A stretch of 64,000 nucleotides of DNA from Hoeflea marina. GTDB taxonomy: Bacteria; Pseudomonadota; Alphaproteobacteria; Rhizobiales; Rhizobiaceae. Position 1 is the stretch's first letter, and each line of letters begins with the position of its first letter. Of the stretch, positions 1 to 64,000 are shown piece by piece. The stretch lies in NCBI RefSeq assembly GCF_003182275.1, contig NZ_QGTR01000008.1:1-64000 (forward strand). Reading direction: 5' to 3'. A model generated the notes under the pieces. It saw only the letters and a list, made by a program, of their open reading frames with translations, searched no databases and had not been told where the DNA came from. A program made the position numbers and the translations under genes.

Positions 1-54
1 AAAATTGCCCTGGGACATACCGGCCTGGATCCGGTGACGGTGATCACGCTTCAT
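1..54 (-). CDS. Possible 5' end of a gene running off the left edge
   Basis: An ATG at 54 opens a minus-strand frame that stays open for 18 codons to the window edge (begins MKRDHRHRIQAGMSQGNF). There is no clear ribosome binding site, so this is a weak call. It is listed because a CtrA-type box (124-138) lies about 70 bp upstream, where a promoter for such a gene would be. I do not recognise the product. Confidence 0.25.
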   Translation of the reverse strand, partial: MKRDHRHRIQAGMSQGNF

Positions 55-123
55 GCATCCCGGTCTAATGGCATTGCCCGCCGACCGGTTCACCGCTGGT
101 TACTGAGTTCTAAAGATCTATGG

Positions 124-138
124 TTAATCCATGGTTAA
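124..138. promoter_or_regulatory. CtrA-binding box (TTAA-N7-TTAA)
   Basis: TTAA at 124-127 and TTAA at 135-138 are separated by exactly seven bases, matching the CtrA consensus of Alphaproteobacteria. The site lies within a 9-bp direct repeat (ATGGTTAAT at 120-128 and 131-139). CtrA classically controls cell-cycle, flagellar and chemotaxis genes. The nearest in-window gene ends toward this site, so the likely target is a leftward gene starting near the window edge. AT-rich matches can occur by chance, although they are rarer in such GC-rich DNA. Confidence 0.45.
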
Positions 139-214
139 TGCAAACACCAATCATTCGCAGTCCGCCTGTGTGACATTTCGCCCACCTCTGGTTCTGGGCG
201 GATGGAGCGAGGCT

Positions 215-316
215 GGAACATTTCCGGACGAAGTGAATTTCACTTCGCCGCAGGACAGCGCGACCAAGCAGAAGCTTTGGGCGCGTCTGCGATTCAATGA
301 ATGGCAGGAGCGCTCT
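215..316 (+). repeat. ~100-bp intergenic repeat, copy 1
   Basis: First of four dispersed copies in the same orientation (others at 5401-5500, 14224-14328, 28261-28360). Shared blocks in order are: a GGANCAT-like start, CCGGACGAAGTGAA, a partner TCACTTCGTCG, GGACAATGCGAC, and a 3' block GCGTCTGCGATTCAATGAA ending GCAGNAGCGCTC. In this copy CGAAGTGAA and TTCACTTCG form a near-perfect 9-bp inverted repeat, so the transcript would fold into a short hairpin. All copies are outside genes. Confidence 0.75.
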
Positions 317-482
317 GAGCGGCCGCCGCATCGGCCCGTGACGGGCAGCGGCGGCGCGGCGCGCATCGTCGGGCCGCAAGGCGGCGGGCTCGGGTAAGGG
401 GACCGGCGCCGAGCGTCGGGGACCGCGGGCAATCGGTTCCGGGAGCGTCGACCGCAGCGGCTGGCCGGTTGCTCAACGCAGA

Positions 483-506
483 AGCCCCGCCGTGATGGGC
501 GGGGCT
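483..506. terminator. GC-rich hairpin downstream of the PDC-sensor gene
   Basis: A perfect 9-bp inverted repeat (AGCCCCGCC / GGCGGGGCT) with a 6-base loop, 56-79 bp after the stop of the minus-strand gene ending at 562. On the minus strand the stem is followed by TTCTGCGTT, a weak T-rich tail, so it is a plausible but non-canonical intrinsic terminator for the chemoreceptor operon. Confidence 0.5.
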
Positions 507-561
507 CGATTGGCGGGCGGTGCGGATCCTGCGCCGGGATTACCGGCGAAGGATGGACCGG

Positions 562-1149
562 TTACAGATTTTCGAGGTTGATGCCAATGGTGATGGCGCC
601 GATGGCCTCGCCGGTGGCCGGATCGACGATGGTCTCGCTGACCTGCGACTGCAGCGCCTGGGTCGATTCGTCCGTCTCCACCTCATCGACGAAGACTGCA
701 CCGGGACCCATGGCGAAGGTCTTCTGCCATTTGGCTTCGTCGCCCTGCCAATAGTCCGAGGTCACATCGCTCTGGCCCACATTGAGACCGTGCGCATCGG
801 TCACGAACACTTCGGTGATCATGTCGCCGGACGCCGCCTTCTTCTCGCTGAGGAACTTCGACAGCGCATTTCCGAGGACCGCATCGACCATCGGCTTGCT
901 GCCGGCTGTCGCCTGGGCGCGCCAGTCCTGGTCGAGCTTGTCGATGTCGGCCTGGGTGATGCTGGCATTGGCGGCATTCTGGGCCTTGATGGCGTCAACG
1001 ACGGTCGCGTCCGAGAGCCACGGATCGATGTTGGCGGCGACATACTCCTTGATCGGCGCGACATGCGCCTCTTCGGCGAGCGCCACACCCGCTGTGAAAC
1101 AGTAAAGGCCGGCAGCGGCGATGGATGTGGCAAGCTTCATGTTCAGCAT
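562..1149 (-). CDS. Periplasmic PDC-type sensor protein, chemoreceptor accessory (putative)
   Basis: A 195-residue protein with a Sec signal peptide (hydrophobic segment about residues 5-25, cleavage near ALA-EE) and no other membrane segment, so it should be periplasmic. The region containing VFVTDAHGLNVGQSDVTSDY followed by WQGDEAKWQKTF resembles PDC/Cache sensor folds found alone beside chemotaxis genes. The start at 1149 is chosen because AAAAGGAC sits 8 bases upstream; a longer upstream extension has no such site. It follows the chemoreceptor gene by 52 bp on the same strand, so the two are probably co-transcribed and may work as a ligand-binding pair. The ligand and the interaction are inference. 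Confidence 0.7.
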   Translation of the reverse strand: MLNMKLATSIAAAGLYCFTAGVALAEEAHVAPIKEYVAANIDPWLSDATVVDAIKAQNAANASITQADIDKLDQDWRAQATAGSKPMVDAVLGNALSKFLSEKKAASGDMITEVFVTDAHGLNVGQSDVTSDYWQGDEAKWQKTFAMGPGAVFVDEVETDESTQALQSQVSETIVDPATGEAIGAITIGINLENL

Positions 1150-1201
1150 AGTGATATGTCCTTTTGATAGGTTTCTAGGGAGTTCGGCATGCTTGTAGAG
1201 T

Positions 1202-3127
1202 TCAGAATTCGCTCCATGCGTTGCTGTCCTCGGCCAGCGCGGTGTTGCCCGCGACCGACAGCCTGGGCGCGGCGGCGCGGCGTGTTGCCGGCGTCGCTGC
1301 GGACGCCGTCGCGACTGCAGCGGGTCGCACCGGTGCGGTGGCGACGACCGGCCTAGGAGCGTTGGAGGATGCAACGGTGAAGCTCTGGACGATCTGCGAC
1401 AGGCGCTGGCATTCGGCGCCCAGACCCTGGGAGGCGCGGTGGCTTTCCTGAACCATCCCGGCATTCTGCTGGGTCATCACATCCATCTGGTTGATGGCCG
1501 TGTTGATGTGGGAGAGGGCCACGGCCTGTTCACGGGCCGAGGTGCTGATGGCATCGATCGTCGAGGAGACCTCGATCACCTGTGTATCGATCAGGGTAAT
1601 GGCCTCGCCGGTCCGGTTGACCAGCGACACGCCGTTCTTCACCTGCTTGTCGGATTCCTCGATCAGCTGCTTGATTTCCTTGGCGGCATTGGCGGAGCGG
1701 CCGGCAAGTTCGCGGACTTCCTGCGCCACCACGGCGAAGCCACGGCCGGCCTCTCCGGCGCGGGCCGCCTCGACCCCGGCATTGAGCGCCAGAAGGTTGG
1801 TCTGGAAGGCGATCTCGTCGATGACATTGAGGATCTGCGCGATCTTGATCGAGGACTGCTCGATGCGGCTCATCGCATCGATGGCCTGCCGCACCACGTC
1901 GCTCGACATCTCGGTGCTCTTGCGGGTCGACCCGACCAGTCCGCCGGCTTCGACTGCCTTGGTGCTGGCAGCCTGCACCGTGGCGGTGATCTGGTCCAGC
2001 GCGGCGGCGGTCTCCTCGAGCGACGCGGCCTGCTGTTCGGTGCGCCTTGCCAGCTGGTCCGTGGATTGTTCGATGTCGCTCGACGAGCGGGAAACCGAGC
2101 GCTGCGCGTCGTCGATGGTGGCAACGGTGTCGGAAAGGGCGACGATGGCCCGGTTGAAATCGTCGCTCAGCTTCTGGAAGTCCGCGCCGAGATCCGGCAC
2201 GCGCACCGTCAGGTCGCCCGAAGCCAGGCCTTCGAGGGCCCGGCCCAGTTCGGCCACGACGGACTGCTGCGCCCGCATCGCGCCCTGGGTCGATTCGGCG
2301 TTCGAGAGCCGTTCGCTGTCGAGCTGCACGCGCTGATGCTCCATCTCGATGTCTGCCTGCTCCTTGGCCTTGGCCGCATCGCAGAAACCGGTGAGAGCAC
2401 GGGCGATGACGCCGACCTCGTCCCCTTTGCCGGCATGCGGAACAGCGCTGTCAAAGTCGCCCTGCTGCAGGCCGATGATGCGGCGATTGATGTCGGCCAG
2501 CGGCCTGCCGACGAAGCGGCTCATGGCAAACAGCAGCAGCGCCACGGACACGGCAAGAATGGCGACCTGGAAGCCGATGCTCTTGAAGGCGAATGTCATT
2601 GCCGAGGCTGAAATCGCATCGGTTGTCCAGACGGTGCGGATCTGGCCGAGCGAGGCGCCGTCCTTGTCGGCCGGAAGCGGGGCGGCAACGTGAATGTGCC
2701 CGTCAAGCTCGCTCACCTCGGCGGCCTCGCCGGCGAGTGCCGCGGGCGCGGCGATCGAGCCGGAGACTTGCTCGCGGAAATCCCCGTCCCGCGCCCAGCT
2801 GTCGACCAGCACCCCGTCCTTGTTGAAGGCGGAAAATCCGATCAGGGCCAGTCGTGGATCGCTTTCATAGACCTGATAGGCGGCGCGGATCGCATCGACT
2901 TTGCCCCACTTGACGCCGCCGGACGCCTGCGCGCCTATCAGCACGGTGTCCTTCGACCAGTTGCGGATCGCGGTGGTCTTCTGCAGCGACTCCGACATCC
3001 CGCTGGTCACCAGCCCCATCACCAGCAGGCCGATGAAATTCACCACCACGATGGCGATGGCCACCTTCTTGGTGATGCTGATGCTGCTGCCGGCTCCCGC
3101 CGCCTGTGTCGAAACTTTCTTGGTCAT
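1202..3127 (-). CDS. Methyl-accepting chemotaxis protein
   Basis: A 641-residue transmembrane chemoreceptor. TM1 is about residues 22-43 and TM2 about 185-205; between them lies a small periplasmic sensor of ~140 residues. HAMP segments follow TM2 (about 206-256 and 290-342), then the long coiled-coil signalling domain. The highly conserved hairpin tip is clear (IDEIAFQTNLLALNAGVEAA, residues ~436-455, then GRGFAVVAQEVRELAGRSA). An Ala/Pro-rich linker ends in NAWSEF, resembling the C-terminal W-x-x-F tether for CheR/CheB. The PDC-type sensor gene lies just downstream. Chemotaxis receptors of this class control CheA; the stimulus is unknown. Confidence 0.95.
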   Translation of the reverse strand: MTKKVSTQAAGAGSSISITKKVAIAIVVVNFIGLLVMGLVTSGMSESLQKTTAIRNWSKDTVLIGAQASGGVKWGKVDAIRAAYQVYESDPRLALIGFSAFNKDGVLVDSWARDGDFREQVSGSIAAPAALAGEAAEVSELDGHIHVAAPLPADKDGASLGQIRTVWTTDAISASAMTFAFKSIGFQVAILAVSVALLLFAMSRFVGRPLADINRRIIGLQQGDFDSAVPHAGKGDEVGVIARALTGFCDAAKAKEQADIEMEHQRVQLDSERLSNAESTQGAMRAQQSVVAELGRALEGLASGDLTVRVPDLGADFQKLSDDFNRAIVALSDTVATIDDAQRSVSRSSSDIEQSTDQLARRTEQQAASLEETAAALDQITATVQAASTKAVEAGGLVGSTRKSTEMSSDVVRQAIDAMSRIEQSSIKIAQILNVIDEIAFQTNLLALNAGVEAARAGEAGRGFAVVAQEVRELAGRSANAAKEIKQLIEESDKQVKNGVSLVNRTGEAITLIDTQVIEVSSTIDAISTSAREQAVALSHINTAINQMDVMTQQNAGMVQESHRASQGLGAECQRLSQIVQSFTVASSNAPRPVVATAPVRPAAVATASAATPATRRAAAPRLSVAGNTALAEDSNAWSEF

Positions 3128-3580
3128 CTGTCAGTCCCTGGAATATAGGCCGGAACCCCGACCTGTCGCCTCTTGCAAGCCCCTCGCCCGCGGGTTGGAT
3201 TTCCCGCGGCTTGAACAGAACGGCCATCTTTTCGCGTTCAGGTTCACATCGGGTTGCTTAAGGAACTCATAAAGGCCGATGGCGAGATCGAACCACCAAT
3301 TCATCTGTCGGACAGCAGGGTGCATCGGGTGACGTGTCAGCCACCCTTTGGTCGTTGATCGACAGGACTTTTCATCCTAATGTTTTAATTGATGATTTTC
3401 GAGCGGTGAGGGGAAAGGTCGACGCCGCCTCAGCGGCAGGCGGCCGTGCGGGATCACCGCAGGAAACGACTCCGGAGCCGCCATGCGGCTCCTCGATGGC
3501 AGGACGCAATCACTGGAATCGGGGTGCCCTCATCATGAGGCGACCACCGATCTCACCTTGAAGAGCGGCCAGCTGCCGCT
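3128..3580. other. Intergenic region upstream of the chemoreceptor gene
   Basis: About 450 bp between the chemoreceptor start and the end of the flavin oxidoreductase gene, both on the minus strand. It should hold the chemoreceptor promoter; a relatively AT-rich patch lies at about 3365-3400. A hairpin (3474-3492) marks the end of the upstream gene. No convincing coding frame is visible. Confidence 0.5.
3474..3492. terminator. Hairpin 3' of the flavin oxidoreductase gene
   Basis: A perfect 8-bp inverted repeat, GGAGCCGC / GCGGCTCC, with a 3-base loop, about 90 bp after the minus-strand stop at 3581. On the minus strand it is followed by GGAGTCGTTTCC, so the T-tract is poor. Candidate terminator or mRNA-end hairpin only. 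Confidence 0.35.
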
Positions 3581-4582
3581 TCAGGCATGCGCCGAAACCG
3601 TCATGTCGGCGAGAATGTCGGCGGCGATCCGGAACGATCTGAGCCTTGCGTCGTGATCATGGATCTGGCCTGTGAGGATGAGCTCGTCGGGCGAATACCG
3701 GTCGATCAGCTGCGCCAGTTGGGTCCGCACTGTGCCCGGGGACCCGACCGCCGAAATCCGCAGCGCCTCGTTGACGCCGGCGCGCATATGCGGCCCGATC
3801 TCCGCATCGATGTCATCGACCGGGCGCGGCAGCTTGCCGGGCATTCCGCTGCGTAGCCGCGCGAAGGCGAGCTGCATGGTTGTGCGCAGATAGGCGCCCT
3901 CCGCGTCCGTGTCGGCGGCGAAGACATTGACCGCCAGCATGAAGTGCGGCTGGTCGAGATGCACCGACGGCTTGAAATAGCGCCGGTAGATCTCGGAGGC
4001 TTCCTCCAGCGCCGCCGGAGCGAAATGCGAGGCGAACGCGTAAGGCAGGCCGAGATGGGCGGCCAGTTGCGCCCCATAGAGCGACGAGCCGAGGATCCAG
4101 ATCGGAACCTTGGTACCTTCGCCGGGATGGGCGCGGACAGCCGCGCCCGGCTGCCGGTCACCGAGGTAGCCCATCAGTTCCACCACGTCCTGCGGAAAGC
4201 CGTCCGCCTCCTGCAGACCGCGGCGGAGAGCCCGCGCCACCGCCATGTCGCCGCCGGGCGCCCGGCCGAGACCGAGATCGATGCGTCCCGGATGGATGGT
4301 GGCAAGCGTCCCGAACTGCTCGGCGATCACATAGGGCGAATGGTTGGGCAGCATGACGCCGCCGGCGCCGACGCGGATCGTTCTGGTGGCAGAGGCGATG
4401 TGGCCGATGAGCACCGATGTGGCGGCGCTGGCAATTCCAGGCATGTTGTGGTGCTCCGCCAGCCAGTAGCGGAAATAGCCCCATTCCTCGGCGTGGCGGG
4501 CCAGATCGACCGAATTGGCGATCGCGCCGCCGGCATCGGTACCTTCCGGCACCGGGGCCAGATCGAGAATGGAATAGCGCAT
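3581..4582 (-). CDS. LLM-class (luciferase-like) flavin-dependent oxidoreductase
   Basis: A 333-residue protein of the bacterial-luciferase-like monooxygenase family, MsnO8-type subgroup. Family-typical segments are the N-terminal [14 protein letters not shown], then [40 protein letters not shown], and [16 protein letters not shown]. Such proteins are F420- or FMN-dependent TIM-barrel enzymes; in proteobacteria usually FMN-linked monooxygenases of unknown substrate. The start at 4582 has GAGGA 6 bases upstream and begins at the conserved N-terminus, so the 15 extra upstream codons are rejected. It appears monocistronic. Confidence 0.88.
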
Positions 4583-4874
4583 CGGAATGTCCTCACTGGG
4601 CCGCGCGAGCCACGCCCGGCCTGACATGCCGGGGTGACATGCCGGGGGGCGCCTGCGGTTGATGATCCTGGCGGCGGAGATGCCGGGCCGGCCTCCGTCG
4701 CGTCTCGGTCATAGATAAGATGCCGCGCGCCGATTGAAAGACCCGGTTGCCGCGCGGCTGGATTTATCCGTTGATCATCATGGATTTGCCCCGGTGCCGC
4801 CCACCGGCGCCAACGGGAGGGGTGCTGGGCGGCTCCGCTCCGGCCGACCGCGGTCGCGGCTGCAGGGCGCCCTC

Positions 4875-5276
<402 letters not shown>

Positions 5277-5400
5277 GGGGGCTCCTCCGTGTCTGGGCGC
5301 GGGGTCCATCCTCCGCGCCAGGCCCATCCTGTCACATCCGGAGCCGTCCTCAACCCCTCAACCGTACCAGGCGGTCCGCGGCGCGGACGCCGCGATCGCT

Positions 5401-5500
5401 GGAGCATCCGGACGAAGTGAATGCCACGTCGTCGCGAGACAATGCGACAGATCAGGAACGCGGAGCGCCTCTGCGATTTCAGCGAGAATCAGAGCCGCTC
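5401..5500 (+). repeat. ~100-bp intergenic repeat, copy 2
   Basis: Second copy of the dispersed repeat (begins GGAGCATCCGGACGAAGTGA and ends CAGAGCCGCTC). It ends 7 bp from the stop codon of the livF gene (5507), so it would lie in the 3' untranslated region of the minus-strand ABC operon. The internal inverted repeat is degraded here (AAGTGAATGCCACGTCGTC). Confidence 0.75.
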
Positions 5501-5506
5501 AGGTTC

Positions 5507-6292
5507 CTAGATCGCCAGGTAATCATGCCTGAGCTGCTCGTTGTGCAGCACCTCGTCGGCGGTGCCGTCGAAAACCACTTCGCCCGATTCCAGAATCACC
5601 GCGCGATCTGCAAGCTTGAGGGCCCGAACCGCATTCTGCTCCACCAGGATGGTGGTGATGCCCTGTCGCTTGATGATGTTGAGCGTCTTTTCGATCTCGT
5701 CGACGATGACCGGGGCAAGACCCTCGTAGGGCTCGTCGAGAAGCAGGACCTTGATGTCCCGCGCCAATGCCCGGCCGATCGACAGCATCTGCTGTTCGCC
5801 CCCCGAAAGGGTGACGCCTTCCTGCTTGCGGCGCTCTCCCAGCCGCGGGAACAACTCGTAGATCCGCTCCACCGACCAGCCGATCGGCGGGGCGATCTGC
5901 GCCAGCTGGATGTTTTCCTCCACCGTCAGCCCGGGGATGATGCGGCGGTCCTCCGGCACCAGCGCCAGGCCGGCGCGGGAGGCCTCGTGCGAGCTCATCA
6001 GGTGAAGCGCCTGATGATCGAGCCAGACTTCGCCGCTGGTCATCAGCGGCGAGCCGATCTGCGCGATGGCGCGCAGCGTCGAGGTCTTGCCGGCGCCGTT
6101 TCGTCCGAGCAGCGCCAGGATCTCGCCCTCGTGCACGTTAAAGCTGACGCCCTGGACGATGTAGCTCTCGCCGTAATAGGCGTGAATGTCATGGACCGAC
6201 AGAAACGCCGGCGCGGTAGCCGCATGGTTGGCGTCCCTGGAAAAGTCCGGACGCGCAGTCTGCTTGCTCTTGTCGAGTTCGATCTGGCTCAT
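5507..6292 (-). CDS. livF: Branched-chain amino acid-type ABC transporter ATP-binding protein, LivF family
   Basis: A 261-residue ATPase. Walker A is GRNGAGKTS, the ABC signature LSGGEQQ, and Walker B VLLLDEP; the C-terminal region VEQNAVRALKLADRAVILES is typical of LivF. About 30 residues precede the usual family start, and the call begins at MSQIELDKS because its ATG overlaps the stop of the livG gene by four bases (ATGA), implying translational coupling. It is the last gene of a five-gene operon transcribed leftward from 10767. Substrate specificity cannot be read from an ATPase. Confidence 0.93.
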   Translation of the reverse strand: MSQIELDKSKQTARPDFSRDANHAATAPAFLSVHDIHAYYGESYIVQGVSFNVHEGEILALLGRNGAGKTSTLRAIAQIGSPLMTSGEVWLDHQALHLMSSHEASRAGLALVPEDRRIIPGLTVEENIQLAQIAPPIGWSVERIYELFPRLGERRKQEGVTLSGGEQQMLSIGRALARDIKVLLLDEPYEGLAPVIVDEIEKTLNIIKRQGITTILVEQNAVRALKLADRAVILESGEVVFDGTADEVLHNEQLRHDYLAI

Positions 6293-7047
6293 GCTGCGGC
6301 CTCTCCCAGATAGGCTTCCTTCACTTTCGGATGACCCTTGATGTTCTCGGGCGTGTCCTCGACCAGCGGCGAGCCCTGCGCCAGCACCGTGATCCGCTTG
6401 GCCAGCGAGAACACCACATGCATGTCGTGCTCGATGATCACCATGGTGATGTCGCGGCTTTCGTGGATGTGGTTGAGCAATTCGATCGTGTTGTTGGTGT
6501 CCGCCCTGGCCATCCCGGCGGTCGGCTCGTCGAGCAACAGGAGCTTCGGCTCCTGGACAAGGCACATGGCCATCTCCAGGCGCCGCTTGTCGCCGCGCGA
6601 AAGCGAACTGGCCGTCATGCCGCGCTTGTCGATCATCGCCACATCGGAGAGCATCTGCTCCGCCTTTTCGATGATGCCTTTTTCGCTGGCGATCGATTCA
6701 AGCGCATGCAGCCGGAACGTCCCGTCGCGCTTGGCAAAGCAGGGAATCAGCATGTTCTCGAAGACAGTGAGATCGCCGAAGATCTCCGGCGTCTGGAACA
6801 CCCGTGAAATCCCCATCTGGTTGATTTCGTAGGGCTTGCGGCCGAGCACCGACTTGCCGTCGAACATCACGGTTCCCGTGTCGGGGACCAGCTTGCCGAT
6901 CAGCACGTTCAACAGGGTCGACTTGCCGGCGCCGTTGGGGCCGATGATCGCATGCACCGTGCCCTGGGCGATATCGAGATTGACGTCGCCCAGCGCCTGC
7001 AGGCCGCCGAACCGCTTGTTGACATTAGAGACTTCGAGAATTCCCAT
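6289..7047 (-). CDS. livG: Branched-chain amino acid-type ABC transporter ATP-binding protein, LivG family
   Basis: A 252-residue ATPase with Walker A GPNGAGKST, signature SLSRGDKRRLEMAM (variant of LSGG, as in some LivG proteins) and Walker B LLLLDEPTAGM. The C-terminus VIIEHDMHVVFSLAKRITVLA is characteristic of LivG. The start has GGAGA 8 bases upstream. It sits between livM (19 bp upstream) and livF (4-bp overlap). With LivF it would power the LivH-LivM permease. Confidence 0.93.
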   Translation of the reverse strand: MGILEVSNVNKRFGGLQALGDVNLDIAQGTVHAIIGPNGAGKSTLLNVLIGKLVPDTGTVMFDGKSVLGRKPYEINQMGISRVFQTPEIFGDLTVFENMLIPCFAKRDGTFRLHALESIASEKGIIEKAEQMLSDVAMIDKRGMTASSLSRGDKRRLEMAMCLVQEPKLLLLDEPTAGMARADTNNTIELLNHIHESRDITMVIIEHDMHVVFSLAKRITVLAQGSPLVEDTPENIKGHPKVKEAYLGEAAA

Positions 7048-7065
7048 ATCTGATATCTCCGCCGA

Positions 7066-8277
7066 TCAGTTGACGTGCGCTGTCGGCTTCGGATGATGCT
7101 GCGCATCCTTGCCGGGCGTGTTGCGGTTCCTGCTCCTGCCGGTGACCAGCCGCCAGATCCGGTTGCCGCCTTCGATCAGCCCGCCGGGCAGGAAGATCAC
7201 CACCATCATGAACAGCAGGCCGAGCGTCAGCGACCAGCCCTTGCCGATGAAGGGGTGCACCATGAAGACGATCGCGTCTTCCAGCCCGTCCGGCAGGGCC
7301 GCGAACCATGTGTGCAGGATGTCATCGTTGATCTTGGAGAAGATGTTCTCGAAATACTTGATGAAGCCCGCTCCCAGGATCGGCCCCATCAGCGTGCCGG
7401 CGCCGCCGAGGATGGTCATCAGCACCACTTCGCCCGATGCCGTCCACTGCATGCGTTCGGCGCCGGCGAGCGGGTCCATCGAGGCCAGCAGTCCGCCGGC
7501 GAGCCCGGCATACATGCCCGAGATCACGAAGGCGGCCAGCGTGTAGGGACGCGGGTTGAGTCCGGTATAGGTCATCCGCGTCTGGTTGGTCTTGATCGCC
7601 CGCAGCATGATGCCGAAGGGTGACCGGAAGATCCTCAGCGACAGGTAGAACACGATGATGGCGATGATGGCGCAGAAATAATAGCCGTTGTTGAAGGTGA
7701 ACTGCCAGCCGCCGACATCGATCTTGGCGCTCTCGTTCATGACGATGCCGAAGAAGTGCGGGCTGTTGGGGCTGCCGGCGCCCATCAGGATCTGCGGATC
7801 GTCGGTGTAGACCTGCAGGCCGGTCTCGCCGTTGGTCAGCGGCGTGAGCACGGAATAGGCCAGATTGAATGACATCTGGGCGAAAGCCAGCGTCAGGATC
7901 GAGAAGTAGATGCCCGACCGGCGCAGCGAGATGTAGCCTATGAGAAGTGCGAACAGCCCCGCCGTGACCACCGCGAGCAGCAGGCCGGGCACCACGTTGT
8001 AGCCGAGCAGCTTGTACATCCACACGACGGAGTAGGAGCCGACGCCGAGGAAGGCTGCGTGGCCGAAGGAGAGGTATCCGGTCAGTCCGAACAGGATGTT
8101 GAAGCCGATCGCGAAGATTCCGTAGATCGCGAAGCGCTGCATGAGGTCCGGATAGCCGGCGTTGAACTGCGCCAGGACCGACCCTTCCGGGAACGGCTGC
8201 AGCAGGATCGGCGTCATCAACGTCAGAAAGATGACGACGACAAGGAAGGTGGTGTCTTTCTTGCTCAGTCCCAGCAT
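7066..8277 (-). CDS. livM: Branched-chain amino acid-type ABC transporter permease, LivM family
   Basis: A 403-residue, multi-spanning inner-membrane permease. The conserved LivM segment [17 protein letters not shown] is followed by about eight hydrophobic helices and the cytoplasmic-loop motif [17 protein letters not shown]. The C-terminal ~40 residues are a polar, His/Arg-rich tail (ending [10 protein letters not shown]) longer than in many LivM proteins. The start at 8277 has GGAGGAAT upstream that overlaps the end of livH. It partners livH in the operon. Confidence 0.92.
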
Positions 8278-8280
8278 GGA

Positions 8281-9312
8281 TTATTCCTCCATCACGCCTT
8301 TGCGACCCATCAGACCGCGGGGGCGGGTCAAAAGGATGATGATTGCAATGAGATAAATGATGATCTGGTCGATGCCGGGGATCAATGACTTGACTTCGTT
8401 CATCGAGGCAAAGCTCTCGACGACGCCGAGCAGGAAGCCTGCCAGCACCGCGCCCGGCAGCGACCCCATGCCGCCGACCACGACGACGACGAAGGACAGC
8501 ACCAGGAAGTCCATTCCCATGTGATAGTTGGGCGAGTTGATCGGCGCATACATGGCGCCGGCCATGCCGGCCACCGCTGCGGCTATGCCGAACATAATGG
8601 TGAAGCGCTTGTCGATGTTGATGCCGAGCAGGCCGACCGTCTCCCGGTCCGCCATGCCGGCGCGGACGACCATGCCGAAGGTGGTGAACTGCAGGAAGGC
8701 GAACACTGCGGCGATGATGACGGCCGAGAAGGTGAAGTAGACCAGCCGCCATGCCGGGTAGATGATGGTGTTCTGGGCATAGCCGATCAGCACGCCGAAA
8801 TCGATCGAGCCGCGGAAGGCGTCCGGCGCGGGCGTCGGGATCGGATTGGCGCCGTAGAAATACTTGATGATCTCCTGCAGCACGATCGCCAGTCCGAAGG
8901 TGACGAGGATCTGGTCGGCATGCGGGCGCTTGTAGAAATGCTTGATCAGGCCGCGTTCCATGATGAAGCCGAGTGCCAGCATCACCGGAATGGCAAGCAG
9001 GATGGAGAGCGGCACCGACCAGTTGATGATCGAACCTCCGAGCTCCGGACCGAACAGGGATTCCACCATCGGCGTCCGGATCTGCGCCGGATTGCCGAGA
9101 AAGTCGAGTTTCGTCGGGTCCAGCGTGACCTTCGAGATGTTGAGCATCGACTGCATCGCCACCGCGCAGAAGGCGCCGATCATGAACATCGCGCCATGGG
9201 CGAAGTTGACCACGCCGAGGGTGCCGAAAATGAGCGTCAGGCCGAGCGCGATCAGCGCATAGGCGCTGCCCTTGTCGAGCCCGTTGAGAAATTGGAGAAT
9301 GAGAGCGTCCAT
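8281..9312 (-). CDS. livH: Branched-chain amino acid-type ABC transporter permease, LivH family
   Basis: A 343-residue membrane permease. Diagnostic LivH segments are LALGLTLIFGTLGVVNFAHGAMFMIG near the N-terminus (as read: YALIALGLTLIFGTLGVVNF) and VVVVGGMGSLPGAVLAGFLLG near the C-terminus. It carries about 50 extra residues after the first helix (around the segment SKVTLDPTKLDFLGNP) compared with short LivH proteins, probably an extended periplasmic loop. It starts 111 bp after the binding-protein gene and is separated from livM by three bases. Confidence 0.92.
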   Translation of the reverse strand: MDALILQFLNGLDKGSAYALIALGLTLIFGTLGVVNFAHGAMFMIGAFCAVAMQSMLNISKVTLDPTKLDFLGNPAQIRTPMVESLFGPELGGSIINWSVPLSILLAIPVMLALGFIMERGLIKHFYKRPHADQILVTFGLAIVLQEIIKYFYGANPIPTPAPDAFRGSIDFGVLIGYAQNTIIYPAWRLVYFTFSAVIIAAVFAFLQFTTFGMVVRAGMADRETVGLLGINIDKRFTIMFGIAAAVAGMAGAMYAPINSPNYHMGMDFLVLSFVVVVVGGMGSLPGAVLAGFLLGVVESFASMNEVKSLIPGIDQIIIYLIAIIILLTRPRGLMGRKGVMEE

Positions 9313-9423
9313 GGTGCCAACCGATCGATCAAGCGTAACCAGCGAAGACTTGAAGGCAGGGTAAAGACCGCCGCGCCGGTCCCGAGGGGCCAGCGCGGCA
9401 ATTCATGCCTCGATACAGACCGC

Positions 9424-10767
9424 TTACGCGCCCGAATTGCACTTGCCGAGGTTACCGCCGGCAAACATTTCGTTTTCTGGTTCGTAGGTCACCTGGGCGA
9501 CCGGCGTGACTTCGACGATGTCCACGAGGTGGAATTCGTCCTGGGGATTTTCCGCGCCGCGCACGACGAGAACATCCTTGAAGCACTGGTGGTCTTCCTT
9601 GCGGTAGAGCGTCTTGCCGTTGCCCAGTCCGTCGAATTCGAAGCCTTCCAGCGCCTCGACCACACCGCAGGGGTCGAATGTGCCGGCGCGTTCGACGGCA
9701 TCGGCATAGAGCAGCGTCTGGGCATAGCAGGTCTGGGCGGCCTGCGACGGCGGGAAGCCGTACTTCTCGCCGAACGACTTGACGAACGACTTCGTGCCTT
9801 CGTCCTCGAGCTTCCAGTCCCAGTTCTGCGAACCGACGATGCCTGCAATGTTCTTGCCCGCACCCTTGGCCATCAGCTCCGAATAGAGCGGAACGACGAT
9901 TTCGAAGTTCTTGCCGTTGACCTGCTTGTCGCGCAGGCCGAACTGCACGGCCTGGGTCAGCGAGTTGACCATGTTGCCGCCGTAGTGGTTGAGCACCAGC
10001 ACGTCGGCGCCCGAGTTGAGCACGGGCGCGATGTAGGACGAGAAGTCGGTCGCGGCCAGCGGGGTGAGCACCTTGTTGACCGTCTTCCAGCCGAGGGCTT
10101 CGGTGGCGGCGATCATCGAGGCTTCCTGGGTCCAGCCCCAGGTGTAGTCGGCGGTCAGGTGATAGGCCGAGCGGTCTGTGCCGTAGAGGCTCTTGAGCAC
10201 GGGTCCGAGCGCTGCCGCCGACATGTAGGCGTTGAAGAAATGGCGGAAGCCATTGGCCTTCTTGTCCTTGCCGGTGGTGTCGTTGGAGTGGGTCAGGCCG
10301 GCCATGAAGATGACGCCGGCTTCCTGGCAGAGGCCCTGCACGGCGACGGCCACGCCGGAGGACGAACCGCCGGAGATCATGATGGCGCCGTCCTTCTCGA
10401 TCATCGACTTTGCCGATGCGCGGGCTGCGTCGGACTTGGTCTGCGTGTCGCCCGACACATAGGCGACCTTCTTGCCCAGGATGCCGTTGCCCTTGAGCAT
10501 CTTCGAGGAGAAGGTGCCGATCATGCCGCCGTCGCCCTCGCCGTTGAGGTGCTCGACCGCCAGCTGGAAAGCACGCAGTTCATCGGCGCCTTCGTCGGCA
10601 TAGGGACCGGACTGCGGCACGTTGAAGCCGAGCGTCACGGTGGCGCCCTTCGGTTCATTGACATAGGCGTAGGCGTTGCGCGTGAAAATGGTCGGCAGCG
10701 CCAGGCCGGCGCCGATGGCCGCACCGGACTTGATCAGGCCGCGGCGGTTGATTTCAAACTTGGACAT
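9424..10767 (-). CDS. ABC transporter substrate-binding protein (Liv type) with Tat signal
   Basis: A 447-residue periplasmic binding protein of the leucine/isoleucine/valine-binding family (type I fold). The N-terminus NRRGLIKSGAAIGAGLALP is a twin-arginine signal (RR at residues 8-9) with a cut near AYA-Y34, which is unusual because most such proteins use Sec. The start at 10767 has a GGGAGGATC site; the 34 upstream codons are rejected. It heads the livHMGF operon; the preceding ~210 bp presumably holds the promoter, and includes a CTATG-caa-CTATG direct repeat (10862-10874). The ligand may be an amino acid, amide or other small polar molecule. Confidence 0.9.
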   Translation of the reverse strand: MSKFEINRRGLIKSGAAIGAGLALPTIFTRNAYAYVNEPKGATVTLGFNVPQSGPYADEGADELRAFQLAVEHLNGEGDGGMIGTFSSKMLKGNGILGKKVAYVSGDTQTKSDAARASAKSMIEKDGAIMISGGSSSGVAVAVQGLCQEAGVIFMAGLTHSNDTTGKDKKANGFRHFFNAYMSAAALGPVLKSLYGTDRSAYHLTADYTWGWTQEASMIAATEALGWKTVNKVLTPLAATDFSSYIAPVLNSGADVLVLNHYGGNMVNSLTQAVQFGLRDKQVNGKNFEIVVPLYSELMAKGAGKNIAGIVGSQNWDWKLEDEGTKSFVKSFGEKYGFPPSQAAQTCYAQTLLYADAVERAGTFDPCGVVEALEGFEFDGLGNGKTLYRKEDHQCFKDVLVVRGAENPQDEFHLVDIVEVTPVAQVTYEPENEMFAGGNLGKCNSGA

Positions 10768-10980
10768 TCGATCCTCCCTCTTGAGAACGCTGCAAGGCTC
10801 CCGACCCCACAGAGATGCTGTGACTAGCCCACGCACACCAACATGAGTTTTGGTCTTCACGCTATGCAACTATGGTATATTTCGCGCGACCAGCGGAGAC
10901 TTGCGGCAAGCCGGAGCAATGCGCTGCTTCAAAGCTGGCGCGTGAAGGCGCAACTCTTCGCACTGCTCCGAAGTATCCGG

Positions 10981-12096
10981 TCAATCCTCGTCGGTGTCCT
11001 CCCGGATGCGCGGCGGCCGCGCGGTGGAGCGCCGGGCAGGCCGCTGCCTGGCCATGCTCAGGCTCTCGGAGTTTTCGGCTTCCTCGGCCACCAGCTTGCG
11101 CCAGCGCTCAAGCCGTTCGGCATCCATCTCCCCGGCGGCGATGGCCGCGCGCACGGCGCAATCGGGCTCGTCGCCATGCTGGCAGTCGGTGAAGCGGCAG
11201 GACTTCGCCAGATCGGTGATCTCGGCGAACACCCTTCCCAGGCCTTCCTTCACATTGGTCAGCTGCAACTCGCGCATGCCCGGCGTGTCCAGAAGCCAGC
11301 CGCCGCTCGACAGGCGATAGAGCTCACGTCGTGTCGTCGTGTGCTGGCCCTTGTCGTCGTTCTCGCGGATCCCCCTGGTGGCCGCCCGTTCGGACCCGAT
11401 GAGCGAGTTGATCAGCGTCGACTTGCCGACGCCCGACGATCCGACAAAGGCGACCGTGCGGCCATGGCTGCACCAGGGCAGCAGCCGCCTGGCCGATTCG
11501 GGATCGCGGGCATCGAGCACCTCGACCTCGAGCCCGGGCATCAATTTCGCCGCGGTCTCGACGAACGGCGCCACGTCGTCGACCAGATCCGCCTTGGTCA
11601 GCACGATCACCGGGGTCACGTCGGCCTCGCGGGCGACGGCGAGATAGCGCTCGAGCCGGGCGACATTGAAATCGAGATTGCAGGAGGTGACCACGAACAG
11701 CGTGTCGATGTTGGCGGCGATCAGTTGCACCATGCGTCCCTTGCCGGGCGCCCAACGCTTGAACAGGCTCAGCCGCGACAGCAACCGCTCCGGTCTCATG
11801 GTGTCGGGATCGACGAGCAGCCAGTCGCCGACGGTGGCCTGCGCGGTCTCGCTGCCCTCGATGCTGAGATAGGGCGGGACGGTGGTTTCGACCGCGGCGC
11901 CGGAGACGAGCAGCCCGTTGCGGTTGACCGCCATCACCCGGACCGGAATCAGCTCGGCTTCGGTCTCATCCGCAATCTGGGCGGTGAAGAATGTCCGCCA
12001 GCCCAGGTCGGCGAGCGCCTGCGGATCGCCGCCGGTGGTGCCTTCGGTGGACATGGCGCCGGTCGTCGGTCCCGCATCCTTTTCCGGACGCTTCAT
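10981..12096 (-). CDS. rsgA: Ribosome small subunit-dependent GTPase A
   Basis: A 371-residue circularly permuted GTPase that helps late maturation of the 30S ribosomal subunit. Order of parts: N-terminal OB fold, then G4 (TKAD), G1/P-loop GSSGVGKST, G3 DTPGMRE, and a C-terminal zinc site (CRFTDCQHGDEPDC). The C-terminus is an Arg-rich tail. The start is uncertain: no strong ribosome binding site precedes ATG 12096, and ATG 12054 is an alternative 14 codons later. It is monocistronic and diverges from the GT90 locus. Confidence 0.93.
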   Translation of the reverse strand: MKRPEKDAGPTTGAMSTEGTTGGDPQALADLGWRTFFTAQIADETEAELIPVRVMAVNRNGLLVSGAAVETTVPPYLSIEGSETAQATVGDWLLVDPDTMRPERLLSRLSLFKRWAPGKGRMVQLIAANIDTLFVVTSCNLDFNVARLERYLAVAREADVTPVIVLTKADLVDDVAPFVETAAKLMPGLEVEVLDARDPESARRLLPWCSHGRTVAFVGSSGVGKSTLINSLIGSERAATRGIRENDDKGQHTTTRRELYRLSSGGWLLDTPGMRELQLTNVKEGLGRVFAEITDLAKSCRFTDCQHGDEPDCAVRAAIAAGEMDAERLERWRKLVAEEAENSESLSMARQRPARRSTARPPRIREDTDED

Positions 12097-12336
12097 CGCA
12101 TGGGTCTCATGGGCACGAACCACTCCTGTTGACAGCGCCCAGAGACGGAATCGGCACCGGCCTGTCAAGGGCAATGGCGCCATTGATCGCCATCGACTTG
12201 CCGGACCGTCAGACACTGAAGACCGCGTTGGGCGCTTGCGGAGATCCTTATGAACGGGCCATACATGATTCCGGGATGGCCGGGGCTCGCCGTCGCCTGG
12301 CGTCGGGCAGCAACATCTGGTCAAGGAGACGCCGCC

Positions 12337-13275
12337 GTGAGTGCAAGCAAGCCTTTCAGAAAGCCTCTTCGCAAGGCGAAGAATTCTCTGCGCCGGCTCG
12401 TCGGATTGCCGCCGCGCCGCGACGAGTACTATATCGATTTCATCATTCGGCGCGGCGCGAACCTCGAGTTCCAGTACAACGATGCCCACCAGTCCCGGCA
12501 GGAGGCGATGATGCATCTCCTGCTGGAAGCCCTCAAGACGATCAAGTACGAGGCGCGGACCAACAGGAGACTGACCTGCTAAACCTCCGATCGCCCGCCC
12601 GCTGAGTCGTCACGGCCGGCGATGAGTTTCTCGGCGGTTCAGGGATCGGAGACCATCATCGCCGTCCCCGACTTCAGCTTCTGGAACTGGCCTGAAGTGG
12701 GGATCGATGATTACACGCGATTGATTGGGGAAATGGCCATGGCGGGAGACCAGCCGCCCGCCGACCAGCGCCTGTTCTGGATCGGCAACAGCGCAACCAG
12801 CCCTGTTCGCGAACGGTTGATGGAGATAGCGCTCGGCGATCCGCGCATCCACGCCATCGACATCACCTGGATCAAGCAGGAAGGACCGGAGCGCTGGGCC
12901 AGCGACCGGAGGATGGACACCCAGGCGGCGCAATATGTCAGCCTGCCGGACCACTGCCGCTACAGGTACCTGCTCGACATCGAGGGCATCGGCTATTCGG
13001 CGCGGCTGAAGATCCTGCTGTTTTCCGGGCGCCCGGTGTTCATCCAGGACAGGCCCTGGAAGGATTTCTTCTTCGACTGGATGGAGCCTTTCCAGCATTA
13101 CATCCCCGTCGCCGGCGACCTCTCCGATCTCGGCAGGCAACTGGACTGGGCCGAGGCCCATCCGGAGGAGTGCGCGAGGATCGCGGCCAACGCTCTCGAA
13201 TTTGCACACCGCCATCTGACCCGGGAGGCGGCCATCCTCCATCTGCGCAAGGTCATCACGGATCTGTTGCGCTGA
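12337..13275 (+). pseudogene. GT90-family glycosyltransferase interrupted by an in-frame TAA
   Basis: Two pieces lie in the same frame: an 81-codon 5' piece from GTG 12337 (AAGGAG site 8 bases upstream) to TAA at 12580-12582, and a 3' piece running open to 13275 (first ATG 12622). Reading through the TAA gives one 312-residue protein matching the usual size and order of Glyco_transf_90 (CAP10-like) enzymes: an N-terminal RRDEYYIDFIIRRGANLEFQ, then VPDFSFWNWPEVGI, then the conserved YLLDIEGIGYSARLK, KILLFSGRPVFIQD and the FDWMEPFQHYIPV segment. The intervening 13 codons contain no other stop. It is most simply a recent nonsense mutation; readthrough or a sequencing error are alternatives. Neighbours are other glycan genes. 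Confidence 0.72.
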
Positions 13276-13278
13276 TTT

Positions 13279-13323
13279 TTTGCCGCCCCTGCCGCATCAG
13301 TCTCTGATGACGCGGGCGGCAAA
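13279..13323. terminator. Bidirectional hairpin between convergent genes
   Basis: Arms TTTGCCGCCC (13279-13288) and GGGCGGCAAA (13314-13323) enclose a second inverted repeat CATCAG-tct-CTGATG (13295-13309). The structure includes the stop codon of the minus-strand DUF707 gene and begins just after the stop of the GT90 reading frame. The only T-run (13276-13281) precedes the hairpin on the plus strand, so termination may be structure-driven rather than canonical. Confidence 0.5.
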
Positions 13324-14196
13324 TTTCTGGAACTGCTTGAGGATGAACGAGCCAGGCCCCCTGCTGGTCCTGGCGTCATGGATGCGGCGTGCGCCCCTGA
13401 CCCGCGTCAGGTGCTTTTCGACAGACCGGCTGTCGACGAGTTCGTCGGCCGCCGGGAAGACAAAGGCCATCGCATCGGTGCGATTGCGGAAGCGGCTGAG
13501 ATCCTTTCCATGCATGCCGCGGGAGTAGGGAATCAGAAACGCCTCGTCCTTGCCGACGCTGTAGGAAGATGTCCCGGCGCCGACGGCGCGGCTGTGGATG
13601 GCCGCGATCTCATCGAGCACGAAACTGCGCGCCGGGCGATGCTGGATCACCTCCGCGAACCGGGCGATCAGCGGCTCGAGGCCCCAGCCGACCGTGATGT
13701 AGCCGTGAATGTGCAGCAGCGGCAGGACGCACCGTTCGAAGATCTCGCCGCTGTAGCAGGGCATCATGATTTCCACGACGCTCGTGGCATGGCAGACGGC
13801 ATCATAGAGGCGATGCGTGTGCTCCCACCCGGGCGAGAAATTCTCGTTGGCCACCGCCGGCTGGAATATGTCGGCGCCGATGTCCCGCGCCAGCGCGAAG
13901 GCCCTGGCGATGTCGGTCGCCCCGCCGGGAAATTCGAGGTCGTCATCGGGAAGGAAGACATAGTCATAGCTCGAAAACGCGGGCAACCGCTGCTCGCGCG
14001 CGATCCGTCCGAGTTCGCGCACCAGCGCCCATTTCTGCCCCTGCATCGGGAAGAACCGGTCGCAGGTCTGCCGGAAGCGGGCGGCCGTGCCCGCGTCGCG
14101 GCCCCAGTGACACACCCACAGCTCGAAATCCCGCTCCGAGGCATAATGCTCATGCAGCGAATCGTCGCCGGCCATGACGATGACGAGATTTTTCAT
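13297..14196 (-). CDS. DUF707 family protein, probable glycan-related enzyme
   Basis: A 299-residue protein of the DUF707 family, which has a GT-A-like look and is often found among polysaccharide genes. Visible features are FELWVCHWGRD, a DDD triad in YDYVFLPDDDLEF (resembling the metal-binding D-x-D of GT-A glycosyltransferases), and YITVGWGLEPLIAR followed by FVLDEIAAIHSRAVG. The start at 14196 has a GAGGAGG site; the 24 upstream codons are rejected. It lies between the GT90 pseudogene (convergent) and a sugar-nucleotide transferase gene. No reaction is established for the family. Confidence 0.78.
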   Translation of the reverse strand: MKNLVIVMAGDDSLHEHYASERDFELWVCHWGRDAGTAARFRQTCDRFFPMQGQKWALVRELGRIAREQRLPAFSSYDYVFLPDDDLEFPGGATDIARAFALARDIGADIFQPAVANENFSPGWEHTHRLYDAVCHATSVVEIMMPCYSGEIFERCVLPLLHIHGYITVGWGLEPLIARFAEVIQHRPARSFVLDEIAAIHSRAVGAGTSSYSVGKDEAFLIPYSRGMHGKDLSRFRNRTDAMAFVFPAADELVDSRSVEKHLTRVRGARRIHDARTSRGPGSFILKQFQKFAARVIRD

Positions 14197-14223
14197 GCCA
14201 GTCCTCCTCACCGACGCGGTTCC

Positions 14224-14328
14224 TGGAGCATGTCCAGACGAATCGGATTTCACTTCGTCGTGGGACAATGCGACAGATCAGAAGCCTGGAACGCCGCTGC
14301 GATTCAATGAAAAGCAGAAGCGCTCCAG
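14224..14328 (+). repeat. ~100-bp intergenic repeat, copy 3
   Basis: Third copy of the dispersed repeat, with well-preserved blocks TTTCACTTCGTCG, GGACAATGCGACAGATCAGA and GCTGCGATTCAATGAAAAGC, ending AGCGCTCCAG. It occupies most of the 304-bp gap between the DUF707 gene start and the end of the next minus-strand gene. I see no gene or clear promoter in the rest of that gap. Confidence 0.75.
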
Positions 14329-14500
14329 CTTCGCTTCCGACGCGGTCCCGCCTGTCTCCGAACCGCTACTATCGCGTTCACGGCAAAGCAACAGCCATGA
14401 CTCGCCATTGCGGCCTCCGTCCGCCCATGCTCCGCCGCGCGGCCGGAAGCGGGCCGGGGCGCGGTCGAATTCCGGGCACCCCGTACCCGAACCTTCCGAC

Positions 14501-15196
14501 CTAGAGCCGCGCTTTGATCTTCGCCAGCAGCCGCGAGATCCTGGAATGCATCCGCCAATAGGTCGCGCCGAAGCGGCGGACCCGATTCAGCTCGGCGAAC
14601 TGGCGCAGTTTCTGTCCGACGCCGTCGGCTCCGACCGTGCAGTTCGCATGATAGGCCACGATGTCGGTGGCGGGCGGCCAGCCCTGGGATCTGGCGGCAA
14701 ACTGCAGCGGCAGATAGGCCCATTTGCCGGCTGCCTGCTTGCGGATGAGACGGTTGATGGCATCCTGATCATTGAGTCCGGGGGTCGACCGCATCATCGC
14801 CAGGGCATCCCGGAAGAGCTGCTCCACCGCCGCATTGCAGCGCATGAGAATGAGCCCCGCATTGACGTCATCGCTTCCGCCGACATGCTCTTTCTGGAAC
14901 CAGATATCGATGTCCTGGTCAGTCAGAAGCCCGGCGATGATTGGGAGCGGGTCGCCGAAATAGACGATGTCGACATCGCTCCAGATGATGGCTTGGCCGG
15001 CGTTGGCGGCAATGCTGTCGAGCACCAGCCCGATCTTCGCCTCGATGCTGCGAAGAAAATCCGGCGCGCCGAAATCACCGCTCCCGACGATTTCGAAACG
15101 GGTGGAATGGTCTTCGAACTGTACGGGCAGCGACGGCAGAAAGTACTCGCGATACAGCATCTCGTGAGACGGTGTATAGCAGGAATATATCTTCAT
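14501..15196 (-). CDS. Putative nucleotide-diphospho-sugar transferase
   Basis: A 231-residue protein resembling the PF03407-type nucleotide-diphospho-sugar transferases. It starts MKIYSCYTPSHEML and has a D-x-D metal motif in IIWSDVDIVYFGDPLP, followed by IWFQKEHVGGSDDVNAGLI and later NDQDAINRLIR, which fits the acceptor-side motif of this family. The start at 15196 is preceded by a G-rich run rather than a good site. It would add a sugar to a surface glycan; donor and acceptor are unknown. It lies 150 bp downstream of galE on the same strand. Confidence 0.75.
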   Translation of the reverse strand: MKIYSCYTPSHEMLYREYFLPSLPVQFEDHSTRFEIVGSGDFGAPDFLRSIEAKIGLVLDSIAANAGQAIIWSDVDIVYFGDPLPIIAGLLTDQDIDIWFQKEHVGGSDDVNAGLILMRCNAAVEQLFRDALAMMRSTPGLNDQDAINRLIRKQAAGKWAYLPLQFAARSQGWPPATDIVAYHANCTVGADGVGQKLRQFAELNRVRRFGATYWRMHSRISRLLAKIKARL

Positions 15197-15347
15197 CGCG
15201 CCCCCCCGGAATGCAGTCAGGCGCATGCCTGTCAGCCCCATCGCCATCGCCTATACAGACTTGGTTCTGGAATCAAGGATGAAGCTTCTGGCCGACGGCG
15301 TTGCAGCGGGCCGGCGGTCGCCGCGCGCCCTGACCCGTGGGCGGCGG

Positions 15348-16361
15348 TCAGGCATGCATCCGTGCATGCCATTCGGCCGCCGTTTCGATGATCCGCGCAA
15401 GTTCTGTGAACCGCGGCGTCCATCCGAGCTCTGTCCGGGCCCGCGTCGCATCGGCGACCAGCACGGCCGGATCGCCCTCTCGCCGGGGCCCTTCGACGAC
15501 AGGGACCTTGCGGCCCGTCGCCGTCTCCACTGCCGCGATGACGGCGCGGACCGAATGGCCGCGATTGGTGCCGAGATTGTAGGCCCCCGATCCACCGCCG
15601 CCCGCCAGCCTCGCCAGCGCCTTGACATGGGCCTCGGCGAGGTCGCCCACATGCACATAGTCGCGAACGCAGGTGCCGTCCTCCGTGTCGTAATCGGTGC
15701 CGCAGATCGTCACCGCCTCGCGGAGCCCGCGCGCGGCATCGAGAACAAGCGGAATGAGGTGGGTCTCCGGTGTGTGGCACTCTCCGAGCCCGGCTTGCGG
15801 ACAGGCGCCCGCCGCGTTGAAATAGCGCAGGGCGGTCCAGCCGATCCCGTGCGCGCGGGAGAAGTCGGCCAGCATCTGCTCGACCATCAGCTTCGACCGC
15901 CCGTACGGATTGATCGGATTCTGCGGCGTCGCCTCCGTGATGGGCAGCGACCGCGGGATGCCGTAGGTCGCGCAGCTGCTCGAAAACACCATGCGGGGAA
16001 TGCCATTGTCGCGCATCGCCTCGAGCAGCGTCAGCGTTCCGGCGACATTGTTGCGATAGTACCGGCCGGGATCGGCCACCGACTCTCCCACATAGGCGAA
16101 GGCGGCGAAATGCAGCACGGCCTCGGGCCGGTGCTGACGGATGACGGCGTCGAGGCGATCGCGGTCGCCGATGTCGCCGCGCTCCAGCGGTCCCCATTTG
16201 ACGGCCCACTCATGGCCGAAGACGAGATTGTCGTAGACAATCGGAAGCAAGCCCGCCTCGGCAAGCGCCCTGCAGGCATGCGATCCGATGTAGCCGGCGC
16301 CGCCGGTGACAAGCACCCGCGCACTGCCTGCAGGTGCTTTGACCGGTTGGGCTTTGCTCAT
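15348..16361 (-). CDS. galE: UDP-glucose 4-epimerase
   Basis: A 337-residue extended short-chain dehydrogenase that interconverts UDP-glucose and UDP-galactose. The NAD-binding GGAGYIGSH lies near residue 20; the catalytic set is SSSCATYG with Y-x3-K in NPYGRSK; RYFNAAGA and RDYVHVGDLA are GalE-typical. The start at 16361 (MSKAQPVKAP) is chosen over a much longer open frame because homology begins right after it. It diverges from glf across 269 bp, so together they would supply UDP-galactopyranose and then UDP-galactofuranose. Confidence 0.93.
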   Translation of the reverse strand: MSKAQPVKAPAGSARVLVTGGAGYIGSHACRALAEAGLLPIVYDNLVFGHEWAVKWGPLERGDIGDRDRLDAVIRQHRPEAVLHFAAFAYVGESVADPGRYYRNNVAGTLTLLEAMRDNGIPRMVFSSSCATYGIPRSLPITEATPQNPINPYGRSKLMVEQMLADFSRAHGIGWTALRYFNAAGACPQAGLGECHTPETHLIPLVLDAARGLREAVTICGTDYDTEDGTCVRDYVHVGDLAEAHVKALARLAGGGGSGAYNLGTNRGHSVRAVIAAVETATGRKVPVVEGPRREGDPAVLVADATRARTELGWTPRFTELARIIETAAEWHARMHA

Positions 16362-16630
16362 AAGGGGTCCGATCCGCCGCGATGGCGTTGGGGTGGGACC
16401 GAAGGAGCCTGATTCGCCCGCCCGGTGACGCTTGGTCGTCCAGATTGCGCGATACCGCGGGGGGAAAGCAAGCAGGCGCACACAATGGAAATGCGGGACA
16501 ACCGCCCCTGCCTGCCGATCAGCCGAGATATCGTCTGGCGCTGGTTTTCTCCCTCCTTTATGGTCCGCCCGCGGGCTGACGCCGACCGGGTCCACGGTTT
16601 CGAAGCCGGCTTTCGCGGAACGGAGTTTGC

Positions 16631-17800
16631 ATGGACATCCTCGACAAGGCCGATCTCGTGATCGTCGGAGCCGGATTCTACGGCGCCACCATCGCCGAGC
16701 GCGCCGCCAACGAGCACGGCCTCAAGGTGGTCATCGTCGAACGCCGCGGCCACATCGGCGGCAATGCCTATTCCGAGACCGATCCGGACACGGGAATCGA
16801 GGTGCACCGCTACGGACCGCACATCTTCCACACGCCGAATGACGCCGTCTGGTCCTACCTCAACCGCTTCACCTCGTTCACCGACTACACCCACAGGCCG
16901 TTTTCCGTCTTCCGCGGCCAAGCCTATTCGCTGCCGATCAACCTGGCGACGATCTGTCAGTTCTTCCGGAGGCAGTTGTCCCCCGACGAGGCCCGGGCGC
17001 TGATTGCCGGACAGGCGGCCGAAATGGCGGGACGGGAGCCGGACAATCTCGAGGAGAAGGCGATCTCGCTGATCGGCCGTCCGCTCTACGAGGCCTTCAT
17101 TCGCGGCTACACGAAGAAGCAGTGGCAGACCGATCCGCGCGACCTGCCGGCATCGATCATCTCACGCCTGCCGGTGCGCTACACATTCGACAACCGCTAC
17201 TTCTCCGATCCGCATCAGGGCATGCCGCTGAGCGGCTACACCGCAATCTTCGATCGCATGCTCGATCACGAGAACATCCATGTGCTTCTCGATTGCGACT
17301 GGTTCGAGCTTCGCGATTCGATCCCCAGGGCGGTTCCGACGGTCTACACCGGCCCGATCGATGCCTATTTCGGATTCAGTGAAGGCCGTCTGGGATGGCG
17401 CACCTGCGATTTCAGCCGTTCCGTCGTTGCCACCGGCGATTACCAGGGCACGGCGATGATGAACTATGCCGATGAGGAGACCGCGCACACGCGCATCGTC
17501 GAGTACCGCCACTTCCATCCCGAGCGCGATTACCCCGTCGACCGCAGCGTCATCGTGCATGAATATGCCCGCAGCGCCGGAGCGGGCGACGAACCCTACT
17601 ATCCGATCGACACGCTCGCCGACAAAGCCCTCTACCTGCGCTACCGCGCGCTCGCCGACCGGGAGCCGAACGTGCATTTCGGCGGCCGGCTCGGCACCTA
17701 CCGCTATCTCGACATGCACCAGGCCATCGGCGCCGCGCTCAAGGAGTGGGAGCGCTTGAGAACCTCCGAGTTCGCTCACGGCCGGAAGGCTCCGGCCTGA
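16631..17800 (+). CDS. glf: UDP-galactopyranose mutase
   Basis: A 389-residue flavoprotein that converts UDP-galactopyranose to UDP-galactofuranose. The N-terminal FAD-binding region is VIVGAGFYGATIAERAA; next come GGNAYSE, VHRYGPHIFHT (active-site His loop), EAFIRGYTKKQW, and RYLDMHQAIGAAL at the C-terminus, all as in bacterial Glf. A GGAACGGAG site precedes the ATG. Divergent galE makes its substrate, and the nearby glycosyltransferase-like genes probably consume the product for a surface polysaccharide or O-antigen. Confidence 0.95.
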   Translation: MDILDKADLVIVGAGFYGATIAERAANEHGLKVVIVERRGHIGGNAYSETDPDTGIEVHRYGPHIFHTPNDAVWSYLNRFTSFTDYTHRPFSVFRGQAYSLPINLATICQFFRRQLSPDEARALIAGQAAEMAGREPDNLEEKAISLIGRPLYEAFIRGYTKKQWQTDPRDLPASIISRLPVRYTFDNRYFSDPHQGMPLSGYTAIFDRMLDHENIHVLLDCDWFELRDSIPRAVPTVYTGPIDAYFGFSEGRLGWRTCDFSRSVVATGDYQGTAMMNYADEETAHTRIVEYRHFHPERDYPVDRSVIVHEYARSAGAGDEPYYPIDTLADKALYLRYRALADREPNVHFGGRLGTYRYLDMHQAIGAALKEWERLRTSEFAHGRKAPA

Positions 17801-17824
17801 CCGGTGCCTTCCGGCCGGTCAGGC
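17795..17824. terminator. Hairpin between glf and the aldehyde dehydrogenase gene
   Basis: A perfect 10-bp inverted repeat, GCCTGACCGG / CCGGTCAGGC, with a 10-base loop. It includes the glf stop codon and sits in the 43-bp gap between two convergent genes, so it could end transcription from both sides. It lacks a clear T-tract. Confidence 0.5.
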
Positions 17825-17843
17825 AGGCGGCCGGGCTCGATGG

Positions 17844-19271
17844 TCAGGCGCCGTAGCCGACGATGCCCTTGATCTCGAGGAAGTCGTGGATGGCCCAGTC
17901 GGCGTATTCGCGGCCGTTGCCCGATTGCTTGTAGCCGCCGAAGGGAGCGAACGTGTCCCAGTCGGGATAGTTGAGATAGACCGAGCCGGCCCGCATGCGC
18001 GTGGCGACCCGGCGGGCATGCTCCAGGTCCTGCGACTGGATGTAGGCGGCGAGGCCGTAGACCGTGTCGTTGGCGATCTCGATGGCCTGCTCCTCGTCGT
18101 CATAGGGCAGGATCGACAGCACCGGCCCGAAGATCTCCTCTCTGGCAATCCGCATGTCATTGCTGACATTGCCGAAGATCGTCGGCCGCACATAATAGCC
18201 GCGGTTGAGATGCTCCGGCCGGCCCGGCCCGCCGGTGACCAGCGTCGCCCCCTCCTGGATGCCCGCATCGATCAGCGCCTGGATCTTGTCGAACTGCAGC
18301 CGGCTGACGACGGGTCCGAGAACGGTCTCGGTCGAACGCGGATCGCCGACGACGAAGCCTTCCGCCGTCTTCCTGGCGATTGCCAGGGCCTCGTCGTGCT
18401 GGCCGCGGCTGACCAGCATCCGGGTCGGCGCATCGCAGGACTGGCCGGAATTGCCGAAGCAGCCCTCCACACCCTTGCGGACGGCAATCTCGAGATCGGC
18501 GTCGGGCAGGATGATGTTGGCGGACTTGCCGCCCAGTTCCTGCGCCACGCGCTTGACCGTGTCGGCCGCCGTCTTGGCGACGATGATGCCGGCGCGGGTC
18601 GAACCGGTGAAGGAGACCATGTCGACATCCGGATGGCCGGCCATCACCTGTCCGACATCGGGACCGTTGCCGTTGACCATGTTGAACACGCCCTTCGGCG
18701 TGCCGGCAGCCTCCATCACCTCGGCAAAGACGATCCCGCTGATCGGGGCGATCTCGGACGGCTTGAGCACCACGGTGCATCCGGCGGCGAGCGCGGGCGC
18801 CACCTTGCAGACGATCTGGTTGAGCGGCCAGTTCCACGGCGTGATCAGGGCGCAGACGCCGATCGCCTCCTTGACCACCATGGTCGTGCCGCGCAGCTCG
18901 GAAAACGAATAGTCCTCGAGCGCCTTGATGGCGGCCTCCATATGCGCCCGGCCGGCCCAGGCCTGCGCGTCGCGCGCCCAGCTGATCGGCGCGCCCATCT
19001 CCTGGCTGACGGCCTGCGCGATGTCCTCGAACCGGTCGTTGTAGACCTCGAGGATCCGCCTGAGCAGCGTCAGGCGCTCGGTTCTGGTGGTCACCGAAAA
19101 GGCCGGAAAGGCCGCCCGGGCGGCCGCCACGGCGCGGTTGACGTCGGCGGCCGAGCCCAGCGATATCCGCGTGTAGGCCTCTTCCGTCGAGGGATCGATG
19201 ACATCGAGCAGTGCCGGCACCGCCGGGTCGACCCACTCGCCGTTGATGTAGAATTTGGTGTGGTTGCTCAT
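17844..19271 (-). CDS. NAD(P)-dependent aldehyde dehydrogenase
   Basis: A 475-residue member of the aldehyde dehydrogenase superfamily, cytosolic, oxidising an aldehyde to the acid. Visible motifs: PWNWPLNQIVCKVAPALAAG (Asn of the oxyanion site), ELGGKSANI (catalytic Glu) and GNSGQSCDAPTR (catalytic Cys), EEIFGPVLS near the C-terminus. The start at 19271 has CAGGAG 6 bases upstream. It stands alone and diverges from the cox cluster. It resembles the broad-substrate class typical of proteobacteria; its substrate is not evident. Confidence 0.93.
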   Translation of the reverse strand: MSNHTKFYINGEWVDPAVPALLDVIDPSTEEAYTRISLGSAADVNRAVAAARAAFPAFSVTTRTERLTLLRRILEVYNDRFEDIAQAVSQEMGAPISWARDAQAWAGRAHMEAAIKALEDYSFSELRGTTMVVKEAIGVCALITPWNWPLNQIVCKVAPALAAGCTVVLKPSEIAPISGIVFAEVMEAAGTPKGVFNMVNGNGPDVGQVMAGHPDVDMVSFTGSTRAGIIVAKTAADTVKRVAQELGGKSANIILPDADLEIAVRKGVEGCFGNSGQSCDAPTRMLVSRGQHDEALAIARKTAEGFVVGDPRSTETVLGPVVSRLQFDKIQALIDAGIQEGATLVTGGPGRPEHLNRGYYVRPTIFGNVSNDMRIAREEIFGPVLSILPYDDEEQAIEIANDTVYGLAAYIQSQDLEHARRVATRMRAGSVYLNYPDWDTFAPFGGYKQSGNGREYADWAIHDFLEIKGIVGYGA

Positions 19272-19603
19272 GCGATGCTCCTGGATTGAATTCGGGAATG
19301 CGGATCTGGCTCGGCCCGCGGGACCGCGGCGGACCGCAGCGGCCGCGCCGCGCGCCTTGCCTCGTCTGCCCCGGGTCGACTGCCGCCGTCCGGGGTGTTC
19401 GCCGCGCAGTCTAGGGCATCGGCGGCGAAAGACCATGCCGGCAAGCCATCTTGCTGCGGAAAACCATGGGCGCCCCGGTCCGGCGGCGGCAACCGCACGG
19501 CCGTCGTGGGGCCATGCGGTTGCCGCGGTGGCCGAAGGATCGCGAAGCGGTGGAACTTTATAAATGACTCATGCTAGCCTGACGCCATGATTGAGCAACC
19601 GAC
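19272..19603. other. Divergent intergenic region upstream of coxC
   Basis: About 330 bp between the aldehyde dehydrogenase and coxC. It must carry both promoters. A TATAAA hexamer (19559-19564) lies about 40 bp upstream of the coxC start and could be a -10 element, but no good -35 partner is clear. No coding gene is visible. Confidence 0.4.
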
Positions 19604-20824
19604 ATGCCTGCCCGGCGGGACCAGCCCGTGATCTCCATGCATCACAACCTCTATCTGGTCGCGCTGTCGATTCTGGTCGCCATCCAGGCGAGTTATGTCG
19701 GGTTGAACCTGGCGCTTCGGATACCCGCGGCCTTCGCCATTGATCGCCGGCTGCTGATTGCCGCCTCCGCGATCACGCTGTCGGTCGGCATCTGGAGCAT
19801 GCATTTCATCGGCATGCTGTCCATGGGGATGGCCTCGAAGGTCGACTATCTCGTGCTTCCGACCCTGCTGTCGCTGCTGCTCTGCGTTCTGGTCACCGGC
19901 ATTGCCGTCTATCTGGCCAGCCTGCGTTCCCGGCACCTGCTGGCGGTCGCCGCCGGCGTGATGGGTCTGGGCATCACCACGATGCATTATGTCGGCATGA
20001 TCGCGCTCAACTCCAGCGCCCGCATGACCTACGATCCCGCCTATGTCGTGGTGAGCTTCGCCATCGCCGTTACGGCATCGGGCCTGGCGCTGTGGCTGGC
20101 GTTCTCGGCGGAGCGCCGGCCGCCGCTGTTTCTCTGCGCCACCTTTCTGGGCTGCGCCGTTTCTGGAATGCACTACACCGCGATGGCAGGCACCGCGTTC
20201 GACTTCTCGATCGCCGGCCAGACGGTGCCGACCTCCTTCATCTCCAGCGACACGCTGGCCGTCATCGTCAGTTTCGTGGCCTTTGCGATCTCCGGCATCT
20301 TCATGCTGACGCTGGTGCCGATGCGAGCGGCGGCAGACAGGGGAAATCCGACCCCCAGGACGCCGCAGGACGGCGCCGACGATTTCCACGACGCCGGGCT
20401 CCCGGGCGGCGCCGCTGCCGATCCCCGCGCCGGCAACCCCGCCGGCCTGCTCGATGCCGCAGCGTCCGGTCTTCTGCCGATCGAGAAGAACGGCAACCGG
20501 TTTCACATCGCCGCCAATGAAGTGGTCTCCGTGCACGCCAATGCCCATTACACCTATGTCTTCAACGGACGCGACGACCTCTTCTGCCCGCTCTCGATCA
20601 CGGAGATCTTCGAGCGGCTTCCCAAGCCGGCCTTCTACCGCACCCATCGCAGCTACATCGTCAATCTCGAGCATGTCGGCCGAGTGAAGAAATCCGGCGA
20701 CGCCGCGGTGGCGGAACTCGATTCGCCGGTGCGGCGGACGGTGCCGATCAGCCGTGCCCGCGTCGCCGATCTCAGGCAGGAACTCGCCGCCCATCAGTCG
20801 CGCCGGCACTCCGGAGTCCTCTGA
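19604..20824 (+). CDS. coxC: MHYT-sensor/LytTR regulator of the CO dehydrogenase cluster
   Basis: A 406-residue protein with an N-terminal MHYT membrane sensor and a C-terminal LytTR DNA-binding domain. At least six hydrophobic helices span residues ~10-240, carrying the repeated Met-His motifs GIWSMHFIGML, GITTMHYVGMIALN and SGMHYTAMAG, proposed to bind copper and sense gases such as CO or O2. A Gly/Pro/Asp-rich linker leads to the LytTR domain (ANEVVSVHANAHYTYVF, FYRTHRSYIVNLEHV). CoxC and CoxH of Oligotropha carboxidovorans have this architecture, and coxC precedes coxM there as here. The start is uncertain (GTG 19628 and ATG 19637 are alternatives). Confidence 0.85.
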   Translation: MPARRDQPVISMHHNLYLVALSILVAIQASYVGLNLALRIPAAFAIDRRLLIAASAITLSVGIWSMHFIGMLSMGMASKVDYLVLPTLLSLLLCVLVTGIAVYLASLRSRHLLAVAAGVMGLGITTMHYVGMIALNSSARMTYDPAYVVVSFAIAVTASGLALWLAFSAERRPPLFLCATFLGCAVSGMHYTAMAGTAFDFSIAGQTVPTSFISSDTLAVIVSFVAFAISGIFMLTLVPMRAAADRGNPTPRTPQDGADDFHDAGLPGGAAADPRAGNPAGLLDAAASGLLPIEKNGNRFHIAANEVVSVHANAHYTYVFNGRDDLFCPLSITEIFERLPKPAFYRTHRSYIVNLEHVGRVKKSGDAAVAELDSPVRRTVPISRARVADLRQELAAHQSRRHSGVL

Positions 20825-20828
20825 GTTA

Positions 20829-20845
20829 CGTCAACACTGTTGACG
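20829..20845. promoter_or_regulatory. Palindrome upstream of coxM, operator candidate
   Basis: A perfect inverted repeat CGTCAAC-act-GTTGACG, starting 5 bp after the coxC stop and about 180 bp upstream of coxM. Its right arm contains TTGACG, a -35-like hexamer. A second palindrome, GCATATATGC, lies at 20874-20883. The adjacent CoxC has a LytTR domain, making this a candidate control region for coxMSL, although LytTR proteins usually prefer direct repeats. Confidence 0.4.
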
Positions 20846-21021
20846 CAGTTCGTGCAGCCCGACCGTATTTCATGCATATATGCGGTGTTCGTGCGCCGGC
20901 GGCTGGCCCGCGCCGACGCAATACCCTCTCATCTTGTCACTGGTGAAGACCGAACGCGCTCCCGCTCCGGCGGAGGGACGGGCAGCGTCGCTTCATCTGC
21001 CAAGCTTTGGGAGGAGCGAGA

Positions 21022-21888
21022 ATGATACCTGGCGCATTCGACTATCATCGACCCGCAACCATCGAAGATGCCGTTACCCTGCTGGCCAGCCTTGGCGAGG
21101 AGGCGAGCATCCTCGCGGGCGGCCACAGCCTGATCCCGCTGATGAAGACCCGGCTGGCCTCGCCCGATCACCTCGTCGATCTTTCCGGGATCGGCAATCT
21201 CAAGGGCATCACCGTCGCGGGCGGCGACATCGTCATCGGCGCCATGACGACGCAGTTCGAGCTGATCGCGTCGGAGGACCTCGCCCGGCACATCCCGATC
21301 ATCGCCGAAACCTCGCGGCTGATCGCCGATCCGCAGATACGCTACAAGGGGACATTCGGCGGCAATGTCGCCAATGGCGATCCGGGCAACGACATGCCGG
21401 CGCTGATGATGGCCCTCGGCGCGACCTATCGCGTCCACGGCCCGGATGGCGGCCGCGACGTCGCCGCGCGCGAGTTCTACCATGGCGCCTATTACACCGC
21501 CCTCGAGCACGGGGAGATCCTGACCTCGGTGCGCATCCCCGTCCCCCCGGCGGGACACGGCTACGCCTACGAGAAGCTCAAGCGCAAGGTCGGCGACTAT
21601 GCCACCGCCGCCGCCGCCGTCGTCATCACCATGGCGGGCGGCACCTGCACCAGCGCATCCATCGGCCTGACCAACGTCTCGGAAACCCCGCTCTGGGCCT
21701 CGGAGGCCTCCGCGCTGCTCGTCGGCACCCGCCTCGACAAGCCCTCGGTGGACGCCGCCCTGGCCGCGGCCGAAGCGATCACCAACCCTGCCTCCGACAT
21801 GCGGGGGCCGGCGGAATATCGCACCAAGATGGCCGGCATCATGCTCAGACGCGCACTTGAGCGGGCCCGGTCCCGCACCGAAGCTTGA
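21022..21888 (+). CDS. coxM: Aerobic CO dehydrogenase medium (FAD) subunit
   Basis: A 288-residue FAD subunit of the (MSL)2 molybdenum-copper CO dehydrogenase; it passes electrons from the iron-sulfur centres to the quinone pool or other acceptors. FAD-binding motifs AGGHSLIP and TFGGNVANGDPGND are present. The length equals that of Oligotropha carboxidovorans CoxM. The start at 21022 (MIPGAFDYHRP, GGGAGGAG upstream) is chosen because the five upstream codons are not in the family. It is the first gene of the coxMSLDEFG run and is separated from coxS by 12 bp. Confidence 0.96.
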   Translation: MIPGAFDYHRPATIEDAVTLLASLGEEASILAGGHSLIPLMKTRLASPDHLVDLSGIGNLKGITVAGGDIVIGAMTTQFELIASEDLARHIPIIAETSRLIADPQIRYKGTFGGNVANGDPGNDMPALMMALGATYRVHGPDGGRDVAAREFYHGAYYTALEHGEILTSVRIPVPPAGHGYAYEKLKRKVGDYATAAAAVVITMAGGTCTSASIGLTNVSETPLWASEASALLVGTRLDKPSVDAALAAAEAITNPASDMRGPAEYRTKMAGIMLRRALERARSRTEA

Positions 21889-21900
21889 GGGGGAACTCCG

Positions 21901-22397
21901 ATGACGAAATCGCATATCGAACTGACGATCAACGGCAGGACGGTGGAGGCGCTGGTTGAACCGCGCACGCTGCTCATCCATTTCCTGCGCGAACAGCAGA
22001 ACCTGACCGGCGCCCATATCGGCTGCGACACCGGTCATTGCGGCGCCTGCACCGTCGACATGGACGACATGTCGGTGAAGAGCTGCATGACCTTCGCTGT
22101 CCAGGCCCACGGCGCCAGCATCACCACCATCGAGGGTGTCGCCAACGCCGATGGCACGCTCAGCGCCCTGCAGGAAGGTTTTCGCATGATGCACGGCCTG
22201 CAATGCGGCTTCTGCACGCCCGGCATGATCCTGCGGGCGCACCGGCTGCTGCAGGAAAATCCCGCGCCCACCGAAGACGAAATCCGCCACGGCATTTCCG
22301 GCAATCTCTGCCGCTGCACCGGCTACGTCAACATCGTCAAATCCATCCAGTATGCCGCCGCGAAGATCAACGGCACCCCGTTCCAGGAGGCTGCAGA

Positions 22398-22401
<4 letters not shown>
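21901..22401 (+). CDS. coxS: Aerobic CO dehydrogenase small (2x[2Fe-2S]) subunit
   Basis: A 166-residue iron-sulfur subunit. All eight cluster cysteines are present at the positions known from Oligotropha: Cys42, 47, 50, 62 (plant-type cluster, [11 protein letters not shown]) and Cys102, 105, 137, 139 (CGFC and CRC in the C-terminal helical domain). It relays electrons from the Mo-Cu site in CoxL to FAD in CoxM. A GGGGGAA-type site precedes the ATG. Its stop overlaps the coxL start by four bases (ATGA). Confidence 0.97.
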
Positions 22402-24827
<2,426 letters not shown>

Positions 24828-24867
24828 GATCAGCAAACCGGTGAAAATTCCACAGGAAGAGATTGCC

Positions 24868-25716
24868 ATGCAACTGGCAGCGGTCGGGTACATTCCCGAC
24901 CGCGACCTGGCCACGGCGTTGTGGCTGATGGAGAGCCTCCGGCGACCGCTGCTGCTCGAGGGCGAAGCCGGAGTCGGCAAGACCGAGGTGGCGCGCGCCC
25001 TGGCGCTGGCCCACGACACAAGGCTGATCCGCCTGCAATGCTACGAGGGCCTCGACCAGAGCGCGGCGCTCTACGAGTGGAACTACCAGCGCCAGTTGCT
25101 GGCCATCAAGGCGCGCGAGGGCAGCGACGCCTCGGCGGTCGAGGAGCACATCTTCAGCGAGGCCTATCTCCTGGAACGGCCGCTGCTGGCCGCCATCCGG
25201 CAGGCGAAGCCCGCCGTCCTGCTCATCGACGAGGTCGACCGCGCCGACGAGGAGTTCGAGGCGTTCCTGCTCGAGCTGCTCTCCGACTTCCAGGTGTCGA
25301 TTCCCGAACTGGGGACGATCACGGCCACCACCATTCCCCGCGTCATCCTGACGTCGAACGGCACCCGCGAACTCAGCGACGCGCTGCGCCGCCGCTGCCT
25401 CTATCATTATGTCGATTATCCAGATGTCGACCGGGAGGCCCGGATCATCCTGTCGCGGCTGCCCGGCATCGACACCGATCTGGCATTGCAGATCGCCACC
25501 ATGGTCGGTCTCATCCGCAAGGAGGACCTGCGCAAGTCGCCGGGCGTCGCCGAAACGCTCGACTGGGCGGCGACGCTTGCCGGGCTGGAGGTCCGCCATC
25601 TCCGCGATGAGCCGGAAACGGTGCACGAGACGCTGATGTGCCTGATCAAGACGGCCGAGGACAAGTCGCGCATGACCCGCGAAGTCTCCGACCGCCTCAT
25701 CGGCAGGGTGGCCTGA
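24868..25716 (+). CDS. coxD: CoxD, AAA+ ATPase for Mo-Cu active-site maturation
   Basis: A 282-residue MoxR-type AAA+ ATPase. Walker A is GEAGVGKTE, Walker B VLLIDEVDRADEEFEAFLLE, and sensor-1 region RVILTSNGTRELSDALRRRC. In Oligotropha, CoxD is needed for inserting sulfur and copper into the [CuSMoO2] centre. The start at 24868 has AGGAAGAG 6 bases upstream; GTG 24841 would add nine residues. It follows coxL by 40 bp and is followed immediately by coxE. Confidence 0.93.
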   Translation: MQLAAVGYIPDRDLATALWLMESLRRPLLLEGEAGVGKTEVARALALAHDTRLIRLQCYEGLDQSAALYEWNYQRQLLAIKAREGSDASAVEEHIFSEAYLLERPLLAAIRQAKPAVLLIDEVDRADEEFEAFLLELLSDFQVSIPELGTITATTIPRVILTSNGTRELSDALRRRCLYHYVDYPDVDREARIILSRLPGIDTDLALQIATMVGLIRKEDLRKSPGVAETLDWAATLAGLEVRHLRDEPETVHETLMCLIKTAEDKSRMTREVSDRLIGRVA

Positions 25717-25717
25717 G

Positions 25718-26905
25718 ATGAGTCTGGCGATCGCCGCGGAAAACCCCCTTGGCGCCGGCGTCCGGACGAAGCTCAACGGCTTTGCCCATATCCTGCGCGA
25801 CAACGGCTTCGTCATCGGGCTGGCCGAGACCCGGGATGCCCTGGCGATGCTGAGCGGACACGACGCGGCCCGGCCCTCGCGCCTGCGCCCCGCTCTGAAG
25901 GCGCTGTTCTGCGGCCGGCAATCGGACTGGCAGAAATTCGACGAGATCTTCGACGCCTATTGGCTGAGCCGCGGCATGAAGTCGGCGACCCGCATCTCCG
26001 GCGCGCCGCAGACAACGCCGCAGGGCCTGCAGTCGCTGGCGGCGGGGCAACGCGGCCTGGGTGACAGCGATCAAGCCGACCATGTCGAGCGCGGCGAAGG
26101 CAGCGAGGTTTCCGAGACCGGCCGGTCCAGGCGCGAAGGTGCCTCCCGCACCGAGCTTTTGTCGCGGACCGATTTCCGCCACCTCACCCAGCCCGAGGAT
26201 CTGGCCGCAGCCCACGAGCTTGCCGGGCGCCTTGCCATGAGCATGCGCGCCCGGCTGACGCGCCGGATGCATGCGCGCCGCTCCGGCCAGAGGCTCGACC
26301 TCAGGCGAACCATCCACAAGAGCATCGCCCATGGCGGCACCCCGATCGAGCTCGTCCGCCGCAGGCGCAAGGACAAGCCGTTGCGGCTCGTGGTGCTGCT
26401 CGACGCCTCCGGCTCGATGAGCCTGTATTCGGCCGTCTTCCTGCGCTTCATGCATGGCGTGCTCGACAGTTTTCGCGAGGCCGAGGCGTTCGTCTTCCAC
26501 ACCCGCCTGATCCACATCTCGCCGGCTCTCAAGGAACGCAATCCGCAGCGCGCCATGGAACGGATGTCACTCTTGGCCCAGGGCACCGGCGGCGGAACAC
26601 GGATCGGGGAGAGCCTCGCCACCTTCAATCGCTGGCATGCCAAACGCTGCATCCATTCGCGCACCTGCGTGATGATCGTCTCGGACGGCTACGACACCGG
26701 ACCGGCGGAGAATCTGGGGGCGGAGATGCAGGCCCTGCGTCGCCGCTGCCGCCGCATCGCCTGGCTCAATCCGATGATCGGCTGGCAGGGCTATCAGCCC
26801 GAGGCCGCCGGCATGAAGGCGGCGCTGCCCTATGTCGATCTGTTTGCGCCGGCCCACGATCTCGACAGTCTCAAAGCTCTTGAACCCTATCTGGCGAAGA
26901 TATGA
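25718..26905 (+). CDS. coxE: CoxE, von Willebrand factor A domain protein for CODH maturation
   Basis: A 395-residue cytosolic protein with a C-terminal VWA domain; the metal-ion-dependent adhesion site is visible as LLDASGSMSLYS, with a later SDGYDTGP. Its N-terminal half is predicted helical with a polar, Gly/Gln-rich linker. CoxE acts with the CoxD ATPase in building the CuMo centre in Oligotropha; MoxR-VWA pairs are a general chaperone arrangement. The ATG lies one base after the coxD stop, and its end overlaps coxF by four bases. Confidence 0.92.
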   Translation: MSLAIAAENPLGAGVRTKLNGFAHILRDNGFVIGLAETRDALAMLSGHDAARPSRLRPALKALFCGRQSDWQKFDEIFDAYWLSRGMKSATRISGAPQTTPQGLQSLAAGQRGLGDSDQADHVERGEGSEVSETGRSRREGASRTELLSRTDFRHLTQPEDLAAAHELAGRLAMSMRARLTRRMHARRSGQRLDLRRTIHKSIAHGGTPIELVRRRRKDKPLRLVVLLDASGSMSLYSAVFLRFMHGVLDSFREAEAFVFHTRLIHISPALKERNPQRAMERMSLLAQGTGGGTRIGESLATFNRWHAKRCIHSRTCVMIVSDGYDTGPAENLGAEMQALRRRCRRIAWLNPMIGWQGYQPEAAGMKAALPYVDLFAPAHDLDSLKALEPYLAKI

Positions 26906-27726
26906 CCATGCCGCGGCAGTCCGACATTCTCGATCTGATCAGCAACTACAGATCGAAGGGCGAGCCCTTCGCGCTGGCCACCGTGGTGCGCACCGTATCG
27001 GTCACCGCGGCGAAGGCCGGCGCCAAGGCGGTGATCCTGGCCGATGGCAGCATCACCGAAGGCTGGATCGGCGGAGGCTGCGCCCGCGGCGCGGTGCTCA
27101 AGGCCGCGCGCGAGGCGCTGGCCGACGGGCAGTCGCGGCTTGTCAGCATCCAGCCCGACGAGCAATTGTCGGAGCACCGGGTCAAGGCCGGCGAGATCCG
27201 CGACGGCGTCGTCTATGCCAAGAACATGTGCCCGAGCCAGGGAACCATGGATGTGTTTGTCGAGCCGGTGCTGCCGCGGCCGCACCTGACGGTCTGCGGC
27301 GCCTCCCCGGTGGCGGTGGCACTCGCCGACCTCGCCCGCCGCATGGGGTTCTTCGTCACCGTCTGCGCCCCCGCGCCCGAGCACGCCGGCTTCGGCGAAG
27401 CCGACCGGCTGGTCGACGGCTACGCCATTCCCGTCGACGGCAGCGAGCGCGACTATGTGGTGATCGCCACCCAGGGCCGCGGCGACAGCCTGGCGCTGAA
27501 GGCGGCCGTGCAGGCGCCCTGCAAGTACCTGGCCTTTGTCGGCTCGCGCAAGAAGGCAGCCGCGCTCAAGGCCGACCTGACGGCATCCGGGGTCGCATCC
27601 GAGCGGCTCGAGCACATCCATGCCCCGGCGGGCCTCAACATCGGCGCCATCACGCCCGACGAGATCGCGTTCTCGATCGTCGCCGAAATGATCGAGATCC
27701 GCCGTCGCGGCCAACGCACACTCTGA
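26902..27726 (+). CDS. coxF: CoxF, XdhC/CoxI-family maturation factor
   Basis: A 274-residue protein of the XdhC/CoxI family, which binds molybdenum cofactor and helps deliver or modify it for Mo hydroxylases. Family features: VRTVSVTAAKAGAKAVI, GWIGGGCARGAVL near residue 50-65, and a C-terminal Rossmann-like half with LTVCGASPVAVALADLAR and GSRKKAAAL. The ATG overlaps the coxE stop (ATGA); ATG 26908 is an alternative. In Oligotropha, CoxF is required together with CoxD and CoxE for the mature CuMo site. Confidence 0.9.
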   Translation: MTMPRQSDILDLISNYRSKGEPFALATVVRTVSVTAAKAGAKAVILADGSITEGWIGGGCARGAVLKAAREALADGQSRLVSIQPDEQLSEHRVKAGEIRDGVVYAKNMCPSQGTMDVFVEPVLPRPHLTVCGASPVAVALADLARRMGFFVTVCAPAPEHAGFGEADRLVDGYAIPVDGSERDYVVIATQGRGDSLALKAAVQAPCKYLAFVGSRKKAAALKADLTASGVASERLEHIHAPAGLNIGAITPDEIAFSIVAEMIEIRRRGQRTL

Positions 27727-27741
27727 CAAGGACATATCAAG

Positions 27742-28260
27742 ATGGAAATGAACGGCTCCCAGCGCATCGAGGCTTCCCGCGAGCAGGTCTACGCCGCATT
27801 GAACGACGTCGAGGTGCTCAGGCAATGCATTCCCGGTTGCGATTCGATCGAGAAGACGTCGGACACCGAGATGAACGCCAAGGTGACCTTGCGGGTCGGG
27901 CCGGTAAAGGCGAGCTTCACCGGAAAGGTGACGCTGTCCGATCTCGATCCGCCGAACGGCTACACGATCAGCGGCGAGGGTTCGGGCGGCATGGCGGGCT
28001 TTGCCAAGGGCGGCGCCAGGGTGGTGCTGGTCCCCGACGGCGAGGCGACCATGCTCAACTATGCGGTCTCGGCCGAGATCGGCGGCAAGATCGCCCAGCT
28101 GGGCAGCCGGCTGATCGACGGAACGGCCAAGAAGCTGGCTGGCGATTTCTTCTCGAAGTTCAGCCAGATCGTCGGCCCGCAGCCGGCCGGCGACGACGCG
28201 CCGGCTGCGGAGGTCGCCGAAAAGAAGGGCTGGGTCGGTCGCCTGCGCGATTCGCTTTAG
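27742..28260 (+). CDS. coxG: CoxG, SRPBCC-fold membrane-anchoring protein of CODH
   Basis: A 172-residue SRPBCC (START-like) domain protein, starting MNGSQRIEASREQVYAALND, with the conserved IPGCDSIEKTSD and MNAKVTLRVGPVKASFTGKV segments. The domain fills about residues 1-145, followed by a short Ala/Glu-rich linker and a Trp-Arg tail (KKGWVGRLRDSL) that could bind the membrane. CoxG is reported to recruit CO dehydrogenase to the cytoplasmic membrane or deliver quinones to it. An AAGGACAT site precedes the ATG. It is the last gene of this cox run and abuts repeat copy 4. Confidence 0.92.
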   Translation: MEMNGSQRIEASREQVYAALNDVEVLRQCIPGCDSIEKTSDTEMNAKVTLRVGPVKASFTGKVTLSDLDPPNGYTISGEGSGGMAGFAKGGARVVLVPDGEATMLNYAVSAEIGGKIAQLGSRLIDGTAKKLAGDFFSKFSQIVGPQPAGDDAPAAEVAEKKGWVGRLRDSL

Positions 28261-28360
28261 ATCATCTCCGGACGACGTGAATGTCACTTCGTCGCGGGAC
28301 AATGCCCCTATCAAGAACCGGGAGCGCGTCTGCGGTTCAACGAAAATGGAAGCGCCCTAG
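28261..28360 (+). repeat. ~100-bp intergenic repeat, copy 4
   Basis: Fourth copy, beginning directly after the coxG stop and extending into the stop codon of the convergent acyl-CoA synthetase gene (TAG complement at 28357-28359). Blocks CGGACGACGTGAATGTCACT, TCGTCGCGGGACAATGCC and GAGCGCGTCTGCGGTTCAAC match the other copies. It fills the whole convergent gap, so it may serve as a terminator or RNA-end structure for both genes. Confidence 0.75.
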
Positions 28361-29874
28361 TCTGAATGCAGCTTCTGCCGCAGCTCGGTCTTGAGGATCT
28401 TGCCGTAATTGTTCTTGGGCAGCGCCTCCTCGAACCGATAGGTCCTGGGCCGCTTGAAGCCGGCGATATGGGCACGGCAATGGGCGTCCAGCTCCGCCTC
28501 GCTCACCGAACCGGGCTCGGTCAGCACGACGAAGGCCACCACCTCCTCGCCCCATTCCGGGTTCGGCCGGCCCACCACCGAAACCTCGGTCACGCCGGGA
28601 TGCGAGAGCAGCGCGTCCTCGACCTCGCGCGGATAGATGTTGGTGCCGCCCGAGATGATGACGTCCTTGGAGCGGTCGCGCAGCGTGAGATAGCCGTCGG
28701 CGTCGAGGCTGCCCATGTCGCCGGTCCACAGCCATCCATCGCGCAGGGTGGTTGCGGTGGCCTGCGGGTTGTCCCAGTAGCCGGCCATCACCGGCGAGCC
28801 CTCGGCGATGATCTCGCCGATCTCTCCCGCTGCCCGGTCATTGCCCTCAGGGTCGACGATGCGGATGCGCACGCAGGATTGAGCGGTTCCCACCGAGCCC
28901 AGCCGTTCCTTCCACGCGGGATGGCTCCGATCGACGATCGCTCCACGCGGCAGCGCGCTCAGCGCCATCGGGCATTCGCCCTGGCCGTAGATCTGCACGA
29001 AGCGGTCGCCGAACTGATCGGTGGCCGTCTGGATGTCGCTGAGATACATCGGCCCGCCGCCATAGACGATGGTGCGGATACCGTCGCCGCGATAGCCGCT
29101 CTGGCGCGCGAAGCTCAACAGCCGGCTGATCATCGTCGGGGCGGCGAACATCGTCACGCTCTTGAGCCGTGGCGCCAGGTCGCAGAGTTCGGCGGCATCG
29201 AAGCCGCCCGATTCCGGCACCACGTGGCGGCTGCCGCGCAGCACATGCATGAAATTGTAGAGCCCTGCCCCGTGCGAGATCGGCGCCGCGTAGACGGCGG
29301 CGTCTTCGGCAAGCACGTCGTCGACGTCGACGAAATAGGCATAGGTCATCGCTTGCAGATTGGCGAAGCTCAGCATCACGCCCTTGGGCTTGCCGGTGGT
29401 GCCGGAGGTGTAGAACAGCCAGGCGAGGTCCGTGCCTGCCCTCGGCTCCGGCGAGGCGAGCGGCGCAATGAATGCGTCAGCCAGCGGGCCGTCATGCGTA
29501 TCGACGATCAGGCATTCGGATTCCAGCACTGCGGCCAGTTCAGCTTCACCGCCGGAAACGAAGACCATGCGGCTGCCGGAATTGGCGAGAATGAAGGCTG
29601 CCTCGCGCACATGCAGCTTGGCATTGACCGGAACGGCCACGGCGCCGCAGAACCAGATGCCGTAGAGCAGTTCGAGATAGTCCGGCGCATTCTTCATGAA
29701 CAGCGCCACCCGGTCTCCCGGCCTGATGCCGTGGCCGGACCTGAGCGTGGCGCCGATGCGCGCCGCCCGCTCGGCGAACTCAGCATAGGTGGCGACGACG
29801 CGCTCGCCCGAGAGCAGCGCCGGCGCTTCGGGAGATCGGCGCGCGGTCCGCACCAGCCATTCGGAAACATTCAT
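28357..29874 (-). CDS. AMP-forming acyl-CoA synthetase
   Basis: A 505-residue ANL-superfamily enzyme that activates a carboxylic acid to its acyl-CoA through an acyl-AMP. The AMP-binding loop LFYTSGTTGKPKGVML, the IYGQGECPM motif, GWLWTGDMGSLDADGY, and the C-terminal catalytic lysine in KNNYGKILKTEL are all present. The start at 29874 (MNVSEWLVRTARR, GAAAGGG upstream) is chosen over a longer frame. It lies 153 bp downstream of hyuB on the same strand, so it may belong to the TRAP-HyuAB unit. Substrate unknown; it resembles benzoate/4-chlorobenzoate-CoA-ligase-like enzymes in general form only. Confidence 0.9.
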   Translation of the reverse strand: MNVSEWLVRTARRSPEAPALLSGERVVATYAEFAERAARIGATLRSGHGIRPGDRVALFMKNAPDYLELLYGIWFCGAVAVPVNAKLHVREAAFILANSGSRMVFVSGGEAELAAVLESECLIVDTHDGPLADAFIAPLASPEPRAGTDLAWLFYTSGTTGKPKGVMLSFANLQAMTYAYFVDVDDVLAEDAAVYAAPISHGAGLYNFMHVLRGSRHVVPESGGFDAAELCDLAPRLKSVTMFAAPTMISRLLSFARQSGYRGDGIRTIVYGGGPMYLSDIQTATDQFGDRFVQIYGQGECPMALSALPRGAIVDRSHPAWKERLGSVGTAQSCVRIRIVDPEGNDRAAGEIGEIIAEGSPVMAGYWDNPQATATTLRDGWLWTGDMGSLDADGYLTLRDRSKDVIISGGTNIYPREVEDALLSHPGVTEVSVVGRPNPEWGEEVVAFVVLTEPGSVSEAELDAHCRAHIAGFKRPRTYRFEEALPKNNYGKILKTELRQKLHSD

Positions 29875-30027
29875 GCCGCGCCCTTTCAATGTTGCTGGCG
29901 GAGCTGTGGCGCCAGGCCTTGCCCGGCCCCGTCGGACAGGCAACAGGCGGACAGCTCGTTATCGATCCATCGACTTTGCCCGTTTCACGAGCCCCGGCGC
30001 AACACGCCGAGGCGCTCTTTCTGCATG

Positions 30028-31575
30028 TCAGACGGCTCCGTAGCCGCCGCCGCCCGGGGTGATCATGAACACCTCGTCGTCGGGCTGCATCTGCCGCTTG
30101 CGGGTGTCGACGATGTTTTCGCCATTGATCTGGAACACCCCGGCAGCACCGTCCCCGCCGCCGAACAGGCCCTCCGGCGCATTCGACAGCCGGCTCGGAA
30201 TGGTGTTGAGCAGCCACGGCGAGTTGGTCCGCATGCGGTAGCCGATGCGCTGGCCGTCGCCGCCCGGCTGCCTGCCGGTGCCGCCGGTGCCGCGTTCGAG
30301 TTCCTTGCAGGTGAACGCGATCGGATAGGAGGCTTCGAGCACCTCGACCGGCACGGCGGACACGCCGGTCGGATAGCAGATGGCAGACAGGCCCGGCTTG
30401 GTGGCGCGTGCGCCCATGCCGCCCGAATAGTTGAACATCGAACTTGTGAAGGGCTTGCCCGCCGCATCGCGTCCCTGCACCTGGATGGTCCAGACCGCGC
30501 CGGAGCCTTCGGCAATCACCGCGTCGGGCACCACCTGCGCCAGCGCCTTGAGGATCGGGAACGGCACATACATGCCGACCACGTGGCGGGCATTGACCGG
30601 CGACGGATAGCGCGCGTTGACGACGCAGTCGTCAGGCAGCTTGATCCGGATCGGCGCCAGCGAGCCGGCATTGTTGGGCAGGTCGGGATTGAGCGTCGAG
30701 CGGATGGCGAAGGTGGCATAGGCGTGGGTGTAGGCCGGCACCACATTGATGCCCATGGCGCTCGGTCCCGACGAGCCCTCGAAATCGATGGTGATCTCGC
30801 CGGCTTCCGCGTCCACCGTCACCGCGGTCTTGAGGTCGATGACCTCGCCGCCGGGCACATCGAACTTGGAGGCGCCGTGATAGGTGCCGCTCGGCAACTT
30901 GCGGATGGCTTCGCGGGTGGCCTTCTCGGACCGCTCGATGATCTCCTGAGACAACTCGGCAATGTCGTCGAGGCCGTAGCGGTCGCAGAGCGCGTTGAGC
31001 CGCTCGGACGCGATCAGGCCGCTGGAGACCTGGGCGCCGAGATCACCCATCAAGGCATCGGGCGTGCGCACGTTGCGCTTGATGATGTCGAACAGGGTCT
31101 TGTTCGGCCGTCCCTGCTCGTAGAGCTTCATCACCGGGATCCAGAGCCCCTCCTCATGGATGTCGCGGGCGCCCGAGCCGATGCCGTAGCCGCCGATGTC
31201 GGAGTGGTGAATGGTCGAGCCGGCATAGGCGATGATGCGGTCGCCGCGAAAGATCGGCGACAGGATGGTGATGTCGAAGAAGTGGCCCGCCGACATCCAC
31301 GGATCATTGGTGATCAGCACGTCGCCGGGCTTGAGCTCAGTCATGTCGGTATGGGCGAGCAGATTGCTCGCCGCCGCTGCGAGCGAGTTGATGTGCCCCG
31401 GCGTGCCGGTGACGGCCTGCGCCACCATCCGCGCCTTTTCGTCGAACAGGCCGTTGGCGAGGTCGCCGGCTTCCCGCACGATCGGGCTGAAGGCGATGCG
31501 CTGCAAGGCGCGCGCCTGCTCGCTGACGATGCCGATGAGATTGCTCCACAGGATCTGAAGTTCCACGCCGTCCAT
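30028..31575 (-). CDS. hyuB: Hydantoinase B/oxoprolinase family subunit
   Basis: A 515-residue HyuB-type protein. The family start (ELQILWSNLIGIVSEQARAL) and GTPGHINSLAAAASNLL, LITNDPWMSAGHFFDITI and HHSDIGGYGIGSGARDIHEEG (His/Asp-rich metal region) are visible; the C-terminus ends with the typical GGGGYGA. Its start overlaps the hyuA stop by one base. HyuA/HyuB pairs form ATP-dependent amidohydrolases (N-methylhydantoinase, 5-oxoprolinase) or, in related enzymes, ATP-dependent carboxylases (acetone, acetophenone). No third carboxylase-type subunit is present, which favours an amidohydrolase-like role, but this is inference. Confidence 0.92.
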   Translation of the reverse strand: MDGVELQILWSNLIGIVSEQARALQRIAFSPIVREAGDLANGLFDEKARMVAQAVTGTPGHINSLAAAASNLLAHTDMTELKPGDVLITNDPWMSAGHFFDITILSPIFRGDRIIAYAGSTIHHSDIGGYGIGSGARDIHEEGLWIPVMKLYEQGRPNKTLFDIIKRNVRTPDALMGDLGAQVSSGLIASERLNALCDRYGLDDIAELSQEIIERSEKATREAIRKLPSGTYHGASKFDVPGGEVIDLKTAVTVDAEAGEITIDFEGSSGPSAMGINVVPAYTHAYATFAIRSTLNPDLPNNAGSLAPIRIKLPDDCVVNARYPSPVNARHVVGMYVPFPILKALAQVVPDAVIAEGSGAVWTIQVQGRDAAGKPFTSSMFNYSGGMGARATKPGLSAICYPTGVSAVPVEVLEASYPIAFTCKELERGTGGTGRQPGGDGQRIGYRMRTNSPWLLNTIPSRLSNAPEGLFGGGDGAAGVFQINGENIVDTRKRQMQPDDEVFMITPGGGGYGAV

Positions 31576-33653
31576 CAGAGGGCTCCCTTTGTCTTGTCTG
31601 CCACGATGCTGCCGCTCTCGTGCAGCGTCGCGGTCCAGTTCTTGAGAATGAAGATTGTCGTCTCGCGCTCCTCGATGATCGCGGGACCGGCAATGCGGTC
31701 GGACGCCGTCACGGCGGAGCGCTGGTAGACCTGCACCTCCTCCGGCTTTCCGTGAATGTGGACGATGCGGCTGGAGCGATTGGGCACCGACGCGCTCGTC
31801 GCCTGCTTTGCCGCAGGCCGGTCGGGCTGCAGGCCGCTGGCTGTCACCAGCCAGTTGACCATCTCGATGCCCATGCCGGCGAGCTTGAGCCCGTACTGGC
31901 GGTGGTACTCGGCCTCGAACAGGTCGTGGATGGCCGCGGTGTCGCGGCTCTTGCGGACATCGTCGGGCAGGCTGATGCGGACTTCCGACTGCTGGCCCAT
32001 ATAACGCATCTCGACGGAGTAGCCGAAGCTCGCGTCCGCTTTCGGAATGCCGGCCTCGGAGAGCGCGGCGCCCCCCTCCTCCACCATGGCCGCCAGCACG
32101 ACGTCGACCTTGTCCCAGTCGAGATCGGCCAGCGGCGAGACCAGGCTGCGCACCAGATCGATCTGCGCCGGGGTCACCAGCGTGCCGAAGGCGGAGAGCA
32201 CGCTCGCGAGCGGCGGGTAGATCACCTTGGTGGAATCGGTGAGATTGGCGACCATGCAGGCATGCACCGGGCCGGCGCCCCCGAAGGCCAGCAGCGGCAG
32301 GCCTCGATAGTCGATGCCCCGTTCGGTTGCATGGGTGCGGGTTGCAGCCGCCATCTGCTCGCAGACGACTTCGAACACGCCCCAGGCAGACTGGGTGCGG
32401 CTGAGACCGAGTTTGGCGCCGAGCCGGTCGAAGGCCTGTCCCGCGGCCTCGGCATCGAGCTTCATGTCGCCGCCGAGGAAGCGGTCCGGATTGAGGATGC
32501 CGAGCATCACGTCGGCGTCGGTGACGCAGGCATGGGTGCCGCCGCGGCCATAGCAGGCCGGTCCGGGCATGGAGCCGGCGCTTTCCGGCCCGATCTTGAG
32601 CAGGCCGAGATCATCGACCGAGGCGATGGAGCCGCCGCCGGCGCCGATCTCGATCATGTCGATCGACGGCACGGTGATCGGCATGCCGCTGCCCGGCTTG
32701 AAGCGGTAGCGGCGGTCGACCTCGAAGGTGCTGGTGACCAGCGGCTCGTGGCCCTGCACCATGCAGGCCTTGGCGGTGGTGCCGCCCATGTCGAACGAGA
32801 TCAGGTCGGGAATGCCGAAGATGCGCGAGAAATGGCAGGCGACGAGCGCTCCGGCGGCGGGGCCCGATTCGATCATGCGGACCGGAAAGCTGCTGGCGCG
32901 CTCGGCGCCGATGACACCGCCGTTCGACAGCATGATCAGTGGCTGCTGGACGAAGCCGCGATTGCCGAGTTCGGCGATCAGCGCCGAGAGGTAGGGCCGG
33001 GTCATGGGCACGGTGTAGGCGTTGATGGCGACGGTGGAGGCGCGGGGATATTCACGCATCTGCGGGGCAATCACGCTGGAGAGCGAGACATAGATGTCGG
33101 GCGCCTCCTCGGCGAAGATCCGGCCTACTTCTTCCTCGTTGGCGCCGTTGCGGTAGGAGTTGAGAAAGCAGACGGCAACCGACACCACACCCTTGGCGCG
33201 ACACTTGGCAATCACCTCGAGCACTTCGGTGCGGTTGATCGGCGTGCCGATGCTGCCGTCGGCAAAGGCGCGCTCGCGCAGCGTGAAGGTGCGCTCGGCG
33301 GGCACCAGCGGCTCGGCGAACTCGATCTGCGGATCGTACATGTCGTAGCGGTGTTCCTCGCGGATGTAGAGGATGTCGCGGAACCCCTCGGTCAGCAGCA
33401 ACGCCACCGGCGGTCCCTTGCGTTCTATGAGCGCGTTGGTGACGATGGTGGTGGCGTGGACGACAACGTCGTCGACGTCGGCCGGGCCGATGCCCGCCTT
33501 GCCCAGCACCAGGTCGACGCCGCGGAAAAAACCCTCCAGCAGGTCGTTGTGGGTGGTCAGCGTCTTGTCGACGAAGCTGCGGCCGTCGGATGCCAGCAGC
33601 ACGGCGTCGGTAAAGGTGCCGCCGATGTCGATGGCAAGCGCGTAACGTGTCAT
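31575..33653 (-). CDS. hyuA: Hydantoinase A/oxoprolinase family subunit
   Basis: A 692-residue HyuA-type ATPase subunit. The actin-like phosphate-binding segment AIDIGGTFTDAVL begins at residue ~7, and SFDMGGTTAKACMV is the second ATPase motif; IEIGAGGGSIASVDDLGLL and GRGGTHACVTDADVMLG are family signatures. The start at 33653 overlaps the stop of the IclR gene by four bases (ATGA), and a further upstream ATG (33671) is an alternative. It would cleave or activate a cyclic amide or similar substrate imported by the linked TRAP transporter. Confidence 0.93.
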   Translation of the reverse strand: MTRYALAIDIGGTFTDAVLLASDGRSFVDKTLTTHNDLLEGFFRGVDLVLGKAGIGPADVDDVVVHATTIVTNALIERKGPPVALLLTEGFRDILYIREEHRYDMYDPQIEFAEPLVPAERTFTLRERAFADGSIGTPINRTEVLEVIAKCRAKGVVSVAVCFLNSYRNGANEEEVGRIFAEEAPDIYVSLSSVIAPQMREYPRASTVAINAYTVPMTRPYLSALIAELGNRGFVQQPLIMLSNGGVIGAERASSFPVRMIESGPAAGALVACHFSRIFGIPDLISFDMGGTTAKACMVQGHEPLVTSTFEVDRRYRFKPGSGMPITVPSIDMIEIGAGGGSIASVDDLGLLKIGPESAGSMPGPACYGRGGTHACVTDADVMLGILNPDRFLGGDMKLDAEAAGQAFDRLGAKLGLSRTQSAWGVFEVVCEQMAAATRTHATERGIDYRGLPLLAFGGAGPVHACMVANLTDSTKVIYPPLASVLSAFGTLVTPAQIDLVRSLVSPLADLDWDKVDVVLAAMVEEGGAALSEAGIPKADASFGYSVEMRYMGQQSEVRISLPDDVRKSRDTAAIHDLFEAEYHRQYGLKLAGMGIEMVNWLVTASGLQPDRPAAKQATSASVPNRSSRIVHIHGKPEEVQVYQRSAVTASDRIAGPAIIEERETTIFILKNWTATLHESGSIVADKTKGAL

Positions 33654-34426
33654 ATCGGGTACTCCGTGCATCCCAGATCGGCGGAGATCGCTCTCGCCGC
33701 GTGTGTAACGGCCGCGCATTGCGCTGCCGAAGGTTCAGGCTTGATGTCTTGCACCGAGCCGGCGATGGTGATGGTGGCGACGAACTGGTTCTGCAGGTCG
33801 AAGATCGGCGCCGAGACGGCGTTGACGCCGCGCAGCGTCTCCTCGGGCGCCACCGCCCAGCCGGTCAGGCGGGCGCGTTCGATTTCCTTGCGGAGCCGGT
33901 CGATGCTGGTGTTGGTCAGCGACGAGAAGGCTTCGAGTGGCTGGTCCTTGATGCCATCCCAAAATTCCGGTTTCCCAAAGGCGAGAGCCAGTTTTCCCTG
34001 CGCCGAGGCGTGGAAGGTCAGCAGAGCTCCCGGCTTGGTGATGATCTGCACCGGCGAATCCATGCGCACGATATCGACCACGCGCATGCCGCCGTCCTCC
34101 GGGATCGACAGCGTCGTCGTGTGTCCGGTCTTGTCGCGCAACTGCATCATCACCGGGCGGGCGACGCTGGTCAGTTGCGTGCCGTCGGCGATCGCCTGGC
34201 CGACATGAAACAGCTTCAGCGTCAGCCGGTAGCGCTCGGTCGCGGGGTCCTGGCGGACATAGCCGAGGCTGACGAGCGTCTGCAGGTAGCGGTAGATCCG
34301 GGTCCGCGGCATGCCGAGCCGCTTGGCGAGGTCGGTGACGCGGACGCTCTCGCTCATCGGCGCCATCTCCTCGATGATGCGGAAGGCGGCCTCGGTGGAC
34401 TGGTTGGTCGTCTTGCTGTCGGTCAT
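33650..34426 (-). CDS. IclR-family transcriptional regulator
   Basis: A 258-residue regulator (from ATG 34426) with an N-terminal winged helix-turn-helix (VTDLAKRLGMPRTRIYRYLQTLVSLGY) and a C-terminal GAF-like effector domain (DIVRMDSPVQIITKPG, HASAQGKLALA). It is embedded in the operon it probably controls: its start is four bases after the dctM stop, and its stop overlaps hyuA. Candidate operators are the palindromes upstream of dctP (37752-37772 and 37789-37806). The effector is probably the transported substrate. Confidence 0.9.
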   Translation of the reverse strand: MTDSKTTNQSTEAAFRIIEEMAPMSESVRVTDLAKRLGMPRTRIYRYLQTLVSLGYVRQDPATERYRLTLKLFHVGQAIADGTQLTSVARPVMMQLRDKTGHTTTLSIPEDGGMRVVDIVRMDSPVQIITKPGALLTFHASAQGKLALAFGKPEFWDGIKDQPLEAFSSLTNTSIDRLRKEIERARLTGWAVAPEETLRGVNAVSAPIFDLQNQFVATITIAGSVQDIKPEPSAAQCAAVTHAARAISADLGCTEYPI

Positions 34427-34430
34427 GAGC

Positions 34431-35708
34431 TCAGCCTTTGAAGAACAGTGGCAGGGCAAGCGTGAGGAACGGCACGAAGGCCACGAGGGTGAGAATGATC
34501 AGGCAGATGCCGATCATCGGCAGCACTGCGCGCGCCACCTTCTCCAGCGACACCTGGCCGATGGCCGAGACGATGAACAGGCACAGTCCCACCGGCGGCG
34601 TGATCATTCCGATCATCAGGTTGAGCACCACCATGATCCCGAACTGCACCGGGTCGATGTGCAGCAGCGGGAAGATCTCGTTGAGGATCGGCATTGCCAG
34701 CACCAGGGCCGCAAGCGGCTCCAGAAACAGGCCGAGCACCAGCAGCACGCCGTTGAGCAGCAGGATCAGCACCCAGGGCGAAGAGCTGATCTGCAGCAGC
34801 TGCGCGGCGATCGCCTGCGGGATGTTCTCGATGCCGAGGATGAAGGAGGTCATGCTGGCCATGGCGACGATGAGCATGACGCCGGCGGTCATGGTTGCGG
34901 TCTCGTAGAACGCTGCCAGGATCTTCCTGAGGCTGAGCGTCCGGTACAGCATCGTCCCGACGGCCAGCGCATAGACGGCGGCGACGGCTGCGGCCTCGGT
35001 CGGCGTGAAGATGCCGCTGCGGATGCCGCCGACGATGATCACCGGCAGCAGCAGCGCCGGCAGCGCCTTGAGCGCCAGTCCGCGCCGTTCCTCCTTGGAG
35101 ACTTCCGGCGGCAGCGGATGCCCCTCGCGACGCGCCTTGACCAGCACATAGACGATGAGCAGTCCACAGAGCAGGAAGGCGGGCACGATGCCGGCCAGGA
35201 ACAGGTCGGCGATCGAGGTGCCGGTGAGCACCCCGTAAAGGATCAGCGACAGCGACGGCGGCACCAGCGGCCCGAGGATCGACCCGGCGGCCGTCAGCGC
35301 TGCGGCGTATTCGGGTGCATAGCCGTCGCGGCGCATCGAGGGGATCATGACGCTGCCGATGGCCGAGGCTTCGGCGGTGGCCGCGCCGCTGACGCCGGAG
35401 AACATCATGCTGGCGACCACGTTGACCGCCGCCAGTCCGCCCTGCACCCGGCCGACCAGCAACTGCGCGAAGCGGACGATCTGCCGCGTCAGGTCGGCGG
35501 AGTTCATCAGGTTGCCGGCGAGGATGAAGAAGGGAATGGTCAGCAGCACGAAATTGTCGATGCCGGCGATCATCTTCTGTGGGAAGCCGATCAGCAGATG
35601 GGTCTGGTCGTTGATGACGAGATAGGTCAGCGACGCCAGGCCGAGGCTGAAGGCCACCGGGATGCCGATGACCATGAAGCCGAGAAAGGCGATCAGGTAG
35701 AGGGTCAT
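34431..35708 (-). CDS. dctM: TRAP transporter large permease, DctM family
   Basis: A 425-residue inner-membrane permease with about 12 hydrophobic helices. DctM signatures: FFILAGNLMNSADLTRQIV, FSGVSGAATAEASAIGSVM, GSILGPLVPPSL and NLMIGMITPPVGL. Its ATG overlaps the dctQ stop by four bases. With DctQ it forms the sodium-coupled membrane unit that takes substrate from the DctP binding protein. TRAP systems typically carry carboxylates; the partner HyuAB suggests an amide-containing or keto acid. Confidence 0.94.
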   Translation of the reverse strand: MTLYLIAFLGFMVIGIPVAFSLGLASLTYLVINDQTHLLIGFPQKMIAGIDNFVLLTIPFFILAGNLMNSADLTRQIVRFAQLLVGRVQGGLAAVNVVASMMFSGVSGAATAEASAIGSVMIPSMRRDGYAPEYAAALTAAGSILGPLVPPSLSLILYGVLTGTSIADLFLAGIVPAFLLCGLLIVYVLVKARREGHPLPPEVSKEERRGLALKALPALLLPVIIVGGIRSGIFTPTEAAAVAAVYALAVGTMLYRTLSLRKILAAFYETATMTAGVMLIVAMASMTSFILGIENIPQAIAAQLLQISSSPWVLILLLNGVLLVLGLFLEPLAALVLAMPILNEIFPLLHIDPVQFGIMVVLNLMIGMITPPVGLCLFIVSAIGQVSLEKVARAVLPMIGICLIILTLVAFVPFLTLALPLFFKG

Positions 35709-36271
35709 TGCGCGGCACTCCCGGTGCGAAATGTCACATCGCCGAGCGTTTCGCCTCGGACGATGGCCCGGCCGTAGAGGCCGATGTCGATGAGAATGCG
35801 CAGGCCGAGAAGTCCCATCCCCAGCGGCAGCGCGAAGTAGACCCAGAACACGCTCGGCGCGACCGGTGCGGACGGTCCGAAGATGTCCTCGTAGATGAAG
35901 CGCAGCGCCGGGATCGGCTGGCCGCCGGCCAAACCGGCGTAGATGTAGCCGTAGTAGACCAGCGTGAAGCACAGCACGACCGCGAACAGGCCGCCGACAA
36001 TGGCCAGCACCAGCGCGCCGACCCGCGGCAGCGAGGTGGACAGGAAGGACAGCGCCGCGATCTCGCCGCGCTCATAGGCGAAGATGACGGCGAGGAACGA
36101 GACCCAGATCAGCATGTAGCGGCAGAGCTCCTCCGACCAGAGCAGCGAGGAATTCAGACCGTAGCGCCAGATGATCTGGGCGCTCATCACCGCGAGCAAC
36201 CCGATCATCAGCGCGGCCAGAACCGCCTGCAGGCCGGTTCGGAAGACGCGGTGGAAGAGTGTGACAGTCAC
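35705..36271 (-). CDS. dctQ: TRAP transporter small permease, DctQ family
   Basis: A 188-residue four-helix membrane protein; the conserved WRYGLNSSLLWSEELCRYMLIW is the DctQ signature. It begins with GTG at 36271, supported by GGAG 8 bases upstream. It lies 104 bp after the small cupin gene and is coupled to dctM by an ATGA overlap. Confidence 0.92.
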   Translation of the reverse strand: MTVTLFHRVFRTGLQAVLAALMIGLLAVMSAQIIWRYGLNSSLLWSEELCRYMLIWVSFLAVIFAYERGEIAALSFLSTSLPRVGALVLAIVGGLFAVVLCFTLVYYGYIYAGLAGGQPIPALRFIYEDIFGPSAPVAPSVFWVYFALPLGMGLLGLRILIDIGLYGRAIVRGETLGDVTFRTGSAAQ

Positions 36272-36375
36272 GGCGGCGACTCCGGTTTCCGCGTCAGACT
36301 CGCGGCATGCTTCATCCGATCGCCAGGCAGGGCGTGCCGGGCAGGTGAAAATTCATCGAACTTGAACAGACTTGG

Positions 36376-36747
36376 CTACAGGAAATCGGGTTCCTGGTAT
36401 TCGGTCAGGTGCAGGTAATCGGCCCGCACCGGTGCGAAGACATCGAGATTGACCGCGACCTCGTCGCCGATCGCCTCGCCGCAATGGATGACATCGGGCG
36501 GAATGCGCACCACTTCGCCGGGGCCGACTTCGACCACGTCGTCGCCGATCTCGAAGCGAACGCGGCCCGAGAGAATGAAGGCGAGCTGCTCGAAGGGGTG
36601 GGAATGGGGTTTCTTCTCCATGCCCGGCTCGAGCCAGTTCATCACCATCATCGCGCTGTCTCCCCGGAAGGCGGTTCGCGAGACACCCTCGCGAACCTTT
36701 TCCCTGGGCAGACGGCTCCACTGGTAAACCTTGGTCGCCGTCGCCAT
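36376..36747 (-). CDS. Small cupin-domain protein in the TRAP/HyuAB unit
   Basis: A 123-residue single-domain cupin. Motif 1 is visible at PHSHPFEQLAFILSGRVRFE and motif 2 at GPGEVVRIPPDVIHCG, giving His/Glu/His metal ligands. The start at 36747 follows GGGAGAATG, and lies four bases after the dctP stop. Cupins of this size in catabolic operons may be isomerases, dioxygenase-like enzymes or metabolite sensors; none can be chosen here. Its place between dctP and dctQ makes a role on the transported substrate likely. Confidence 0.82.
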   Translation of the reverse strand: MATATKVYQWSRLPREKVREGVSRTAFRGDSAMMVMNWLEPGMEKKPHSHPFEQLAFILSGRVRFEIGDDVVEVGPGEVVRIPPDVIHCGEAIGDEVAVNLDVFAPVRADYLHLTEYQEPDFL

Positions 36748-36751
36748 CGGA

Positions 36752-37735
36752 TCATTCTCCCTTGGCGTAGGCGTCGAGGAACTTGGCAATCAACGGGTCC
36801 TTGCCCTTCCAGCTCTCGACCACCGGGGCGGTCAGTTCCTTCATCTTGTCGAGATCGCTCAACTCGGTGATGGTGACGCCATTGTCCTTGAGGAAGGTGA
36901 TGGTGTCGGCTTCCTGGGTGGCGGCCAGCGCGTAGGCTTCGGTCGTGGTCTCGCGACCGGCTTCCTCGACGGCCTTCTTGTCGGCGTCGCTGAGCTTGCC
37001 CCACGCCTGGGACGACAGCATGACGGCGCCGGGCCAGAAATAGTGCCCGGTCAGCGTCACCTTCTTGGCGGCGTTGTAGAGGCTCTCGGACTGGATCGAG
37101 GACAGGTTGATCTCGACGGCGTCGATGGTGCCGGTCTCGAGCGCCGAATAGACCTCGCCATAGGCCATGCCGATCGGATTGACGCCGATGGCTTCCCAGA
37201 TCGCCTTGTGCAGCGGGATCGGGACGATGCGGGTCTTCAGGCCGGCGAAATCGGCGACGCTGGAGACATCCTTGTCCTTGGCCAGGAAGTGGCGCAGGCC
37301 GGCGTCGACGAAGCCGACGCCCTTGATCGACTTGGCGTCGAGGGTGGCGAGCAGTTCGTCACCGAGCTCGGACGTGAGCACGGCAGAGAGCTGCTCGTAG
37401 CTCTTGACCGCGAAGGGCTGCTGCAAGGCGTCGAAGGATCCGGCGCCGACCACCAGCGGCAGCGTCGCGGTCGAGACCAGCGCGCCGTCGATCAGGCCGA
37501 TCTGCAGACCTTCGAGCAGTTGCTTGTCGTCGCCGAGCTGGCGATCGCCATAGACTTCGACCTTGACGTTGCCGTTTGTCTTCTCGGCGACCTTCTTGGC
37601 GAAGATCTCGAGTCCGGTCTGGAAAATGTGCTTGGACGAGGCGGCGTGCCCCATCTTCAGGGTGACTTCCTGCGCGGACGCGGAAAGTGAAAACGCCAGC
37701 AACGCGCTGCCCGCAAATACGGCCAATCTCTTCAT
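36752..37735 (-). CDS. dctP: TRAP transporter substrate-binding protein, DctP family
   Basis: A 327-residue periplasmic binding protein. The N-terminal signal peptide (MKRLAVFAGSALLAFSLSASA) is cut near residue 21. DctP features: KMGHAASSKHIFQTGLEIFA, VEVYGDRQLGDDKQLLEGLQ, and the Arg that usually binds the substrate carboxylate in LKTRIVPIPLHKAIWEAIG. The start at 37735 has GGGAGGAGTCACC. It is the first gene of a minus-strand unit that runs through cupin, dctQ, dctM, iclR, hyuA and hyuB. Confidence 0.94.
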   Translation of the reverse strand: MKRLAVFAGSALLAFSLSASAQEVTLKMGHAASSKHIFQTGLEIFAKKVAEKTNGNVKVEVYGDRQLGDDKQLLEGLQIGLIDGALVSTATLPLVVGAGSFDALQQPFAVKSYEQLSAVLTSELGDELLATLDAKSIKGVGFVDAGLRHFLAKDKDVSSVADFAGLKTRIVPIPLHKAIWEAIGVNPIGMAYGEVYSALETGTIDAVEINLSSIQSESLYNAAKKVTLTGHYFWPGAVMLSSQAWGKLSDADKKAVEEAGRETTTEAYALAATQEADTITFLKDNGVTITELSDLDKMKELTAPVVESWKGKDPLIAKFLDAYAKGE

Positions 37736-37751
37736 GGTGACTCCTCCCATT

Positions 37752-37772
37752 CTGTTTCGCTATTCGAAACAG
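37752..37772. promoter_or_regulatory. Inverted repeat CTGTTTCG-N5-CGAAACAG upstream of dctP
   Basis: A perfect 8-bp inverted repeat with a 5-base spacer, 17-37 bp upstream of the dctP start codon. The position fits an operator overlapping the promoter or transcription start. The operon encodes an IclR regulator (33650-34426), and IclR proteins bind palindromes of this kind, so it is the best candidate operator for that regulator; a direct test is needed. Confidence 0.55.
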
Positions 37773-37788
37773 TCATGCACAGAGTGAA

Positions 37789-37806
37789 ACAAGTTTGAAA
37801 CCTTGT
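37789..37806. promoter_or_regulatory. Second imperfect palindrome upstream of dctP
   Basis: ACAAGTTTGAAACCTTGT is an imperfect 18-bp palindrome (7 of 9 pairs match), 16 bp beyond the CTGTTTCG repeat. It shares GTTTC/GAAAC half-sites with that element. IclR-family regulators often use two adjacent operators, so the pair may be read together. Confidence 0.35.
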
Positions 37807-38103
37807 CAATATCCGCCTGGGGCGGAAACCGAATCCCGCACTCCGCGGCGTGCCAAGGGCGGCGGCGTGCGGATCCCGACGCACCGTTTCGGGATCCAGC
37901 CCCCCGCGAAAGAGCGATCCTTCAAAGTGTGGCGGTGGCGCGGCCGGGGATGCAGGCGCTGCAGCCCAGCCTGCCCCCACCGCCGGAGGCAGGTCCCCTG
38001 CCCCTCAGGCCGTGGACTGGGGCGCATCAAGGATCGGGAACAAACCGGGCGCCCGCCGATTGGGGACCATCGAACGGCTCTCGAGCCGCAAGGAAGGAAT
38101 GAG

Positions 38104-38292
38104 ATGGAAAACGTGCTCTGGGTCTTCGCCGTCGCCGTCGGGCCGTTGCTGCTCGGCGCCCCGATCATCAACGCCCTGATGCGGCAGCGGCTCCTGACCC
38201 GCCGCGAACAGGCGGCGCAGGACGAGAAGGTCCACGAATTCTACGACGAGGACCACCCGGACCGGTGGGAGCGGTTGTGCCGCGCGGGATGA
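38104..38292 (+). CDS. Small single-pass membrane protein, unknown function
   Basis: A 62-residue protein starting at ATG 38104 with AAGGAATG just upstream. Residues ~4-25 (VLWVFAVAVGPLLLGAPIINAL) form one hydrophobic helix, followed by an Arg/Gln-rich charged segment and an acidic, His-containing tail (FYDEDHPDRWERLCRAG). It diverges from the dctP operon across about 370 bp that contains the two dctP palindromes and otherwise nothing clear. I do not recognise a family; the organisation resembles other short proteobacterial inner-membrane proteins. Confidence 0.6.
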   Translation: MENVLWVFAVAVGPLLLGAPIINALMRQRLLTRREQAAQDEKVHEFYDEDHPDRWERLCRAG

Positions 38293-38491
38293 CGGCCGAT
38301 CAGGCGTGCAGCGGACGGACAGACGAAGGAATCATTCCCAACGAAGTGCCGCACGGAGCCGTCGCCATCGCGGCAGCCGCCATTGCCGGCTGTTTTTCGC
38401 GTTCCTGTGGCTGGCCGAGGAGCAGACGATGGCGCCGGCGAGCGTCGACGAGACCCAGCCCAGCGCCACCGGCGGCATCAGCGGCGGATGA
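38289..38491 (+). pseudogene. Possible frameshifted small membrane protein
   Basis: A frame begins at ATG 38289, overlapping the stop of the preceding small gene (ATGA), and encodes EVPHGAVAIAAAAIAG, half of a hydrophobic helix. A one-base shift near 38390 joins it to a second frame giving LFFAFLWLAEEQ and a short tail ending at TGA 38491. Together they would make a ~67-residue single-pass protein; as written the frame is broken. The rest of the 38293-38686 gap shows nothing else. This is a weak call. Confidence 0.25.
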
Positions 38492-38686
38492 TGATGACGC
38501 AGCTTTCCGGGCTCTCGCATGGCCGGACGTCGGCAGTCGCACCTCTGCCCAGCGCTTGAGCGACGGCAGACCGGGAGACGATCAATCCTCGCGTCCGCTC
38601 GACGCGCACGTCCGGACAATCGGAAGGCATGCCGTCCTGGTCGGGAAGGATCTCGGGGTCGGGGCCCGGCGGGGAGCGGATATCAC

Positions 38687-40306
38687 TCAGCTGACCCGGT
38701 CGCTGAACATTTCCCGGAGCGCGACCTTGTTGATCTTGCCGGTGGCCGTGTGCGGGATTTCATCGACGAAGGCGACCTCGTCCGGGATCCACCATTTGGC
38801 GATCTTGCCCTCCATGAAGGAAAGGATCGGCGCCGCCTCCCGCTCCGCCCCCGCCCGCGCCACGACGATCAGAAGCGGGCGTTCGTCCCATTTCGGATCC
38901 GCGATGCCGATGACGGCTGCCTCGGCGACATCGGGATGAGCCACGGCCAGGTTTTCCAGATCGATGGTCGAGATCCATTCGCCGCCCGACTTGATGACGT
39001 CCTTGGCCCGGTCGGTGATCTGCATGTAGCCGAGTTGATCGATATGCGCGACATCCCCGGTCTCGAACCAGCCCTGGCTGTCGAAACTGTCGGCGCCCGT
39101 GCCACCGTAATAGGACGAGGCAACCGCCATTCCGCGCACCTTGAGCCGGCCGAAGGTCTTGCCGTCCCAATCAAGTTGGCGTTCCTCGTCGTCGACGAGC
39201 TTCATCTCGACACCGAACGGCGCAAATCCCTGCTTCTGCTTGAGGTCGTAGAGCTGATCGCCCGCGAGACCGCTGTTCTCGGGCTTGAGCGTGGTCAGGG
39301 ATCCCACCGGCGACATTTCGGTCATTCCCCAGGCATGGATCACCTCGACATCGTAGTCCTTCTCGAAGGCCATCGTCATCGCCCGCGGCGATGCCGATCC
39401 GCCGATGACCACGCGCTTGAGCCAGGGCAGCGTCTTGCCGGTCTGGCGCAGATACTCGAGCAGCATCAGCCAGACGGTGGGAACGGCGGCCGTCAGCGTC
39501 ACCCGCTCGCTGTCGAGCAGTTCCCAGATTGCCTCGCCATCCATGCGCCCGCCCGGCATCACCAGCTTCGCGCCGGCCATCGGCGCGGCATGGGCGATGC
39601 CCCAGGCATTGGCATGAAACATCGGCACCACCGGCATGACCGTGTCGCGGGAGGAAATCTCCATGGCGTCGGGCCGCGTCACCATCATCGCATGCAGCAC
39701 ATTGGAGCGGTGCGAATAGAGCACGCCCTTGGGATTGCCGGTGGTGCCCGAGGTGTAGCACAGCGCCACCGCGTCGGTCTCCTCGGCCGGCAGCCAGTCC
39801 AGCCCGACCGTTGCCTCCGCGATCCAGTCCTCGTAGGCGACGGCGCCGGACAACGACGTCCGGGGCATGTGGGCGGCATCCGTCAGCACCACGATCCGCC
39901 GCAGGCCAGGAACCAGCGGCGCGATCTTTTCCATCAGCGGCACGAAGGTGAGATCGACGAACACCATGCGGTCGTCTGCATCGTTCATGATCCAGGCCAG
40001 CTGTTCGGGAAACAGCCGCGGATTGAGCGTGTGGCAGATCATGCCCGCGCCCATGACGCCGTACCAGGCTTCGACATGGCGGCTGGTGTTCCAGGCGAGC
40101 GTCGCTATTCGGTCGTCACGGTTGAAGCCGTCGGCCGCCAGACGGGTCCTGACCTTGAGCGCGCGGGCGCGGATGGCGGCATAGCTGGTGCGGACGATGG
40201 GACCTTCGACCGAGCGCGAGACGACCTCGCGGGCGCCGTGCTGGATGGCCGCGTAGTCGATAATCCTGTGGCAAAGCAAGGGCCATTCCTGGATCAAAGC
40301 GCGCAT
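38687..40306 (-). CDS. AMP-forming fatty-acid/acyl-CoA ligase
   Basis: A 539-residue ANL-superfamily ligase of the medium/long-chain type. Visible: LCYTSGTTGNPKGVLYSHRS, VPMFHANAWGIAHA, IHAWGMTEMSPVG, GWFETGDVAHIDQLGYM, IKSGGEWISTIDLEN, and the catalytic lysine in HTATGKINKVALRE. The HANAWG segment and KSGGEWIS are typical of the fatty-acyl/dimethylsulfoniopropionate (DmdB-like) group. The start at 40306 has CGGAGG. It lies 62 bp downstream of the second TRAP transporter, suggesting it activates the imported acid. Confidence 0.93.
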   Translation of the reverse strand: MRALIQEWPLLCHRIIDYAAIQHGAREVVSRSVEGPIVRTSYAAIRARALKVRTRLAADGFNRDDRIATLAWNTSRHVEAWYGVMGAGMICHTLNPRLFPEQLAWIMNDADDRMVFVDLTFVPLMEKIAPLVPGLRRIVVLTDAAHMPRTSLSGAVAYEDWIAEATVGLDWLPAEETDAVALCYTSGTTGNPKGVLYSHRSNVLHAMMVTRPDAMEISSRDTVMPVVPMFHANAWGIAHAAPMAGAKLVMPGGRMDGEAIWELLDSERVTLTAAVPTVWLMLLEYLRQTGKTLPWLKRVVIGGSASPRAMTMAFEKDYDVEVIHAWGMTEMSPVGSLTTLKPENSGLAGDQLYDLKQKQGFAPFGVEMKLVDDEERQLDWDGKTFGRLKVRGMAVASSYYGGTGADSFDSQGWFETGDVAHIDQLGYMQITDRAKDVIKSGGEWISTIDLENLAVAHPDVAEAAVIGIADPKWDERPLLIVVARAGAEREAAPILSFMEGKIAKWWIPDEVAFVDEIPHTATGKINKVALREMFSDRVS

Positions 40307-40368
40307 GGGACCTCCGGTATGAACTGCAACTGACAGGGGTGGCGACCGGACCCTCCACCGGGGGCCGG

Positions 40369-41679
40369 TCAGCTTCCAATGAGGTTCGGAAGGGCCGTAA
40401 CCAGCCCCGGAAAGGCGATCATCAGCCCGACGACGACGAAATCGATCACCAGGAACCACCAGATTCCCCGGAAGATCTGGGTGGTGGACACCTGGTTGCC
40501 CACCACGCTCTTGACCACGAAGACGTTCAGCCCCACCGGAGGGGTGATCATGCCCATTTCCAGGAGCTTGACGATCAGCACCCCGTACCAGATGAAGCTG
40601 GCTTCCGAGGCCGCCATCACCGGCAGCACGACCGGCAGCGTCAGCAGCATGGCGCCGATGGGCTCCAGGATCAGGCCGAGCAGCATGTAGAGGCAGGTCA
40701 GGCCGATGGCGAGCATCCACGGCTCGGCGCCGAAACCGACAATGGTCTCGGAAAGCACGCCGGCCACATCGCTCAGCGACAGAAACCGTGTCAGCAGGTT
40801 TGCGCCGATGGTGATGACGAAGATGCTGGCCGTGGTGACCGTGGTTTCGACGATGGAATTCCAGATCACTCCGCGGTTGAGGGTGCGGTTCATCGCGGCG
40901 ACCGCGAAGGAGGCCATGGCGCCGACAGCGCCGGCTTCGGTAGCGGTGAACAGGCCGCTGAACAGGCCGCCGAACACGATCCCGATCAAGAGCAGCGTCG
41001 GCCAGGTCTCCCGCATGGCGTCGCGCCGCTCCTGGCGGGTGATCGGCGTGGCGGAACTCGGGGCCAGCGAGGGATCGAGCTTCACCCGGACGATGATGAC
41101 AAAGATGTAGGAGATCGCGGTCAGAAGTCCCGCGCCGACTCCGCCGAGGAACAGCAGGCTCACCGGCGTCTGGGTGAACACCCCGAACAGAATCAGCAGG
41201 ATGCTGGGCGGTATCAGCGCCCCTATGGTGCCCGCGGCGGCGATGCAGCCGGTGGCGAGCTCGGGCTTGTATCCCAGCCGCAGCATTTCCGGGACCGCGA
41301 TCCGGCCCATCGCCGCCGCGCAGGCCACCGAGGAACCGGTGACCGTGGCAAAGCCGGCCGCGCCCACCACCGAGGTGATGGCCAGGCCTCCGGGCAGCCC
41401 CGACAGCCAGACACGGCAGGCATTGAACAATCCCTTGGTCAGGCCGGCATGGAAGCAGATGAAGCCCATCAGGAGGAACATCGGAATGGATGTCAGCGTC
41501 CAGTTGGCGACGAAATCGTACACCACGGCCGACAGAATGCCATAGGCCGCCCGCTCTCCGAGCAGCACGAGGATGCCCACGAAGGACACCGACGCCAGTG
41601 CGACGGCGATCGGAATGCGGGCAAGAATGAGCAGGACGGCCACCGCCACGCCCGAGAAACCGATCATCAGGTCAGTCAT
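40369..41679 (-). CDS. dctM: TRAP transporter large permease, DctM family (second system)
   Basis: A 436-residue, ~12-helix permease. Family signatures: FLLMGFICFHAGLTKGLF, GFATVTGSSVACAAAMGRIA, GTIGALIPPSILLILFGV and EMGMITPPVGLNVFVV. Its start overlaps the end of dctQ by 8 bases. Like the first TRAP system it would be sodium-driven and specific for an organic acid, but the two permeases differ clearly in sequence. Confidence 0.93.
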   Translation of the reverse strand: MTDLMIGFSGVAVAVLLILARIPIAVALASVSFVGILVLLGERAAYGILSAVVYDFVANWTLTSIPMFLLMGFICFHAGLTKGLFNACRVWLSGLPGGLAITSVVGAAGFATVTGSSVACAAAMGRIAVPEMLRLGYKPELATGCIAAAGTIGALIPPSILLILFGVFTQTPVSLLFLGGVGAGLLTAISYIFVIIVRVKLDPSLAPSSATPITRQERRDAMRETWPTLLLIGIVFGGLFSGLFTATEAGAVGAMASFAVAAMNRTLNRGVIWNSIVETTVTTASIFVITIGANLLTRFLSLSDVAGVLSETIVGFGAEPWMLAIGLTCLYMLLGLILEPIGAMLLTLPVVLPVMAASEASFIWYGVLIVKLLEMGMITPPVGLNVFVVKSVVGNQVSTTQIFRGIWWFLVIDFVVVGLMIAFPGLVTALPNLIGS

Positions 41680-42238
41680 GATAATGCTCTGGGGAAGTGT
41701 AGAGGGGATCGGCCGCGCCCAGCCCGTCGCTTCCAGGTCGGAAGAGCGCAAGAAGCCTGTAGACGAGAGCGAGCACCATCAGCCCGAAGCCGATGGGCAG
41801 CATGAAATAGCACGGCCAGGTGAACAGCCGGACGCCCTGGCTGAAGATGAAGGCGCCGATGCGCTGCTTTTCCAGCGCATCCAGGAATGTCTGATGCGCG
41901 AGCACCGAATAGGTGATGATGGACAGGATCCATGCCAGCACGAGGAGCCCGCGCTGCACCGGCAGCGGCAGGATCGAGGTCACCACCTCCACAGAGATAT
42001 GGGCATTCTGCTTCTCGGCCAGCGCCAGCGGCAGGAAGGCCAGTCCCACCAGGTAGTAGTTGGAGACGATCTCGACCGTGGCCGGAAAGCCGTTGGAGAT
42101 CGCATATTTCAGGACAACGTCCAGAACCACGTGCAGCATCATCGCCATGACGAGGATTGCGGCAATCACCTGCGTGGCGTCGAGCGTGCGGGAAAGCAGG
42201 CGACCAAGCCTGAAAAACAGGGAGTGTGGACCGGACAT
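41672..42238 (-). CDS. dctQ: TRAP transporter small permease, DctQ family (second system)
   Basis: A 188-residue four-helix membrane protein. The segment AISNGFPATVEIVSNYYLVGLAF matches the conserved helix-loop of DctQ, and EKQNAHISVEVV is typical of the family. The start at 42238 has AAAGGTC upstream. The last codons overlap dctM. It lies 61 bp after dctP. Confidence 0.9.
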   Translation of the reverse strand: MSGPHSLFFRLGRLLSRTLDATQVIAAILVMAMMLHVVLDVVLKYAISNGFPATVEIVSNYYLVGLAFLPLALAEKQNAHISVEVVTSILPLPVQRGLLVLAWILSIITYSVLAHQTFLDALEKQRIGAFIFSQGVRLFTWPCYFMLPIGFGLMVLALVYRLLALFRPGSDGLGAADPLYTSPEHYHD

Positions 42239-42299
42239 ACGGCTGACCTTTATGACAGATGGCCGGCGAGCCGCGGATGCGGCCCGCCGAAACCGTGAT

Positions 42300-43424
42300 C
42301 TACATGCCGTAGGTCGCCTTATCGATGCTTCCGAAGACATTCTCGCGGTAGAGATCGGCCACCTGGTCCTGATTGGCGGGGTCGATCTTGGCGACCAGCC
42401 CTTCCCACTTGGCAACCAGTTCCTGGAACCGGGCGATCTTGGGCGCGGCGCCAGTGACGCCGAATGTTTCTTCGTTCAGCGCCGCGATGGCGGGAACGTC
42501 CTTTTCGACGAATGCCTTCGTCGCATCGACAACATCCGGGTCGGGGGTGACGACTTCGACGCCGAGCTTGGCGACACCGCCATTGGCGAAGGCCAGATCT
42601 TCGCTGTAGGTCGCAGCCGCCGCGCGGCCGATCCCCTCGACTGCCGTGTCCATCACCGCGACGCGGGTCTCGGCATCCCATTTGCGCCAGAGGTCGAGAT
42701 TGGTGTCAAACAGAGCGTTGATGTAGAACGTGCCGAGCGGCAGATCCGTGACATATTTCGCCACATCCTTCAGGCTCAGCGTCACCAGCGCCTCGTAGGG
42801 ATGCATGTTGGCGTCGATCGTGCCCTGCGAGAACCCCTGGTAGATGTCGCCCGCGGGAAGGTTGACCTGCACGCCGTCCATGGCCTCGGCCCAGCGTCCA
42901 TAGGCCGAGAAGCTGCGGATCCGCTTTCCCTTCAGATCGGCGAGCGACTTGAGCGGGGTCTTCGAGATCACCCGGTAGGGCGGGGTCGAACCGAAGCCCA
43001 GGAACACCTGCCCCTGATTGACATACTCCGCCGCGCATTCGGGATCGGTGAAGCAGTATTCGCTTGCCGCACCGGCCATCACCACCAGGTTCGATCCGAG
43101 CATGCCGAGATCACCGATGAGATTGGATTCCTTGAGCTCGGCGCGGTGATAGGCCGCCACAACATAGCCCATGTCCGCAATCCCGTCCCGCACGCCGGAA
43201 AAGGTCTCGGTGAAGTTGAGCAGCGACGAGCCGGTGAACAGCTTCGCGTCGAGCTTGCCGTCCGTGCGCTCCGGGATCTTTTCGGCGAAATACTTCATCG
43301 CCGAGACGACCGTGAAATTCTCCGGCACGCCGATGGCGAAGCGCAGCGTCTCGGCCCCCACGGAGCCTGTCATCAGTGCCGCGCACGCACAGCCAAGCGC
43401 AATCCTCTTGAGATTCCTGAGCAT
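42300..43424 (-). CDS. dctP: TRAP transporter substrate-binding protein, DctP family (second system)
   Basis: A 374-residue periplasmic protein. The signal peptide (MLRNLKRIALGCACAALMTG, cut near VGA-E24) is followed by RFAIGVPENFTVVSAMKYFA. The region LKGKRIRSFSAYGRWAEAMDG and the segment FSQGTIDANMHPYEAL are typical of DctP. The start at 43424 has GGAGGAAGATGGA; thirteen upstream codons are not used. It belongs to a DctP subgroup longer than the C4-dicarboxylate type. Confidence 0.92.
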   Translation of the reverse strand: MLRNLKRIALGCACAALMTGSVGAETLRFAIGVPENFTVVSAMKYFAEKIPERTDGKLDAKLFTGSSLLNFTETFSGVRDGIADMGYVVAAYHRAELKESNLIGDLGMLGSNLVVMAGAASEYCFTDPECAAEYVNQGQVFLGFGSTPPYRVISKTPLKSLADLKGKRIRSFSAYGRWAEAMDGVQVNLPAGDIYQGFSQGTIDANMHPYEALVTLSLKDVAKYVTDLPLGTFYINALFDTNLDLWRKWDAETRVAVMDTAVEGIGRAAAATYSEDLAFANGGVAKLGVEVVTPDPDVVDATKAFVEKDVPAIAALNEETFGVTGAAPKIARFQELVAKWEGLVAKIDPANQDQVADLYRENVFGSIDKATYGM

Positions 43425-43510
43425 TCCATCTTCCTCCCTGGCCGCGATCGGCGGCTTCCTCACTCAAATTCAGGTAACCACAAATGTCGGGGGCAGACAA
43501 GCAAAAAGTT

Positions 43511-43539
43511 ATCTGACGAATATCATTTCATCTGATGAA
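43511..43539. promoter_or_regulatory. Tandem regulator half-sites upstream of the second dctP
   Basis: ATCTGACGAA (43511-43520) and ATCTGATGAA (43530-43539) are direct repeats with one mismatch, 19 bp apart start to start (about two helix turns). The second also forms a palindrome TTCAT-ctg-ATGAA (43527-43539). They lie about 90-115 bp upstream of the dctP start codon, right for an activator or repressor site. No regulator gene adjoins this operon, so the protein is unknown. Confidence 0.4.
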
Positions 43540-43570
43540 CCAAATCTGCAGCCCGGCCGCAGGCAACCCC

Positions 43571-46500
43571 TCACCATGTGTCGATCCGCGACCCGGTCCG
43601 CGGAGCCCGGCCGACGCCGGCGGCGCTGAGTACGGAGCGGATGCGGCTGCGCGTCTCGGCCGGGTCGATCACGTCATCGATCTCCAGGGTGCTGGCGACG
43701 TTGAGCGCCTTGCCCTTCTGATACATCTGGTCAACGAGCTTGCGGAACAGCGCGTCGCGCTGTTCGCCTTCCGCTGCGGCGGCAAGATCGGCCCGGTAGG
43801 CAAGCCTGACCGCTCCCTCCAGCCCCATGCCGCCGAACTCACCGGTCGGCCAGGACAGCGAAGCCGCGGGGGCATGAAAGCTGCCGCCTGCCATCGCCAT
43901 CGCACCCAGGCCATAGGCCTTGCGAAGCACGATCGTCACCATCGGCACGGTGAGCGCCGCGGCGGTGACGAACATCCGCGACACGTGCCTGACGAGCGCG
44001 GTTTCCTCTGCCCTGGGCCCGACCATGAAGCCCGGCGTGTCGCACAAGGTGACGATGGGAAGCCCGAAGGCCTCGCACACTTGCATGAACCGCGTCGCCT
44101 TGTCGGCGCAGTCGGCATCGATGGCGCCGCCGAGGGCCAGCGAATTGTTGGCGATCACGCCGATGGCTCGTCCCTCGATGCGGATGAGCGTGGTGACCAG
44201 GCTCGGCGCGAAGCCGCGCCGCAGTTCCATCGTCGTGCCTTCGTCGGCCAGCAGCTCGATGACCTTGCGCACCTCATAGGCGCGAAGCCGGTTTTCGGGC
44301 ACGACCTGCCGCAGCGCTGTCTGATCCGGGGCCGTCCACTCGGGCAGCGTTCCCTGGAAGTAGCCGAGATAGCGGCGGGCGGCCGCCACGGCTTCCGCCT
44401 CGTCCTCGACCAGCACGTCGATCACGCCGTTCGGGCCCTGGACGGATGTGGGTCCGACCTCTTCGGGCCTGAACACGCCGAGACCGCCACCTTCGATCAT
44501 CGCCGGACCGGCCATGCCAATGTTGGAATCGCGCGTCGCGATGATGACGTCGCAGCATCCCAGCAGGGCGGCGTTGCCGGCAAAGCAGCGGCCGGTCACC
44601 ACTCCCACCAGCGGCACAAGCCCGTTGAGCTTCGCCAGCCGCCGGAAGGTCATGGAATCCAGTCCGCTGACGCCCGTATAGTCGGTGTCGCCGGGCCTTC
44701 CGCCGCCGCCTTCGGCAAACAGCATCACCGGAATGCGCCACTGCTCCGCCAGCTGCAGCATGCGGTCCTTCTTGTGATGCGAATTGATTCCCTGGGTTCC
44801 GGCCAGCACGGTGTAGTCATAGGCAAGCGCCATGCACCGCGCCGCCTGCTCCGCGAAGACGTCGCCGTTGACCTGGCCCACGGCGGCGAGCAGCCCGTCC
44901 GCCGGACTGATCCGCAGCAGCTCCTCGACGCTGCGGCGCGACTTCTGCGCCGCGTAGGTCAGGCTGCCATACTCCTCGTAGCGGCCGCCGTCGAAGAAGC
45001 CGGCGAGGTTCTCGCGCACCATCCGCTTGCCCGATCGGGTCCGGCGCTCGACGGCCTCGGGACGGGCGGCGTCGAGAAGTCCGTCCTTCCTCTTGAGGAG
45101 CTCGGCCAGTTCCGGACGGATGGCGGCGGGATCGCCGGCCGCAACGGCCACACTGCCGGCCATCCAGTCGTCTTCAGGATCGAGATAGGCCATGACGGCG
45201 CCGAGTTCGATGCTGTCGCCGACCGCGCACCCGATATGGCAGACGCGGCCCGCAAGCGGGGTCAGCACCGGCATCTCCATCTTCATCGCCTCGATGATGC
45301 CAATCTGCGAGCCGGCGGACACCAGCTCGCCCATGCCGACATCGATCCGGACCACCAGTCCCTGCATCGGCGCGCCGATGGCGAGGGCATCGGGGGAGAG
45401 ATCCGGCGGAATCTCGGCATGGCCCGACGGGGCTGCCGCGCCGGCCTCCCTGTCAAGGGCTGCCGGACGCCGCGCATCGGAGACGTCCGTCGCCAGGATC
45501 CGTGCCAAGTGCGTCTCGATGAAGCGCGTGTGGAAGTCGCCCGCCCGGATTTCCGGCTGCGCCAGCAACTGGCGCAGGAACCCGGCATTGGTCTTCACCC
45601 CCTCGATTCGGGTGTCGCTGAGGGCGCGGTCGGCCCTGGCGACGGCGTCGGCGAAATCGCCGGTGCGGGAGCGGACGATGATCTTCGCCAGCAGGGAATC
45701 GAACGCCGGATTGGTGCGGTAGCCGGTGTAGCCGAAACTGTCGACCCGGATGCCGGGACCGGACGGCAGGTCGAAGGCGCTGAGCACGCCGCCCGAAGGA
45801 AGCACGGACCCGTCAGCCTGCAATTGCTCCATGTTGACCCGCAACTGGATGGCATAGCCCCGGGGCTCCGGGATGCGATCCTGAACCAGTCCGAGATCGT
45901 CGAGGCTCGCGCCCATGGCGACCCTCAGCTGCGCCTCGACGAGATCGTGGCCGGTGACTTCCTCGGTGACCGTGTGTTCGACCTGGATGCGCGGATTGGC
46001 TTCCATGAAATGGAACCGAGGCGGCGCAGTGTCGGTCTCGACCAGGAATTCGAAGGTGGCGAGCCCGCGATAACGGGTCTGCCGCGCCAGCCGCAGCGCC
46101 GCATCGAGAATCGCCTGCCGCAGCCCCGGCTCCACCACCAGCGACGGCGCGATCTCGACCAGCTTCTGGTGACGGCGCTGCAGGCTGCATTCGCGGTCCC
46201 AGAAGTGAACGGCATTGCCGCTCCCGTCGCCCAGAACCTGAACCTCCACATGCCGGGCGCTGGCGATGAATTCCTCCACATAGACCGCATCGTTGCCGAA
46301 GGCCGCCTGCGCCTCCGAGCGGCAGCGCTCATGCGCCTCGGGCAGCTCCGCGGCGGAGCGCACGACGCGCATGCCGCGTCCGCCGCCGCCGGCCACCGCC
46401 TTGATCATCGCCACGCCGCCCTCGCCAAGCGAGGCGAAGAAGGCCCGGGCCTGCTCCAGCGTGGTCGCGCCCTCGGTGCCGAGCGGGATCCTGACGTCGA

Positions 46501-46879
46501 GCGAGGCGGCCAGAGTGCGGGCCGAGACCTTGTCGCCGAACAGCCGCAGCACCTCGGAGGACGGTCCGACGAACGTGATGCCCCTGTCCTCGCACAGCCG
46601 GGCGAAATCCGGGTTTTCGCTCAGGAACCCGTAGCCGGGGTGAATCATGTCGCAGGTCTCGGCCTCCGCGGCGGCCATGACCGCCTCCATGTCCAGATAG
46701 GCGGCCGGGCCGCGCCCGGGCAGGACCACGCAGGCGTCTGCCTTGAGCACATGCAGGCTGGTCTGGTCGTCGACCGAACAGACGGCGACGCTGCGCATGC
46801 CCAGCGACGCGGCGGCGCCGGCAATCCGGATCGCGATTTCGCCGCGGTTGGCGATGAGCAATGACTTGCGATGTGACAT
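43571..46879 (-). CDS. Single-chain biotin-dependent acyl-CoA carboxylase (BC-BCCP-CT fusion)
   Basis: A 1102-residue fusion of all three parts of a biotin carboxylase. Residues ~1-460: biotin carboxylase (LLIANRGEIAIR, KAVAGGGGRGM, EANPRIQVEHTVTEE). Residues ~490-575: biotin carrier domain with EAMKMEM, the biotinylated Lys at about 533. Residues ~600-1100: carboxyltransferase of the propionyl/methylcrotonyl-CoA carboxylase type (YDYTVLAGTQGINSHHKKDR, AKLNGLVPLVGVVTGRCFAG, CDTPGFMVG). The architecture matches the homohexameric long-chain acyl-CoA carboxylases described in mycobacteria and other bacteria. It would carboxylate an acyl-CoA using ATP and bicarbonate. Start 46879 has TGGAGA upstream. 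It is the last gene of the minus arm. Confidence 0.93.
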   Translation of the reverse strand: MSHRKSLLIANRGEIAIRIAGAAASLGMRSVAVCSVDDQTSLHVLKADACVVLPGRGPAAYLDMEAVMAAAEAETCDMIHPGYGFLSENPDFARLCEDRGITFVGPSSEVLRLFGDKVSARTLAASLDVRIPLGTEGATTLEQARAFFASLGEGGVAMIKAVAGGGGRGMRVVRSAAELPEAHERCRSEAQAAFGNDAVYVEEFIASARHVEVQVLGDGSGNAVHFWDRECSLQRRHQKLVEIAPSLVVEPGLRQAILDAALRLARQTRYRGLATFEFLVETDTAPPRFHFMEANPRIQVEHTVTEEVTGHDLVEAQLRVAMGASLDDLGLVQDRIPEPRGYAIQLRVNMEQLQADGSVLPSGGVLSAFDLPSGPGIRVDSFGYTGYRTNPAFDSLLAKIIVRSRTGDFADAVARADRALSDTRIEGVKTNAGFLRQLLAQPEIRAGDFHTRFIETHLARILATDVSDARRPAALDREAGAAAPSGHAEIPPDLSPDALAIGAPMQGLVVRIDVGMGELVSAGSQIGIIEAMKMEMPVLTPLAGRVCHIGCAVGDSIELGAVMAYLDPEDDWMAGSVAVAAGDPAAIRPELAELLKRKDGLLDAARPEAVERRTRSGKRMVRENLAGFFDGGRYEEYGSLTYAAQKSRRSVEELLRISPADGLLAAVGQVNGDVFAEQAARCMALAYDYTVLAGTQGINSHHKKDRMLQLAEQWRIPVMLFAEGGGGRPGDTDYTGVSGLDSMTFRRLAKLNGLVPLVGVVTGRCFAGNAALLGCCDVIIATRDSNIGMAGPAMIEGGGLGVFRPEEVGPTSVQGPNGVIDVLVEDEAEAVAAARRYLGYFQGTLPEWTAPDQTALRQVVPENRLRAYEVRKVIELLADEGTTMELRRGFAPSLVTTLIRIEGRAIGVIANNSLALGGAIDADCADKATRFMQVCEAFGLPIVTLCDTPGFMVGPRAEETALVRHVSRMFVTAAALTVPMVTIVLRKAYGLGAMAMAGGSFHAPAASLSWPTGEFGGMGLEGAVRLAYRADLAAAAEGEQRDALFRKLVDQMYQKGKALNVASTLEIDDVIDPAETRSRIRSVLSAAGVGRAPRTGSRIDTW

Positions 46880-46929
46880 CGTTCGGTCTCCAGAGGCGCG
46901 CGGCATGAACCGCCGCCCGATTGTTCAGA

Positions 46930-49008
46930 TCAGTCGAAGGTGCCGGTTGTGCCGGCGCGCTCGACCAGCAGCGCCGCGGGCTCCCAGCCGGGAAACCGTG
47001 ACTCCGAGTGAAATCCGCGGATCCGCTCGAGGATCGGCGCCAGCCCCACCCGCTCGGCGTAATGCATCGGTCCGCCCTTCAGGTCCGGGAAGCCGTAGCC
47101 GCGGGCATAGACCAGGTCGATGTCGGAGGCGCGCTGGGCATGGCCCTCCTCGAGGATTTTCGCACCTTCATTGACCAGCGCATAGACGCAGCGCTCGACG
47201 ATCTCCCGGGCGTCGATGGGCCGCTTGCGGACGCCCGCGCCCGCCCGCATCTCCTCGAGCAGGCCCGCAAGCTCGGGCGAATCCCGGCCCTGCCGCTCGC
47301 CCTCGGCATAGAGATACCAGCCCCTGCCGGTTTTCTGGCCGAACCAGCCGCGCTCGGCCGCCGCGTCGGCGATCTCCGGAAACCGGAAGGACGGGTCGGC
47401 GGCAAGGTGACGCTTGCGGTTGAGCCAGGCGATGTCGTTGCCGGCCATGTCGGACATCTCGAACGGGCCCATGGCGAAGCCGAAGCCGCGCAACGCCTCG
47501 TCCACCTGGCGCGGCGTGGCGCCTTCCATCAGCAGTTCGTTGGCGCGCAGAAAATACTGGTCGATCATCCGGTTGCCGATGAAGCCGTCGCAGTTGCCGG
47601 CCACCACGCCGATCTTGCCGAGCTTCTTGGTCACGGCCATGGCTGTCAGCAGCGCGGAGGCGGACGTGGACGGCGTGCGCACCACCTCGACCAGCCGCAT
47701 GATGTGGGCGGGCGAAAAGAAGTGCATGCCGAGAACACGACTTGAATCGCGCGTCACCGAGGCGATCTCGGCAATGTCCAGGAACGAGGTGTTGGAGGCA
47801 AGGATGGCGTCCGGCCCGACAAGCGAGTCGAGTTCGGTGAAGACGGCCTTCTTGACCGCCATGTCCTCGATCACCGCCTCGATCACCAGATCCGCGTCGG
47901 CCAGTTCCGCGAGTGCGGCGGCGGGCACGATGCGCGCCTGCGCGGCTCCAGAGGCGGCGCTGTCCATCTTGCCCCTGCGCTCGGCCGACGCATAGGCCTT
48001 GGCCCGAGCCGTTTGGCTGCGGGCGAGCGACTCCGCGCTCGGATCGTAGAGGCGCACCCGGTAGCCCGAATTGGCAAACGCCATGGCGATTCCGGTCCCC
48101 ATGGTGCCGGCGCCGACCACGCCGACCGTGCCGACGGCGCGCGCGGCGGCGGTCGAATCCACGCCCTGCACCCGCCCCGCGGCGCGCTCGGCGAAGAACA
48201 GGTGCTGCAGCGCGATCGCCTCGGGCGATGCCGCCAGCTCGAGGAACGCAGCATGGTCGCCGGCCTCGGCCTCGGCGGCGGATGCTGTGATCGAGCGGGC
48301 GACGCTCTCGACGATCGCCTGCGGTGCCGGGCCGCGCGCCACGGCGCGGGCCCGTTCCATCGCTGTGGCCAGGGCGGCGTCCGCATCTCCGTCAAACCGC
48401 ACCGGCCTGTCACGGAGCCGCGGCAAGGGATCGCCGGCCTTGAGAAGATCCGCCGCCACCTCGATCGCGCGCGCCGACGGCTCGCCGTCCGTGACGGCAT
48501 CGGCCAGACCGAGTGCGGCCGCCTCCGTGCCGGTGATGAACCGCCCGTCCATCATCAGTTCCAGCGCCTTGCCGGCCTCGATCAGCCGCGGCAGCCGCAG
48601 CGTCCCGTGCGCGCCGGGCATGACCCCAAGCTTGACCTCCGGAAGGCCGAGAAGCGCCTGGCTCGAGGCGACGCGTGCATGGCAGAACAGCGCCAGTTCC
48701 AGACCGCCGCCGAGCGCCACGCCCTCGATCGCCGCCACCGAGGGTTTTGCCGCCGCCTCCAGCAGCCGGCCGATGTCGATGATGCTCGGAAACGCCGTGG
48801 CGTCCTCGGTGTTGAACTCGCGCACGTCCGCCCCGCCGCTGAAGCGGCCTCCCTCGCCCGACAGCACCAGACAATCGATCCGGTCATCGGCAAGCGCTGC
48901 CGAGACCGCCGCGTGGATGTGCTTGCGCATGGCCAGCGACAGAGCGTTGACGGGCGGATTGGACCAGGTGATGCGGGCGGCGTTCGGCGTGGTCTGGGAC
49001 TGGGTCAT
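46930..49008 (-). CDS. fadJ: Bifunctional enoyl-CoA hydratase/3-hydroxyacyl-CoA dehydrogenase
   Basis: A 692-residue multifunctional beta-oxidation protein. The N-terminal crotonase half has GRFSGGADVREFN and EGVALGGGLELALFCHARV (oxyanion hole and catalytic region); the C-terminal half is the NAD-dependent dehydrogenase with VGVVGAGTMGTGIAMAFANS, LGMHFFSPAHIMRLVEVV and the GNRM-DQY substrate site. Length matches FadJ/peroxisomal bifunctional enzymes. It would turn an enoyl-CoA into a 3-ketoacyl-CoA, or a 3-hydroxyacyl-CoA for the thiolase-fold partner of this operon. Confidence 0.93.
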   Translation of the reverse strand: MTQSQTTPNAARITWSNPPVNALSLAMRKHIHAAVSAALADDRIDCLVLSGEGGRFSGGADVREFNTEDATAFPSIIDIGRLLEAAAKPSVAAIEGVALGGGLELALFCHARVASSQALLGLPEVKLGVMPGAHGTLRLPRLIEAGKALELMMDGRFITGTEAAALGLADAVTDGEPSARAIEVAADLLKAGDPLPRLRDRPVRFDGDADAALATAMERARAVARGPAPQAIVESVARSITASAAEAEAGDHAAFLELAASPEAIALQHLFFAERAAGRVQGVDSTAAARAVGTVGVVGAGTMGTGIAMAFANSGYRVRLYDPSAESLARSQTARAKAYASAERRGKMDSAASGAAQARIVPAAALAELADADLVIEAVIEDMAVKKAVFTELDSLVGPDAILASNTSFLDIAEIASVTRDSSRVLGMHFFSPAHIMRLVEVVRTPSTSASALLTAMAVTKKLGKIGVVAGNCDGFIGNRMIDQYFLRANELLMEGATPRQVDEALRGFGFAMGPFEMSDMAGNDIAWLNRKRHLAADPSFRFPEIADAAAERGWFGQKTGRGWYLYAEGERQGRDSPELAGLLEEMRAGAGVRKRPIDAREIVERCVYALVNEGAKILEEGHAQRASDIDLVYARGYGFPDLKGGPMHYAERVGLAPILERIRGFHSESRFPGWEPAALLVERAGTTGTFD

Positions 49009-49066
49009 GATCTGGCCTTGATGCAGTGGCGTGCGGTTTCGGGCGACGGAGTCTTGCCGCGCGGGG

Positions 49067-50674
49067 TCAATTGCGCTGGATGCGGAGCCCCGCCGCCTCC
49101 CGGTCCCAGACGTCGCCCCGGGAGCGTCCGACGCTGCGCAGGATGTGCTTCTCGATCTTCTGGGTCGGCGTCTTGGGCAGGTCGGGGAGAATCCGCACGT
49201 AGCGCGGTATCATGAAATAGGTGAGGTTCTTGGACAGGAACCTGATCAGGTCGGCCGGATCCAGCGAGGCGTTGTCCCTGAGCGAGACCACGACCATGAC
49301 CTCGCTTTCGCTGATTTCGCTCTCGGTGGCCACCGCCGCCGCTTCGCGGATGGCGGGATGGGCCATCACCGCGGCCTCGACCTCGAAGGACGAGATGTTC
49401 TCGCCCCGCCGCCGGATCGCGTCCTTGAGCCTGTCGACGAAGAAATAGTAGCCGTCCTCGTTCCTGCGGAACACATCGCCGGTGTGGAACCAGCCGTTGC
49501 GCCAGGCCCGCGCGGTGGCTTCCGGGTCGTTGTAGTAGCCGTGCATCATCGCCCAGGGCCGATCGGTCCGGATGATCAGCTCGCCGGTGTCGCCCGTGGG
49601 GACTTCGCAGTCATGGGCGTCGACGATCCTGAGCTCGACCCCGTCGCGCGCCCTGCCGCAGGTGCCCGCCACCGGCGGATTGGCCTCCGACACGATCGGC
49701 AGGGAGACTTCCGTCATGTTGAAGGAGGTGTAGATGTCGATGTTGAAGCGCTCCCTGAGCGCCGGCGCATCGTCGTCGAAGGGCTGCTGGATGATGTAGC
49801 GCAAGTGGCCCGCCTTCTCCGCGGGCACCTCCGGCTGCGACAGCAGATAGCGCGTCATCACGCCGAGCAGGATGGCGAACGTCGCCCGGGTCGCGGCGAT
49901 GGTTGCCCAGAACTGGTCCGTCTTGAAGCGCTCGATGACCGCCACCGAGCCGCCGAGCGAGAGCATCAGCATGCAGGGCAGGATTCCGGCGATGTGATAG
50001 ATGGGCAGGTTGACCAGATACCGGTCACTGGCATCAAGGAAATAGACCGCCCTTCCGGCGGTGACGACATGCAGGTAGGAGCACATCACCCCTTTCGACG
50101 GGCCGGTGGTGCCGGAGGTGTAGATGATGCATTGCAGGTCGAAGGGAAGAATGGCGCGCGCCGGCGCGTCCGGCGTCTCGCCGGCGCCGTCGAGCACGCG
50201 GGCGTCGAGCAGCCTCACGCCGTCAACGATCGCCGGCGGCTGCCCGAAGGTCACGATCGTCTTGAGGCCGCCGGTGGAGACATGCGTGAGCGGCTCGACC
50301 ATGTCGGCGGCGCAGACGAGGACCTCGGCGCCGGAATTGGAGATGACGCGTTCCAGCAGTCCGCCGCGATAGGCCGGGTTCACATGCACGGCCACCGCGC
50401 CGATATAGTTGGCGCCGAACCACACGCGCAGCGCGTCCGGCCCGTTCGGCAACGCGATCAGCACCCGGTCGTCCTGCCGGACCCCCAGCGCCTGCAGGCC
50501 GGCCGCCGCCCGCCGCGTCTGCCGCAGGGTTTCGGCGAAGCTCCATTCCGAGCCGTCCTGGAAGACGGCGTAGACCGCATCGGGGGTCCGCTCGGCGTTT
50601 CGCTCGAGCATGGCGCTCAGCACGCAGTCCTCCGGCGGCAGGATGCGCGGGTCAGTGGTGGTGTGGGTCTGCAT
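49067..50674 (-). CDS. AMP-forming acyl-CoA ligase, CaiC-like
   Basis: A 535-residue ANL-superfamily ligase. AMP-binding loop CIIYTSGTTGPSKGVMCSY; YTSFNMTEVSLPIV; GWFHTGDVFRRNEDGYYFFV; DRLKDAIRRRGENISSFEVE; catalytic Lys near PKTPTQKIEKHIL. The set VDRLKDAIRRRGENISS is typical of the crotonobetaine/carnitine-CoA ligase (CaiC) group and related branched or aromatic acid ligases. It probably activates the acid that the following FadJ and carboxylase act on. Confidence 0.92.
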   Translation of the reverse strand: MQTHTTTDPRILPPEDCVLSAMLERNAERTPDAVYAVFQDGSEWSFAETLRQTRRAAAGLQALGVRQDDRVLIALPNGPDALRVWFGANYIGAVAVHVNPAYRGGLLERVISNSGAEVLVCAADMVEPLTHVSTGGLKTIVTFGQPPAIVDGVRLLDARVLDGAGETPDAPARAILPFDLQCIIYTSGTTGPSKGVMCSYLHVVTAGRAVYFLDASDRYLVNLPIYHIAGILPCMLMLSLGGSVAVIERFKTDQFWATIAATRATFAILLGVMTRYLLSQPEVPAEKAGHLRYIIQQPFDDDAPALRERFNIDIYTSFNMTEVSLPIVSEANPPVAGTCGRARDGVELRIVDAHDCEVPTGDTGELIIRTDRPWAMMHGYYNDPEATARAWRNGWFHTGDVFRRNEDGYYFFVDRLKDAIRRRGENISSFEVEAAVMAHPAIREAAAVATESEISESEVMVVVSLRDNASLDPADLIRFLSKNLTYFMIPRYVRILPDLPKTPTQKIEKHILRSVGRSRGDVWDREAAGLRIQRN

Positions 50675-50725
50675 GACGGTTCGCTTCCACGCTTGATGAT
50701 CCGGACGGTCTGGACCGGTCGCCGG

Positions 50726-51139
50726 CTACTCGGCGACGATGACGGCCGGTTCGAACATGGGCACCCGATGGCCGCCGTCCGACTCGACGAACACGACGCT
50801 CACCGGCATTCCGATCCGGATGTCGTCGGCGGCGCAGCCGACGATGTTGGTCATCATCGTCGGGCCTTCACTGAGCGTCACATAGGCGATCGCATAGGGC
50901 ACCTTCGCCCGCCGCATGATGCTGTAGGAATAGACGGTGCCCGCCCCCTCCGCCTGCTCGAGCACGGTGTCGGCGGACAGGCAGCGCGGGCAGCGCGCCC
51001 GCGGGTAGAAATGGGCTTCGCCGCAGGTCCGGCAGCGGCCGATCATCAGCCTGTGGCTGTCGGCCGCCTGCCAGTAGCCGACCGTCTCGACGGTCGGTTC
51101 AGGGGCTGCGGGAATGCGGTCTCCGAGACGGTCGGTCAT
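50726..51139 (-). CDS. DUF35 OB-fold/zinc-ribbon protein, partner of the thiolase-like protein
   Basis: A 137-residue protein with an N-terminal helix, a rubredoxin-like zinc ribbon (CRTCGEAHFYPRARCPRC, two C-x2-C pairs) and an OB fold (GTVYSYSIMRRAKVPYAIAYVTL). DUF35 proteins bind acyl-CoA or scaffold a thiolase-fold partner, as ChsH2 does for the Ltp2 aldolase in steroid side-chain breakdown. It is separated from the thiolase-like gene by one base, which supports a stable complex. Start 51139 is chosen because it begins at the family N-terminus. Confidence 0.9.
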   Translation of the reverse strand: MTDRLGDRIPAAPEPTVETVGYWQAADSHRLMIGRCRTCGEAHFYPRARCPRCLSADTVLEQAEGAGTVYSYSIMRRAKVPYAIAYVTLSEGPTMMTNIVGCAADDIRIGMPVSVVFVESDGGHRVPMFEPAVIVAE

Positions 51140-51140
51140 G

Positions 51141-52310
51141 TCAGTGGCGCTCCAGAATGAGGGTGGCAGCCGCATGGCGCGTGCCGAGCGAACCGCCCAT
51201 TGCCTGCGCGAGCGCCAGGCGGCAGTCCTTCACCTGCACCTGCGGCGCGGCCTCGCCGCGCAACTGGCGCACGGCCTCGATGATCTTGGTCATGCCGCCG
51301 CGATAGCCCGGATGATTGTTGCACAGTCCGCCGCCATCGGTGTTGACCGGCAGCCGCCCGACGCCCGAGATCAGCCCGCCGTCGGCGACGAACCGGCCGC
51401 CCTGCCCCTTGGCGCAGAAGCCCAGATCTTCGAGCTGGGTGATCACGGTGATGGTGAAGCTGTCATAGATCGATGCGTAGTCGATGTCGGACGGGACGAT
51501 GCCGGCTTCCGCGAAGGCGTCGGCGCCCGAGAAGGCGGCCGCGGAGAAGGTCAGGTCGATGCGGCCGCCGTTCTGGTGCTTGACCGCCTCGCCGTGGCCG
51601 AGAACCTTGACCACCGGCCGCTTGAGCCCGGCCGCGATGTCGGGGCTGACGACGACGATCGCGCCGCCGCCGTCGCTGACGATGCAGCAATCCATGCGGT
51701 GCAGCGGATCGGCGATCATCGGCGAGCCCAGCACCTCCTCGACGGTCACCACCTTGGGCAGCATCGCATGGGGATTGTGCTGGGCGTGGTGCGAGGCGGC
51801 GACCTTGACCCAGGCCAGTTGCTCGGCGGTGGTGCCGAAATCATGCATGTGCCGCATGGCGGCGAGCGCGTATTCGTTGACGAGTTCGGCGCCATAGGGA
51901 AGCTCGAACTGCAGGTCGGGCGTCGACGGCGGGAAAGGCCGGGGCGCCACGCCGCCGGCGGCCGCATCGGCGCGCGGCCGGCCCGCCATGGAAATCACCG
52001 CCACCTTCATCTTTCCCGCTGCGATCGCCTCTGCCGCATGCGCGACCTGGGAGAGATAGGTGGCGCCGCCGCTTTCGGACGCTTCAACGTGCCGGACGCT
52101 GAGGCCGAGATAGTCCAGCATCGACAGCGCACCCAGCCCGGGGGCGTCGCTGTCGCAGAAGAAGCCGTCGACGTCGTCCTTGCCGAGACCCGCATCGGCC
52201 AGCGCCCCGGCGATCACGTCACCGTGCAGCGCAGCCAGGGAAATGTCCTTGGCATTGCGGGTGGGATGCTCGTAGATGCCTGCGATGCAGGCCTGGTTGC
52301 GAATGCTCAT
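51141..52310 (-). CDS. Thiolase-fold lipid-transfer-type protein without the catalytic cysteine
   Basis: A 389-residue protein of the SCPx/Ltp thiolase family. Fold markers are SLAALHGDVIAGALADAGL, VKVLGHGEAVKHQNGG and GRLPVNTDGGGLCNNHPGYRGG, but where thiolases carry the nucleophilic Cys this protein has HVEASESGGATYL (residues ~74-86), with no Cys. The His near the C-terminus remains (NNHPG). Ltp2-type proteins of this sort act as retro-aldol lyases with a DUF35 partner, which is the neighbouring gene. Start 52310 has AAGGAA upstream; 64 upstream codons are rejected. It heads the minus arm of the divergent locus. Confidence 0.85.
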   Translation of the reverse strand: MSIRNQACIAGIYEHPTRNAKDISLAALHGDVIAGALADAGLGKDDVDGFFCDSDAPGLGALSMLDYLGLSVRHVEASESGGATYLSQVAHAAEAIAAGKMKVAVISMAGRPRADAAAGGVAPRPFPPSTPDLQFELPYGAELVNEYALAAMRHMHDFGTTAEQLAWVKVAASHHAQHNPHAMLPKVVTVEEVLGSPMIADPLHRMDCCIVSDGGGAIVVVSPDIAAGLKRPVVKVLGHGEAVKHQNGGRIDLTFSAAAFSGADAFAEAGIVPSDIDYASIYDSFTITVITQLEDLGFCAKGQGGRFVADGGLISGVGRLPVNTDGGGLCNNHPGYRGGMTKIIEAVRQLRGEAAPQVQVKDCRLALAQAMGGSLGTRHAAATLILERH

Positions 52311-52393
52311 CGGGTGTTCCTTGCGCACCGGGCGGGAGGGAACACGGCTGACGCCGACGCCGCAAGACACCCCTCCCGTCGTGTCTTGCCGGC

Positions 52394-52423
52394 ACGATAG
52401 AATGCCGGATCTTTTCGTGTCAA
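52394..52423 (-). promoter_or_regulatory. Promoter candidate for the minus-arm (thiolase-carboxylase) operon
   Basis: Consensus -35 TTGACA (complement of 52418-52423), an 18-bp spacer and -10 TATCGT (complement of 52394-52399, 4 of 6 matches). It lies about 85-110 bp upstream of the thiolase-like gene. A CAATACGCA element (52447-52455) lies 24 bp upstream of the -35 box. Confidence 0.55.
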
Positions 52424-52446
52424 CAGACAAAATGAGTTGTGTCACG

Positions 52447-52543
52447 CAATACGCACGGGCCGATGCGGCCCTCATGCCGTCCCCGCGACAGAGCCCCGAC
52501 AATCCCCCTGTATGTTATCTCATGAAACTACTTTTGCGTATTG
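52447..52543. promoter_or_regulatory. Shared inverted element in the divergent control region
   Basis: CAATACGCA at 52447-52455 is repeated inverted as TGCGTATTG at 52535-52543, one copy per divergent promoter. The right copy overlaps the plus-strand -35 hexamer; the left copy lies upstream of the minus-strand -35. Similar CACA-containing flanks extend both (ACACA/TGTGT types). This suggests one regulator controls both arms, but no regulator gene is adjacent. Confidence 0.45.
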
Positions 52544-52569
52544 ACACATTTTTGCGGCTTGGCTATCTC
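52541..52569 (+). promoter_or_regulatory. Promoter candidate for the plus-arm (MBL-lyase) operon
   Basis: Consensus -35 TTGACA (52541-52546), a 17-bp spacer and -10 TATCTC (52564-52569, 3 of 6 matches), about 30 bp upstream of the MBL-fold gene. The -35 overlaps the right TGCGTATTG element. Confidence 0.55.
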
Positions 52570-52598
52570 TTGGGAGAGGATACGGGGAGGAGAAATTG

Positions 52599-53525
52599 AT
52601 GACAACTTTCAGGGTTGGCAATGTCACCGTCCGCCGGATCGAGGAGGTTCTCGAGCTCGGTTACCCTCCCGAATTCATGCTGGTCGGCTTCGATCCCGCC
52701 ATGCTGGCGCGCTATCCCGTCGCCGCGGACAGCCGGTTCTACGATTCCGCCAGCGGCCGCTCCTTGAGCAGCATCCATTCCTGGCTTGTCGAGATCGACG
52801 GCAAGACCATCCTGATCGACACCTGCTCGGGCAACGGCAAGGCCCGCGCGCTGCCGATCTTCCAGCGCTTCCACATGCTTGACCTGCCCTATCTGGACAA
52901 TCTCGCCGCCGCGGGCGTTTCGGTCGAGGATGTCGACATCGTCTTCTGCACGCATCTGCACATCGATCATGTCGGCTGGAACACCCGCCGCGATGGCGAC
53001 CGCTGGGTGCCGACCTTCCCCAATGCGCGCTACATCTTCGGCCGCGCCGAATACGAACACTGGACCGGCGACGGCAAGGGGCCGCTGGTGTTTCCGGACA
53101 ACGCCGCCGTCATCGAGGACAGCGTGCTGCCGGTTGCCGAAGCCGGCATGATGGAGCTCATCAATGCCGGCCAGGAGATCGTTCCGGGCCTGCGCGTGGA
53201 AGCAGCACCTGGCCACACCATGGATCAGCTGATCGTCAAATACGAATCCGCCGACGGCTGCTTCGTCATCTCGGCCGATGTCCTCCACCACCCGGTGCAG
53301 GTCTACGAGCCCTTCATCACCAGCCGGTTCTGCGAATATCCGGACCTGGCCGAAAAGACCCGGCGCGACCTGCTGGCCTATTGCGCCGACCGCGATGCCC
53401 TGCTGCTGCCGATGCATTTCGGCGCGCCGCATGCCGGTCGCGTCGCACGCACCGCGACCGGATACGAGTTCCGGCCGGAGACGGCGGAAGCCGCACCGGC
53501 CGGCCTGGAGATCATGCAGTCCTGA
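52599..53525 (+). CDS. MBL-fold metallo-hydrolase
   Basis: A 308-residue metallo-beta-lactamase-fold hydrolase. The dinuclear metal motif is intact as THLHIDHVGW, with later AAPGHTMDQLIV (third His) and SADVLHHPVQV (bridging Asp). It looks like the lactonase/arylesterase-type branch rather than a beta-lactamase. It is the first gene of the plus arm, and would hydrolyse a lactone, ester or thioester feeding the lyase steps. Start 52599 is the ATG following GGGGAGGAG; a TTG three bases upstream is not used. Confidence 0.88.
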   Translation: MTTFRVGNVTVRRIEEVLELGYPPEFMLVGFDPAMLARYPVAADSRFYDSASGRSLSSIHSWLVEIDGKTILIDTCSGNGKARALPIFQRFHMLDLPYLDNLAAAGVSVEDVDIVFCTHLHIDHVGWNTRRDGDRWVPTFPNARYIFGRAEYEHWTGDGKGPLVFPDNAAVIEDSVLPVAEAGMMELINAGQEIVPGLRVEAAPGHTMDQLIVKYESADGCFVISADVLHHPVQVYEPFITSRFCEYPDLAEKTRRDLLAYCADRDALLLPMHFGAPHAGRVARTATGYEFRPETAEAAPAGLEIMQS

Positions 53526-53591
53526 CCGCCGGGTGACCGCGCCAGCGCGCCGGACCGGGAACGCAGACTGCCAAGAGAGGAAGTAAGGACC

Positions 53592-54848
53592 ATGGGCTAT
53601 ACAATCACCGAGAAGATCCTCGCGCGGGTATCGGGTCTGGATCATGTCAAGGCAGGCGACGAGGTCATGGCCAAGCCCGACTTCATCACCGCCTATGATT
53701 TTCCCGGATACACCGATGTCTACTTCAAGCAGATGAAGGAGGACTTCGGCATCGAGCGCGTGGCCGAGCCCGAGCGCATCGCCATGTTCATCGACCACAT
53801 GGTGCCCGCAGCCACCCCCAAGGAGGAAGAGCTCCACATCGGCACCCGCAAATGGTGCGCCGAAAACAACGTGCCGCTGTTCGAGCGCAAGGGCATCGGC
53901 CACCAGGTGGCCTCGGAAGTCGGCTACGCGGTCCCCGGCGCCTTCGTCGTCCATTTCGACGGCCACATCAGCCAGCTCGGCACCTTCGGAACGCTCGCCA
54001 TGGGCATCCGCCGCAACCTGCTGGAAGCGCTGGTCAACGAGAAGATCTCGATCAAGGTCCCCCACACCGTCCGCGTCAACCTCACCGGCACGCTGTCGAA
54101 GGGCGTTCTCGCCCGCGATGTGTTTCACCATCTGGTGCGCGAGATGGGGCCTGCCTCCTGCCGGTTCCAGGTGCTGGAGCTCGGCGGCCCGGGCCTTTCG
54201 CAGCTGACCACCGAGGGACTGCAGACCATCACCGGACTTGCCATGTTCACCGGCGCCGTCACCGCCATCGTCAACCCGGACGAGCCGCGCCTGGCCTATG
54301 CGCTGCCGCGCGCGCGCAAGAAGCTCGACCCGGTCTACAGCGATCCGGACGCGGACTACGCCAAGGTCTACGAGATCGACCTCACCGCGCTCGAGCCGCT
54401 GATCGTGATCCCGCCCACCCCGGCCAATTCGCGCAACCTCACCGAATTCCTCGGGCTCGAGCTGACCAACGGCTATCTCGGCTCCTGCGCCTCGGGCCGG
54501 CTCGAGGATCTCGAGATCGCCGCGCGGATCCTTGAGGGCAAGCAGGTGGCGCCGGGCTTCCAGCTCAATATCGTGCCCACCAGCAACGAGATCATGGTGG
54601 CGGCCGGCCGTGCCGGCTATCTCGCCACCCTGACGGAGGCCGGAGCCTTCGTCTCGGCGCCGAGCTGCGACTACTGCTTCGGCCGCATGGGAGCCATGTC
54701 GGCCAACCAGCGCGCGGTGTCGACCGGCACGCTGAACGTGCGCGGCCGCATGGGCAGCCCGGATTCCGAAATCTATCTGTGCAGCGCGGCGACCGTCGCC
54801 GCATCGGCGCTGGAAGGCAAGATTGCCGACCCGCGCAAGTATCTGTGA
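53592..54848 (+). CDS. LeuC/aconitase-like hydro-lyase, large subunit (2,3-dimethylmalate dehydratase-like)
   Basis: A 418-residue member of the aconitase superfamily, LeuC-like large subunit. The [4Fe-4S] cysteines are visible: NGYLGSCASGRLEDLEIAA (in place of the usual CTNSR) and SCDYCFGRMG (C-x2-C). The substrate-Arg and other family segments are conserved (HIGTRKWCAENN, VVHFDGHISQLGTFG). It pairs with the small subunit 10 bp downstream. Such two-subunit hydro-lyases next to an isocitrate-lyase-like gene resemble DmdAB, 2,3-dimethylmalate dehydratase of Eubacterium barkeri nicotinate breakdown. It could also use citramalate, isopropylmalate or another alkylmalate. Confidence 0.82.
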   Translation: MGYTITEKILARVSGLDHVKAGDEVMAKPDFITAYDFPGYTDVYFKQMKEDFGIERVAEPERIAMFIDHMVPAATPKEEELHIGTRKWCAENNVPLFERKGIGHQVASEVGYAVPGAFVVHFDGHISQLGTFGTLAMGIRRNLLEALVNEKISIKVPHTVRVNLTGTLSKGVLARDVFHHLVREMGPASCRFQVLELGGPGLSQLTTEGLQTITGLAMFTGAVTAIVNPDEPRLAYALPRARKKLDPVYSDPDADYAKVYEIDLTALEPLIVIPPTPANSRNLTEFLGLELTNGYLGSCASGRLEDLEIAARILEGKQVAPGFQLNIVPTSNEIMVAAGRAGYLATLTEAGAFVSAPSCDYCFGRMGAMSANQRAVSTGTLNVRGRMGSPDSEIYLCSAATVAASALEGKIADPRKYL

Positions 54849-54858
54849 GGACACGGAC

Positions 54859-55374
54859 ATGGCGTTGGAAAATCTGCGCGGGCGTGTGGCCTTCATCTTC
54901 GAGGAAGTCAATTTCGACGTCGACCAGATCGTCGGGGTGAAGAACATCAAGATCACCGACATCGACGAACTGGCCGCCGCCGCCATGCAGTCCTACGATC
55001 CGGACTTCCGCACCGCCGTGCGGCCGGGCGATATCCTCGTCGGCGCCGACAATTTCGGCTACGGCCATCCACACTATCCCCCGATGCGCGCCATGCGCCA
55101 CATCGGCATCGCCGGCGTGCTGGCCGAATCCTTCTCCCCGGGCTACTGGCGCGGAGAGATCTCGATGGGGTTTCCGCAGGCCACCTGCCCCGGAATTCTC
55201 GGCATGGTCGAGCGCTGGGACGAGATCGAGATCGACTGGGCGGCCAACGAGGTGCGCAACCTCACCCGCGGCGGCAGCCTTCCCATCGACCCGCTTTCCA
55301 ATGCGGACCGCGCCATGCTCGATGCCGGCGGATTGATCGGCTACCTCCAGGGCAAGCGGCAACCCGCGGCCTGA
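54859..55374 (+). CDS. LeuD-like hydro-lyase, small subunit (2,3-dimethylmalate dehydratase-like)
   Basis: A 171-residue small subunit of a LeuCD-type hydro-lyase. The swivelling-domain substrate loop is visible (VGADNFGYGHPHYPPMRAMR; LeuD has a GSSREHAP-type loop here, so the loop sequence is unusual), followed by the short C-terminal domain (IDPLSNADRAMLDAGG). Start 54859 has GAGGA upstream; the upstream 12 codons overlap the large-subunit end and are rejected. It acts as one complex with the preceding gene. Confidence 0.8.
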   Translation: MALENLRGRVAFIFEEVNFDVDQIVGVKNIKITDIDELAAAAMQSYDPDFRTAVRPGDILVGADNFGYGHPHYPPMRAMRHIGIAGVLAESFSPGYWRGEISMGFPQATCPGILGMVERWDEIEIDWAANEVRNLTRGGSLPIDPLSNADRAMLDAGGLIGYLQGKRQPAA

Positions 55375-55399
55375 ACCATCTCAAGAACAGGAAGATCCC

Positions 55400-56269
55400 A
55401 TGTCCCACGGTCCAAGCAACGACTATCGTGAACGCGTCCTGGCCCAGAAAACCGTCTGGGCCGCCGGCGCCTATGATGCCTTCTCGGCCAAGATGATCGA
55501 GCGCGCCGGCTTCGACGCGGTCATGACCAGCGGTTTCGGCGTCTCCGCCTCGCTGCTCGGCATGCCCGACGCCGAACTCTACACCATGACCGAGAACGCC
55601 GGCGTCGTCCGCAATGTCGCCAACGCGGTCAAGATCCCGGTGATCGCCGACATGGACACGGGCTACGGCAACGCCATCAACGTCATGCGCTCGGTGCGGG
55701 AATTCGAGGGCGCCGGCACCTCGGCCATCATCATGGAAGACCAGGTCGCGCCCAAGCGCTGCCCGATCTGTGTGAGCGGCGTGGAAACCATCGGCCTTGA
55801 GGAGGCCGTCAAGAAGATCGAGGCGGCGGTCGAGGCCCGCCGCAATCCCAACATGCTGATCATCGCCCGCACCGATGTCGATTCGGTTCCCGAGGCCATC
55901 CGCCGCGCCAAGGCCTATGTCGCCGCCGGCGCCGACGTCATCCAGCCGATCAGCAACACCTTCAAGGATCTGGCCGGGCTCAAGACGCTCCGCGCCGAGG
56001 CCGGCGTGCCGCTGTCGCTGCAGATTCTCGGCTGGCTTGAGCGCGACCTGACGCCGGACGAGATCGCCAGCGTCGCCGGAATGGCGACCTTCGCGCTCGT
56101 GCCGCTGATGACCGCCGCCGCCGCACTTGAGAAGAACCTGGCCCAGCTGGCCCGCGACAAGACGTCGAGGAACCTGCCGCTCGCGCGCATGGACCATCAC
56201 GAGTTCATCGGCCTGATCGGTTTCCCCGAGATCGAGCAGCTGCAGCTCCGGTTTCTCGAGCAGGCCTGA
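55400..56269 (+). CDS. Isocitrate lyase/PEP mutase-family C-C lyase (2,3-dimethylmalate lyase-like)
   Basis: A 289-residue TIM-barrel enzyme of the isocitrate lyase/PEP mutase superfamily. The metal/active-site segments are IADMDTGYGNAINVMRSVRE, AIIMEDQVAPKRCPICVS (corresponding to the K-R-C-G/H loop) and LIIARTDVD. Family members close in size cleave 2-methylisocitrate, 2,3-dimethylmalate or other 2-alkylmalates. With the preceding hydro-lyase it would give a retro-aldol cleavage to pyruvate plus a short acid, e.g. propionate. Start ATG 55400 has AACAGGAAG upstream. Confidence 0.86.
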   Translation: MSHGPSNDYRERVLAQKTVWAAGAYDAFSAKMIERAGFDAVMTSGFGVSASLLGMPDAELYTMTENAGVVRNVANAVKIPVIADMDTGYGNAINVMRSVREFEGAGTSAIIMEDQVAPKRCPICVSGVETIGLEEAVKKIEAAVEARRNPNMLIIARTDVDSVPEAIRRAKAYVAAGADVIQPISNTFKDLAGLKTLRAEAGVPLSLQILGWLERDLTPDEIASVAGMATFALVPLMTAAAALEKNLAQLARDKTSRNLPLARMDHHEFIGLIGFPEIEQLQLRFLEQA

Positions 56270-56652
56270 CTTCCCCGGCGTGCAGGGTCCGTCCAGTCGG
56301 CGTCAGGCCGGGCGGATCCGGCATTGCCGCCTGCCGAAACTCGCTCTGTCGCTGCACGATGCGACAGAGCGGGACCGCCGAACGCCTCCATCAAAGGCGG
56401 GGTCGCTGCAGGCGCCGAGTGAAGTTCCGTGTGAAGCTCTGGAAATTGGCTGGGTCACGGGGCCGGCCGGAACGGCCCCCGGTCTGCGCCCACAGATCCA
56501 CCCATTTCGGAGGTGGCCCCGAGTGACCCCTTCGAGACTGGGAAACGGCAACCTCCAGAGGCGTCATCGCACCGGGTATTTGCCGGTTGGGCCGGAAAGC
56601 GGGCCGGGTGCCGGCCTTCATCGGCGCTCGGCAGGCCCGAGCGGGGCGCTCT
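56270..56652. other. Convergent intergenic region
   Basis: About 380 bp between the lyase gene and livF of the second ABC operon. Its main feature is the strong hairpin at 56342-56371. A short stretch (GCGACAGAGC) resembles part of the ~100-bp repeat but no more of it is present. Open frames here look like by-products of GC-rich DNA. Confidence 0.5.
56342..56371. terminator. Strong hairpin between convergent operons
   Basis: A perfect 11-bp inverted repeat, CGCTCTGTCGC / GCGACAGAGCG, with an 8-base loop, 73-102 bp after the lyase stop codon. It lies between two convergent operons and could stop transcription from both sides. There is no T-tract on the plus side and only a short AGTTTCGG on the minus side. 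Confidence 0.55.
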
Positions 56653-57348
56653 TCAGCCGAGATAGGCTTCGAGCACTTCCGGGTTTTCGCGCAGCGCCTG
56701 CGGTGTTCCCTCGACGACGATCTCGCCGCGCTTGATGACATAGCCGTAGTCGCAGACCGACAGCGCGATGGCCGCATTCTGCTCCACCACCAGGATGGTC
56801 TGGCCCTGCCGGTTCAGCGCCACGATGGCTTCGAACACCACATCGACGATCGACGGCGCCAGTCCCATCGACGGCTCGTCGAGCAGCAGCACGCGCGGCT
56901 CGGTCATCAGCGCCCGGCCGATCGCCAGCATCTGCTGCTCGCCGCCGCTGAGCAGGCCGGAGGGCTGGGTCCGCCGCTCCTTGAGGCGCGGGAACAGGTC
57001 GAAGACGCGCGCCAGCGTGTCGCCCGTCCCCTTGCGGCCGGAGAACCGGCTCAGCAGCAGGTTTTCCTCCACCGTGAGCGGAGCGACCACCATGCGGCCT
57101 TCCGGCACCAGCGCCAGCCCCGCCCTGACGACATTGTGCAGCGCCAGCCTGGCGATGTTGCTGCCGTCGAGCATGACGCTGCCGCCGATCGGGCGGTGCA
57201 GGCCGGCGATGCTGCGAAGCGTGGTGGACTTGCCGGCGCCGTTCGACCCCAGGATGACGCTGAGCGACCCCGACGCCACGGTGAAGCTGATGCCCCGGAC
57301 GGCGCGGATTGCGCCATAGCTGGCAGTGAGATCAGAGACCGAGAGCAT
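56653..57348 (-). CDS. livF: Branched-chain amino acid-type ABC transporter ATP-binding protein, LivF family (second system)
   Basis: A 231-residue LivF-type ATPase. Walker A GSNGAGKSTT, signature LLSGGEQQMLAIGRAL, Walker B RVLLLDEPSMGL, H-loop region VEQNAAIAL. It is the last gene of the second liv operon and overlaps livG by 17 bp. It lacks the N-terminal extension of the first system's LivF. Confidence 0.93.
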   Translation of the reverse strand: MLSVSDLTASYGAIRAVRGISFTVASGSLSVILGSNGAGKSTTLRSIAGLHRPIGGSVMLDGSNIARLALHNVVRAGLALVPEGRMVVAPLTVEENLLLSRFSGRKGTGDTLARVFDLFPRLKERRTQPSGLLSGGEQQMLAIGRALMTEPRVLLLDEPSMGLAPSIVDVVFEAIVALNRQGQTILVVEQNAAIALSVCDYGYVIKRGEIVVEGTPQALRENPEVLEAYLG

Positions 57349-58126
57349 CGCGCTTCTTTCCGAAATAGGCAGTCTGGACGTCGGGATTGTCGATGCAGGT
57401 CCTGGGTGTTCCCTCGGCCAGCAGCTGCCCGAAATTGATCACCGTGCAGGTCTCGCAGAATTCGGTCACCAGGCTGATATTGTGCTCGACCATCAGGATG
57501 GTCAGCCCGCTGTCGCGCAGTTCATGCACGAGCTTGCCTATCTCGCTCGCCTCGGCGTGGTTCATGCCCGCCGTCGGCTCGTCGAGCAACAGCATCTTGG
57601 GATCGGACCCCAGCGCGCGGGCGATCTCGATGCGCCTCTGTTCGCCGTAGGACAGCGTTTCCGCCAGTTCGCCGGCGCGATCGGCCATGCCGACGCGCTC
57701 GAGAAGGTGCATCGCGGTCTCGCGGGACGCCTTCCATTTCCGGCGCGCGTCCGGCGTGCCGAGGAAGGAGGCGAAAAGGCTGGTCCCGCGCCCGAGATAG
57801 CAGCCGGTCAGCACCTGTTCGAGCACCGACATGCCGCTGAACAGGCGGACATTCTGATAGGTCCGGCTGATGCCGAGGGCCGCGATCCGGTGCGGCTCGA
57901 GCGTGTCCGTGCGCTGCCCCTGAAACAGGATGCTGCCGCTGCTGACATCGAACAGTCCGGTGATCAGGTTGATGACCGTGGTCTTGCCGGCGCCATTGGG
58001 GCCGATCAGGCCGTGCACGGTGCCCCTGTTGACGGTCATCGAGAGGTCGTTGACCGCCGTGACGCCGCCGAACCGCTTGACCACGTTGCGGAGTTCGTGA
58101 AGCACTGGGGTGTCGGAGCTAGTCAT
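57332..58126 (-). CDS. livG: Branched-chain amino acid-type ABC transporter ATP-binding protein, LivG family (second system)
   Basis: A 264-residue LivG-type ATPase. Walker A IGPNGAGKTTVINLITG, signature TLSYGEQRRIEIARAL, Walker B KMLLLDEPTAGMNH, and VEHNISLVTEFCETCTVINFGQLLAEG at its C-terminus. Its start overlaps the end of livM by 8 bp, and its end overlaps livF. Confidence 0.93.
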   Translation of the reverse strand: MTSSDTPVLHELRNVVKRFGGVTAVNDLSMTVNRGTVHGLIGPNGAGKTTVINLITGLFDVSSGSILFQGQRTDTLEPHRIAALGISRTYQNVRLFSGMSVLEQVLTGCYLGRGTSLFASFLGTPDARRKWKASRETAMHLLERVGMADRAGELAETLSYGEQRRIEIARALGSDPKMLLLDEPTAGMNHAEASEIGKLVHELRDSGLTILMVEHNISLVTEFCETCTVINFGQLLAEGTPRTCIDNPDVQTAYFGKKRDALGL

Positions 58127-59051
58127 GGGCGTGTCCTGCCGTGCTGCTGCCCGGTCGCGCCTCGACCGCGTCGGAGCCGTTCAGCGCCGATTGCTGGCGC
58201 TGGCGGGCGGCCTTCCGCAATCCGCGCGCCCGCGGATCGATCAGCCCGCGCGGCAGGTAGATCATGATCACCAGCAGGACCACGCCCTTGGCGATGTCCT
58301 GGATCTCCGGCAGCACCGCCTGGGTGATGGTGGGAAGGGCCGTGAACACGAAGGCGCCGACGATCGGGCCGAACCAGAAGAAGGAGCCGCCGAGCACGGT
58401 CGAGGCGATCATGGTGAAGGCCACGCCGAGATAGAAGGTGTCGGCCGAGATGTACTGCAGCGTGGTGGCCATCGCCGCCCCTGCAAGGCCGCCGACCACG
58501 CCGCTGATCAGGAAGGCGATCATCTGGATCTGGCGCGCGCTCACCCCCATCGTCGAGGCGGCGGCGGCATCCTCGCGCACGGCGCGGATCGCCAGCCCGT
58601 ACCAGGACTTGTGCAGCCTGAAGAACACCAGCGAGACGATGGCGAGCAGCACGGCGAGTTCCAGCACCGACGCCCGCACCGGCACCACCATTCCCATCAC
58701 GCCGCCCGTCAGCGAGGGCGTGTTGAGCACCACGACCCGCGAGATCAGGATCAGCGCAAGGCTGGCGAGCGCCATCCAGTGGGTTTCGAGCTTGAGGAAG
58801 AGGGCGGCGATGATCGCCGAGGCAAGCCCGCCGAGCAGGCCGGCGATGACGACGGCGAGCCACAGCGGCAGGCCGAACGTACCCATCATCTGCGCGGCGG
58901 CAAAGCCGCCGACGGCCGCGAACACCACCGTGGTGAAGCTCAGGATCCCCGCCGACAGCACCGAATACATGCTCAGCGCAAACAGCGAGTTGACGAGGCC
59001 GAAGGCGAGCGTCGCCGAGTAGGCGTACCAGAAATCGAGAAGTGCTTCCAT
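58119..59051 (-). CDS. livM: Branched-chain amino acid-type ABC transporter permease, LivM family (second system)
   Basis: A 310-residue permease with about eight hydrophobic helices. Family segments: GILSFTTVVFAAVGGFAAAQ near the start and GLAIRAVREDAAAASTMGVSARQIQ in the cytoplasmic loop (the EAA-like region). The C-terminus is an Arg-rich cytoplasmic tail. It lies three bases after the livH stop. Confidence 0.9.
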   Translation of the reverse strand: MEALLDFWYAYSATLAFGLVNSLFALSMYSVLSAGILSFTTVVFAAVGGFAAAQMMGTFGLPLWLAVVIAGLLGGLASAIIAALFLKLETHWMALASLALILISRVVVLNTPSLTGGVMGMVVPVRASVLELAVLLAIVSLVFFRLHKSWYGLAIRAVREDAAAASTMGVSARQIQMIAFLISGVVGGLAGAAMATTLQYISADTFYLGVAFTMIASTVLGGSFFWFGPIVGAFVFTALPTITQAVLPEIQDIAKGVVLLVIMIYLPRGLIDPRARGLRKAARQRQQSALNGSDAVEARPGSSTAGHAHD

Positions 59052-59054
59052 GGA

Positions 59055-59942
59055 TCAGGCTCTCATGAAATCACGGCTGCCGAACAGGCCGCGTGGCCGC
59101 GCCACCAGGAATGTCAGCAGCAGAACATAGGTGAATCCGTCCCGGTAGGTGGTGGACAGATACTGGGCGACGAAGACCTCGCAGATTCCGAGCAGGATGC
59201 CGGCGATGACGGTGCCGCGCACATCGTCGAAGCCCCCGACCACGACGGCGGCAAAGCCCTTGAGCAGCAGGCCCTCTCCGAGCATGTAGGAAATGTTCGA
59301 GGTGGCAGCGCCGCCGAGCACGCCGGCGAGCCCCGAGGTGGCGCCCGCCAGGAAGGCGGTCAGCAGGATGACGATCCGCGGATTGACGCCGCTCAGCGCC
59401 GCGGCCTCGGCATTCCAGCCCACGGCGCGCATCGCCGCACCGATCCCCGTCTTCTGGATCAGCGCATAGATGCCGCCGCCGCAGACCAGCGTCGCGACGA
59501 TGATGATGATCTGCATCTCGGGGATGCGGATCAGGCCGAGGTCGACCATCCCGGAGGGAAAGCTCGACGACGGGAAGGCCCAGCTCTGGTGGTTGGTCGC
59601 CATCCCCGCCAGGCTGTCGAGAATGATGAGAAAGGCGATGCTGGTGATCAATGCCCCCAGCATCCCCGTCTTTCGTCCCCTGAGCGGCTGGAAGCCGATC
59701 TGGTCGACGGTGACGGCGATCAGGCCGCCACCGAGAACCCCGATCGCAACGGCCGCCGGAAACGGCACGCCGAAATAATCGACGCTGAAATATCCCAGGA
59801 TGGCCGCCCAGCTCGCATAGGCGCCATGGGCGACATTGAGCACGCCGAGCGTCGCGAAGACGAGCCCGAACCCGATGCCGAACAGGGCATAGAGCGACCC
59901 GAGGGAAATGCCGTTCACCAGCTGCTCAAGGAACAGGGTCAT
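59055..59942 (-). CDS. livH: Branched-chain amino acid-type ABC transporter permease, LivH family (second system)
   Basis: A 295-residue permease with the LivH signature LYALFGIGFGLVFATLGVLN and AHGAYASWAA near the start, and KGFAAVVVGGFDDVRGTVIAG near the end. ATG 59942 (MTLFLEQLVNG) starts two bases before the stop codon of the binding-protein gene; the 11 upstream codons lie inside that gene and are rejected. Confidence 0.91.
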   Translation of the reverse strand: MTLFLEQLVNGISLGSLYALFGIGFGLVFATLGVLNVAHGAYASWAAILGYFSVDYFGVPFPAAVAIGVLGGGLIAVTVDQIGFQPLRGRKTGMLGALITSIAFLIILDSLAGMATNHQSWAFPSSSFPSGMVDLGLIRIPEMQIIIIVATLVCGGGIYALIQKTGIGAAMRAVGWNAEAAALSGVNPRIVILLTAFLAGATSGLAGVLGGAATSNISYMLGEGLLLKGFAAVVVGGFDDVRGTVIAGILLGICEVFVAQYLSTTYRDGFTYVLLLTFLVARPRGLFGSRDFMRA

Positions 59943-59943
59943 G

Positions 59944-61104
59944 TTATGGCTTCTCCCACAACTTGACTTCGCCATCCTTGGTCCAGTTGACGATCAGCGT
60001 GTTGGGCGTGCGGGCCTGGCCGCTCTCCATCGGCTGGCCGCCATAGGGATTGACCGCGATGTCGCTGGTGCCCCACATCGCCTTGGCCAGATCCTGGCGC
60101 GTCGGCTTGCCGCTGAGCGTCTTCAGCCCCTGGGCGATGAACTGGATGGCCATGTAGCCCTGCGCTGCATAGACGTCCGGCAGGGCATTGTACTGAGCCT
60201 TGTAGGCGTCGATGAAGGCCACGGCGGCCTCGCTGTCCGAGACGCCCGGCTGGAACGACAGGGCGAAGGGAATGCCGGTGATGGTCTCGCCGGATTTCTT
60301 GAAGATCGCCGGCGGCGACAGCACTTCCGAGGTCACGATGGTGCCTTCGTAGCCGCGCTGGCGCAGCGCCGTGATGATGCCGACCGTCGGCTGCTGCGTG
60401 GTCATGACGACGATGAGGTCGGGATCGGTGGCGATGCCCTGCGTCGCCGGGCCGGTGAAATCGGTGTCCGCGCTCAGCGTCGAGATTTCGGCCACGGTGG
60501 CCGCGCCCGACTTCTCGATGACCTCCTTCATCGCCATGGCCCGCGCCTTGAAGATGTCGTTGTCGCCCGAGAGGAAATACGCGACCTTCTGCGGCTTGAG
60601 CTCGGCGGCGAGCCGCTCGGACATCGCCACTTCCTGCGGACCGGGCAGGGCCACGACCGAGGTGACATAGGGCTCCTGCGGCAGCGAGGCGCGGGTGGCG
60701 CCGTAGATGACCAGCGGCACTTCGTTGCTCATGGCAATCGGGCTCACCGCGGCGGCAATGGCGCTGAGGATGCAGCAGGTGGTGGCCAGAATGCCGCGGT
60801 CGGACCCGAACTGGGTCATCGCCTGCACGGCGCGGGCGGCGTCCGAGCCGCTGTCCTTGATGTCGAGCGCCAGGGTGACGCCCTCGCCCGCCAGGCCCTT
60901 GCTGTTGATTTCGGCCACCGCGATGTCGGCGCCCTGATGGTAGGACTGGCCGGCGGAGGCGATCGGGCCGCTGTCGTCGGAAATCATGCCGATGCGGTAC
61001 TCGCCCGCGTCCGGATCGGCGTGGGCCGGCGCGGCAATGCCGAGCGCGACCGCCATGTAGACAGCAGACAGCAATGTCCGCTTACTGGTTTCAAGCATGT
61101 TCAT
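59944..61104 (-). CDS. ABC transporter substrate-binding protein (Liv type, second system)
   Basis: A 386-residue periplasmic binding protein of the Leu/Ile/Val-binding type I fold. It has an ordinary Sec signal (residues ~1-29, ending APAHA-D), unlike the first system's Tat signal. Family features: RIGMISDDSGPIASAGQSYHQGADIAVAEIN and AVQAMTQFGSDRGILAT, then PLVIYGATRASLP. The start at 61104 has GGGAGGTCACT. It heads the livHMGF operon. The ligand is unknown; the linked oxidase and IclR regulator suggest a catabolic substrate rather than plain amino acid scavenging. Confidence 0.91.
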   Translation of the reverse strand: MNMLETSKRTLLSAVYMAVALGIAAPAHADPDAGEYRIGMISDDSGPIASAGQSYHQGADIAVAEINSKGLAGEGVTLALDIKDSGSDAARAVQAMTQFGSDRGILATTCCILSAIAAAVSPIAMSNEVPLVIYGATRASLPQEPYVTSVVALPGPQEVAMSERLAAELKPQKVAYFLSGDNDIFKARAMAMKEVIEKSGAATVAEISTLSADTDFTGPATQGIATDPDLIVVMTTQQPTVGIITALRQRGYEGTIVTSEVLSPPAIFKKSGETITGIPFALSFQPGVSDSEAAVAFIDAYKAQYNALPDVYAAQGYMAIQFIAQGLKTLSGKPTRQDLAKAMWGTSDIAVNPYGGQPMESGQARTPNTLIVNWTKDGEVKLWEKP

Positions 61105-61247
61105 AGTGACCTCCCAAGCTCCTGTGCGATGGTCTCAGGAGGAAGTCTCACATGAATGTCGGGCGGGCGTGCCGGTGCGGCAGCCTGCGAACCGACACCG
61201 AAGTCCCCTCCCGAAGCCTCCCGTGCATGCTGATGCAATGCCTGCAC

Positions 61248-61277
61248 AGACTAGGCAGGCAGCCACCCACAAGTCAA
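61248..61277 (-). promoter_or_regulatory. Promoter candidate for the second liv operon
   Basis: -35 TTGACT (complement of 61272-61277), 18-bp spacer, -10 TAGTCT (complement of 61248-61253). It lies about 145-170 bp upstream of the binding-protein gene and 14 bp downstream of the TTCAC-N3-GTGAA palindrome at 61292-61304. Confidence 0.5.
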
Positions 61278-61291
61278 TCCACAAAATTTGG

Positions 61292-61304
61292 TTCACCTAG
61301 TGAA
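61292..61304. promoter_or_regulatory. Palindrome TTCAC-N3-GTGAA upstream of the second liv operon
   Basis: A perfect 13-bp palindrome TTCACCTAGTGAA, exactly 14 bp upstream of the liv -35 hexamer and 30 bp beyond the IclR stop codon. A one-mismatch copy sits at the same distance from the -35 of the FAD-oxidase gene (62237-62249). The location upstream of -35 suits an activator; the gene between the two sites encodes an IclR regulator. Confidence 0.6.
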
Positions 61305-61333
61305 ACGTCGATGGAGCCCGTTTTGCGACCCGC

Positions 61334-62116
61334 CTACGCCTCGATGCCGGCGCGCACCGCATCCGCCGCGGCCTGCAGCCGGCGCAGGTAGACCGGCTTG
61401 CCGCGTTCCACCATCTGCGGCGTCAGCCCGGCCATGCTGACGCAGCATGTCACCCGGCCCTCGGCGTCGAAAACCGGGACGGCAAGCGCGGTGATGCCGA
61501 CGGCGACGTCGTCGATCGCGCACTCCCAGCCGCGCTTGCGGATGGTGCGCAGCTGGCCGCGCAGCACGTCCGGATCGGTGATCGACTTGGCGTTGAGCTT
61601 CTCCAGCGGACCCGAGAGGATCTGCTCGATCACCTCCTCGGGCTGATAGGCGAGGAACACCTTGGGCGCGCCGCCGCAATTGAGCGGCAGCGTGCCGCCG
61701 ATCGCCCACCAGTGCACCTCGATGCCGCGCATGTCATGGACGCGATCGAGGCACACGGCGCTGTTGTCCTGGAAGACCGAAATGAAGGCCGTCACGCCGA
61801 GCTCGTTGGCCAGTTGCAACAGGATCGGCTGGGCGATGGCGCGCAGGTCCAGGCTGTCCTCGACATTTGCCGCCAGCTTGCGGATGGCCGCACCCAGCCG
61901 GTAATGCTGCGTGACCGGGTCCTGGCTGATGAAGTCGCTGTGCATCAGGGTGAGCAGCAGCCGGCGCGTCGTCCCCTTGTCGAGCCGCGTCGCGGCGCTC
62001 ACCTGCGCCAGCGACTGCAGGCCCTTGCCCGCAAACGAATTGAGCACGGAGAGCGCGCGGGTCACGGCTCGGACATTCTGCACCGCCGCCACCTTGGTGT
62101 CTGCTTCTTCCATCAC
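61334..62116 (-). CDS. IclR-family transcriptional regulator
   Basis: A 260-residue regulator. Winged helix-turn-helix at residues ~16-75 (VTRALSVLNSFAGKGLQSLAQVSA then RLDKGTTRRLLLTLMHSDFI) and C-terminal IclR effector domain (ISVFQDNSAVCLDRVHDMRG, LNCGGAPKVFLAY, SITDPDVL). The GTG at 62116 is chosen because GGGAG lies 10 bases upstream; ATG 62113 is nearly equal. It sits between two transcription units that share its likely operator, so it probably controls the second liv operon and the FAD oxidase, and perhaps itself. Confidence 0.9.
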   Translation of the reverse strand: MMEEADTKVAAVQNVRAVTRALSVLNSFAGKGLQSLAQVSAATRLDKGTTRRLLLTLMHSDFISQDPVTQHYRLGAAIRKLAANVEDSLDLRAIAQPILLQLANELGVTAFISVFQDNSAVCLDRVHDMRGIEVHWWAIGGTLPLNCGGAPKVFLAYQPEEVIEQILSGPLEKLNAKSITDPDVLRGQLRTIRKRGWECAIDDVAVGITALAVPVFDAEGRVTCCVSMAGLTPQMVERGKPVYLRRLQAAADAVRAGIEA

Positions 62117-62236
62117 GATGAATTCGCTCCCAGATTGTAGTCCGCCCGTCGGGCCGCGTCATGATCAGCTTGTCTGATACCCGATTGGCCCGCTTTGGCC
62201 AAGATGCCGCGGCGTTGCCGGAGTATAGGCGAAAAT

Positions 62237-62249
62237 ATCACCACGTGAA
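62237..62249. promoter_or_regulatory. Palindrome ATCAC-N3-GTGAA upstream of the FAD oxidase gene
   Basis: ATCACCACGTGAA matches the perfect palindrome at 61292-61304 with one arm mismatch, and lies 14 bp upstream of a TTGACA -35 hexamer (62264-62269). It is in the 211-bp divergent region between the IclR regulator and the oxidase, where one operator can serve both genes. Confidence 0.55.
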
Positions 62250-62263
62250 ATAAAAATTGCCTG

Positions 62264-62292
62264 TTGACATGCTGCGGGCGCCGCGATTTGCT
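62264..62292 (+). promoter_or_regulatory. Promoter candidate for the FAD oxidase gene
   Basis: Consensus -35 TTGACA (62264-62269) with a 17-bp spacer to a poor -10 (TTTGCT, 3 of 6 matches). A strong -35 with a weak -10 and an upstream palindrome suggests dependence on an activator. Confidence 0.45.
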
Positions 62293-62327
62293 GCGCGGGA
62301 AATCGAGCACCGTGGAGGAGACCAGGC

Positions 62328-63935
62328 ATGTCGATCAGTGAACACATCCGTGCCGACGATCTGATGGCGCTCGAGACCCTCCGGCAGGCGCTCGGCGACG
62401 GCATGGTTCGCCACGACGTCGAGACCCGCACCTATTACGCCAACGACGTCTTCTGGCAGCCCGGCATCGCGCCGCTGGCGGTCGTGCTGCCCGGGACGGC
62501 GGCGGAGACCGCGCTCGCCGTGCGCACGGCCACCGACTGCGGCCTTTCGGTGGTGCCGCGCGGCGGCGGCATGTCCTACACCAAGGGCTACATTCCGGAC
62601 CGGACCGACTCGGTCATCATCGACACCCGCAAGCTCAACGCGGTCATCGAGGTCAACGCGGCCGACCGCTATGTCACCGTCGAGGCTGGCGCCACCTGGA
62701 ATGAGGTCAACGCCGCGCTCGAGGGCACCGGCCTGCGCACCGGCTACTGGGGGCCGCTGTCGGGCATCAACGCCACAGTCGGCGGCGCGCTGTCGCAGAA
62801 CAGCGCGTTTTTCGGCTCGGCGCTCAACGGCACCGTCGCCGACAGCGTGCTGGGCGTCACCGTCGTGCTGGCGGACGGCCGCATCGTCACCACCGGGTCG
62901 GGCAACCGCAAGGGCGCCAGGCCGTTCACCCGCTACGGCGGGCCGGATCTGACCGGCATGTTCCTCGGCGACAACGGCGCCTTCGGCATCAAGGTCTCGG
63001 CCACGCTCAGCCTCTGGCCCCGGCCGGAGGAGGTGGAGTTCCTGTCCTTCGGCTTCGCCAAGTTCAGCGACATGGCGCTGGTCCAGGCCAGGATGGCCGA
63101 GACCCGGCTGGTCTCGGAGGGGTTCGGCATCGACCGCACCAAGGTCGAGCACTCGGCCAGCGTCAACAAGCTCTCCGACGGGCTGCAGGCGCTCGGCAAT
63201 GTCGCGACCTCCGCCAAATCGCTCCTCTCCGGCGTGCGGCAGGCGGTCAATGTCGCCACCTCCGGCACCGCGTTCCTGAAGGACCATGCCTTCACATTGC
63301 ACATCGTCACCGAGGCGCGCTCGCCGGCCGCGCTCAGCGACAATGTCGCCAGGCTGCGCGCCATCGCCAGGAACACCGGTGTCGAGTTGCCCAACAGCGT
63401 GCCGAAGGTGATGCGCTCCAAGCCCTTCGGTCCGGTCCGCGGCATGCTCGGGCGCAACGGCGAGCGCTGGGTTCCCATCCACGCAGTCTTCCCGCTCGGC
63501 GAAGCCGTCAGGATCGCGGAGGCAAATCAGGCCTTCTTCGCCGGCGAGGCCGGATTCCTCGAGCGCCACGGCATCGTCTATTCGGTGATGACGATGACGG
63601 TGGGCAACGAGTTCTTCATCGAGCCTGCCTTCTACTGGATGGACGAGATCACGCCGCTGCACGCGCGCAGCGTCGGCGAGGCGACCGTGGCGCCCTGGAT
63701 GGACCGGCCCGCCAACGCCGCCACGCGCCAGGCCGTGGCCGAACTGCGGCGGCGGACACAGGAATTCTACGCCTCGATGGGCGGCATCAGCTGGCAGGTG
63801 GCCGGCGACTATCCCTTCCGCGAGACCATGGATCCCGACAGCTACGCCATGCTCGAGGCGGTCAAGTCGGCGCTCGATCCGCGGCGGCTGATGAATCCCG
63901 GCATGCTCGGCCTCGACACCGTCCCGCGGCGCTGA
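62328..63935 (+). CDS. FAD-binding oxidase/dehydrogenase, GlcD/VAO family
   Basis: A 535-residue flavoprotein of the vanillyl-alcohol-oxidase/glycolate-oxidase GlcD type. The N-terminal PCMH FAD domain contains VVPRGGGMSYTKGYIP (glycine-rich loop), VEAGATWNEVNAAL, and LFLGDNGAFGIK-type segment (MFLGDNGAFGIKVSATL). The C-terminal FAD-oxidase domain ends LMNPGMLGLD, the usual family ending. It would oxidise an alpha-hydroxy acid or alcohol; no partner GlcE/GlcF genes are present in the window. Start 62328 follows GTGGAGGAG. It diverges from the IclR gene. Confidence 0.88.
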   Translation: MSISEHIRADDLMALETLRQALGDGMVRHDVETRTYYANDVFWQPGIAPLAVVLPGTAAETALAVRTATDCGLSVVPRGGGMSYTKGYIPDRTDSVIIDTRKLNAVIEVNAADRYVTVEAGATWNEVNAALEGTGLRTGYWGPLSGINATVGGALSQNSAFFGSALNGTVADSVLGVTVVLADGRIVTTGSGNRKGARPFTRYGGPDLTGMFLGDNGAFGIKVSATLSLWPRPEEVEFLSFGFAKFSDMALVQARMAETRLVSEGFGIDRTKVEHSASVNKLSDGLQALGNVATSAKSLLSGVRQAVNVATSGTAFLKDHAFTLHIVTEARSPAALSDNVARLRAIARNTGVELPNSVPKVMRSKPFGPVRGMLGRNGERWVPIHAVFPLGEAVRIAEANQAFFAGEAGFLERHGIVYSVMTMTVGNEFFIEPAFYWMDEITPLHARSVGEATVAPWMDRPANAATRQAVAELRRRTQEFYASMGGISWQVAGDYPFRETMDPDSYAMLEAVKSALDPRRLMNPGMLGLDTVPRR

Positions 63936-64000
63936 GCGGCGCCCCGAGCGCGCGGGTCAGAGCCCCGCTCGGCCGCCCTCCGGTCAGCCGGACGTCCCGG

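Follow-up and report, generated by a model that had tools for sequence, protein, structure and literature searches.

We propose that the Hoeflea marina window analyzed here (the whole stretch of 64,000 nucleotides, positions 1 to 64,000 of contig NZ_QGTR01000008.1) contains a single IclR-controlled catabolic locus composed of two modules, a mobile lyase core and a CoA arm, and we assign this reading a probability of about 0.6. The recurring mobile unit consists of an IclR regulator, a Liv importer, an FAD oxidase, an MBL hydrolase, a LeuCD-like pair and an ICL-like lyase. We tie the CoA arm to this core because all parts are clustered in Mesorhizobium microcysteis and because predicted operator motifs lie at the promoters of both arms. 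The same two observations support an earlier proposal, made in a preliminary description of this DNA, that CoA-dependent and lyase reactions are combined in a single catabolic locus.

The preliminary description placed an MBL hydrolase, a LeuCD-like pair, an ICL-like enzyme, a CoA ligase, FadJ, a thiolase/DUF35 pair and a carboxylase at 43571-56269. A check of open reading frames and domains found every one of these genes to be an open frame with the expected domains in the expected place, but the locus runs on past both edges of that interval, with a TRAP transporter and a second CoA ligase on its left, while IclR, the FAD oxidase and the Liv importer lie beyond its right edge. Spacing is operon-like, with -35 to 66 bases between genes inside each arm and 288 bases separating the divergent arms. 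LivK was named by Pfam, and LivF, LivG, LivM and LivH were named from sequence reading and annotated relatives. The features are as follows.

38687-40306, minus strand: acyl-CoA ligase LIG2, above the PRK06018 cut-off; last gene in the minus-strand run
40369-41751, minus strand: DctM, TRAP transporter large permease; open frame, start uncertain
41672-42238, minus strand: DctQ, TRAP small permease; frame 41672-42415, start picked by hand
42300-43463, minus strand: DctP, TRAP solute-binding protein
43516-43531, no strand: IclR-type operator candidate upstream of DctP (16-mer score 17.0)
43571-46906, minus strand: single-chain biotin-dependent acyl-CoA carboxylase, LCC type (4rcn match, residues 14-1090)
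46930-49008, minus strand: FadJ/FadB-like enoyl-CoA hydratase/3-hydroxyacyl-CoA dehydrogenase
49067-50674, minus strand: AMP-forming acyl-CoA ligase
50726-51175, minus strand: DUF35/ChsH2-type OB-fold partner
51141-52310, minus strand: thiolase-like protein (retro-aldolase type) lacking the N-terminal Cys
52415-52434, minus strand: candidate operator/promoter element CATTTTGTCTGTTGACACGA, oriented toward the thiolase operon (motif models)
52522-52549, plus strand: weaker operator-like copies (52522-52537 and 52530-52549) on the MBL side of the divergent promoter (motif models)
52599-53525, plus strand: metallo-beta-lactamase-fold (MBL) hydrolase, lactonase/esterase-like
53592-54848, plus strand: LeuC-like aconitase-superfamily large subunit; DGHISQL replaces the DSH motif
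54859-55374, plus strand: LeuD-like small subunit; NFGYGHPHYPP replaces NFGxGSSRExA
55400-56269, plus strand: ICL/PEP-mutase-superfamily lyase, KRCPI/QPIS/SLQ variant
56653-61104, minus strand: LivF-LivG-LivM-LivH-LivK ABC importer, branched-chain-amino-acid type
61281-61296, no strand: operator candidate upstream of LivK (16-mer score 13.7)
61334-62116, minus strand: IclR-family regulator
62253-62272, plus strand: candidate operator/promoter element upstream of the FAD oxidase (motif models)
62328-63935, plus strand: FAD-linked oxidase/dehydrogenase, GlcD/VAO type

The two central enzymes of the core depart from their families at the active site. In the LeuC-like protein, the three [4Fe-4S] cysteines (C299, C359 and C362) have counterpart cysteines in the archaeal LeuC chain 4nqy and are invariant in 31 distinct rows of the alignment. 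The LeuD-like protein has no Pfam match, and its identity rests on NCBIfam and PDB matches. The pair belongs to a separate clade (100/99 support, 45 LeuC rows) and falls short of the curated cut-offs of the LeuCD/DmdB/HacA families: TIGR01343 (330 vs 386 bits), TIGR02087 for LeuD/DmdB (98 vs 109) and NF001614 (355 vs 385). Throughout this 45-member clade LeuC carries DGH[IV] and LeuD carries NFGYGHPH, and HPH (His-Pro-His) takes the place of SSR, the motif that holds the general-base serine, in 45/45 members, compared to an intact SSR in LeuD of 10 related rows outside the clade. The serine of this motif in mitochondrial aconitase, Ser642, is described as the general base in PMC8184944.

The lyase retains the mechanism residues of ICL-superfamily lyases as given in PMC7609661: D57, D84, D86, C121 and R157, which supply the catalytic Asp, Cys and Arg and the Mg-binding Asp pair that define the lyase type of the ICL/PEP mutase superfamily, are present in 40/40 lyases. 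The usual leaving-group residues are not kept in the window lyase, and QPIS...SLQ is found in 39/40, the exception being Rhodococcus. Nine of the 10 SSR-type related loci yield a lyase row, all nine with KRCG; class loci L097-L103 were counted solely in these LeuD and lyase motif alignments and are separate from the 39-locus table described below. The preliminary description had considered that the lyase might be a housekeeping methylisocitrate lyase. We reject this assignment, since no protein in the genome reaches the PrpB cut-off (TIGR02317), including the window lyase (175 vs 354 bits). Separately, a PrpD-family protein is encoded elsewhere in the genome, outside this locus.

Among the residues missing from the LeuCD-like pair and the lyase are ones that hold carboxylates in aconitases and methylisocitrate lyase. 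Because both central enzymes lack these residues, the substrate probably bears a neutral or aromatic group at the carboxylate-binding spot and is probably not citrate-, isopropylmalate- or dimethylmalate-like; judged from sequence, the pair would serve a new substrate class. In the route we envision, an organic acid would enter the cell through the Liv importer, the TRAP transporter or both, and the FAD oxidase would turn it into a hydroxy acid together with the MBL enzyme, which is lactonase-like. The LeuCD-like [4Fe-4S] enzyme, in which a histidine probably stands in for the usual serine base, would then dehydrate and rehydrate the hydroxy acid, shifting its hydroxyl to the position adjacent to the carboxylate. 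Splitting of the C2-C3 bond by the ICL-like enzyme, via Asp/Cys/Arg, would give an alpha-keto acid resembling pyruvate or glyoxylate, together with a second acid, which the ligase, the single-chain carboxylase, the FadJ-like hydratase/dehydrogenase and the retro-aldol thiolase/DUF35 pair may finish. More tentatively, at slightly below even odds, the clade could represent a new aconitase-fold hydro-lyase with a histidine base that evolved in step with its partner, an ICL-fold C-C lyase, acting on a substrate that lacks the usual second carboxylate, and served by a dedicated CoA finishing route, in a pathway not described before. Literature searches on such enzymes and gene clusters found no description of this module, which is no proof of its absence in print.

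The core recurs as a unit. We scanned for neighbors within 11 kb of LeuC at 30% identity, half coverage and E 1e-15 in 39 related loci, many of whose flanks stop at contig ends; the count excludes the window and L034, L035, L041 and L042, which duplicate named contigs. LeuD adjoins LeuC in 39/39 loci and the ICL-like lyase does so in 37/39, followed by IclR (28), LivG (18), DctM (16), MBL (14) and the FAD oxidase (11). For example, Azospirillum and Variovorax SRS16 plasmids carry a single block, IclR / MBL-FADox-LeuC-LeuD-ICL-Liv. Carriers include plasmids and chromosomes of proteobacteria and one actinobacterial plasmid, and marine and soil isolates and MAGs are among them. One Polaromonas locus (L092), which entered through a second LeuC copy at the stretch end, the first copy being split in two, has LeuCD and no lyase match in its whole 33-kb stretch.

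The CoA arm is distributed differently, and a widely conserved set of eight or nine genes, which the preliminary description proposed to look for, is not supported by this co-occurrence scan. Within 11 kb of LeuC, neither the carboxylase nor the orthologous ligase occurs in any locus (0/39 for each, the closest Hoeflea MAG loci with their partial flanks included), FadJ occurs in 1/39 (incomplete FadJ-like hits at 31-38% identity in L062, L063 and L070 being left out) and the thiolase in 2/39, while a CoA ligase of any subfamily is present in 8/39. Matches below the filter were recovered for Mesorhizobium FadJ, Rhodococcus DUF35 and CoA ligases under 30% identity. Across the class, three of seven LeuC carriers, all of one genus, have the carboxylase (P 0.06) and one of seven has the thiolase (P 0.48); LeuC carriers are thus not clearly enriched for either, and genome-level co-occurrence is weak. 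In addition, the carboxylase is present in 24/35 thiolase genomes compared to 54/385 overall (own genome included), independently of LeuC.

These absences, together with the LeuC-independent association of carboxylase and thiolase, are what would be expected if two unrelated operons lay back to back, one for a fatty or aromatic acid via CoA and one for an alkylmalate. The Mesorhizobium clustering and the operator results speak against this view, which we consider unlikely. In Mesorhizobium microcysteis all parts are present, rearranged, within about 35 kb, with FadJ (52% identity) 9.4 kb from LeuC and cut at the end of stretch L050. The expectation in the preliminary description that the arms would co-occur elsewhere therefore holds in this organism, whereas the CoA arm is mostly absent near other LeuC genes. 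A Hoeflea MAG (L048) has another CoA ligase, 89% identical to LIG2, directly opposite MBL in the divergent position, with an operator facing it; L049 was scored without LIG2, which is broken into pieces there. In Rhodococcus opacus, DUF35 (32%), thiolase (40%) and ligase (25%) genes adjoin ICL-LeuC-LeuD.

Predicted operator motifs at the promoters of both the core and the CoA arm also argue for the single two-module locus. A palindromic 16-mer model was built by simple EM on 24 upstream regions, Hoeflea rows excluded, and gave a total of 272 compared to 142-155 for shuffled regions, which were run with fewer seeds. A 20-mer model was derived from six MBL promoters of other genomes; it scores 32.0 at the thiolase promoter, compared to 21.1 for the best of 20 simulated windows, and the FAD-oxidase site, at 18.8, lies under that best. 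We scored 61 intergenic regions as controls with both models. Controls scoring as high (20-mer, 16-mer) numbered 0/61 and 2/61 for the thiolase/MBL gap, 0/61 by both for the FAD oxidase promoter, 2/61 and 0/61 for the DctP promoter, 2/61 and 1/61 for the LivK promoter, and 16/61 and 50/61 for the convergent ICL/LivF gap. The thiolase/MBL, FAD-oxidase and DctP promoters thus beat all 61 controls by at least one of the two models. The window contains the pattern TTGYCTGTTGACAYG twice without mismatch; at up to 2 mismatches 0.33 are expected, and 6/100 shuffles had at least 2 matches. The 16-mer model, which is AT-rich, has further matches in the window beyond the locus (228, 14238, 12428).

In Mesorhizobium, controls as high (16-mer, 20-mer) were 0/61 and 7/61 for DctP/CARB, 1/61 and 0/61 for the FadJ region and 2/61 and 4/61 for thiolase/MBL; no operator site was found in the region upstream of IclR (35/61 and 36/61). 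In G186, the corresponding counts were 1/61 and 10/61 for the IclR of the carboxylase module and 13/61 and 37/61 for the carboxylase/DctP gap. The best site of the G186 locus (14.4, at L085:11640) straddles the DctP start, outside the bounded carboxylase/DctP gap.

The preliminary description read the plus arm as an aerobic 2,3-dimethylmalate/citramalate-type route, with the logic of DmdAB and dimethylmalate lyase. The order LeuC-LeuD-lyase and the folds agree with it, and the dimethylmalate lyase 3fa3/3fa4 is a structural neighbor of the window lyase (Z 30, 27-28% identity), but PEP mutase and phosphonopyruvate hydrolase are neighbors at Z 31-32. The LeuC, LeuD/DmdB and PrpB cut-offs listed above are all missed, the active-site motifs of both enzymes depart from those of canonical LeuCD-lyase operons, and such operons in the same family fit the route better; this reading is weakened to the point of being quite improbable.

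Least probable of all is that an N-heterocycle or lactam is opened and the pair works on the products, the substrate resembling maleamate, with an amide in place of the second carboxylate: Gln/Ser/His stand where charged or canonical binding residues would be, the BroJett030 core is adjoined by a hydantoinase/oxoprolinase-type pair and a flavin-reductase-like gene (both assigned by eye), and a 540-aa family of Rhodobacterales loci adjoins the core in 10/39 loci, but no ring-cleaving oxygenase was found and the window core has no member of that family. The 540-aa family may resemble NicX-like ring-cleaving dioxygenases, and we do not claim it as one, since it has no NCBIfam match and no Pfam match even at E 10, and neither single-sequence nor profile searches match it to a PDB entry; its AlphaFold model is poor (pLDDT 41).

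Public annotation gives these proteins the names "aconitase family protein", "3-isopropylmalate dehydratase" and "isocitrate lyase/PEP mutase family protein". These names hide an active site that lacks the serine described as the aconitase general base in PMC8184944. If the pair works as proposed, a textbook family would gain both a base and a class of substrates new to it, HPH plus QPIS/SLQ would be a marker for a catabolic pathway with marine and soil isolates and MAGs among its carriers, and the predicted operator would define a candidate regulon.

Compared to LeuC/LeuD-type isopropylmalate/citramalate isomerases and homoaconitase (4nqy/4kp1, 3vba), the window pair has the same two-subunit build, aligns over near full length and likewise has the three cluster cysteines and the Asp-His and His motifs. 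It differs in SSR to HPH, in DSH to DGH, in the first Arg of the SNRNFxGR stretch, which is Leu, and in its separate clade. Canonical operons with LeuCD and an ICL-family lyase (group III) share the gene order LeuC-LeuD-lyase, and one of them, L047, also carries a Liv importer as the window locus does; these operons retain DSH, GSSR and KRCG(H), the dimethylmalate-type lyase logic, whereas the window type lacks them. The window lyase has the fold of 2-methylisocitrate lyase, 2,3-dimethylmalate lyase, phosphonopyruvate hydrolase and PEP mutase (Z 30-32) and retains the Asp/Cys/Arg of the lyase mechanism, but the Glu and Asn of PrpB are Ile184 and Gln208, and KRCGH is KRCPI.

In the CoA arm, the carboxylase carries BC, BCCP and CT within one chain, with the biotin motif AMKM. 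Its near whole-length match to the long-chain acyl-CoA carboxylase 4rcn (LCC), in the same BC-BCCP-CT order, points to an LCC in the comparison with 4rcn and 5fif/5h80. A housekeeping PCC, MCC or pyruvate carboxylase role is not needed; the genome has further biotin carboxylase/carboxyltransferase genes outside this locus. The thiolase misses the cut-offs of the benzoylsuccinyl-CoA thiolase BbsAB (143 vs 750 and 23 vs 250 bits) and belongs to the PRK08142 subfamily (NF006010, 669 bits vs a cut-off of 462), which is named merely "thiolase domain-containing protein". No Cys occurs in EASESGGATYLS, which lines up with the N-terminal active-site region, the region of the catalytic Cys, and the DUF35 gene adjoins; the earlier characterization as a cysteine-less thiolase/DUF35 pair is thus upheld. 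Ltp2-type enzymes are aldolases, and the Ltp2/ChsH2-type thiolase-DUF35 systems likewise combine a thiolase fold lacking the N-terminal Cys with a DUF35 partner.

The stretch holds a real catabolic locus, transferable and probably co-regulated, whose aconitase-like/lyase pair is unusual. Its gene content, linkage, clade membership, motifs and operator prediction are described here. All nine genes named in the preliminary description were borne out, in domains and strands, by reading frames and domain matches. Neighbouring genes of an arm are spaced as in an operon (-35 to 66 bases), with 288 bases between the divergent arms. Because partners recur around LeuC loci and a compact form exists on plasmids, core membership reaches beyond 43571-56269. 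The locus, core and other parts, comprises:

38687-40306, minus strand: LIG2, a second acyl-CoA ligase
43571-52310, minus strand: CoA arm (carboxylase, FadJ-like, CoA ligase, DUF35, thiolase-like)
52599-56269, plus strand: MBL hydrolase, LeuC-like, LeuD-like, ICL-like lyase
56653-61104: Liv importer, core genes outside the two arms
61334-62116: IclR, core gene outside the two arms
62328-63935: FAD oxidase, core gene outside the two arms

The CoA-arm carboxylase is a single-chain enzyme of LCC type (match to 4rcn, residues 14-1090). The thiolase, an SCP2/Ltp2-type protein, is partnered by an OB protein of ChsH2 type and has no Cys among the aligned residues of its N-terminal active-site stretch. 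The gap between lyase and LivF holds a perfect inverted repeat, CTCTGTCGC...GCGACAGAG (56343-56368), possibly a terminator shared by both sides. A separate block (28357-36000) carries HyuA/HyuB of hydantoinase/oxoprolinase type, which resemble caprolactamase and score below cut-off, along with a TRAP DctM and genes similar to a CoA ligase and a further IclR; two genes reading as HyuAB adjoin the core in MAG BroJett030.

LeuC-like orthologues (at least 67% identity) were found in 10 of 199 family genomes, own included, after which the next full-length match drops to 36%. In the class, at E 1e-120, 8 of 385 genomes have the protein, again counting the own genome. Named genomes, some of them the same, contributed 25 loci; the protein is also carried by seven plasmids (60-80%) and, at 47.5%, by a plasmid of Rhodococcus. 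Two Hoeflea MAG loci (LeuC 97%) place the window close to Hoeflea. One genus has two diverged LeuC modules per genome (L154, L157 in G458, G231; 65% and 58% to the window). Among 65 LeuC-type proteins compared, 45 form the window's group (support 100/99), four a second group and 16 the rest, in a tree where some outgroup branches are very long. All 45 members of the window's group carry NFGYGHPH in LeuD, compared to NFGxGSSRE in ten canonical rows (relatives keeping the usual motifs), and DGH[IV] in LeuC, compared to GDSH. The three cluster cysteines are retained in the LeuC-like protein. Arg644, Ser166 and Arg447 have roles in aconitase. PMC8184944 describes the serine of the SSR motif (Ser642 of mitochondrial aconitase) as the general base. 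A second non-canonical clade (L043-L045 in G105, G037, G196) has DEPN/DEGN and HHSHPH/HHNHIE; beside it, read by eye, are a flavin reductase, a hydroxyacid dehydrogenase and subunits of fumarase/tartrate-dehydratase type.

Partners were counted in 39 related loci within 11 kb, requiring 30% identity and half coverage; the counts are minima, as some flanks are short. LeuD adjoins LeuC in all 39 and the lyase is present in 37; at L059 the contig ends, and Polaromonas L092 has LeuCD with no lyase match across 33 kb. IclR occurs in 28, LivG in 18, DctM in 16, MBL in 14 and the FAD oxidase in 11. The compact form, IclR / MBL-FADox-LeuC-LeuD-ICL-Liv, lies on plasmids of Azospirillum ramasamyi and Variovorax sp. 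SRS16. A conserved family of ~540 aa (10/39) with invariant His-rich stretches lies directly 3' of the lyase in Rhodobacterales loci (L042:12303-13940, L062:12717-14339, relatives) and had no match in Pfam, NCBIfam or PDB. A double alpha/beta-hydrolase (9/39; L035:11818-13476, relatives) has a PcaD-like second half. After the core at L068 (2480-6445), an acyl-CoA dehydrogenase, a phosphotransferase-like gene and a CoA ligase stand in a row, read by eye, that recalls levulinate-type 4-hydroxyacyl-CoA routes.

Judged by co-occurrence, the check that the preliminary description named, the CoA arm mostly does not belong. Under the strict filter, carboxylase, FadJ and the arm's CoA ligase each occurred in 0/39 loci within 11 kb, LIG2 in three, thiolase in two and DUF35 in one; a looser count added the Mesorhizobium FadJ (52%, truncated where the stretch ends) and the Rhodococcus DUF35 (32%), and gave a CoA ligase of any subfamily in 8/39. 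Co-occurrence of the CoA arm with LeuC is weak across genomes: in the family, 3/5 carboxylase genomes have LeuC (2/4 once the own genome is excluded; P 0.011, hypergeometric), and in the class carboxylase occurs in 3/7 LeuC genomes, all one genus (P 0.06), and thiolase in 1/7 (P 0.48). The carboxylase associates instead with the thiolase (24/35 thiolase genomes). Mesorhizobium microcysteis (G172 contig 45, ~81.9-116.8 kb) unites core and CoA-arm genes in one rearranged cluster: DctMQP, carboxylase (63%), ligase (71%), second MBL (40%), IclR (66%), FAD oxidase (70%), Liv, ICL, LeuD, LeuC, MBL, thiolase (87%), DUF35 (65%) and FadJ (54%). In Rhodococcus opacus, DUF35 (32%), thiolase (40%) and ligase (25%) divergently adjoin IclR and ICL-LeuC-LeuD. 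This cluster, these neighbours and the operator sites point toward the CoA arm belonging.

The predicted operator, TTGTCTGTTGACACG facing thiolase and TTGCCTGTTGACATG facing FAD oxidase, suggests that the locus is probably co-regulated. These are the only window matches (at most two mismatches) of their joint pattern; 0.33 were expected, and 6/100 shuffles had two or more. At the same tolerance the element lies ~45-165 bases 5' of MBL at L037, L038, L039, L040, L071 and Azospirillum L088, and 63 bases 5' of FadJ in Mesorhizobium; 7/18 scanned sequences had no match (L084, L085, L051, L052, L053, L036, L089). A 20-mer weight matrix from six MBL promoters, none Hoeflea, gave the thiolase promoter a score of 32.0 and the FAD oxidase site 18.8. 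Since 20 Markov-simulated 64-kb windows gave maxima of 10.2-21.1, the FAD oxidase site would be unremarkable by itself across the window. When a palindromic 16-mer model was built on regions 5' of IclR (24, all from other genomes), 62245 and 43516 (DctP promoter) ranked highest in the window; its top ten also include 61281, 52522 and 52427, and, outside the locus, 228, 14238, 12428, 37784 and 11666. Controls among 61 intergenic regions scoring as high (20-mer; 16-mer) were 0; 2 for the thiolase/MBL gap, 0; 0 for FAD oxidase, 2; 0 for DctP, 2; 1 for LivK and 16; 50 for the convergent ICL/LivF gap. The Mesorhizobium region 5' of IclR (35/61, 16-mer) and a bounded gap in G186 (13/61, 16-mer) count against the operator model. 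In Hoeflea MAG locus L048 the predicted operator directly faces LIG2. In the window LIG2 closes the minus run, behind the CoA/TRAP block, and this block may have been inserted between operator and LIG2.

The putative route would begin with substrate uptake. The FAD enzyme, with glycolate/D-lactate and cresol enzymes as PDB relatives, may oxidise the substrate, and the MBL enzyme, related there to organophosphorus/methyl parathion hydrolases and lactonases, may open a lactone. The LeuCD-like pair would shift a hydroxyl, a C-C bond would be cut to give an alpha-keto acid and an acid, and CoA-dependent finishing would follow. The plus arm had been likened to dimethylmalate chemistry. Judged from sequence, carboxylate contacts are altered in both the LeuCD-like pair and the lyase, which argues against citrate-, isopropylmalate- and dimethylmalate-like substrates.

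The lyase has a good predicted structure (pLDDT 87.8). Its neighbours methylisocitrate lyase, PEP mutase and phosphonopyruvate hydrolase score almost equally (Z 31.2-32.3), so the fold does not discriminate between their specificities. D57, D84, D86, C121 and R157, kept in 40/40, include the Asp/Cys/Arg set that PMC7609661 names for isocitrate lyase. QPIS and SLQ are present in 39/40 (MPVT/TLT in the Rhodococcus exception), whereas PrpB chains have Glu and Asn there. Nine canonical lyase rows carry KRCG; the search covered the Glu position in one (L023), and it is also seen in L047. The aconitase-like/lyase pair is a new variant within known enzyme families.
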